Shown: positions 1-30,494 of the stretch, one piece after another
Position numbering within the stretch: position 1 is the stretch's first letter
Layout of the letters: the number at the start of each line of letters is the position of its first letter
Source of the DNA: a virus
DNA length: 30,494 bases
Direction: 5' to 3' (one strand)
IMG/VR virus record: IMGVR_UViG_3300042863_000176
Coordinates: 1-30,494 of that record
Program-made: the position numbers and the translations under genes
The notes under the pieces: generated by a model
Databases searched by the model: none
Told to the model about the DNA's origin: nothing
The model's input: the letters and a program-made list of their open reading frames with translations, nothing else

Positions 1-214
1 GTATTTGCCAATCAACAGGCATTTTAATAGTACTGTTTCCTATCTTTAATACAAGTGCAGGACTGTTAAATGATTCCAAAAAGATTAATGGGATATAATG
101 ATAATCTACGTTTTGTGGATTACTGTTATCTAGTATCGCAAAACGCAGGTCATCAATTTCTTCGGGAAGTGTTTCTAGGTTATAGAATTCGTTATCAAGT
201 GTTAATATTCTCAT
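1..214 (-). CDS. Unknown phage protein, N-terminal part (cut by window edge)
   Basis: The first 71 residues are visible; the frame is open to the window edge, so the C-terminus is missing. The protein starts MRILTLDNEFYNLETLPEE and continues with a mixed acidic and hydrophobic stretch ending KMPVDWQI. I do not recognise a domain. It follows uvsW on the same strand. A promoter with -35 at 244-249 and -10 at 221-226 ends only 6 bases before the ATG and there is no Shine-Dalgarno, so the mRNA is probably leaderless, or translation couples to uvsW readthrough. Confidence in the gene is good because start, promoter and frame agree; function is unknown. Confidence 0.65.
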   Translation of the reverse strand, partial: MRILTLDNEFYNLETLPEEIDDLRFAILDNSNPQNVDYHYIPLIFLESFNSPALVLKIGNSTIKMPVDWQI

Positions 215-220
215 GTTGTT

Positions 221-249
221 ATTCTATCACATTCTTATCTATATGTCAA
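221..249 (-). promoter_or_regulatory. Sigma70-like promoter for the partial gene at 1-214
   Basis: On the minus strand -35 TTGACA (244-249) and -10 TAGAAT (221-226) are 17 bases apart. The -35 box lies inside the last codons of uvsW and encodes Leu-Thr. The expected start of transcription falls on or beside the ATG at 214. Confidence 0.6.
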
Positions 250-1692
250 TTTTTCTACGTCAAACGGGTAATTGGCCTCTTTATAAAAAGCCTTACGTTG
301 AGTTAAATGACGTTTGGCAAACTTACAACTACTAGTTATGTCATAGATTTGTACGTGGTCTTTATCTTCTGCCTTACGAATTCCTCGACCGATGCTTTGG
401 ATAACACGGACGAATGATTTTCCAGGTTCAATGAGAACCAGATTAAAAATACGAGGTATATTGATACCAACAGCAGCCACACCATATGTTGCCACAATAA
501 TTTTATTACTTGCGGTTGCAACTTCGTCATATTCTTCTTTCCTTTCGTTCATATTAGTAGCACCGCTAACAAACACACTACCGGGTAATCTACTGACAAT
601 CTCTTTTCCTGCATTAACTCTATCTACTAGAATCAATGTGTTACCGGTATCATTAATACCGCTAATTAAACTAGCAATCTTGTCCAATCGTTCACTATCT
701 TCTAACAAATGTTTTAATTCACTTTGATAGTTAGTAAACTCTTTTCCATCTTGTAATTGCATAATATTAACATAACACCTAGCCAATACACCCTGATCCT
801 GTAATTCACTTGCACTTAGTTTACCAATAACATTGCCTAAACTGACATAGATGCTTTGTGCTTCAAACTTTGCTTTAGGAATAGTTCCGGTTAGTCCCCA
901 CCGAATGGGCACTTTGCTGAACACCCCTGTAAGCAATGTTTTTAGTGCGTCTGCTTTTGCCATATGAACTTCATCAACCATGACACAAACAACACCTTCA
1001 ATGAAGTCACCAATATCAACTTCTGCTTCACCTGCTTTTGTTTTCTTAAGCATATTATTAAGACTTTGCCAAGTACAGATTGTATGTGTCTTATTGTATT
1101 CTTTGCGATCACCAAAATATACACCCACATCTAAACCTAGATTAATGTAATCCGCTTCTGTTTGTGTTACTAGTGACTTGTTTGGAACAATTACAATACT
1201 ACGACCATACTTCTCAACGCTATTAGATAGTGCGGCAGTCATCAATGTTTTACCTGCACCTGTAGCAATCTCTTGCAATGATTGCGGGTTCTCTAAGAAA
1301 TTGTTTACAATACTAATTTGATAATCACGCAACTCTACGGGTGTACCTTCTTTAGGATGACCTTTAGGCCAATTCTTATGTTTGAATGTATCCTCGGACA
1401 CTTTGTCAAATGTAAAGGTTGTTGTATAATCTCTTAAATCATCTAGCTCAATGTCATATCCTGCATTGTCCAGGTAAGGAAGTATTTCAGGAAGTAGATT
1501 GATATAAGTACTGCCTGCTAAACTAAAATAGCTTACCTTACCATTCCATCTACCTAAACGTACTGCAGGTAGATAACGTGCACCGGGTATTTCGTACTCA
1601 AACATTTTCATCAGTGCTTTACGCTCTGATAGTTCAAGACCTTCAATCTTTACATTCACCTCGTCTTTGACGATTATTTTACATTGTTTCAT
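235..1692 (-). CDS. uvsW: UvsW-like superfamily 2 helicase
   Basis: A 485-aa DNA/RNA helicase; T4 UvsW is of similar size, unwinds R-loops and branched recombination intermediates, and helps shift from origin-dependent to recombination-dependent replication. Residues 1-90 match the small UvsW N-terminal domain (a LGRWNGKVSYFS-like stretch near 46-57). Helicase motifs run in order: RDYQ (122-125), Walker A ATGAGKT (143-149), DEVH box (240-243), LTGT (267-270) and motif VI QSIGRGIRK (432-440). All key residues are present, so it should be active. Its ATG overlaps the end of the upstream unknown gene by 14 bases, suggesting translational coupling. Together with UvsX, UvsY and SSB in this window it completes a T4-type recombination set. 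Confidence 0.93.
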   Translation of the reverse strand: MKQCKIIVKDEVNVKIEGLELSERKALMKMFEYEIPGARYLPAVRLGRWNGKVSYFSLAGSTYINLLPEILPYLDNAGYDIELDDLRDYTTTFTFDKVSEDTFKHKNWPKGHPKEGTPVELRDYQISIVNNFLENPQSLQEIATGAGKTLMTAALSNSVEKYGRSIVIVPNKSLVTQTEADYINLGLDVGVYFGDRKEYNKTHTICTWQSLNNMLKKTKAGEAEVDIGDFIEGVVCVMVDEVHMAKADALKTLLTGVFSKVPIRWGLTGTIPKAKFEAQSIYVSLGNVIGKLSASELQDQGVLARCYVNIMQLQDGKEFTNYQSELKHLLEDSERLDKIASLISGINDTGNTLILVDRVNAGKEIVSRLPGSVFVSGATNMNERKEEYDEVATASNKIIVATYGVAAVGINIPRIFNLVLIEPGKSFVRVIQSIGRGIRKAEDKDHVQIYDITSSCKFAKRHLTQRKAFYKEANYPFDVEKLTYR

Positions 1693-2707
1693 TCTTTTCC
1701 AAGTTAACTGGTTGACTGTTTACCACATTGATTACCTTTGCTGTATTAGCATGATCCATATCACTTATCAATTTGAATTTGATTACTACTGGAAACTTGT
1801 ACTTGCTTGTATTATCGTGTATCATCATTCTTCCAGAATCATTATAACGTATCCCTGCAATTTCCAATGCTTGCTTTAACTCAGTTTTACACTTTATGTT
1901 AGTTGACAATCCTATTCCGGATACTGTAACATAATCACATTTGATGTTTTTTAACCAAGGTACAATATCACATATGTTTGACAATTCTACTTTGGGATTA
2001 TATGAACCAGCAAATCTTTCTTCATCCGTTAATAAAATAGTTTCATCTATATCTATACCATAGCGTACTAATTCAGCTAATGTTGTTAATTCTGTGTTTA
2101 ATTTAATATGTTGTATAGCGTTATCCAATGCAGAGTTAGTACATGTTATCATATAATTACCGTTAACACAAACTAATGTGGGTGTCCAGTATTTTACATC
2201 CTTGTAATACTCTTGTTGATTTAATATTTTCTTAACATTATCGCTATATCTAATTTCAGTGAAGAAAATTACAGTCATACGTAATGCTAGTTTTAGTGAA
2301 AAGGTACTCAAATCAGCAATGTAGTATTTATTGATATTATCCCATACAAAACTAGATTGACTGAGTGCCCTAAATGCTGTAATAAATGCTTTATTATAAG
2401 GTGTCTTTAGTATGATATTGTCATCAACAATACCAATATGAGCGGATGTGTATTCATCAGTGGTTTCTACTATAAGTGTTTTCCAAGGAAGGTTTAATAA
2501 TTCCTTAATAAACATTTGATTTTTCACAAATTGACGTTCATATTTTTCAATAAGTTTATCAACCAAATTTGATTGATTACTAGTGATACGTTGTTTAGAT
2601 ACAGTGATTTTTTCAAGGTTTTGAAGGAAGCGAATATCATACCTACTTAGTCTTAAGTTAGCAACCATGTAGTATATAAGCTGTTCTTTATTATTCAATT
2701 CAATCAT
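1679..2707 (-). CDS. Unknown 342-aa protein upstream of uvsW
   Basis: I do not recognise this protein. It has no Walker motif or membrane segment. The middle (about residues 105-130, with FVWDNINKYYIADLS) is faintly like the small DNA-binding accessory domains before SF2/SNF2 helicases, which would fit a helicase partner given that it overlaps uvsW by 14 bases; this is weak. The ATG sits 6 bases after a TATAAT box with no Shine-Dalgarno, so the transcript is likely leaderless. A UUCG-loop terminator just upstream separates it from the AAA ATPase gene, so this gene and uvsW form their own unit. Confidence 0.75.
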   Translation of the reverse strand: MIELNNKEQLIYYMVANLRLSRYDIRFLQNLEKITVSKQRITSNQSNLVDKLIEKYERQFVKNQMFIKELLNLPWKTLIVETTDEYTSAHIGIVDDNIILKTPYNKAFITAFRALSQSSFVWDNINKYYIADLSTFSLKLALRMTVIFFTEIRYSDNVKKILNQQEYYKDVKYWTPTLVCVNGNYMITCTNSALDNAIQHIKLNTELTTLAELVRYGIDIDETILLTDEERFAGSYNPKVELSNICDIVPWLKNIKCDYVTVSGIGLSTNIKCKTELKQALEIAGIRYNDSGRMMIHDNTSKYKFPVVIKFKLISDMDHANTAKVINVVNSQPVNLEKNETM

Positions 2708-2713
2708 TTATAA

Positions 2714-2742
2714 ATTATACAACAAATAAAACAAAAAATCAA
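2714..2742 (-). promoter_or_regulatory. Sigma70-like promoter for the unknown gene and uvsW
   Basis: On the minus strand -35 TTGATT (2737-2742), 17-base spacer, -10 TATAAT (2714-2719). The -10 is 6 bases from the ATG at 2707. The -35 lies 1 base from the U-run of the preceding terminator, so terminator and promoter are packed back to back. Confidence 0.6.
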
Positions 2743-2743
2743 T

Positions 2744-2768
2744 AAAAAAGGAGAGACCGAAGTCTCTC
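2744..2768 (-). terminator. Rho-independent terminator, UUCG tetraloop
   Basis: Read on the minus strand: GAGAGAC, loop TTCG, GTCTCTC, one C, then six T. Stem of 7 perfect pairs with the extra-stable UUCG loop used in many T4 terminators. It ends the AAA ATPase transcript whose stop is at 2845. Confidence 0.9.
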
Positions 2769-2844
2769 AAAGTGATTAACGAAGGAACAAAAAACTCTTA
2801 ACGAAACGGGCTTATTGACATTGCCGTTACGCACACTGCAGGGG

Positions 2845-3873
2845 TTATGCTTTCATACAAGTTGTCTTAGCAAGATTCTGCCAGTTGCCGGGACTGATCT
2901 TCACTAAGTCTGCAATCTTTAAACACATACGCAAGGACACTTCACGCAATTTAGTATGATTGTCCCACATGAAGTTAATCACAGTTTGTGATTGTTCTTC
3001 ATTAAAATCATAATCCTTAAACAAGCCACCATCAGCATCACGATGTACCTGTTTGATACGCAACATCTTGTCACGATCACCATCAATAGTCAGGTCCAGA
3101 AAGTGACAACGTGATTGCAATGCTTCTAAGTGATCCTGCAATTTCTTAGACTTCAAGTTGCCGAATTTCAAGTTAGTGATAAAGATAGCACTACCATTGA
3201 AGTTGAAAGTATTTGGGATACCTTCTTCACGCAACAAACGACTGTCAGAGTTCCAGCAAATTCTACGTGTCTTACCTGAATCAAGTGCGGCCTTCAGAAT
3301 GTTCAAACTCAAGTCATCAGTAAAAACACTATCGCAATCATCAAAAATCAATACGTTCTTAGTGTCCGAATACTTGTACAGTTGAGTATACAAACCCAAT
3401 GCTGTCATAGCACCTTTAACAATTTGAAAACGCACACGCTTGCCTGCAAGTTTGTCAAACATACTTGCTTTCTCCATTTGTGTCTCAACACCATATGACT
3501 TGCCGACACCGGGCGGGCCTGAAACAATCATAGCACGGATATCACCGTTGATACAGGCACGTGACATTTCATCAAGGACCTCAAAACGTGTAGCAATACG
3601 ATCCATTGCTTCTTGTTCTGATTCTTTCACAACTTCTTTCTTAAACTCTACTACAGCATTAGCCATAACTTTATCTCCATTTAAAAATTCAATATTATCA
3701 ATCGCATCTACTAAGATTTTAATCTCAGCACTACGACCGGGGAACTGACCATCATTTTTAACAGTCACATAACTACCTTTTTTACTTGTCTGAAAACCCT
3801 TGACAAGTGTAAACACTTCACCTACAACTGCTTCATTACGATATGAACCTGACAAAATACGAACTGTAGACAT
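2845..3873 (-). CDS. AAA-type ATPase with N-terminal small beta domain
   Basis: 342 aa. Walker A GPPGVGKS is at 119-126, Walker B VLIFDDCD at 174-181 and a sensor-1-like AIFITN at 229-234, so it should bind and hydrolyse ATP. Residues 1-80 look like a beta-rich domain (SGSYRNEAVVGEVF, then a GSYVTVKNDG hairpin), perhaps for nucleic acid or partner binding. It is not obviously the T4 clamp loader gp44, which stands beside gp62 and gp45; no such neighbours are present. Start: ATG with an AGGAG Shine-Dalgarno 6 bases upstream. It has its own strong promoter and a terminator, so it is a one-gene unit. Function beyond an ATPase is not known. Confidence 0.85.
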   Translation of the reverse strand: MSTVRILSGSYRNEAVVGEVFTLVKGFQTSKKGSYVTVKNDGQFPGRSAEIKILVDAIDNIEFLNGDKVMANAVVEFKKEVVKESEQEAMDRIATRFEVLDEMSRACINGDIRAMIVSGPPGVGKSYGVETQMEKASMFDKLAGKRVRFQIVKGAMTALGLYTQLYKYSDTKNVLIFDDCDSVFTDDLSLNILKAALDSGKTRRICWNSDSRLLREEGIPNTFNFNGSAIFITNLKFGNLKSKKLQDHLEALQSRCHFLDLTIDGDRDKMLRIKQVHRDADGGLFKDYDFNEEQSQTVINFMWDNHTKLREVSLRMCLKIADLVKISPGNWQNLAKTTCMKA

Positions 3874-3907
3874 AGCTTCTCCTGTGTGTTAATCAATCAA
3901 TACAAGT

Positions 3908-3936
3908 ATTATAGCACGAATGCCATTTATTGTCAA
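3908..3936 (-). promoter_or_regulatory. Consensus promoter of the TTGACAATAAAT family (AAA ATPase)
   Basis: On the minus strand -35 TTGACA (3931-3936), 17 bases, -10 TATAAT (3908-3913): both boxes are perfect sigma70 consensus. The bases after -35 (ATAAATGG) recur at six other promoters in this window. The -35 begins 1 base after the stop codon of the upstream gene. Confidence 0.85.
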
Positions 3937-3937
3937 A

Positions 3938-4315
3938 TTATGCTACCTTGCGAAAATACATATAGGGCAAGCCCAATGTATAACACAGGTACTCATCATC
4001 ACCCTGAGTGTTCTCAGCTTCGTGGATCCAGCGGATAGCTGTAGCACGGTCCTTAGCACCTGAAAACATCAGGTCACTGATACGTTTCTCAAAAGAAAAA
4101 ATTGCATGTTGTTCTGACGCAACACGGATCTTTTCTTCGGCTTCAATAGCTACACCAAGGCCTTCAAACTCAGCTTCAAAATCTTCAAGGGCCCAGTGTG
4201 AGGTGTCAACACCGCGGGGGCGAACACCGTAAGCATCCTTGTACATGTCCCAGTAAAGTTCTCGGGCTTGTTCTAATTGTGTCAACTCTTCCCAAGATTT
4301 GAATTCTGTAGTCAT
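3938..4315 (-). CDS. Unknown 125-aa phage protein with YKDxYGxRPRG motif
   Basis: I recognise no enzyme fold. Near residues 24-35 it carries YKDAYGVRPRG, a motif I have seen in small unannotated phage proteins; this is recollection, not a search. The protein is acidic and likely helical (residues 40-95 rich in Glu, Ala and Arg). Start ATG is preceded by AAGGAC. It has its own promoter at 4349-4377 and ends 1 base before the next promoter, so it is a self-contained early-type cassette. Confidence 0.75.
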   Translation of the reverse strand: MTTEFKSWEELTQLEQARELYWDMYKDAYGVRPRGVDTSHWALEDFEAEFEGLGVAIEAEEKIRVASEQHAIFSFEKRISDLMFSGAKDRATAIRWIHEAENTQGDDEYLCYTLGLPYMYFRKVA

Positions 4316-4348
4316 TTCTAAGTCCTTTTCTTTACTGTCTAAGATTCT

Positions 4349-4377
4349 ATTATAGCAGAAAGTCCATTTATTGTCAA
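4349..4377 (-). promoter_or_regulatory. Consensus promoter of the TTGACAATAAAT family (125-aa gene)
   Basis: On the minus strand -35 TTGACA (4372-4377), 17 bases, -10 TATAAT (4349-4354). The TGA stop of the upstream 70-aa gene (4374-4376) is inside the -35 hexamer. Confidence 0.85.
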
Positions 4378-4586
4378 ATTTTGGCTATCAAACTAGCATG
4401 GATTTCGTTCATTTCCGACTGCTCTACATAGAAATCGGATCTAGGATCATAGTATTGGCCTTCACTGTTGTCATAATACAACACTCTTCCGGAGAAATTG
4501 AACGGTCCTTCTAATCCGTTACGTGGACCATATTTAGTACGCATGTCGTCCATTTGATACTTATCTGCAACAACTTTGTAACCCAT
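4374..4586 (-). CDS. Unknown 70-aa phage protein
   Basis: A small protein with no recognised domain; it is rich in Tyr and Asp (FSGRVLYYDN, GQYYDPRSDFY) and has no membrane segment. Start ATG has AAAGGG upstream at good spacing. Its TGA stop overlaps the -35 box of the next promoter, and its own promoter lies at 4614-4642. Size, promoter and place among other one-gene cassettes suggest an early host-takeover protein, which is inference only. Confidence 0.65.
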   Translation of the reverse strand: MGYKVVADKYQMDDMRTKYGPRNGLEGPFNFSGRVLYYDNSEGQYYDPRSDFYVEQSEMNEIHASLIAKI

Positions 4587-4613
4587 AAAGCCCTTTTAAC
4601 TGAATAAGACTCT

Positions 4614-4642
4614 ATTGTATAGCCAAATCCATTTAATGTCAA
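4614..4642 (-). promoter_or_regulatory. Promoter of the TTGACAWTAAAT family (70-aa gene)
   Basis: On the minus strand -35 TTGACA (4637-4642) followed by TTAAATGG, 17-base spacer, -10 TACAAT (4614-4619). The -35 begins 2 bases after the stop codon of the upstream gene (4645-4647). Confidence 0.8.
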
Positions 4643-4644
4643 AT

Positions 4645-5451
4645 TTAGGCTAATGACCAATTCAGTAACTGATAGTATTGTAATTCATCGTATTTTTTAG
4701 GATGGTATGTTCCTTCAATACGCAAATGTTCATTAGTAAACATTTTATCCCAAATATGTTTCAATGGATTCTTTGGTTCAATACTAATCATATGTGCATT
4801 GCCATTACTATTTTTTAACCAATATTCAAACTGTTTTGTACGTTTATTACTTTTATAAAAACTTGTTATAGGTGTCAATGTAGTGATTTGCTTAAGAGGA
4901 GGTGAATCAAAAGTAGCTAAGTCTAATTTAACTTCTCTTTTAAATGAATCAAATTTAACATCATACTCATAGAATTCAGGCAATCTAAAAATAATAGGTA
5001 ACAGTTCTTCTGTAATTTTTTTATCATTACCATGAATAAATGTATTTAGGTCTTGTCTATATTTTGATAGTTTAATACCTTTAAGAGACCATAACATAAT
5101 CTTTTTACTGAAGTAATCTCTAATTTCATTAGCACGAATTCTGTCAGATTCTTCTACCCTTCTGAACAAGTTATCATCTAAAAGGCTAGTGATACCCATG
5201 TAGTGTGTACTCTTATCCTTGTTATCACGTAGACGTTTCCATGCAACACTTAATGCTAATACATCTTCGGTTGATTCAATGACTTCATACCGTTTAACAT
5301 AGTCACTTCTATGGATGTTTTTAAATAAGCCATTAAGATAACTATCATCCATTGTAATAGATGAGGTTGATAATGGTGATATACTTAATCCAGTTCCACC
5401 ACCGGTACCGTTCAATGTTATTGTGTTACTACTGTATGTATTATTAGCCAA
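4645..5451 (-). CDS. Unknown 268-aa protein at the end of the recombination operon, TTG start
   Basis: I do not recognise this protein. Residues 1-33 are a low-complexity Ser/Thr/Gly/Asn segment; the rest is mixed helix and charged (about 36-180) with a basic end. The only workable early start is TTG at 5449-5451: the frame has a stop two codons upstream, and GGAGG lies about 9 bases before the TTG. The next ATG would remove 33 residues. It overlaps the uvsY stop by 8 bases, so it is read last in the operon with ssb, uvsX and uvsY. A recombination or replication accessory role is possible only by context. Confidence 0.7.
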   Translation of the reverse strand: MANNTYSSNTITLNGTGGGTGLSISPLSTSSITMDDSYLNGLFKNIHRSDYVKRYEVIESTEDVLALSVAWKRLRDNKDKSTHYMGITSLLDDNLFRRVEESDRIRANEIRDYFSKKIMLWSLKGIKLSKYRQDLNTFIHGNDKKITEELLPIIFRLPEFYEYDVKFDSFKREVKLDLATFDSPPLKQITTLTPITSFYKSNKRTKQFEYWLKNSNGNAHMISIEPKNPLKHIWDKMFTNEHLRIEGTYHPKKYDELQYYQLLNWSLA

Positions 5452-5905
5452 TTGTTATGTCCTCCATACCGGCTGCCCTCAATCTAACAATATGACCCAA
5501 CATAAAGTTTTTTGATTCTAGTGCCTTCATTATACCTAACCAACGATTTCTTAGTAATGCTACTTCATTGATAAGTGTTTCAAAATCTACTACTTCATCT
5601 TCACCATCAACATATTTTTCAGCATCACGGCTTGTCAATGCTCTATTATACGCTTCTAAGTATTTTTGAAAATGTTTTCGGCGAATTTTCCGTAATTGAA
5701 TGTTGAGATAGTTTAATACTGCTTCTATCTCTTGTAGTTGATTAAAACGATGTTCGGTTACTCCGGGTAATGCGGCAATGTTTTTTTCAACATTGCCGTA
5801 TACCTTTACCTCACTTTTTGCAGATAATAATTCATTCTCACAATGAGAGATGAAATCGGGTATCACAGCTAGATTAGTTGTGATCCTTGTGTACCAATTT
5901 GACAT
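5444..5905 (-). CDS. uvsY: UvsY-like recombination mediator
   Basis: 153 aa against 137 in T4. In T4, UvsY loads UvsX recombinase onto SSB-coated single-stranded DNA. The C-terminal part (LRNRWLGIMKALESKNF, then MLGHIVRLRAAGMED) lines up by eye with the end of T4 UvsY, and a basic KIRRKHFQKYLEAYNRA helix before an acidic GEDEVVD stretch matches the T4 pattern of a basic segment then DGDEF. The ATG directly follows the TAA of the acidic 82-aa gene. Its position after uvsX in an operon headed by ssb strongly supports the call. Similarity is moderate, hence not full confidence. Confidence 0.75.
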   Translation of the reverse strand: MSNWYTRITTNLAVIPDFISHCENELLSAKSEVKVYGNVEKNIAALPGVTEHRFNQLQEIEAVLNYLNIQLRKIRRKHFQKYLEAYNRALTSRDAEKYVDGEDEVVDFETLINEVALLRNRWLGIMKALESKNFMLGHIVRLRAAGMEDITIG

Positions 5906-6154
5906 TTAATCCCATTCTTCTTGGTCTTCGTCTTCATCATATTCTTCGTACTCTTCACCATCATGTTGGTCAGTATAACCTTTTAATGCTTTAAGTACTT
6001 CTTTGTCATTCTTAAAAGAATCTTTAATATCACTTGCTTCATAATTATTATCGATTAATAAATTAATCAACGTGTCGGCCGCATCGCTACGGTCATTGAA
6101 ATCAATATGAGTACGTAGTGCATCCCATATTTCTGCTGTAAAAGCTAAACTCAT
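5906..6154 (-). CDS. Small protein with extreme acidic C-terminal tail
   Basis: 82 aa. Residues 1-62 look helical (AEIWDALRTHIDFNDRSD, then DAADTLINLLIDNNY); residues 63-82 are almost all Asp, Glu and Tyr. No known family is recognised. It overlaps the uvsX stop by ATGA and touches the uvsY start, so it is made with both. Acidic tails in this setting can act as single-strand DNA mimics or as docking tails on SSB; here the phage SSB lacks a long acidic C-terminus, so a partner role is conceivable but unproven. Confidence 0.8.
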   Translation of the reverse strand: MSLAFTAEIWDALRTHIDFNDRSDAADTLINLLIDNNYEASDIKDSFKNDKEVLKALKGYTDQHDGEEYEEYDEDEDQEEWD

Positions 6155-7218
6155 TCTGTAATCTCCTCCTCAGGTGCTACAGTACTTATCTTTGTAGTTG
6201 ATTTTTGACCATATTCACTCATTACTGTATCTAAGCAACCGTCAGTATTTGCTTCCCATCCTTTACGAAACTTCTTAATGATTTCTCCATCAAGTGTTGT
6301 ATAGACTAATGAGTTACCTTCTTTCTTAACAAGTTCAGCCTTCTCAATCATATCTAGTAGACCTGAATAAGGGCTCATACCTGTTTCATACGGAATCTTA
6401 ACTTGTACAGATTCAAATGGTTTTGCATAACGAGTTTTCATAATCTTACATGCCGCACGAATACCTCGCACATCACTAATCTTATTACCATCTTCATCTT
6501 CTTTAAGTTTTAGTTTCTTCATAGCAACAACAATACTTGATGCGTAAACAAAACCTTGACCACCACTGATTTTATCATCTGGATCAAACATATCCTGACT
6601 TGCGTATGTGTGATTAGTAGCAACTAATCCAATGCCTAGTGAGCCAAACATGTTAACACAGTTACGAACAAGTGCTGTTAGTGCTTTAGGCTTACGACCC
6701 ATATCACCTTTCATATCACCTGCTTCAAACTGATTAACGTCAGTCGGTGTCAATAGCATACCTAAACTGTCAATCACAAACAATACCTTAGGACGATCTG
6801 TTTCCGGTAATGCTTTGTAATCTTTAACGAACATAGAAATAGTTTTTCCTACTTCGTCAATCATAGCCATGTTTAGTTTAAGCAACTTGTTGTCATCGGT
6901 TGATACACCAAGTGCGTGTAGCCATGCTTCGTCAAGGGCATTCTCTGAGTCAACTAAGACTACAAAGATTCCTTGTTCTTGTGCGTGTCTAACGAGGTTT
7001 CCTGAGCAGATGAACGATTTTCCTGCGCCTGATTCTCCGGCAAAGACAGTAACTTTACCAAGAGGAACGCCTTTATTAAAATCACCGCTAATGAGATAAT
7101 TGAGAGCATAATTTCCTGTCGAGATCCAGTCAGTAGGATCGTTAAATCCGATTGATAGACCTTCAATACTTTTTGTAATGTCCTTGCGGAACTTACTGAT
7201 ATCAAATGGTTTTGCCAT
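6151..7218 (-). CDS. uvsX: UvsX/RecA-like recombinase
   Basis: 355 aa. Strand-exchange ATPase that coats single-stranded DNA and drives recombination-dependent replication. Walker A GESGAGKS is at 61-68 and Walker B LFVIDS at 146-151; a short N-terminal segment (KSIEGLSIGFNDPTDWISTG) precedes the core, as in T4-like UvsX. The VATNHTY motif near 200 and GGQGFVYASS near 220 fit the RecA core. Start ATG has AAAGGA, which also overlaps the stop of the upstream 77-aa gene, giving coupling. It sits with ssb and uvsY in one operon. Complete by length and motifs. Confidence 0.93.
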   Translation of the reverse strand: MAKPFDISKFRKDITKSIEGLSIGFNDPTDWISTGNYALNYLISGDFNKGVPLGKVTVFAGESGAGKSFICSGNLVRHAQEQGIFVVLVDSENALDEAWLHALGVSTDDNKLLKLNMAMIDEVGKTISMFVKDYKALPETDRPKVLFVIDSLGMLLTPTDVNQFEAGDMKGDMGRKPKALTALVRNCVNMFGSLGIGLVATNHTYASQDMFDPDDKISGGQGFVYASSIVVAMKKLKLKEDEDGNKISDVRGIRAACKIMKTRYAKPFESVQVKIPYETGMSPYSGLLDMIEKAELVKKEGNSLVYTTLDGEIIKKFRKGWEANTDGCLDTVMSEYGQKSTTKISTVAPEEEITE

Positions 7219-7227
7219 TTTATTCCT

Positions 7228-7461
7228 TTATTGTTTGTGTATACCGTTAGTATATAGGTGTAACGGTTGTTTGTCTAGTATATCTGGACATTTTTCTGCG
7301 ATAGATTCTAATTCCCAATCATTTGGATAATGACGTAATGCACCTCTAGCCCTATCTCTAATGATACTAGGGACACGAGGTGTCTTACCTGGATCGCATA
7401 ATTCTTCCAATAGTTTTTTACCTTGCTTTATGGCTCGGTATCTTTCATCACTTGTTGTCAT
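7228..7461 (-). CDS. BPSL0761-like small protein
   Basis: 77 aa. The pattern MTTSDERYRA, then LLEELCDPGKTPRVPSIIR and LRHYP closely recalls the BPSL0761 family, small proteins found in Burkholderia prophages and related genomes (family knowledge; no search run). Function of that family is not established; the basic helical composition would allow nucleic-acid binding. Strong Shine-Dalgarno AAGGAG before the ATG, and a perfect hairpin lies between it and ssb. Its place between ssb and uvsX suggests co-expression with recombination proteins. It is a hint at a Burkholderiales-type host or at exchange with prophages of such hosts. Confidence 0.75.
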   Translation of the reverse strand: MTTSDERYRAIKQGKKLLEELCDPGKTPRVPSIIRDRARGALRHYPNDWELESIAEKCPDILDKQPLHLYTNGIHKQ

Positions 7462-7476
7462 GGAGTTCTCCTTAGG

Positions 7477-7495
7477 TAGGGAGCATTGCTCCCTA
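7477..7495 (-). repeat. Perfect inverted repeat between ssb and the 77-aa gene
   Basis: TAGGGAGC, ATT, GCTCCCTA: 8 pairs with a 3-base loop, palindromic on both strands. It has no T-run, so it is unlikely to stop transcription; a processing site or a partial brake in the operon leader is more likely. It lies about 6 bases upstream of the AAGGAG Shine-Dalgarno of the 77-aa gene. Confidence 0.6.
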
Positions 7496-7502
7496 TTACC
7501 TT

Positions 7503-8507
7503 TTAAGACTTATTTTGTCTAGCACGAATCATTGCTAGAATATCTTGTGCTTTGTCACTTGATGGTTGTGCTGTAGGAACCTTAATAGATTCGGCTGCGG
7601 CCATTGCATCTTCTTCCCATGGTGCTGAAGTTTCTGCTACGGGGGCGGTTGCGGGTGCTCTAGTTTCAGTAGTAGCTGTTTGTTTTTCCGCGGTTGCTCC
7701 TGCAGGTGCTTCTAGTCCCCAAGGACGATAGTAACTGCCCCAACGCTCTAAGTCATATGGTTGACCGTCTACACTTGCGTCAAACATTTCTTTGATTACA
7801 CGCAACTCTGCTTCTCCGGGACGCTTTGGCAAGAACTCTGCCAAATTGTACAAACCATGTGCTTCAATAGCGGCTTGCTCTGCTTCGGTCAATGCTGACT
7901 CTTTACGTGCCCAATTACTGGTTGAGTAATCGGCATAGCCACCTTTACTTGTTTTCTTAATGTTCAAATCAAGACCACGCATAAAATCTGTTGGCAATTC
8001 TTCCATCTCAGGATCCATCAAACTTGCTTTAATGATTGTAAAGATTTGCGGACTGATAATGAATCTACGAATCGGGTTAGCTGGTGTTTTGTCATCACCA
8101 ATTGGGTTTTGACGAACAAAACCTTGGAACAAATAACTGCGTTTCTTCCAGTATTTGTTTGCTAGTTCTTTCAATGTTTCATCTTTGTACCAAGGACGAA
8201 CCTCAGTTAGTATTGGGCATTGTGCTTTTGGATCATACATCTCAACGCAAGGTACTTGAACCTCAATACGTTTAACGTTAGGATCACCTTTAACTCCATT
8301 GAATGGAAGTTTAATAATTTGTCGTTCTACCCAGAAGTATGGGTTGTTGCTATCTGCATCAGGCAATAGACGCAATGTGGCTGTTGTGCCTTCGTCCATA
8401 TTCCAATGAGGGTAGATAGAGTTATCTGATTGTTTCTGTGTTGAACCAGAAGTTGATTTGTTTTCTTGTGCCGCGATACGAGCACGAATTTCTGCTAATG
8501 ATGCCAT
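7503..8507 (-). CDS. ssb: gp32-like single-stranded DNA-binding protein
   Basis: 334 aa. Coats single-stranded DNA in replication and recombination. An N-terminal helix with ENKST (15-19) resembles the LAST motif for cooperativity of T4 gp32. The core aligns by eye from TATLRLLPDADSNNPYFWV (42-60) through PCVEMYDPKAQCPI (86-99). T4 uses His plus three Cys for zinc; here only C87 and C97 are seen, the third Cys position is Leu/Ile and the His is absent, so zinc binding is doubtful. A Thr/Ala/Pro-rich linker (about 270-300) leads to PWEEDAM and a basic end, IRARQNKS, that mirrors the N-terminal IRARIAAQENKS. Head gene of the recombination operon with early and late-like promoters and a structured leader. 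Confidence 0.88.
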   Translation of the reverse strand: MASLAEIRARIAAQENKSTSGSTQKQSDNSIYPHWNMDEGTTATLRLLPDADSNNPYFWVERQIIKLPFNGVKGDPNVKRIEVQVPCVEMYDPKAQCPILTEVRPWYKDETLKELANKYWKKRSYLFQGFVRQNPIGDDKTPANPIRRFIISPQIFTIIKASLMDPEMEELPTDFMRGLDLNIKKTSKGGYADYSTSNWARKESALTEAEQAAIEAHGLYNLAEFLPKRPGEAELRVIKEMFDASVDGQPYDLERWGSYYRPWGLEAPAGATAEKQTATTETRAPATAPVAETSAPWEEDAMAAAESIKVPTAQPSSDKAQDILAMIRARQNKS

Positions 8508-8550
8508 GATTTTATTTCCTTATAAATTGAGATGGTCTCTTTTTAATATT

Positions 8551-8570
8551 CGCCGCTTCCCTATGAAGCG
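8551..8570 (-). promoter_or_regulatory. Hairpin in the ssb mRNA leader
   Basis: CGCTTC and GAAGCG pair around a 5-base loop (8554-8570) inside the roughly 70-base leader between the promoter and the ssb Shine-Dalgarno. In T4, gp32 represses its own translation through a folded element in its leader; this hairpin is a candidate for a similar site, though I could not find a convincing second pseudoknot stem. Confidence 0.45.
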
Positions 8571-8580
8571 ACTAACATAA

Positions 8581-8604
8581 GAGTTAGTATAGCATTACTA
8601 ACTC
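8581..8604. promoter_or_regulatory. Operator-like perfect palindrome over the ssb promoter
   Basis: GAGTTAGTA, 6 bases, TACTAACTC: two perfect 9-base arms that cover the -10 box (8586-8591) and most of the spacer of the ssb promoter. The placement is that of a repressor-binding site. It could instead form an RNA hairpin only if a transcript started further upstream, for example at the late-like octamer. Confidence 0.6.
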
Positions 8605-8614
8605 TCAATGTCAA
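8586..8614 (-). promoter_or_regulatory. Sigma70-like promoter of the ssb-uvsX-uvsY operon
   Basis: On the minus strand -35 TTGACA (8609-8614), 17 bases, -10 TATACT (8586-8591). The bases after -35 differ from the TTGACAWTAAAT family, and the -10 and spacer lie in a perfect palindrome. Confidence 0.75.
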
Positions 8615-8617
8615 TAC

Positions 8618-8625
8618 TATTTATC
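8618..8625 (-). promoter_or_regulatory. Late-promoter-like octamer GATAAATA upstream of ssb
   Basis: GATAAATA on the minus strand, one base from the T4 late consensus TATAAATA, 4 bases upstream of the -35 box. It overlaps a 10-base palindrome CACATATGTG (8625-8634). It may provide late expression of ssb. Confidence 0.4.
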
Positions 8626-8670
8626 ACATATGTGGGTAAATAGATTTTTTTCTATGGTTTTTTAACCCTT

Positions 8671-10053
8671 TTAGATATAGGGTAATCCAATGATTTTGTC
8701 CAACATACGTGAATATGTCGTATCTAATGATTCACTTAATGGTAATTCTTCCTGATGTGATAGTTCAACAGGTTGTTTAAACAATGCCATTTTGACGATT
8801 GCCAAATAACTATCCATTTTTTGTTTAGTAATGATAGGATCATTACTATCAAATATTCTTTTTAGATACCAGGCTTCTTCCTGTAGCTCATACGATATTT
8901 GACCATCACCGTATGTGGGTTGTTTTCTGGATAATTCTCTAGCGTATGTAGATTTGAACAGTTTCATTAGTACTATTAGGTTTCTATCCATCCAAGCATT
9001 AAATTCCGGATCATTCCAATCTTTATATATGATAGGTTGTTGTTCTGTTAATTGTGTTGATTCCAATTGCATATCAACGTATCTACCTTTAGCCAACTCA
9101 GGATTTTGTTCCAAGTCTTGGAATTTACTAGGATTAGTTTTTGCTTGAGTTTGAGCAGTTGATATAACATCCTGTGTTTTATCTCTAGCAGTACTATACA
9201 TGTCTTTCATTACACTTACTATTTTGTTGATATCCTCTGCATCCTGTTGAACACTTGCTCTTAAGTCTAGCATGGTATCTTTTTCTTGTTTCATAAAGTC
9301 ATCAAAACCTTGAATTTTATCTTTATATGTATCAATGATGTTTGCGTATTTTTTCATATCCTCAGCATGTTGTGATTGCATGCCGGTGATCTCACCCTTT
9401 TTCTTATCAATGTATTTTGAGAATCTACCTTCTTTTTGATCCAATGCTGTTTGTGTATCTTTTAATTGTTCTTTAACTTTAGCGTATAGTTTAGTGCTAA
9501 TAGTCTTTTGTTTTTCTAATATTGATACTAAATCTTTAATCTTTTTTAAATCTTTATCATCAAATGAGGGATTAGAAGTTATCTGTATTATTTCTCTCTT
9601 TACTTCTTTTGTTTGTTGTGGATCCATACCTGGTTTAGGTTGTATCATTTCCACCGATTTATTAAAATTTTGTATTTCGTCTGCACTTACCTTTGCCTTA
9701 CGTTTTGTAACAGGCATATCTTGTTTTATGTTACCGCTCAGTTGTTTTAGTCTATCAACTTCACGGTCTGTCTCTTGTGATTGTCTTTCAAAATCTTGTA
9801 ATTCTTGACCCAAATCATCAACTACACTACGTAAACGGGCATTCTCCCGTTTTTGTGTATCAATTAATTTATTTTGATTTGAATCTACCTTGTCTTTTTC
9901 TGTCATCTCATGGGCAATATACAATGACAATGCCTGCTGTGCATCATAACCGGGATATCTAGTCCTAGCTTTATATATTAAATCCTTATCTACTGGTAGG
10001 GCCTTAACCGTACCACTATCGATATTTTCATTTAATAATGCATTAATCTTCAT
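8671..10053 (-). CDS. Long coiled-coil protein with capsid-targeting-like N-terminus
   Basis: 460 aa, no enzyme motif. It starts MKINALLNENID, in the same style as two small proteins at 14706 and 15077; LNE followed by N fits the (I/L)xE cleavage rule of the T4 prohead protease, weakly. Residues 50-120 and about 150-310 are charged heptad-rich coiled coils (for example ENARLRSVVDDLGQELQDFE). The C-terminal 130 residues are a globular helical region with NAWMDRNLIVLMKLFKSTYA. It lies directly after the 752-aa gene downstream of the terminase, and its start has TTAGGT. A virion or head-assembly role is inferred from position and N-terminus; other roles remain open. Confidence 0.75.
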   Translation of the reverse strand: MKINALLNENIDSGTVKALPVDKDLIYKARTRYPGYDAQQALSLYIAHEMTEKDKVDSNQNKLIDTQKRENARLRSVVDDLGQELQDFERQSQETDREVDRLKQLSGNIKQDMPVTKRKAKVSADEIQNFNKSVEMIQPKPGMDPQQTKEVKREIIQITSNPSFDDKDLKKIKDLVSILEKQKTISTKLYAKVKEQLKDTQTALDQKEGRFSKYIDKKKGEITGMQSQHAEDMKKYANIIDTYKDKIQGFDDFMKQEKDTMLDLRASVQQDAEDINKIVSVMKDMYSTARDKTQDVISTAQTQAKTNPSKFQDLEQNPELAKGRYVDMQLESTQLTEQQPIIYKDWNDPEFNAWMDRNLIVLMKLFKSTYARELSRKQPTYGDGQISYELQEEAWYLKRIFDSNDPIITKQKMDSYLAIVKMALFKQPVELSHQEELPLSESLDTTYSRMLDKIIGLPYI

Positions 10054-10066
10054 GTTAGTACCTAAA

Positions 10067-12325
10067 TTACTTATTCAACAAACGCTTAATAGCATCTAAA
10101 TCTTCTTGACCTTCACCAACTAAATCACCAATTGTTGCTGGCTTGTGTGCCTTAGGTCCTTTGTTACGCCATTGTCCTGCTTCACCTGTAGCATAATCAC
10201 CTGCGAACTCACCATCTTCTGCTACTTCTTCTTTACTGCTATACTTAGCACGTATATTTTGCATTTTCTTTTCGCTAGCATGGTCTTGTCCGGCTTTGCG
10301 TAATGCATCCATACCGTCTTTGCCATACTTCTTATCACCTAAGTATGCTTGTAGTGCGCTTTCTTCAACTTCATCTTCTTCAATGGTGTTCATGCGTTTC
10401 TTCAATGCGGACATGCCAGCTGAACTTGTCATATTCTTCTCATCAGCTTTAGCTAAATCTTGTGTAGTAACTTTCCAGTCACCGCCTTTTTCTTTACGTT
10501 GTGCGGCGGGTGTGTTGATTTTCTGATCGGCTTGTTGTGCTGGATCTAATCCTTCTTCTTTAAAGATACCCAAATCTTTTCCACCCTTCATAAAATTACC
10601 AGCCGGGTCACTAGGATTATCACGTGCTAGTTCTTTTGCCTTAACGTCAAACTCGGGCTTTTTTCCAGTAACCTGTACACCGGCTGATTTTTGTAAATCT
10701 CTAATTAGGTCTTCTTCACTACCGCCACCCAATTTGTCAAATACTTTACTACCAACTTTCTTAACAGTATCCATGATACCTTCATCTAAATCATCTTCAG
10801 GTAGTACGCCTTTAGGTCCACCACGCATACGATATGGACTACTTGCCTTCATGGTATCCATACGGGCCTTGCCCAACGTTCCTTTTTTACCCTTCTTATC
10901 AGTTTTATACAAATCATCAGGTCCGGCTAATTCTCTGCCACCTAGTGTGTCAAAATTAGGTTTTTTACCACCCCAACTAGGATAACTATTACCACCACGT
11001 AATGCTTTCATAGCATCACCTATAGAATGGAATGTATCATCAACGTCTACATTATTCTCGCCATCCTGGTAATGAACTTCAATTTCACCAGTCTTCAAGT
11101 TATGTTCAATACTTCCACTAGCATAATAACCACCTTCACCATCATCATACTCATATTTTTCTATGTTAGGATCAAACGATTTTTCTTCATGCCAACTAGA
11201 CCAGCTACCACCTAACGACTTAAGTGCTAGCCCTAGATCGCCTTGACCTAATGGCCCTTTACCTTCAGGAACACCAATTGGATTAATAGCTTGTTGACCG
11301 CCGTCACCCTCTTCTAAATCAGATTCAGTTAAACTATCAGCCCATTCGCTTAATTCATTAACTTCTTTCATCTCAGCTACTTTCTTGTGTAGCTTATTCA
11401 ATATTGGCATTACACTTTCAATACGTGGATCTAATGTTTCTTGTACAAACAACTCATTCAAATTGTTTTCTTCCGTATCATCTTCCATTAATGGTGGAGT
11501 ATATGATTCAAAATAACTATTGTAACCACGTGAACCACGCATCTTGCTTAATGATTCTCTTAAACTCTGGTAGTGATTGATACCTTCATTAACTAACTGT
11601 TGTGCTGATTCGTTGAACTGATTGTTACGTGTAGCACGAACAAATGCACCCATCTTGTTATATTCTTCACATAAGCTACCAATATGATTCCAACGGTCAT
11701 CATGTGGTAAACCACCTTCAGCTAAATGACGAGCATATATCTGAGCAATACCTGGCTTAGTTGTAGGGGCAAGAATTCTTTCACCTTGTGTATTCTCTAA
11801 GAAGATACGGTTTACATTACGATAACGTTGTTCACCTTCTTCAATTTGACGACTATGTTCAATAACAATTTTAACTGTTGGAATATTGTCATTATAACTA
11901 GCTTTCTTACCCATTGGATAGTAGCCTTCTGATATTCTTTCTTGCTTTTTCATATGTTCCCTTTTTGCCATATCATATTTTAAATGGTCTCTGTTTTTAA
12001 CTTCAAAACTTAATTGGTGTTGCTGTGCAAAACGCTTTAAATGATTCAATAGTTTATACCATGAATCGTCGCCGCTAGCAGATACTTCTTTTTCACTATT
12101 AGCAACATCATCACCAAAATAAATTACTAATTTATGTAATCCATCAATAGATGCTGTTACTGTACCGTATTCTTCTCCGTCTTTAGTAAACTTAAACTGA
12201 AAGACTTCTGCTTCTTCAGGAACTGGAATTTCCTTACCTGAAGTGTCTAATAGTGTAGGAGCATATCCTCTACTACGTAATAGCTCAAATAATGAGCGGT
12301 TGATTGATTCTTGATTTTTAGCCAT
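10067..12325 (-). CDS. Large multi-domain probable virion protein
   Basis: 752 aa, function not recognised. Residues 1-120 form a mixed alpha/beta domain. Residues 130-290 contain VKIVIEHSRQIEEGEQRYRNV and RATRNNQFNESAQQLVNEG, which I recall from conserved unannotated proteins of T4-like environmental phages. Residues 370-460 are a Gly/Asp-rich beta stretch, and the last 250 residues hold low-complexity Lys/Gly linkers and a helical motif AYLGDKKYGKDGMDALRKAG. Several (I/L)xE sites could be cut by a prohead protease. It follows the terminase. There is no Shine-Dalgarno at usual spacing; GATAAATA ends 4 bases before the ATG, so a leaderless late transcript is likely. Confidence 0.78.
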   Translation of the reverse strand: MAKNQESINRSLFELLRSRGYAPTLLDTSGKEIPVPEEAEVFQFKFTKDGEEYGTVTASIDGLHKLVIYFGDDVANSEKEVSASGDDSWYKLLNHLKRFAQQHQLSFEVKNRDHLKYDMAKREHMKKQERISEGYYPMGKKASYNDNIPTVKIVIEHSRQIEEGEQRYRNVNRIFLENTQGERILAPTTKPGIAQIYARHLAEGGLPHDDRWNHIGSLCEEYNKMGAFVRATRNNQFNESAQQLVNEGINHYQSLRESLSKMRGSRGYNSYFESYTPPLMEDDTEENNLNELFVQETLDPRIESVMPILNKLHKKVAEMKEVNELSEWADSLTESDLEEGDGGQQAINPIGVPEGKGPLGQGDLGLALKSLGGSWSSWHEEKSFDPNIEKYEYDDGEGGYYASGSIEHNLKTGEIEVHYQDGENNVDVDDTFHSIGDAMKALRGGNSYPSWGGKKPNFDTLGGRELAGPDDLYKTDKKGKKGTLGKARMDTMKASSPYRMRGGPKGVLPEDDLDEGIMDTVKKVGSKVFDKLGGGSEEDLIRDLQKSAGVQVTGKKPEFDVKAKELARDNPSDPAGNFMKGGKDLGIFKEEGLDPAQQADQKINTPAAQRKEKGGDWKVTTQDLAKADEKNMTSSAGMSALKKRMNTIEEDEVEESALQAYLGDKKYGKDGMDALRKAGQDHASEKKMQNIRAKYSSKEEVAEDGEFAGDYATGEAGQWRNKGPKAHKPATIGDLVGEGQEDLDAIKRLLNK

Positions 12326-12329
12326 ATTG

Positions 12330-12337
12330 TATTTATC
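12330..12337 (-). promoter_or_regulatory. Late-promoter-like octamer GATAAATA (752-aa gene)
   Basis: GATAAATA on the minus strand ends 4 bases before the ATG at 12325. If used like a T4 late promoter the transcript would start on the start codon. Confidence 0.45.
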
Positions 12338-12346
12338 TTTTACCTC

Positions 12347-13894
12347 TTAGCTTATAACCGCAAAGAAGGGCAACGGAGCTATATACTCATCGTGGTCACG
12401 AATCTGTGTCTCTAAATTCACATGATAATCACTTAAATGCTGTAACATTCGTGTCACTAATAGACTAGCCATAATCAAATCATCCGTGTCACCAATTTTA
12501 GCGGCATAACTACCACCATGTGCTACAAATGCTTTTAATTCACTTATAAGACTACGACTATTTACAGTCATTTTCTTACTTTCAACCAATGTTTTAAACT
12601 TGGCACAACTTGCTAGTTTACTTTTATTAGTAGTATTGAATCCTCTACGGCCTTTACCTGCTTCACTAATAAAGATACCCGAAATGTTGCTTTCTCCATA
12701 TTCATTTAATGATATGATAGCGGCTTCTCCTATACCATTACATTCAATACTATAATAGATGTTGTTGGGTTCGTTAGTACATTCTGCTATATATTTGTTT
12801 ATCTGTGCCAATAGTTTGATTTGACTTGGGATATCAGTTTTATTATGTTTCCATTCACCTACTTGTGTAGTGGTGTTTGCTTCATAGATTTGAATAGCAG
12901 CAGGGTCACCACCTGTACCTAAACTTGGATCTAGTCCTACACAATATATATTACCCTTCTTTGGCTTCTCATACCAACGAACTTGGCCTATACGACTTAC
13001 AGGTTCAATACCTTCCATCATTAATAATGTGTTTGGATTAATCAATGTCTCGTCAGCAATAATGAACTCACAACCAATCTCTCGGTTGAAACGATCCTCA
13101 CCAAGCTGTGCTTTCATTTCATCAGCCCACTTTTGGTCTCGTCCTGGTTGCTCATTCCAGAATGCTCTATATGCTCTGAATCCGTTTACACCTAGTTCAG
13201 TTGTATTACCAAACTCATCTTCAGTCTTGTTGGCGCCCTTCCAGATGAACGCAAATTGATCCTCGTCACTGTTTGGGGTGCTAGTGATAATAGCTTTACC
13301 ACCAGTAGATAGTGTTGGGGTGATAGCTGTCCAGAATTCTTTAGCGATACTTGGTCTAACGAATGCAAACTCGTCTAAGTATAATAGTGTAATAGACATA
13401 CCACGACCTGTATTTTCAGTAGTTGTGGCACTTACAATACGACTACCGTTCTCAAAATCTAATGATCCTTTATTATATGTTGTTACACCTGCTTTAATGT
13501 GATCAGGGCAGTTTTCATATGCATAACGAATACGTTGCATAATCTCCTGAGCACCTGTATATTTGTGTGCCGCAACTAAGATAGTACTGTCTGGTACAAA
13601 CATTGCATACCAGAGTAAGTAACCAGCCGCTGAAGTTGATTTGCCTGACTGTCGAGGCATCAAACTGATTGAATAACGATAGTTATGATATGTTTCAATC
13701 AATCGTTTTTGATAGGGCCACGGATGATAAACCATACTACCCTTTGTAGGGTGTTGAATCATAAAGAAGTTATCCATAAAATATAGATAACCCGTATCTG
13801 GGTCACAGCATTTAATAAAATCCTGTAGTTCTTTGTCAGTTTTGAAAACTGTTTTAGTATAAGGATTTTTTACTAATGAAGGTGCATTACTCAT
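12347..13894 (-). CDS. Terminase large subunit (gp17-like)
   Basis: 515 aa. The motor and nuclease that cuts concatemers and pumps DNA into proheads. The ATPase half has Walker A PRQSGKS (80-86), Walker B LLYLDEF (170-176) and the coupling motif STPNS (205-209). The nuclease half begins at VGLDPSLGTGGDP (319-331), with Asp322 as the first metal ligand, and a later acidic TDDLIMASL near 477 supplies another. Length is somewhat below T4 gp17 (610 aa), mainly at the N-terminus. TATAAATA, the exact T4 late consensus, ends 6 bases before the ATG and there is no Shine-Dalgarno. No small terminase subunit is recognised next to it. Confidence 0.95.
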   Translation of the reverse strand: MSNAPSLVKNPYTKTVFKTDKELQDFIKCCDPDTGYLYFMDNFFMIQHPTKGSMVYHPWPYQKRLIETYHNYRYSISLMPRQSGKSTSAAGYLLWYAMFVPDSTILVAAHKYTGAQEIMQRIRYAYENCPDHIKAGVTTYNKGSLDFENGSRIVSATTTENTGRGMSITLLYLDEFAFVRPSIAKEFWTAITPTLSTGGKAIITSTPNSDEDQFAFIWKGANKTEDEFGNTTELGVNGFRAYRAFWNEQPGRDQKWADEMKAQLGEDRFNREIGCEFIIADETLINPNTLLMMEGIEPVSRIGQVRWYEKPKKGNIYCVGLDPSLGTGGDPAAIQIYEANTTTQVGEWKHNKTDIPSQIKLLAQINKYIAECTNEPNNIYYSIECNGIGEAAIISLNEYGESNISGIFISEAGKGRRGFNTTNKSKLASCAKFKTLVESKKMTVNSRSLISELKAFVAHGGSYAAKIGDTDDLIMASLLVTRMLQHLSDYHVNLETQIRDHDEYIAPLPFFAVIS

Positions 13895-13900
13895 AACAAG

Positions 13901-13908
13901 TATTTATA
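13901..13908 (-). promoter_or_regulatory. Consensus T4-type late promoter TATAAATA (terminase)
   Basis: Exact TATAAATA on the minus strand, 6 bases from the terminase ATG. The following terminator at 13929-13953 isolates the methyltransferase, so terminase needs its own promoter and this is the only candidate seen. Confidence 0.7.
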
Positions 13909-13928
13909 TGAGCAACTTATAAATGGTA

Positions 13929-13953
13929 TTAAAAAGCACTCCTAAGAGTGCTT
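13929..13953 (-). terminator. Rho-independent terminator after the methyltransferase gene
   Basis: On the minus strand AAGCACTC, loop TTAG, GAGTGCTT, then TTTAA. Eight pairs and a T-run, 4 bases after the methyltransferase stop codon. Confidence 0.85.
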
Positions 13954-13957
13954 GTTG

Positions 13958-14653
13958 TTACTTAATATCTAATGGTCGTTGTTTAGTAGCAACTACACAA
14001 TAGTATTTTTCTTTCATTTCTAATGGCTTATCAGCATCTGCTGGATTGGGAGCATTTAAATCAAACTCAAAATTGTCAAACTTATTGATAGAAAATCCGG
14101 TACGTTCTAATAGTGCAGCCAATTGTTGCTCACCTAAGATACTATAATGATTTAGATTCCATTCATGTCGGCGATCTGTATCTGGGGCAGGAACTTCGAT
14201 ATAAATCTTACCACCTTGTTTTAATATACGATTGTATTCCATTAAACTAAAGATAGGATATGGACTATGCTCTAGTGCATGACGTAAAAAGATAAAATCT
14301 ACACTTTCATCAAAATATCCTTCTTTTTGCGGCAAAAAGCTTAAATCATATGTTTTAATAGTATGACCTTTACTTTCACATATTTTGATATCACCAGGAC
14401 TTAGTGTAACGCCGATAACATCAGTGTAACCTCGTTCCTTCATCTCATCTAAGAAATAGCCAGGGCCACAACCCAAATCTAAGATTTTACTAGCTTTAGG
14501 TAGATCCATTGGATCAATATATTGTTTAATAACTTGAGAAGTTAGTTGTTTATGAAACTGACTGTCACCTTCTTCATAAATATGAGCAGTGTAAAGCCAT
14601 TCGTTATAGAATTTAAGTTTAAGTAAGTCTAGTGTGTTGTTGATATCAATCAT
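13958..14653 (-). CDS. Class I SAM-dependent methyltransferase
   Basis: 231 aa. The SAM-binding motif ILDLGCGPGYFLDEM is at 57-71, followed by an acidic strand end and an FIFLRHALEHSPYP stretch near 125-138 typical of the Methyltransf_11/23 small-molecule or sugar type. No DNA-methylase DPPY/NPPY catalytic motif is present, so DNA adenine or cytosine-N4 methylation is unlikely. Start ATG with AGGATT. It is isolated from terminase by a terminator. The substrate cannot be read from sequence; the sugar enzymes further upstream (17348-20503) make a glycan or sugar-nucleotide substrate one possibility. Confidence 0.85.
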   Translation of the reverse strand: MIDINNTLDLLKLKFYNEWLYTAHIYEEGDSQFHKQLTSQVIKQYIDPMDLPKASKILDLGCGPGYFLDEMKERGYTDVIGVTLSPGDIKICESKGHTIKTYDLSFLPQKEGYFDESVDFIFLRHALEHSPYPIFSLMEYNRILKQGGKIYIEVPAPDTDRRHEWNLNHYSILGEQQLAALLERTGFSINKFDNFEFDLNAPNPADADKPLEMKEKYYCVVATKQRPLDIK

Positions 14654-14705
14654 TTAGAATCCTGTAATTTGATATTATTACTTATTCTAATTGATGAGGC
14701 TGAAA

Positions 14706-15080
14706 TTATTTTCTTTTGTAACCTTTAAAGGGTTTAACAGTACTTTTAATATTTGTACTATCCAATTCTTTACTTTTTAAGTCGCCCTTATTTAAATCGT
14801 GATATTCTGATCCTGCCGCTTTATATGCCATCATTAACATATCACTTTCTTGTTGTGTATAGGGTGCGGCAACATCGTATCTTCCAGCCCAACTTTCACT
14901 ATCTATGTCTGGTATAAAAGTTCCATCAGTTGAGGCAGCAGCCATCATTATTCTATTCAATTCATATATACGGTCGGCTGCATTTTCATCACGGAACTTA
15001 TGCAGGCCTTTTGTAGACATTTGTTTTCTATTTCCTATTTTTCCGATTTTAGCTTCGGATATAAATTCATTTGCTCTCAT
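14706..15080 (-). CDS. Small putative internal head protein with capsid-targeting N-terminus
   Basis: 124 aa. The first residues MRANEFISEAKIG closely parallel the T4 internal proteins, whose MKTYQEFIAE peptide targets them to the prohead core and is cut after (I/L)xE by the gp21 protease; here the site would be ISE followed by Ala. The middle has AAASTDGTFIPDIDSESW, and the C-terminus KPFKGYKRK is basic. It shares both ends with the next gene upstream, from which it is read by an ATGA overlap and whose final codons provide the AAAGGA Shine-Dalgarno. Role in the virion and possible injection with DNA are inferred. Confidence 0.78.
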   Translation of the reverse strand: MRANEFISEAKIGKIGNRKQMSTKGLHKFRDENAADRIYELNRIMMAAASTDGTFIPDIDSESWAGRYDVAAPYTQQESDMLMMAYKAAGSEYHDLNKGDLKSKELDSTNIKSTVKPFKGYKRK

Positions 15081-15481
15081 CTTTTATATCCTTTGAATCC
15101 TTTAATTGGCGACTGAGTTAATGTATCATCCATCTCATCACTTCCAGGAGTACTTACCATTTTCTTACCGGATTTCCCAACTTTCTTTAATGCTTGGTCA
15201 ATAGTTTTACCAAGTTCTTTATCAAACTCAGATGACACAACTTGATGTTCTCCCCAACTACTTTCTGCCCTAAACTCCGGCTCAAATCCATTCTTTACAT
15301 TATCGTTGCCACCTTCGCCCCTTACTGCGGCAATCGCTACACCAAAACGATATAAATCGTAGAAGTCATTGTTCTTTAACTCTGGAATAACATATGTGTT
15401 AGGTAGGGACATAGTTGCTAAATCTAAGCCATCGTGTACTTTACTCAATGTTGTTTCAGTAATAAATTCTTTTGCTCTCAT
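15077..15481 (-). CDS. Small putative internal head protein, paralogue by its tags
   Basis: 134 aa. Begins MRAKEFITETTLSK and ends IKGFKGYKR, matching the N- and C-terminal tags of the 124-aa protein downstream, while the middle is different (VIPELKNNDFYDLYRFGVAIAAV, then a Gly/Asp-rich loop). ITE followed by Thr fits the T4 prohead-protease rule less well than Ala would. The ATG overlaps the TAA of the upstream virion-type gene by one base, and the stop overlaps the next ATG, so three genes are tightly coupled. Conserved tags with different codons point to selection on the peptides. Function inferred as for the neighbour. Confidence 0.78.
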   Translation of the reverse strand: MRAKEFITETTLSKVHDGLDLATMSLPNTYVIPELKNNDFYDLYRFGVAIAAVRGEGGNDNVKNGFEPEFRAESSWGEHQVVSSEFDKELGKTIDQALKKVGKSGKKMVSTPGSDEMDDTLTQSPIKGFKGYKR

Positions 15482-16326
15482 TAAGATTCCGTTGTTAATA
15501 TCAAATCAGTTTCAGTACCCAACAGATATCCACTAGCATATCCGTCCAATGCTATCTCATCGCCGGTTGTAGGAACTACGTTTGGATAAGTAACTACTGC
15601 TGAGATAAAATGTTCTAGTACAACATTTACTATAGGATTAATTAATACTCTAACATTGCCGCCTGATACGTCCATGTCATAACGACAAATATAATTACCC
15701 TGGAATAGTGTTGAATGACCACTGAATCTAACCCCTGCTAAATTATTAGTAATAGATGAACTAAGTGTAATATCCTGCATGTCAGGAGTTCCTGGATCAC
15801 TTGAACGAATTTGAAATTGGCCCTGATAAAATTGTGATGTGGGAATTTCAAATATTACTTGGTTTGGCGCGTTTCCTACAGTGTAGGATGTGGAAATAAG
15901 AGTAGTAGTAAGGAATAAATTACTGAAGTTATTATTAATTTTATTAAAAGCTACACGTAATGGATCACCATTACCGTCATTTGCTGTTGCACCAATATTA
16001 ATATATTCTTGGTCACCATATGGTCCGGTTGATAACTCTAATGGAGTAGGAACACTTAATGGCGTACTAGGAGTAATTGTAAGACTTGATTTACTATCGA
16101 ATGTGTTAGTAATATAAACATTACCGATGTTAAGCGTATTTGTATTACCAGTTGAAGTCTCAGTGGTGTTGTTAAATGGATCTACTATTTCTACTAATTC
16201 ACTATTACTTCCGGTTAATGTAAACAGGTTGGCAAAATTATTATTAATTTTGTTAAAAGCTTCACGTAATGGATCACCACTACCGTCATTTGGTAAGCTT
16301 CCTGTATCAATAATTTCCTGCGTCAT
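15481..16326 (-). CDS. Virion-type protein with duplicated NDGxGDPLR motif
   Basis: 281 aa from the ATG at 16326, which has AGGA at good spacing; an ATG further upstream at 16389 is in frame but lies within the preceding lipoprotein gene and is rejected. Two copies of a motif, NDGSGDPLREAFNKINNNF (about 13-31) and NDGNGDPLRVAFNKINNNF (about 115-133), are followed by NLF. This motif is common in structural proteins of T4-like marine and freshwater phages. The C-terminal half is beta-rich (ITLSSSITNNLAGVRFSG). Late octamer GATAAATA lies 22 bases upstream. Likely tail, baseplate or fibre-associated; exact position in the particle unknown. Confidence 0.8.
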   Translation of the reverse strand: MTQEIIDTGSLPNDGSGDPLREAFNKINNNFANLFTLTGSNSELVEIVDPFNNTTETSTGNTNTLNIGNVYITNTFDSKSSLTITPSTPLSVPTPLELSTGPYGDQEYINIGATANDGNGDPLRVAFNKINNNFSNLFLTTTLISTSYTVGNAPNQVIFEIPTSQFYQGQFQIRSSDPGTPDMQDITLSSSITNNLAGVRFSGHSTLFQGNYICRYDMDVSGGNVRVLINPIVNVVLEHFISAVVTYPNVVPTTGDEIALDGYASGYLLGTETDLILTTES

Positions 16327-16348
16327 AATAAATCCTAAACCTATATAG

Positions 16349-16356
16349 TATTTATC
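16349..16356 (-). promoter_or_regulatory. Late-promoter-like octamer GATAAATA (virion-type gene)
   Basis: GATAAATA on the minus strand, overlapping the end of the upstream lipoprotein gene by two bases and leaving a leader of about 17-20 bases with AGGA before the ATG at 16326. Confidence 0.55.
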
Positions 16357-16615
16357 AAAAGCCGAACCAATTCTTCTTTGGGGCTTCAATAACTATAGGG
16401 GTTTTACTACGCTGTATCTCTTGTAAAGCACGTATTGCTTCCATTTTAATTTGATTGTCTGAACTCTTGGTTAGGTCAATCAATACACTTATTCGTGCCG
16501 CTTCACTCATCGTGGCATCTCTGCTTATAGACTTCTGTGCTTCTAAATATAACTGAAAATCATTGTTGGTAGCGCAGCCGGCTAACAATACACACAATAA
16601 TATCAAATACTTCAT
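16355..16615 (-). CDS. Small lipoprotein
   Basis: 86 aa. A classic lipoprotein signal: MKYLILLCVLLAGC, with the lipobox LAGC placing the acylated Cys at residue 14. The mature part is soluble and helical (DATMSEAARISVLIDLTKSS) and ends KKNWFGF. It stands just after the spanin-like pair, so it may be part of the lysis module or an envelope protein made during infection. Another lipoprotein of the same length precedes it, but the mature sequences do not match, so this is not a simple duplication. No clear Shine-Dalgarno; the gap to the upstream stop is 9 bases. Confidence 0.75.
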   Translation of the reverse strand: MKYLILLCVLLAGCATNNDFQLYLEAQKSISRDATMSEAARISVLIDLTKSSDNQIKMEAIRALQEIQRSKTPIVIEAPKKNWFGF

Positions 16616-16624
16616 AATATGCTA

Positions 16625-16885
16625 TTATTTTACGTTGTCAAATATCTTTTTCTGTTCATTATACCAATCTTGCCATCCATCTACTTTAGTTGAGCATTCA
16701 TAATATAGTGAATAGTTATGTACAATAACCTTAAGCATTTCAGTAATAGCTACTTTATCGCCCTCAATCTTTTTAAGATTTTCGCATTTTTTCATTAGTT
16801 CAGGGGTAGCGTTGGGGAACTTTTGTTTTACAGGAACTACTGTTGTACATCCGGCTAATAATAGAAGTATTAATAGGTATTTCAT
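16625..16885 (-). CDS. Lipoprotein, candidate outer-membrane spanin (Rz1-like)
   Basis: 86 aa. Signal MKYLLILLLLAGC with lipobox Cys at residue 13, then a Pro-containing start (TTVVPVKQKFPNATPELM) and a helical body with two further Cys and GWQDWYNEQKKIF near the end. The gene starts in the last codon of a two-membrane-segment coiled-coil protein (ATGA overlap). An inner-membrane coiled-coil protein overlapping a small lipoprotein is the usual layout of an i-spanin and o-spanin pair, which fuses inner and outer membranes at lysis. No holin or endolysin is in the window, so this is a well-grounded inference rather than proof. Confidence 0.7.
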   Translation of the reverse strand: MKYLLILLLLAGCTTVVPVKQKFPNATPELMKKCENLKKIEGDKVAITEMLKVIVHNYSLYYECSTKVDGWQDWYNEQKKIFDNVK

Positions 16886-17340
16886 TTTGTAGCCGCCTTA
16901 TTCAACTCAGTAGCTTGATTATGTAAGTCTATGATTTCTTTAGGAACTGGGCAGTTCTCAATATACTTGATAACTTCCTCTTTTTTGATTACTTCTTTAT
17001 CAACGTACTTGATAATATCTTTACCCTTTTCACGTACAACCTTGGTTTTTTCTACAATCTTTTCTTGTATTTCAATGTTTTTGTTAGCAGATTGTGCTTC
17101 AGCTTTTGCTACTTTAGCTTCCATTTCTTTGACTCTGAGTTCCCACTCTTTATAGTCAGCTAATCCTCCCTCAAGATATACACCTAATACTAACACTAGC
17201 AGGCTTATTACCTGAATAGCTAGTTTATAAGTTTTAACAAAAGGAATGAATCCTAGGACGAATCCTGCGATTGTGCCCAAAATACCTAATCCAAAGATTA
17301 TATGTATTGCGGCTTCTGGTAGTATTGATAGGATGAACAT
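16882..17340 (-). CDS. Membrane coiled-coil protein, candidate inner-membrane spanin (Rz-like)
   Basis: 152 aa. Two hydrophobic segments (about 11-33 and 39-58) lead into a long charged coiled coil (about 62-125: KEWELRVKEMEAKVAKAEA and following Lys/Glu-rich heptads) and a C-terminal segment ENCPVPKEIIDLHNQATEL. The last part is like the ends of Rz-type proteins (CPVPKE then HNxA). Most i-spanins have one membrane segment, so two is unusual. AAGG precedes the ATG. It overlaps the downstream lipoprotein gene by ATGA, as expected for a spanin pair. It follows the radical SAM gene by 7 bases. Confidence 0.7.
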   Translation of the reverse strand: MFILSILPEAAIHIIFGLGILGTIAGFVLGFIPFVKTYKLAIQVISLLVLVLGVYLEGGLADYKEWELRVKEMEAKVAKAEAQSANKNIEIQEKIVEKTKVVREKGKDIIKYVDKEVIKKEEVIKYIENCPVPKEIIDLHNQATELNKAATK

Positions 17341-17347
17341 AGTACCC

Positions 17348-18307
17348 TTATTTATGCTTCTTATGTTGTATCATATCCAAAGTGCAATCACATTTATTTC
17401 GGGTACATTCAACTGAGGTAGTTGCGAATAGAATTTCATCATAAATCGACCATTTTTGTCCCTCTCCGCATATTGCCCGTTGTATAGTATCATGTGATAT
17501 GCGTATGAACTTTTTACCTGCATCACAAAGATAACCGTTAAAATTATCTTCCCCTCGCTTTATAAAATTGATAGCATGATCCTTTTTAGTTGATCCGTCA
17601 CTATAGGTAAACTGTAGTTGTCCGCTGTGATATGTATATTTTGGTGGTATATTAGATTTTGGTTTATTATGATATGTTGGGGTTACTTTATTGCTATGTA
17701 GTAACAACAGCTTTATCTGATTTTCAGAATACTTAGACATTCCAAATTCATCATTTATTTGCTGTAGGTTAATCAATGTGGGACAACTGTTGTATATTTT
17801 ATAAAAGGATTCTACAGCTACGTCAAAATATTTAGGAACACAAGTTATATTTGTCGTAACTACTGTGTCAATATCTTTAAAAACATTAATTACATCTATG
17901 ATATGATTTACATCTGCGTTTTGTTCAGGGTGCATACTTACTGCAATAAAATCAACACAGTTAGCTTCTTTTAACTCTTCCCAATAACGTAATGTCCTTG
18001 AACCATTTGTGATGATATATGTGAAGTTACCTGTACTTTTAATAAACTTTAATAGTTCTATTAACTTAGGATACAGTGTAGGTTCACCACCAGTAAGTTT
18101 AAACCAAACTTTTTTATCACCGCTTTGTTCTATTAATCTTTTACATGTGTCGATGTATACATTAATGTCTAAATATTTCTTATCACCTGATTTAAATTCA
18201 TCTGAACAAAAACTACAATCATAGTTACATGTATTTCCCAACATCCATTCAACTAAGTTATATTGTTGGTCTGTAACTGATGTTACTGTTAACGGGAATT
18301 TATTCAT
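17348..18307 (-). CDS. Radical SAM enzyme with C-terminal cysteine cluster
   Basis: 319 aa from the ATG at 18307 (a TTG one codon earlier is less likely). The 4Fe-4S site CNYDCSFC (C27, C31, C34) and the SAM-binding GGEP motif (73-76) are intact. The C-terminal 80 residues carry more cysteines (YLCDAG, RAICGEG, VECTRNKCDC), suggesting a SPASM or twitch-like auxiliary cluster. Such enzymes modify peptides, sugars or nucleosides. It begins 3 bases after the aminotransferase stop and belongs to the same run as the epimerase, so a role in making an unusual sugar is plausible. QueE-like activity is unlikely because the CxxxCxxC enzyme is longer and the queuosine partners are absent. Confidence 0.88.
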   Translation of the reverse strand: MNKFPLTVTSVTDQQYNLVEWMLGNTCNYDCSFCSDEFKSGDKKYLDINVYIDTCKRLIEQSGDKKVWFKLTGGEPTLYPKLIELLKFIKSTGNFTYIITNGSRTLRYWEELKEANCVDFIAVSMHPEQNADVNHIIDVINVFKDIDTVVTTNITCVPKYFDVAVESFYKIYNSCPTLINLQQINDEFGMSKYSENQIKLLLLHSNKVTPTYHNKPKSNIPPKYTYHSGQLQFTYSDGSTKKDHAINFIKRGEDNFNGYLCDAGKKFIRISHDTIQRAICGEGQKWSIYDEILFATTSVECTRNKCDCTLDMIQHKKHK

Positions 18308-18310
18308 CAA

Positions 18311-19366
18311 CTATTTATAGAATGAATGCACTTTGCTTGCAATATATTCTACTTCATTGTCATTTAATTCTGGATATAAAGGAAGACTTAATACTCCCCT
18401 GGACAATAATACACTATTGCTCAATAGGTCAGGTTTGGATAAATCCTTGCCAATTGGCAAATCACCTAATACGTATTCATAATGTACTTTACTATCAATA
18501 CCATCAGATGATAAATGAGTATGTAAACTATTGCGATCGGATAGATACATTACAAACTTTTGATGTGCATGCGGATCTTTGGTATCAGATAAACAATTTA
18601 ATGGTAAATCTTTAAAACTATCACACCAATACTTAGCAATAGTTGCTCTACGTTTTTGCCATTCATCAATGTACTTTGCCCTGACTAGAATTTGAGCACA
18701 ATCTTGCTCACTCATCTTACTATTAGTACCGGCGTTATAGAAGTAAGGTTTGTTATTATCTCTATAACTTGACGCATAGAGATATAGTTTTTCATCATTG
18801 GTTACGATGGCACCACCGTTACCTGAACTAGGTAAATTCTTTGTGGGGTCAAAACTGATTGACATTCCTCCACCTACATCACCGTCAGCTACTAACCAAT
18901 GTTGTGCTCCGTCGACTATTACTCCATATGCATCTGGGTAAATAGCGTTAGGCCATGGCTTACGCCCTGCAAAGCCCATCAAGCAATCATATACGCCGGC
19001 ACTGTTCCCCATTTTAATGATACCATTCTTATCAGTATCAATCAACTCAACATCCCATTCAGCAGTTAAGAATGCATTCAATGTTGCAGGATATGTTATA
19101 TTAGGTATACGAATCTTTGGATTACCCTCCATAGTATCACTATGTTTAATCTTTTTCCAACGGGCAATAATCTCTAATGCTTGTGTACCTGAATGAACAG
19201 TTATAGCATATTTTGTTTTGGTGCGGTGTTTAAGCCATTCTTCAAATGACCGAGTATAATGTCCGCCTACTAGTCTCCCGTCTTTTAGAGCACGGTCAGT
19301 AGCATCTAGTAATTCATCTCTTAAATTACTGTACTGTCTTTTTAGACCGAAGTGAGAAATTTGCAT
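18311..19366 (-). CDS. DegT/DnrJ/EryC1-type sugar aminotransferase
   Basis: 351 aa. PLP-dependent enzyme that usually converts nucleotide-keto-sugars to amino sugars. N-terminus GLKRQYSNLRDELLDAT, then LVGGHYTRSFEEWL and HSGTQALEI (58-66) follow the family pattern; VDGAQH (151-156) corresponds to the PLP-binding Asp region and K176 in FDPTKNLPSSGNGG is the probable Schiff-base lysine. Length is slightly short of the usual 370-390. Its ATG lies inside the preceding 70-aa gene (41-base overlap). With the adjacent epimerase and radical SAM enzyme it suggests a short sugar-modifying pathway. Confidence 0.9.
   Translation of the reverse strand: MQISHFGLKRQYSNLRDELLDATDRALKDGRLVGGHYTRSFEEWLKHRTKTKYAITVHSGTQALEIIARWKKIKHSDTMEGNPKIRIPNITYPATLNAFLTAEWDVELIDTDKNGIIKMGNSAGVYDCLMGFAGRKPWPNAIYPDAYGVIVDGAQHWLVADGDVGGGMSISFDPTKNLPSSGNGGAIVTNDEKLYLYASSYRDNNKPYFYNAGTNSKMSEQDCAQILVRAKYIDEWQKRRATIAKYWCDSFKDLPLNCLSDTKDPHAHQKFVMYLSDRNSLHTHLSSDGIDSKVHYEYVLGDLPIGKDLSKPDLLSNSVLLSRGVLSLPLYPELNDNEVEYIASKVHSFYK
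18312..18319 (-). promoter_or_regulatory. Late-promoter-like TATAAATA inside the aminotransferase stop
   Basis: The final codons TAT AAA TAG of the aminotransferase spell TATAAATA, 4 bases from the radical SAM ATG. It may be a real late promoter or a coincidence of coding sequence. Confidence 0.3.
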
Positions 19367-19538
19367 TTTTTGCCCATTCTATATAACCACCGTTACTAAC
19401 AGACCACGGACAATATTGTTCCCATAACGCATTTGATTGGTCAGTATGTTCTTTCATCAACTTGTCTACATTGACTCTGGATTTATATCCGTCTAGAGTC
19501 CAATCGTGTGCTTTTAATGCAGTTTCTAATTCATTCAT
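19326..19538 (-). CDS. Unknown 70-aa protein between epimerase and aminotransferase
   Basis: No known domain. Notable residues are ALWEQYCPWSVSNGGYIEWA (about 38-57), rich in Trp and with one Cys, a pattern suggestive of a small folded domain. It starts on the ATGA of the epimerase stop and runs 41 bases into the aminotransferase gene, a long overlap for a phage operon. The overlap and coupling support that it is translated. It may be an accessory protein of the sugar enzymes; nothing in the sequence proves this. Confidence 0.6.
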   Translation of the reverse strand: MNELETALKAHDWTLDGYKSRVNVDKLMKEHTDQSNALWEQYCPWSVSNGGYIEWAKNANFSLRSKKTVQ

Positions 19539-20503
19539 TTTATTTTATCCTGCCAGTAACTTGATGTACTAAGCCATTTATAATATTTTTCAAATCCTTC
19601 TTCTACATCTACCTTAGGATCATATCCAAAGTCTCTACGAGCGGCATCAATGTTTAATGCACCACGACTAGGGAAGTCTTTGTCTTTATCTTTAACTACC
19701 AGAGTTCCACCACCAGCTAGTTTTAATGCTAGTTGTGCGGCTTCTAACAATGTACGACTGTGGCTTTTTGTAATGTTGTACGTTTTGTTATATGTGTTAT
19801 CACTTAGTGCTGCCGCAACAATGCCATCTGCGGCATCATCAACATAGGTGAAGTCTAATGTTTCGTTTGCACCATTTACATTTAGTGTGCCGCCACGCAT
19901 TGCGGTAAGCATAAACTTAGCAATAACACGATCCTCAACATCTAATTCACCGTATACAGCACTAGGACGAATGATAGTATGACTAAAACAACCACGACGG
20001 CTATAATCTTCTACTAACCGTTCTCCGGCCAATTTCATAATGCCATACTGTCCTTGTGGCTTACAGTTATAATCTTCTGTTACGTCATCTGTAAAATCAC
20101 CGTATACCATTGAACTACTGATATAAACAAATTTCTTTATTTCATGCTTCTTACTAACTTCACACAAATTCAATAGACCTTCCATCATTGTTTTTGCTCC
20201 CATAGTTGGATTAAGATTAACAACTTTTTGTCTCGGGAAGCTAGCCATATGAATTACAATATCAAACTTGTATCGACCAAATAACCAATCAATACTTTCA
20301 CTAGAAATGTCAATCGCATGGATACTGCCGGGTTGAATTTTTTTCAACCTTTCTGTCATTAGATAGTCAATCTCATCTTGCAGGATAATACCGTAGTTAG
20401 TTCGTATATCGGTAATAGCAACAGTATGCCCCATACGTTGTAATCTATCTACTACGTTATGTCCAATAAGTCCTAATCCGCCCGTAACTAATATATTACT
20501 CAT
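19535..20503 (-). CDS. NAD-dependent epimerase/dehydratase (extended SDR)
   Basis: 322 aa. Nucleotide-binding GGLGLIG (8-14), an Asp at the end of strand 2 (TDIRTN), ISSSMVYG (128-135) and catalytic YGIMK (Y153, K157) define an extended short-chain dehydrogenase like UDP-glucose 4-epimerase or a 4,6-dehydratase. The C-terminal part includes TYVDDAADGIV and an AARRDFGYDPK end typical of the family. Substrate is unknown, presumably an NDP-sugar. It overlaps the upstream 111-aa gene by 8 bases and the downstream 70-aa gene by 4, so it is part of one coupled operon leading to the aminotransferase and radical SAM enzyme. Confidence 0.9.
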   Translation of the reverse strand: MSNILVTGGLGLIGHNVVDRLQRMGHTVAITDIRTNYGIILQDEIDYLMTERLKKIQPGSIHAIDISSESIDWLFGRYKFDIVIHMASFPRQKVVNLNPTMGAKTMMEGLLNLCEVSKKHEIKKFVYISSSMVYGDFTDDVTEDYNCKPQGQYGIMKLAGERLVEDYSRRGCFSHTIIRPSAVYGELDVEDRVIAKFMLTAMRGGTLNVNGANETLDFTYVDDAADGIVAAALSDNTYNKTYNITKSHSRTLLEAAQLALKLAGGGTLVVKDKDKDFPSRGALNIDAARRDFGYDPKVDVEEGFEKYYKWLSTSSYWQDKIK

Positions 20504-20828
20504 ATTTTAATTTCCAAAATGTTAATTGTTTATGTGTTAGATATGCTTTAATCAAATATAGTTGTCCATATGTAGTATAATCTACTTGACGATGCCAACT
20601 AGGTTTGGGATTAGAGTTTTCCATTATCCACTTACCAGCTTCTGTTTGTTGCCACTCATATATAGGTTCTGCTACAAACAAATCAGGATCTTCAACATCA
20701 CCCATTCTAATAGTATGAACTACATGTGTGATAGTTACAATTTCTTCGCCAGTCTCGGACATATATACCTGATACTTAGGTCTAGTAAATTCGTCTTTAG
20801 ACTGCCATTGTTGCTTTGATAGGGCCAT
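20496..20828 (-). CDS. Unknown 110-aa phage protein
   Basis: No named domain. The stretch HTIRMGDVEDPDLFVAEPIY, then EWQQTEAGKWIMEN, and YTTYGQLYLIKAYL is a pattern I recall from unannotated proteins of several tailed phages (not checked). The start is either ATG at 20828 or GTG at 20831; GGAG lies 13 and 10 bases upstream respectively, so the GTG is possible. Its beginning overlaps the end of thyA by about 32 bases and its end overlaps the epimerase start by 8. Confidence 0.7.
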   Translation of the reverse strand: MALSKQQWQSKDEFTRPKYQVYMSETGEEIVTITHVVHTIRMGDVEDPDLFVAEPIYEWQQTEAGKWIMENSNPKPSWHRQVDYTTYGQLYLIKAYLTHKQLTFWKLKYE

Positions 20829-21696
20829 CACTTTGATAGTTCTCCAAATGTATATCTGCCATTGTCATCTCAAATAAATTATTCTTTGATGCATTCAACA
20901 TTAATGTAGGCAATGGATGTGGTTCACGTGCTAGTTGTTGTTTAACCTGTTCAATATGGTCTTTGTAGATATGTGTATCACCAGTACTGATTACAAGTTC
21001 ACCTACCTTCAAATCACAGTGATGTGCCAATAGATGTGTAAGCAATGCATAACTAGCAATGTTAAAAGGTAAACCCAGAAAAACATCAACACTACGCTGA
21101 TACATATGGCAAGATAGTTCTTTATTTTTGTTGACATAGAATTGACTCATAACGTGACAAGGGGGCAAGGCCATTTCGTCTAACTCGCTCACGTTCCAGG
21201 CACTTAATATGTGTCTGCGCCCATTAGGATCTTCGGTTAATCCTTTAATGAGATTTGCCAATTGGTCGACTTCTGTTTTATCAACAGCGAGGCGTGTGCC
21301 ACCTTTGTGTGCCGCACCCATGTCTTTCTCTGTGCGATACTTGTTCCAATGGCGCCATTGTACTCCATAGACACGGCCGAGATCGCCTTTAAATTTCGCT
21401 TTGTGTTTCCAATAAGGTGATAATGCATTTGGCGTCCAGATCGTAACGGTATCTTCTCTACTACCATGGGTAATCTCTGCCAGTCTACGTTCATCACTAC
21501 TGCCTTCAATAAACCAAAGTAGTTCACCGACACAAGCTTTCCAAGCAAGCTTCTTAGTAGTGACTGCGGGAAAGCCCCTACGCAAATCAAAGCGAAGATG
21601 ACGTCCAAACACACTATGAGTGCCAATACCAGTTCTGTCATCTTTAAGTTCTCCGTTATCTAATATATCTTGTAATAGTTCTAAATATTGTTTCAT
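20797..21696 (-). CDS. thyA: Thymidylate synthase (ThyA)
   Basis: 299 aa; makes dTMP from dUMP with methylene-tetrahydrofolate, raising the thymidine supply for AT-rich phage DNA. DDRTGIGT (19-26), LLWFIEGSSDE (59-69), the catalytic PPCHVMSQF (Cys180), GRRHILSAWN (159-168) and LPFNIASYALL are all present, and the C-terminus closes with IKATMAV, like the family end IKAPVAI. Length exceeds E. coli ThyA (264 aa) because of an insertion around 115-150. The ATG follows a TGATACAAT extended -10-like sequence by only 5 bases and has no Shine-Dalgarno, suggesting a leaderless transcript. Confidence 0.95.
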   Translation of the reverse strand: MKQYLELLQDILDNGELKDDRTGIGTHSVFGRHLRFDLRRGFPAVTTKKLAWKACVGELLWFIEGSSDERRLAEITHGSREDTVTIWTPNALSPYWKHKAKFKGDLGRVYGVQWRHWNKYRTEKDMGAAHKGGTRLAVDKTEVDQLANLIKGLTEDPNGRRHILSAWNVSELDEMALPPCHVMSQFYVNKNKELSCHMYQRSVDVFLGLPFNIASYALLTHLLAHHCDLKVGELVISTGDTHIYKDHIEQVKQQLAREPHPLPTLMLNASKNNLFEMTMADIHLENYQSDGPIKATMAV

Positions 21697-21701
21697 AAAT
21701 T

Positions 21702-21710
21702 ATTGTATCA
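21702..21710 (-). promoter_or_regulatory. Extended -10 promoter candidate for thyA
   Basis: TGATACAAT on the minus strand: TG one base before TACAAT is the extended -10 form. No good -35 is present at 17 bases. The ATG is 5 bases downstream. Confidence 0.4.
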
Positions 21711-21721
21711 TATAATGAGGG

Positions 21722-21746
21722 AAGCCCCGAATGTTCAGGGCTTTTT
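21722..21746 (+). terminator. Hairpin with T-run on the plus side, between thyA and the 98-aa gene
   Basis: AAGCCC and GGGCTT pair around a 10-base loop. The T-run (21742-21746) follows on the plus strand, opposite to all genes; on the minus strand the hairpin follows the 98-aa gene stop but has no T-run. It would stop antisense transcripts better than the operon itself. Confidence 0.5.
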
Positions 21747-21748
21747 GA

Positions 21749-22045
21749 TTAAAGTTTACCTAAAAGCCTATCTGTTTCGGGTTGCACTGTATCAGCAATA
21801 CTTTGTACATTTAGTACAAATTCTACACTAACAATAGAATCTTCTAGTTCATTCAATTTACGACTAACAGCATCTTCTACTTGATCCGGATCTAAACCTT
21901 GTTGAAGTAACTTCTGGATGTTAATCGTTTGTTGCTTCTTACCAGTTAGTTTAATAATTAATTTTTTAATAAACTCTACTGGGATTTTGTTCTTCTCAAC
22001 ATCTTCAAGGATGTGTTCCCATTTATCGATAAAATCAGGCGACAT
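21749..22045 (-). CDS. Unknown 98-aa helical phage protein
   Basis: No named domain. Helical and charged, with WEHILEDVEKNKIPVEFIKKL (about 8-28), a KKQQTINIQKLLQQG stretch and an acidic C-terminal helix. It is not RegA by sequence. It starts inside the last codons of the 238-aa gene (11-base overlap) without its own clear Shine-Dalgarno, so it depends on translational coupling. The tight link suggests a partner of the 238-aa protein. A hairpin follows its stop. Confidence 0.72.
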   Translation of the reverse strand: MSPDFIDKWEHILEDVEKNKIPVEFIKKLIIKLTGKKQQTINIQKLLQQGLDPDQVEDAVSRKLNELEDSIVSVEFVLNVQSIADTVQPETDRLLGKL

Positions 22046-22751
22046 TAGTTACTTTTTTTGTATATTTTCTTTTTTCCGGAACAACTACTTCTGCAATAAC
22101 CTCTGCCTTTTTAACTTTAGATGCCTTTGCTGGCTTGGGAGCTAATGATGGATCTAGTGATTGAGCTTCTTCGGTTAAACGTTGTGCTTCAGCTAGTAAG
22201 CCTTTAGCTTCACGTTCCATTTTTTGTGCTTGTTCAATACGTTGTTTAGCAAGTGAGGCATCGCCTAATAAATCACCAGATGATGCTACTACCGGTGGTT
22301 GATTACCTTGTGGTCCACGCATTCTACGTGCTACATCAGCCGGATCTTGTAATCCACGACTCTGATCCAATTCAGCCATGCGTTTAACTGCATCTTCACC
22401 CAACTTCATTTCGTCTAAGATTTTATTAAGTTCATTTAACTTAATACGTGTATTTGGCGCAGGCGTCATTAAAATCATTTCTGTGTTGACTTTCTTTAAT
22501 TGACCTTCAATATGTAAAACTTGTAGTATTGGTCTGCCGTCTTGTGTATAACTACGGTTCAATGCATCAGCTAAGTTCTCACTATTCTGGCCAATATCAC
22601 TTTCAATACAACGAATTAATGCATCATGTATATTCTTATTAATTGTTTCTGTATATGTAACCAAGCACATATGAGGCTCGCCTGGTACTTCTCGGAAAAT
22701 TACAGCTACTTTTCTGTCCCCGTGTTTCCCTACGTGTCTTGTAAAACTCAT
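22035..22751 (-). CDS. Unknown 238-aa phage protein with basic coiled-coil tail
   Basis: Residues 1-135 form a compact domain beginning SFTRHVGKHGDRKVAVIFRE and containing PGEPHMCLVTY and RPILQVLHIEGQL; I recall related unannotated proteins in T4-like environmental phages but no function. Residues 150-205 are a predicted coiled coil (AKQRIEQAQKMEREAKGLL) and the end is a Lys-rich tail (KVKKAEV, KRKYTKKVTN) that could touch nucleic acid. Strong AAGGAGA Shine-Dalgarno. TTAAATAA, a poor late-like octamer, lies upstream. Coupled to the 98-aa gene by an 11-base overlap. Confidence 0.75.
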   Translation of the reverse strand: MSFTRHVGKHGDRKVAVIFREVPGEPHMCLVTYTETINKNIHDALIRCIESDIGQNSENLADALNRSYTQDGRPILQVLHIEGQLKKVNTEMILMTPAPNTRIKLNELNKILDEMKLGEDAVKRMAELDQSRGLQDPADVARRMRGPQGNQPPVVASSGDLLGDASLAKQRIEQAQKMEREAKGLLAEAQRLTEEAQSLDPSLAPKPAKASKVKKAEVIAEVVVPEKRKYTKKVTNVA

Positions 22752-22825
22752 ATTATGTTCTCCTTGTAATATGCTAAACTTATTTAATAAGAAATTTGTT
22801 CTCTACAAAATTTCCATATGCCCAT

Positions 22826-23077
22826 TTACGACCATTTAAGTTCATAAAAAGTTGCTTCTTGTGGGTCCTCAAATGCAATACAACTAGGTGTAATCAACTC
22901 AATAATACTAGTTGAAATTGTAGGATATGTAATACTAAATCTTCCAGTCAATTTGTCCAATACCCATTGTTTAGATTCAGGTGTGCATGGATATGATGTT
23001 ACTACAAAATGTTTAGGAGTATGTGTTAATTCTCTTTCACTAAACCATGTAATAGGATCTAAATGAAACTCTATCAT
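22826..23077 (-). CDS. Unknown 83-aa protein
   Basis: No recognised domain; the protein has alternating hydrophobic strands (HFVVTSYPCTPES, RFSITYPTISTSIIEL) and ends in ELKWS, so a small beta-rich fold is likely. It starts with an ATGA overlap on the upstream gene, the last of a chain of coupled genes following the VWA/metallopeptidase gene. No function can be assigned. Confidence 0.65.
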   Translation of the reverse strand: MIEFHLDPITWFSERELTHTPKHFVVTSYPCTPESKQWVLDKLTGRFSITYPTISTSIIELITPSCIAFEDPQEATFYELKWS

Positions 23078-23505
23078 TTTGTTAAATTATCTAACATCTT
23101 ATACTTCTCCCAAGCTTCAACTACTGCAGGGGTTGCATTATCATTGGTAGGAACCACTTGCATCCACAATCCTTGACCTAATTTAGCTGGATGATTATAT
23201 GGGTAACTGTGTCCATCTCTGCGACCTGCATCATCAAATACTCTAGGTTGATGTATCCTACCCGAATAATATAATCTAGTTGCTAAGGCTTTTACATTAG
23301 TAAGGTCATACTCACTTAAACCATATTGTGCAGGATTACGAGCATAAGGATTACCTTCTGCATAATATTGTTCTACCACTTGTATAAAGGTACTGTAGTC
23401 TGGACACAATGTACGAGTTACAATGAACATAACCTGATCCTCGGACACTTCATTTGCCATCAAACTAAGTAAGCAACCGCCGAGGCTTGTACCAATGTAC
23501 ATCAT
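23074..23505 (-). CDS. Unknown 143-aa protein
   Basis: No named domain. The N-terminus MMYIGTSLGGCLLSLMANE is mildly hydrophobic but too short and polar to be a clear signal. The middle has ALATRLYYSGRIHQPRVFDD and a His/Tyr-rich segment GHSYPYNHPAKLGQGLW. Two ATG codons stand side by side at the start; the first overlaps the upstream stop as ATGA. It belongs to the coupled chain 25247-22826. Confidence 0.68.
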   Translation of the reverse strand: MMYIGTSLGGCLLSLMANEVSEDQVMFIVTRTLCPDYSTFIQVVEQYYAEGNPYARNPAQYGLSEYDLTNVKALATRLYYSGRIHQPRVFDDAGRRDGHSYPYNHPAKLGQGLWMQVVPTNDNATPAVVEAWEKYKMLDNLTK

Positions 23506-23858
23506 ACAATCATCTTTCTATCCTGCTTAACATAGTCACTATAAACTTGTTTACCGTTATCTCTAATCCATTCTACAATAGGTTGTGGATTATCATTAAA
23601 TGCTTCTTTGAGTTCATCATATTTTACCGTACTATTAAATTCATAAATCTCATACACACGCTGGCTATTTGCTCTAGCACGAAGGATCATCATTTGTAAT
23701 GGAATACCCTGAGGACAATCGGGCACACGTTCTTCTTTAAGAATGGCAACAACTTTTTGTTTTTCCCATTCATTGTACTTACTCATATGCAAGTCAACAT
23801 CATATAGACATTCAAGACCCTGCATGTCCCACATTGCTAGATAGTGCTTAGTCATCAT
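23502..23858 (-). CDS. Unknown 118-aa protein
   Basis: No recognised domain. Start MMTKHYLAMWDMQGLECLYDVD, then KQKVVAILKEERVPDCPQGIP and an ILRARANSQRVYEIYEF helix region; the composition is soluble. Its ATG lies inside the last codons of the 38-aa membrane peptide (11-base overlap), and its stop overlaps the next gene as ATGA, so it is translated in a coupled chain. Confidence 0.7.
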   Translation of the reverse strand: MMTKHYLAMWDMQGLECLYDVDLHMSKYNEWEKQKVVAILKEERVPDCPQGIPLQMMILRARANSQRVYEIYEFNSTVKYDELKEAFNDNPQPIVEWIRDNGKQVYSDYVKQDRKMIV

Positions 23859-23964
23859 GTTTTGATAATGTTTCCAATGCTCCGGATAGTAGTCTAATAA
23901 AAATATACAAGACTACTCCCAGTACCACTACGATAAAGCCATAGCCAAGTATATCTAATATCAT
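23848..23964 (-). CDS. 38-aa single-span membrane peptide
   Basis: MILDILGYGFIVVVLGVVLY begins a 38-residue peptide with one strong membrane segment (about 4-26) and a short polar end ETLSKHDD. It begins on the ATGA of the VWA/metallopeptidase stop and ends 11 bases inside the next gene, filling the only gap in this operon. That exact fit on both sides is strong evidence that it is a real gene although very short. It may anchor or signal for the MoxR-VWA proteins, or act as a small membrane toxin or lysis helper; the sequence does not decide. Confidence 0.7.
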   Translation of the reverse strand: MILDILGYGFIVVVLGVVLYIFIRLLSGALETLSKHDD

Positions 23965-25247
23965 GCTTTCACTGGCTCATCATAAATTGCATATGTACCA
24001 AACGGGGGATTAGGATTCTTATCACCATGAATGATCCATGTTGTATCACAATAATCTGCATCACCCCAACTACCACAGGGATAACCATCAGTAAACACAA
24101 TCAATCGTTTTGGATCGATAGCATTATCTTTCAAGTACTTGAAGATACAATCAAAATCAGTACCACCGCCGCCCATGGGCTGATATTCTTCAATCAGGTC
24201 CATGTTCTCACTACTGAAGTCTTTGGGGTTGTATGTGTCAGTATCAAAACAAAATACATGAACCTTGTAACCATCAAAGCTGTTCATCATGCCGCCGATC
24301 TCACCCAAGAACGCTTGTGCTTGACTGTTGCTAATTGAACCTGACATATCGATAGAAACAACTACATCAATTTCTTCACCGGGATTCATGCCGGGCATGA
24401 TAGCATCCATGTGCCAACCTCTACGTGAAGGACGCATCCAACTGTAATCTGAACGAATAGCACTAGTCAAATTCGTTTGAATTAAGTCACGCCAAGGCAT
24501 AACTGGGTTAGTATGTTGACGAATCAATCGTTCGACACCGAGGGGTAACTGGCCAGCTTCTGCACTACTTGCGGCATTGATAATAGCTTGCTTAACTTCC
24601 TGACGTACACGTTCACGTTCCTCAGGTGTCATTGTGGGACGCTTACCTTTGCCTTCACCATTACCTTCATTATCACCCTCACCATCGCCTTCATCATCCA
24701 TGTGGTCATCAATCATCTGATCCAGCAAATCTTCAATAGAGATTTTCTGAACATTCTTCATCAAGTCATCATAGATTTCTTCAGCCGCTTTACCATCATA
24801 CTTTTGCTCATATAAGCAAGGTACTGTCTTAATAAACTCACCCACTTTATGACGTTTCAAATCTGCATTAACTGCATAGTCATCAGCAATATTCCAGATC
24901 TCAGGATCACGATTACCTCTACGACCCATGTGGTCATATACAACGTGTAACACTTCATGTCCAACTAAAAACTCAACTTCTTTAGGCTTCAACATCATAA
25001 TGAAGCGGCTATTGTAATAGAATTTCTGACCATCAGTTGCCGCTGTACTACACCATAGATCAGCATTAATCAATTGCATACGAGTAGCAAGATTGCCAAA
25101 GAATGAATGACGTAATAGTAAACCAATACGTGCGGTAACTAATTTTTCACGTGCTTGATAGTCAATCTTACTATCTGTAGGTCCTACAAGATTCTCAAAT
25201 TTCTTACTGCGACTACGTTTTTTACTGGGATTAATTACTTCACTCAT
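23961..25247 (-). CDS. VWA-like protein with metallopeptidase domain (DUF2201/COG3864 type)
   Basis: 428 aa. Residues about 30-165 form a predicted metallopeptidase domain: HEVLH at 97-101 (HExxH zinc motif) followed by NIADDYAVN (119-127). A very acidic Asp/Glu/Gly linker (180-200) leads to the VWA-like domain, which holds a complete MIDAS: DMSGS (300-304), GGGGT (Thr363) and TDG (386-388). This architecture is known from predicted metal-dependent peptidases that are encoded beside MoxR ATPases. Here MoxR lies upstream, separated by a 50-aa gene. AAGGACC Shine-Dalgarno and its own family promoter. Probably works with MoxR in remodelling or cleaving a host or phage protein. Confidence 0.88.
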   Translation of the reverse strand: MSEVINPSKKRSRSKKFENLVGPTDSKIDYQAREKLVTARIGLLLRHSFFGNLATRMQLINADLWCSTAATDGQKFYYNSRFIMMLKPKEVEFLVGHEVLHVVYDHMGRRGNRDPEIWNIADDYAVNADLKRHKVGEFIKTVPCLYEQKYDGKAAEEIYDDLMKNVQKISIEDLLDQMIDDHMDDEGDGEGDNEGNGEGKGKRPTMTPEERERVRQEVKQAIINAASSAEAGQLPLGVERLIRQHTNPVMPWRDLIQTNLTSAIRSDYSWMRPSRRGWHMDAIMPGMNPGEEIDVVVSIDMSGSISNSQAQAFLGEIGGMMNSFDGYKVHVFCFDTDTYNPKDFSSENMDLIEEYQPMGGGGTDFDCIFKYLKDNAIDPKRLIVFTDGYPCGSWGDADYCDTTWIIHGDKNPNPPFGTYAIYDEPVKA

Positions 25248-25273
25248 ATTGGTCCTTTAGTGTTTATGTGTCT

Positions 25274-25302
25274 ATTGTAGCACATTGTATATTTAATGTC
25301 AA
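25274..25302 (-). promoter_or_regulatory. Promoter of the TTGACAWTAAAT family (VWA/metallopeptidase gene)
   Basis: On the minus strand -35 TTGACA (25297-25302), then TTAAAT, 17 bases to -10 TACAAT (25274-25279). The TGA stop of the 50-aa gene (25299-25301) is inside the -35 box. Confidence 0.8.
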
Positions 25303-25451
25303 ATAGACAAGCCACGATATCCTGCATCAAATGCAATACGTGCGTAATCCTGTGCGGATTCAATAGCATACAAGGCCATTCCTTGATCCTTTGTCATGCC
25401 TTTTGCTCGGACACTTTGTCCTAGTGCATAAAAATATTTCTTACCTGTCAT
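25299..25451 (-). CDS. Unknown 50-aa protein between MoxR and VWA genes
   Basis: MTGKKYFYALGQSVRAKGMT begins a 50-residue protein with no membrane segment and two likely helices (KDQGMALYAIESAQDYARIAF). AAAGGA lies at good spacing before the ATG. It sits right after the MoxR terminator, so it needs readthrough or an unseen promoter, and its stop is embedded in the next gene's -35 box. Position suggests an adaptor for the MoxR-VWA pair, but this is only context. Confidence 0.65.
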   Translation of the reverse strand: MTGKKYFYALGQSVRAKGMTKDQGMALYAIESAQDYARIAFDAGYRGLSI

Positions 25452-25463
25452 AATTTTCCTTTT

Positions 25464-25490
25464 AAAAAAGGGTGAGCATTACACTCACCC
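25464..25490 (-). terminator. Rho-independent terminator after MoxR
   Basis: On the minus strand GGGTGAG, 7-base loop, CTCACCC, then six T: 7 perfect pairs. It lies 7 bases after the MoxR stop and directly before the Shine-Dalgarno of the 50-aa gene, so it may act as a leaky attenuator. Confidence 0.88.
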
Positions 25491-25496
25491 ATAAAA

Positions 25497-26597
25497 TCAA
25501 TTACCTGCGTCTACAATGTACTTGCCATACTTCTTATGGAAGTCATCAAAATTCTTCAACTGACTTGGTTCGATCGGCAACTTGTATGTCTTAAGTGCAA
25601 TCTTTGCACCCATAACAACTAATTCAGTCTCAAAGTTTGCCATGATATAGCTAAAGAAGTTATCAGCCATTGTGTGAAATTCTTTGCTAGAAACTTTCTT
25701 TGTTTCTAATGCATCACGCAATTCATAGCACATTGAAATTGTCAATGAATACATTGCCGAGATTTCTTTAACTGCAAGGTCCTTGACTTTGCCTGATAAG
25801 ATATCACTTGGCTCGGGCATACGACCTGCAATCTTGCGGTGTGCCGCAAACTTAACAGCAAGACCTTCACCAACAGCACCTGAAATCAAATTGAACAATG
25901 TATCACTATCTGTATCATCTTCATCATTCAACAAGTCACTAACGAAACACCATGATCGGGGTGTAGCGAATGCACGACTTGATGATTTACCATCAAACTC
26001 ATACAAATCCTGTTTAGCAAAACTCAGATAACCCACAACGTCTTTGTGAATAGCTTTGTTAACAGCCCAGTTTTGCCATGCAGTAAAATCGGCTCTCATT
26101 TCTAAGTGTAAGAAACGATTAGCGAGGGGCATCGGCATACGATATGTAACACCTTTGTCACTATCACGATTGCCTGCCGCAACAATAACAACGTTATCAG
26201 GCAATACATACTTACCAACTCTACGATTAAGAATAAGTTGATAACCTGCCGCTTGAACTGCAGGGCTTGCACTATTCATTTCATCTAAGAATAGAACAAC
26301 GATCGGGTATTGACTAGCAAGTTCCTCATCGGGCAAATCTACTGGTGCCGCCCAATCCATTTTATTGATATCACGATTGAAGTATGGGATACCACGAATA
26401 TCTGTAGGCTCCATTTGTGCCATACGCAAGTCAATCATATGACCGCCGAGTTCTTCTGTAACTTCTGCTACAACTTCACTTTTACCGATGCCGGGAGGTC
26501 CCCACAAAAATAAGGGACGTTTTGCTTTAAATGCCTTTAGCATTGCTTTACGGGCCTGAACTGACGTAATTGTCAGATTATCTGATACTGATGCCAT
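25497..26597 (-). CDS. MoxR-type AAA+ ATPase
   Basis: 366 aa. Walker A GPPGIGKS (33-40), Walker B VLFLDEMNS (101-109), sensor-1 region VVAAGNRDSD near 138-147 and the arginine-finger stretch MPLANRFLHLEM near 155-167 are all present, so it should be an active chaperone-like ATPase. The family typically acts with VWA-domain proteins encoded nearby to insert metal cofactors or remodel complexes; the partner here is the VWA/metallopeptidase protein at 23961. AGGAGC Shine-Dalgarno; two tandem promoters lie upstream and a terminator directly downstream, giving strong separate control. Confidence 0.9.
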   Translation of the reverse strand: MASVSDNLTITSVQARKAMLKAFKAKRPLFLWGPPGIGKSEVVAEVTEELGGHMIDLRMAQMEPTDIRGIPYFNRDINKMDWAAPVDLPDEELASQYPIVVLFLDEMNSASPAVQAAGYQLILNRRVGKYVLPDNVVIVAAGNRDSDKGVTYRMPMPLANRFLHLEMRADFTAWQNWAVNKAIHKDVVGYLSFAKQDLYEFDGKSSSRAFATPRSWCFVSDLLNDEDDTDSDTLFNLISGAVGEGLAVKFAAHRKIAGRMPEPSDILSGKVKDLAVKEISAMYSLTISMCYELRDALETKKVSSKEFHTMADNFFSYIMANFETELVVMGAKIALKTYKLPIEPSQLKNFDDFHKKYGKYIVDAGN

Positions 26598-26628
26598 TAG
26601 ATGCTCCTGTTAAAAATTTGATATATGA

Positions 26629-26657
26629 AGTATAGTAGAAAACTGATTTATTGTCAA
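26629..26657 (-). promoter_or_regulatory. Proximal MoxR promoter of the TTGACAATAAAT family
   Basis: On the minus strand -35 TTGACA (26652-26657), ATAAAT after it, 17 bases to -10 TATACT (26629-26634). Start of transcription would be about 25 bases before the MoxR ATG. Confidence 0.8.
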
Positions 26658-26716
26658 ATATCGTGCTGTTGTTTATTTACAACAACTACCCATTTGATTA
26701 ACTAATCAGTTTTCTA
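26636..26716. repeat. 13-base inverted repeat between the two MoxR promoters
   Basis: TAGAAAACTGATT (26636-26648) and its exact reverse complement (26704-26716) flank a 55-base centre. A transcript from the distal promoter could fold into a long stem that encloses a smaller TTGTTG/CAACAA hairpin (about 26666-26686). This stretch of 163 bases has no gene; only peptides of 2 and 6 residues can be read. Confidence 0.6.
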
Positions 26717-26720
26717 TCTT

Positions 26721-26734
26721 CAATACATGTATTG
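26721..26734. promoter_or_regulatory. Perfect 14-base palindrome over the distal MoxR promoter start
   Basis: CAATACATGTATTG is its own reverse complement and overlaps the -10 box (26731-26736) and the likely start site of the distal promoter. Its place suits a repressor operator. Confidence 0.5.
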
Positions 26735-26759
26735 TATCACCGATTCGATTTATTGTCAA
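26731..26759 (-). promoter_or_regulatory. Distal MoxR promoter of the TTGACAATAAAT family
   Basis: On the minus strand -35 TTGACA (26754-26759), ATAAAT after it, 17 bases to -10 TACAAT (26731-26736). The -35 begins 1 base after the stop codon of the upstream 98-aa gene. Confidence 0.8.
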
Positions 26760-26760
26760 A

Positions 26761-27057
26761 TTACGGCAGTTTTGTGTATGCTCTACTCAGCATAGTTTGC
26801 AATAGAGTACTGGCCCTACTTACGTTAAAGTTTTCTTGACGATAGTGCCATTTTTTCTTACGTTCTGCAATTTCTAGTAGGTCCATTAGTTGATACTTAT
26901 CTTTTAAATCACGTGTGCCCATAAGCATTTTCTGCATATCTACAATATCTAAACTATACTCTACCCATTTCATTGTGCTATCAATCTTTTTCTTAGGGAT
27001 CATCAGTGGCCCATCGATTGATTTTGTGTACTTCAATACATAATTTGCTATCTTCAT
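26761..27057 (-). CDS. Unknown 98-aa basic protein
   Basis: No recognised domain. Basic and helical: MKIANYVLKYTKSIDGPLMI then KKKIDSTMKWVEYSLDIVDM and AERKKKWHYRQENFNVSRAS. No membrane segment. AAGGACC lies before the ATG, and the gene has its own family promoter and is followed at once by the distal MoxR promoter. A single-gene early cassette; function unknown, nucleic-acid binding possible from charge only. Confidence 0.7.
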   Translation of the reverse strand: MKIANYVLKYTKSIDGPLMIPKKKIDSTMKWVEYSLDIVDMQKMLMGTRDLKDKYQLMDLLEIAERKKKWHYRQENFNVSRASTLLQTMLSRAYTKLP

Positions 27058-27084
27058 AATAGGTCCTTAGTTAAGTGAAACTCT

Positions 27085-27113
27085 ATTATAGACCCAAATT
27101 GATTTATTGTCAA
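27085..27113 (-). promoter_or_regulatory. Promoter of the TTGACAATAAAT family (98-aa basic protein)
   Basis: On the minus strand -35 TTGACA (27108-27113), ATAAAT after it, 17 bases to -10 TATAAT (27085-27090). The -35 begins 1 base after the stop codon of the upstream 84-aa gene. Confidence 0.85.
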
Positions 27114-27114
27114 G

Positions 27115-27369
27115 TTACTTCATTAGATTAGCCATTAGTAGTAATTTTTCTAAGTGATTGATTGCGGTATTGATATCGGCAACTCTATCATCAAGTATAG
27201 AGTATTTGCCAGTTCTGCGTAAATTGACTTCTAGTTTGCTTAGTTCACTTACCATTTTGTCAATGTTTTTGTGCATACGATGTAAGTCTGGGTTGTAGCC
27301 AATGCCATTCATTTGACTACTTAAGTCACTGCTTACTTTATTCCAATCCAATGCACGTTCTATTTTCAT
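27115..27369 (-). CDS. Unknown 84-aa helical protein, leaderless start
   Basis: No known domain; two amphipathic helices are likely (DLHRMHKNIDKMVSELSKLE and DDRVADINTAINHLEKLLLM), compatible with a small coiled coil. The ATG is exactly 6 bases after the -10 box and has no Shine-Dalgarno, so it should be read from a leaderless mRNA. It is the first of the early-type cassettes after the tail-gene terminator. Confidence 0.68.
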   Translation of the reverse strand: MKIERALDWNKVSSDLSSQMNGIGYNPDLHRMHKNIDKMVSELSKLEVNLRRTGKYSILDDRVADINTAINHLEKLLLMANLMK

Positions 27370-27375
27370 ATGATG

Positions 27376-27404
27376 AGTATAACATAGTATGGATATTTAG
27401 TCAA
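27376..27404 (-). promoter_or_regulatory. Sigma70-like promoter for the 84-aa gene
   Basis: On the minus strand -35 TTGACT (27399-27404), 17 bases, -10 TATACT (27376-27381). The -35 touches the T-run of the preceding terminator; the ATG at 27369 is 6 bases beyond the -10. Confidence 0.65.
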
Positions 27405-27428
27405 CAAAAAAGGCACCGTAGTGCCTTT
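27403..27428 (-). terminator. Rho-independent terminator, UACG tetraloop
   Basis: On the minus strand AAAGGCAC, loop TACG, GTGCCTTT then TTTG: 8 pairs with a UNCG-class loop. The plus side also has a T-rich tail, so it may act in both directions. It ends the transcript of the six-repeat protein. Confidence 0.88.
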
Positions 27429-27444
27429 TGTTTTATTTTTATGA

Positions 27445-28386
27445 TTAGGTAGAACCGTAACTTGCGGCTGCTAAACTACTTCTGGCTGTACCAACACCTG
27501 TAGTATCTGTGGCAACTACACCTGTGTTTGATACTAGGTTAGTTATTGATGTGGTTGGATTTCCATATCCAAATATAGCTTTATCTGTGCCATAAGTTGC
27601 AGCCGCTAACGCAAATCTAGCAGTACCAACACCGGTTGTATCACTAGCAACTACACCTGTGTTTGATACTAGATTGGTTACTGATGAGTTAGAACTCCCG
27701 CCGGATAACAAACCATATCCAAATATAGCCTTATCAGTGCCATAACCTGCGGCTGCTATGTTACTTCTAGTGGTACCAACACCTGCTGTATCAGTAGCAA
27801 CTACACCAGTGTTTGATACTAGGTTAGTCATCGATACTGGATTACCACTACTATTTTGACCATATCCAAATATAGCTTTATCTGTACCATAGCCTGCGCC
27901 AGCTAGGTTAACTCTAGCTGTGCCTACACCAGCGGTGTCATTTGCAACTACCCCTATATTATTTACTAAGTTGGTTATTGCAGTATACCCAGTACCGTAG
28001 CCATACCCAAATATAGCCTTATCAGTTCCATAAGTTGCGGCTGACAAACTATATCTAGCAGTACCAACACCAGCTGTGTCATTGGCAACAACTCCGATAT
28101 TTGATACTAGGTTAGTAATTGATAACGCTGAGGGGCCAGTATCACCATATCCAAAGATAGCCTTATCTGTGCCATAGCCTGCGGCTGCAAGAGCATTTCT
28201 AGCAGTACCCACCCCTGTTGTATCAGTAGCTACTACACCTGTATTTGATACTAGATTGGTTGTTGATAATTTACCGCCACTGGTACCACCATATCCAAAT
28301 ATAGCGTATGCGAGATACGAAGGGGGAGGTAGAGTGATTGAGTAACCACCACTGAATGTTACCCCTGAAAAAACCATGTCTGCCAT
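27445..28386 (-). CDS. Six-repeat kelch-like beta-propeller protein, probable tail adhesin
   Basis: 313 aa. After a short N-terminus (VFSGVTFSGGYSITLPPP) come six repeats of about 47-50 residues, each AIFGYG, a variable loop of 6-11 residues, TNLVSNTGVVATDTTGVGTAR, then a strand ending AAAGYGTDK. The pattern (hydrophobic strand, Gly pair, later TAR) recalls kelch repeats, and six complete units would suit a closed propeller. Loops between constant strands differ in every repeat, as expected of a receptor-binding surface. It follows a paralogue with the same repeats and a glycine-rich tail gene. Late-like GATAAATA and AAAGGAAG Shine-Dalgarno precede it. Tail location is inferred from neighbours and composition. 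Confidence 0.75.
   Translation of the reverse strand: MADMVFSGVTFSGGYSITLPPPSYLAYAIFGYGGTSGGKLSTTNLVSNTGVVATDTTGVGTARNALAAAGYGTDKAIFGYGDTGPSALSITNLVSNIGVVANDTAGVGTARYSLSAATYGTDKAIFGYGYGTGYTAITNLVNNIGVVANDTAGVGTARVNLAGAGYGTDKAIFGYGQNSSGNPVSMTNLVSNTGVVATDTAGVGTTRSNIAAAGYGTDKAIFGYGLLSGGSSNSSVTNLVSNTGVVASDTTGVGTARFALAAATYGTDKAIFGYGNPTTSITNLVSNTGVVATDTTGVGTARSSLAAASYGST
27448..28305 (-). repeat. Six tandem coding repeats of about 144 bases
   Basis: Each unit encodes AIFGYG, variable loop, TNLVSN and the rest of the blade. Near-identical DNA tracts recur in each unit (for example rc of ccaaatatagctttatc), so copies could recombine with each other and with the paralogue at 28474-29313. Confidence 0.8.
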
Positions 28387-28405
28387 AATATATCTTCCTT
28401 TATCT

Positions 28406-28413
28406 TATTTATC
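28406..28413 (-). promoter_or_regulatory. Late-promoter-like octamer GATAAATA (six-repeat gene)
   Basis: GATAAATA on the minus strand leaves a leader of about 15-20 bases with AAAGGAAG before the ATG at 28386. Confidence 0.55.
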
Positions 28414-28429
28414 AAAAAAGATTAGATAA

Positions 28430-28453
28430 AGAAAAAGGCTCCGAAGAGCCTTT
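28430..28453 (-). terminator. Rho-independent terminator, UUCG tetraloop
   Basis: On the minus strand AAAGGCTC, loop TTCG, GAGCCTTT then TTC: 8 pairs and the UUCG loop, between the two six-repeat genes. Confidence 0.88.
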
Positions 28454-28470
28454 AATAGGTATAATACCTT

Positions 28471-29676
28471 TTATGACAAAGAATATCCGGCAGCTCCCAA
28501 CGTTCGTCTAGGAGTACCGACAATAGTAGTATCTGTAGAAACTACACCTGTGTTTGATACTAGGTTGGAGTAGTCATAAAAGGGATCTCCGTATACAAAC
28601 ATAGCCTTATCATTACCATAACTTGCGGCCGCCAAACTATACCTAGTCGTACCCGCAGTAACAGTATCACTAGCAAAAACACCTGTATTAGATACTAAAT
28701 TAGTATCTCTTCCTGGTCCACCAAATATTGCTTTGTCAAAACCATATCCCGCGGCTGCTGCGTATAACTTAGCGGAGACTGCTTCAGTAATATCACTAGC
28801 AACCACACCTGTGTTTGATACTTTGTTGCTTGTTGATACTACTGCAGTGCCATTATAACCAAATGCAAACATAGCTTTATCTAATCCATAACCAGAGGCT
28901 GCTAGTCCATATCTAGCAGTACCAACACCTGAAACATCATTTCCAACCGCACCTGTGTTTGATACTAGATTGGTTAGTGATACTGAACTACCGTTTTCTA
29001 TTTGCCCGTATCCAAATATAGCCTTATCTGTGCCATAACACGCGGCTGCATTCAGATATCTAACAGTACCAACACCTGAAACATCATTTCCAACCACACC
29101 TGTGTTTGATACTAGATTAGTTATTGATAAGTAATTAGTACCATTACTTCCATATCCAAATATAGCTTTATCAGTGCCATAACCAGAGGCTGATAGTCCA
29201 TATCTAGCAGTACCAACACCTGTAACATTATTAGCAACTACACCTGTGTTTGATACTAGATTGGTCACTGATACTATTGCAAACGAAACAGTTTGCCCAT
29301 ATCCAAGTATAGCTTTTTTAGTTCCTATAATAGGATTATCTGTTGTAATACTATTACTTGCTGAACTTGGTGAACTAGTACCTGCACTATTAGTAGCAGT
29401 TACAGTAAATGTATAACTTGTACTACCAGTTAATCCAGTTACATTAATAGTACCACTACCTGCCTGGTTTAATGTTCCGGTAACTCCACCCGGACTACTT
29501 GTTGCTGTATAGCTTGTAATAGTGGCACCGCCATTATTAACCGGAGCAGTAAATGTTACTGTTGCAGTTGTCTCACCCGTAGCTGTTGCCGTTCCGATAG
29601 TTGGTGCCCCCGGTGCGGTGGGTGCCGGGGTAATACTCACTCCGGCTCCAAACGTTATTCCTTGTCCAATATCCAT
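28471..29676 (-). CDS. FN3 domain plus six-repeat kelch-like protein, probable tail adhesin
   Basis: 401 aa. N-terminus MDIGQGITFGAGVSITPAP resembles that of the downstream paralogue. Residues about 20-112 form a fibronectin type III domain (APGAPTIGTATATG, then ITSYTATSSPGG and GLTGSTSYTFTVTATN). From residue 122 six repeats of the TNLVSNTGVV type follow; repeats 4-6 have drifted (AMFAFG, AIFGGPGRD with a very short loop, AMFVYG). The FN3 part is absent from the paralogue. AAAGGATGA precedes the ATG. A virion fibre or adhesin role is inferred from FN3, repeats and the neighbouring glycine-rich tail gene. Confidence 0.78.
   Translation of the reverse strand: MDIGQGITFGAGVSITPAPTAPGAPTIGTATATGETTATVTFTAPVNNGGATITSYTATSSPGGVTGTLNQAGSGTINVTGLTGSTSYTFTVTATNSAGTSSPSSASNSITTDNPIIGTKKAILGYGQTVSFAIVSVTNLVSNTGVVANNVTGVGTARYGLSASGYGTDKAIFGYGSNGTNYLSITNLVSNTGVVGNDVSGVGTVRYLNAAACYGTDKAIFGYGQIENGSSVSLTNLVSNTGAVGNDVSGVGTARYGLAASGYGLDKAMFAFGYNGTAVVSTSNKVSNTGVVASDITEAVSAKLYAAAAGYGFDKAIFGGPGRDTNLVSNTGVFASDTVTAGTTRYSLAAASYGNDKAMFVYGDPFYDYSNLVSNTGVVSTDTTIVGTPRRTLGAAGYSLS
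28474..29313 (-). repeat. Six diverged coding repeats, paralogous to those at 27448-28305
   Basis: Same TNLVSN-centred unit as the downstream gene. The first three copies are close to consensus and the last three are more diverged, one with a loop of only four residues. Confidence 0.75.
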
Positions 29677-29695
29677 ATTATGTCATCCTTTAATG

Positions 29696-29703
29696 TATTT
29701 AGC
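29696..29703 (-). promoter_or_regulatory. Weak late-promoter-like octamer GCTAAATA (FN3 gene)
   Basis: GCTAAATA on the minus strand, two mismatches from TATAAATA, 19 bases before the ATG with AAAGGATGA between. Confidence 0.35.
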
Positions 29704-29707
29704 AAAC

Positions 29708-30494
29708 TTATAAATTACCAGTATTAGTTGAAGGGAATGCACGACCAAGTCCCCAGATAATTCTGACAGCTCCTTTAGCACCGGCGCCACCTAGTCTAGT
29801 GCCGTCTGCGGCACCGCCACCACCACCGCCATAGCTACCACCATGGCCACCGCTGCCACTACTACCACCCTCAGCGAGTCCATTATTACCACCTGATCCT
29901 CCAAAGCCCCCGCCTTGTTGTGCAGGTCTAGTGCCACCGCTAGCTCCTTGTCCATAGATGCCAACTCCGCCGCCACCGCCGCCAGATTGCCCTGTTGTTC
30001 CGCCACCACCGGCACCACCACTACCAGCACCACCTGTTGCATTAATATCGTATCCATCTGCTCCGGCGCCGCCTGTTCCAGAATAGCCGCCAGCACCGCC
30101 AGCACCACCGGGATAAGAGCTTCCGGTTCCACCAGTACCACCGTTACCCCCACCGTCACCTACGTAGGTACCGCCAGTTGCATTTCCTTGACCATTGAGT
30201 AAACCAGTACCGCCACCATTACCTGCAACAAGGCTGCTAGAACTAAAATAACTTTGACCTCCAATATCGCCACCTGACAAGCCACCTGTACCAACTTGCA
30301 CAGTGTATGTAAATCCTTGTGTTACTGCAATATTGTTTTTCCATCCTAGACCTCCACCGCCGGCGCCACCTGTATCATTTGGAAACACGAAATTACTATT
30401 TCTTGCACCACCGCCACCACCAACACAAACTACACATACGCTATTAACACCTAGTGGTGGTGTCCATGAATATGTACCGGGATCAGTATATTCT
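29708..30494 (-). CDS. Glycine-rich phage tail protein, C-terminal part (cut by window edge)
   Basis: 261 residues are visible and the frame is open to the window edge, so the N-terminus is missing; a GTG near 30388 is internal. The visible start, EYTDPGTYSWTPPLGVNSVC then VVCVGGGGG, is the lead-in of a glycine-rich domain found at the ends of many phage fibre or adhesin proteins. About 150 residues are Gly/Ser/Ala-rich (GGTGG, GGAGG and GGGGG runs), expected to pack as polyglycine helices or loops, and the protein ends with a GAVRIIWGLGRAFPST signature that I recall from similar phage tail proteins. Probable host-recognition protein. Confidence 0.82.
   Translation of the reverse strand, partial: EYTDPGTYSWTPPLGVNSVCVVCVGGGGGARNSNFVFPNDTGGAGGGGLGWKNNIAVTQGFTYTVQVGTGGLSGGDIGGQSYFSSSSLVAGNGGGTGLLNGQGNATGGTYVGDGGGNGGTGGTGSSYPGGAGGAGGYSGTGGAGADGYDINATGGAGSGGAGGGGTTGQSGGGGGGVGIYGQGASGGTRPAQQGGGFGGSGGNNGLAEGGSSGSGGHGGSYGGGGGGAADGTRLGGAGAKGAVRIIWGLGRAFPSTNTGNL

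Follow-up and report, generated by a model that had tools for sequence, protein, structure and literature searches.

The window, a 30.5-kb fragment from an IMG/VR virus record, encodes two adjacent small proteins, A and B, which we interpret, from their sequences and by analogy with phage T4, as conserved, translationally coupled, paralogous internal head proteins shared by a large clade of uncultured T4-like phages, probably targeted and trimmed by means of a T4-type capsid-targeting sequence (CTS) and probably entering the host in their mature forms; we put the probability of this reading at roughly three in four. The window derives from a T4-like phage, with genes for a T4-type terminase large subunit (TerL) and for UvsX/RecA-like and UvsY-like proteins. 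The features discussed below are collected in Table 1.

Table 1. Features of the window discussed in the text
Feature	Coordinates	Strand	Remarks
gp9/gp10-N-like baseplate/tail-fibre protein	15481..16326	-	Pfam T4_gp9_10_N 1.9e-10
ORF A, 134 aa	15077..15481	-	MRAKEFITE...SPIKGFKGYKR; family A of tandem pair
CTS-like N-tag of A	15455..15481	-	MRAKEFITE; predicted cleavage after E9
C-terminal motif of A	15080..15103	-	KGFKGYKR; conserved end of A/B superfamily
ORF B, 124 aa	14706..15080	-	MRANEFISEA...STVKPFKGYKRK; family B
CTS-like N-tag of B	15054..15080	-	MRANEFISE; predicted cleavage E|A
C-terminal motif of B	14709..14735	-	KPFKGYKRK
Methyltransferase, downstream of B	13958..14653	-	
TerL, T4-type	12347..13894	-	
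Head/packaging-type virion protein	10067..12325	-	PHROG 13484
Coiled-coil-like protein, 460 aa	8671..10053	-	second CTS-like start, MKINALLNE (tag 10027-10053)

The coordinates and both termini of A and B are as the initial annotation had given them, and their start codons were checked as well. The start of B overlaps the stop of A as ATGA, and a -4 overlap is found at 214 of 239 A-B junctions in the relative loci; both genes are present in 202 of the 270 relative loci retrieved (some of the loci behind both counts overlap one another). Among the IMG/VR candidate stretches, at least 139 contain relatives of B and at least 316 relatives of A. Positions M1, R2, F6 and E9 are invariant in family A, while family B has invariant M1 and E9 and nearly invariant R2, A3, E5 and F6. 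The net charge of the predicted mature protein is -2 for A and +4 for B.

The gp9/gp10-N-like gene, whose probable start is MTQEII and whose TAA stop overlaps the ATG of A, is the upstream neighbor of A in 181 of 226 loci. On the other side, the methyltransferase gene lies downstream of B in 162/198 loci, the pair is followed by TerL in 134 of the 141 loci that extend far enough to reveal it, and a head/packaging gene of the PHROG 13484 type is kept near the pair in 96/101. A and B belong to a virion-gene cluster adjoining TerL. The late promoter TATAAATA is not enriched in the window (2 occurrences found vs 4.8 expected). Elsewhere in the window, visual inspection indicates consecutive radical-SAM-like, DegT-aminotransferase-like and NAD-epimerase-like genes at 17348-20503, possibly a sugar/modification cassette, and a vWA-domain-like protein adjoining a MoxR-like AAA ATPase at 23961-26597. 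Two proteins composed of tandem repeats of ~40–50 aa (KAIFGYG...TNLVSNTGVV...GTAR), possibly tail-fibre repeats, are encoded at 27445-29676, and a similar repeat protein occurs beside a tagged ART-like gene in locus L473 (182-1132).

Searches for relatives of A and B outside their own families were essentially negative. TBLASTN against cultured phages including T4 (50,697 phage records) gave no match, Pfam gave none for the two window proteins, and a PHROG scan of 94 members of the A/B families returned a single weak match. No convincing fold or sequence relative was found in PDB, BFVD, Pfam or PHROGs, and the comparisons with PDB and BFVD revealed no recognizable enzymatic fold. AlphaFold models of both proteins (mean pLDDT 81–82, pTM only 0.54–0.57) consist mainly of a few helices and long loops. 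Homology to T4 IPI, IPII or IPIII outside the tag was likewise absent according to TBLASTN against the same cultured phages.

The N-terminal tag is not a chance resemblance. A DNA scan of the whole collection for MRAxEFIxE found at least 120 stretches, and among the matches listed 127 of 143 fall at the first ATG of an ORF; the permuted control MARxFEIxE was found in 23 stretches collection-wide, with 9 at a first ATG, and many of the control matches are copies of a few recurrent sites. In 0.65 Mb of sequence from relatives, MRAxEFIxE stands at six ORF starts, against no match for 359 permuted motifs. A looser version of the motif occurs in all 15 tagged large contigs, up to eight times per genome; of the five control contigs three lack it altogether and the other two have one MQRNEFIAE site in common. 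None of the 20 large contigs contains the reversed pattern. In 142 contexts the tag is encoded by 140 different DNA sequences, which use synonymous codons interchangeably (AGA/CGN, four Ala codons, GAA/GAG, three Ile codons), and conservation falls sharply directly after E9, in a sequence set where the seven fixed tag positions were imposed by the search pattern itself. Such codon diversity together with the drop in information after E9 is what one would expect of a removable propeptide selected at the protein level. The window contains no third MRxxEF-tagged ORF.

In T4, the ten-residue CTS MKTYQEFIAE acts in targeting mainly via residues 4 and 7 and in processing via residues 8 and 10, with gp21 cutting after (L/I)xE (PMC9026906). 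The likeness of MRAKEFITE and MRANEFISE to this peptide, noted in the initial annotation, is borne out at the relevant sites: the tag keeps the equivalents of F7 (targeting) and of I8 and E10 (processing) of IPII/IPIII. The gp21-like protease expected elsewhere in the genome is found in relatives; in the window, which covers only 30 kb, neither a prohead protease nor a head operon is present. The relatives encode gp20, core proteins, an S77 protease (gp21), gp22 and gp23 in the T4 order. Across the HP and GVSSRG motifs, with the conserved His and Ser, their protease shares 34% identity with T4 gp21. In their gp23, LAE|S or LKE|N directly precedes the mature shell domain, and gp67/gp68-like genes adjoin gp21, with A and B far from that operon. 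Among contigs of at least 120 kb, S77 occurs in 12 of the 15 that are tagged and in three of five controls, so that its co-occurrence with the tag is not discriminating and was discarded as proof of a CTS role: most of the tagged contigs have the protease that such a role requires, but this is no demonstration of it. A tagged 157-kb contig without S77 also lacks every head gene tested, and we therefore regard it as a fragment.

By analogy with T4, the first nine residues (MRAxEFIxE) would dock A and B, like the other tagged proteins, into a gp22-type prohead core, where a gp21-type S77 protease would cut after the glutamate of (I/L)xE and thereby remove the tag. The mature A and B, of 115–125 aa, would then remain associated with the packaged DNA and probably pass into the host along with it; their injection seems plausible on the T4 precedent. 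Many other, unrelated cargo proteins of these phages carry the tag too.

The FKGYKR end calls for a different explanation from the one first proposed, namely a two-tag system for different cargo proteins with unrelated middles. The matching C-termini are real and, as described, written with different codons, but the cores that they flank prove to be related: after 11 N-terminal and about 13 C-terminal residues had been trimmed from the family profiles, hhalign aligned the cores of A and B over 95 columns with a probability of 98.3% (E 2.1e-14), and the whole families with a probability of 99.9 (E 3.9e-33). The same landmarks follow in the same order in both families: Y-x3-R, S-x-x-G or WxG, Y(T), an A(Y/L)K helix, SxE, and S(P)xKxFKGYKR. 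A and B are diverged tandem paralogs, conserved near TerL in many loci of uncultured phages; their common C-terminus was inherited with the domain, since the cores are homologous and the landmarks collinear. When the collection was scanned for FKGYKR followed by a stop, 107 stretches were recovered; all real ORFs found with this end start with the N-tag and look like members of the A/B superfamily, while the others are chance matches in tiny frames. No unrelated cargo bearing FKGYKR turned up among the genuine ORFs, which rules it out as a portable second sorting tag and argues that it is part of the protein family.

The other half of the proposal, a modular N-tag common to unrelated cargo, stands. 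MRxxEF(I/L/V)xE starts about 389 distinct proteins, which after removal of the tag fall into 33 unrelated clusters, from loci for which the tag itself had been part of the selection. Domains found behind the tag include GNAT, Kinase-PolyVal, the phrog_15752 kinase, ART-PolyVal, ADPrib_exo_Tox, DUF6321, GH19 and ParB_N, and several of these cargo proteins resemble host-modifying enzymes. Lytic domains of the GH19/LysM kind occur in some of the tagged proteins; the endolysin-like GH19 domain, which is no obvious head cargo, is present in at least seven (among them those at 10705-12975 in L470, 1164-2540 in L246, 707-2077 in L290 and 10886-12310 in L241). Several tagged proteins also resemble one another at the C-terminus, in a basic segment containing Cys, KRR(K/S)xxCAR...RRWNC (e.g. 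L241 9789-10886, L268 3736-4026 and L225 6548-6838); a segment of this type also ends g34 of S-CRM01, a gene adjoining TerL.

Some observations count against A and B as internal head proteins: A is not basic, the pair is conserved instead of hypervariable, and GH19 occurs on tagged proteins. The conservation of the pair and its synteny near TerL in most loci, unlike the variable internal proteins of T4, together with the lack of a recognizable enzymatic fold, could indicate a structural role for A and B in the prohead core, similar to that of T4 gp67/gp68: they would then be required for assembly of the head and be cut up or lost, instead of being retained there as cargo and injected. We consider this unlikely, as the relatives already possess gp67/gp68-like genes next to gp21, from which A and B are distant, as a single conserved LxE site at the extreme N-terminus fits trimming and not digestion, and as enzyme-like cargo bears the same tag. 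Somewhat less probable still is that the tag directs proteins elsewhere in the virion (tail or baseplate) or to another complex and that its likeness to the T4 CTS is coincidental. The lytic domains on some tagged proteins and the position of A directly after a gp9/10-like tail gene would suit such sorting; the match at the mapped targeting and processing residues, combined with the S77 protease in relatives, and the sharp loss of conservation after the LxE glutamate, which fits protease trimming, speak against it. Phage genes often share short recombination seams, and on this general ground the common start could be a DNA- or RNA-level element, such as a recombination site or translation enhancer, and not a protein signal. 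The mixture of synonymous codons among the distinct DNA sequences encoding the tag refutes this idea, to which we assign practically no weight.

Within the preferred reading of A and B as internal head proteins, their being conserved beside TerL, and not variable, suggests that they may serve a housekeeping role (interaction with DNA or the core) instead of one in an arms race. On a broader scale, we lean slightly towards the view that MRxxEF(I/L/V)xE and its variants are a general address label with which uncultured T4-like and jumbo phages, a very large group of them, load dozens of unrelated effector families into their heads, with A and B as a conserved, perhaps housekeeping, member.

The principle of a CTS combined with a prohead protease is already known from T4, where Alt, an ART, is among the internal head proteins and has an N-terminal propeptide (PMC9026906). 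As in IPI, IPII, IPIII and Alt, the proteins described here are small, start with a short peptide (~10 residues in T4) ending in EFIxE or (I/L)xE, and include an ART among the cargo, and an S77 protease gp21 and a gp22/gp23 head operon are found in relatives. They differ in the tag consensus, MRAxEFIxE, in the absence of any sequence relation of A and B to the T4 internal proteins, in that the latter are basic and variable whereas A is not basic and A/B form a conserved coupled pair, and in a much wider cargo repertoire. In phage P1, the N-terminal signal of the Dar protein DarB is likewise enough to direct cargo to the capsid, from which it is delivered (PMC9024508), but Dar N-termini possess neither a shared consensus nor a T4-type LxE tag. 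SPN3US gp53 and gp54 are head-protein paralogs with an identical N-terminal propeptide that contains prohead-protease sites (PMC5694885); they resemble A and B as diverged paralogs with a conserved N-terminus, although their propeptides exceed 100 residues, the specificity is AxE, and no short modular tag extends across many families. Finally, enzymatic domains of polyvalent proteins thought to be injected with phage DNA (ART-PolyVal, Kinase-PolyVal) occur among the tagged proteins, here as single proteins behind a short tag and not as parts of one giant protein. We found no open-access paper that describes the MRxxEF tag or how environmental phages use it.

If our reading is right, A and B represent a family of proteins that is abundant but unannotated and is encoded beside the packaging terminase, and a nine-residue motif offers a means of predicting the proteins injected by thousands of uncultured phages. 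Because the tag looks like the capsid 'postal code' of T4, it may reveal which proteins are packed into heads and injected into bacteria. The injected proteome of uncultured phages could then be deduced directly from their sequences, and an old question, that of the T4-like internal proteins, would become testable outside E. coli phages.

Other CTS-like starts were also encountered. The coiled-coil-like protein of the window is a further candidate for head cargo or a core component, as the N-terminus of its listed homologs is conserved as MKIxxL(L/F)xE; the broad pattern MKIxxLLxE is rare in large genomes (4/20 records), and hence this variant seems less general. In the cultured Alishewanella phage vB_AspM_Slicko01 (OQ508956.1, L430), eight consecutive genes at 939-6609 are annotated as hypothetical; most of them start near MKIxxLYESxLEE and the last starts MKIYNLYSTLLEA. 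The tag-like starts precede ART-like (YHST/FHAT, by visual inspection) or kinase-like sequences. Judged from these sequences, the region shows an apparent effector operon with its own CTS-like tag, built on the same principle with a different start, which would make Slicko01 a cultivable phage that uses this principle.
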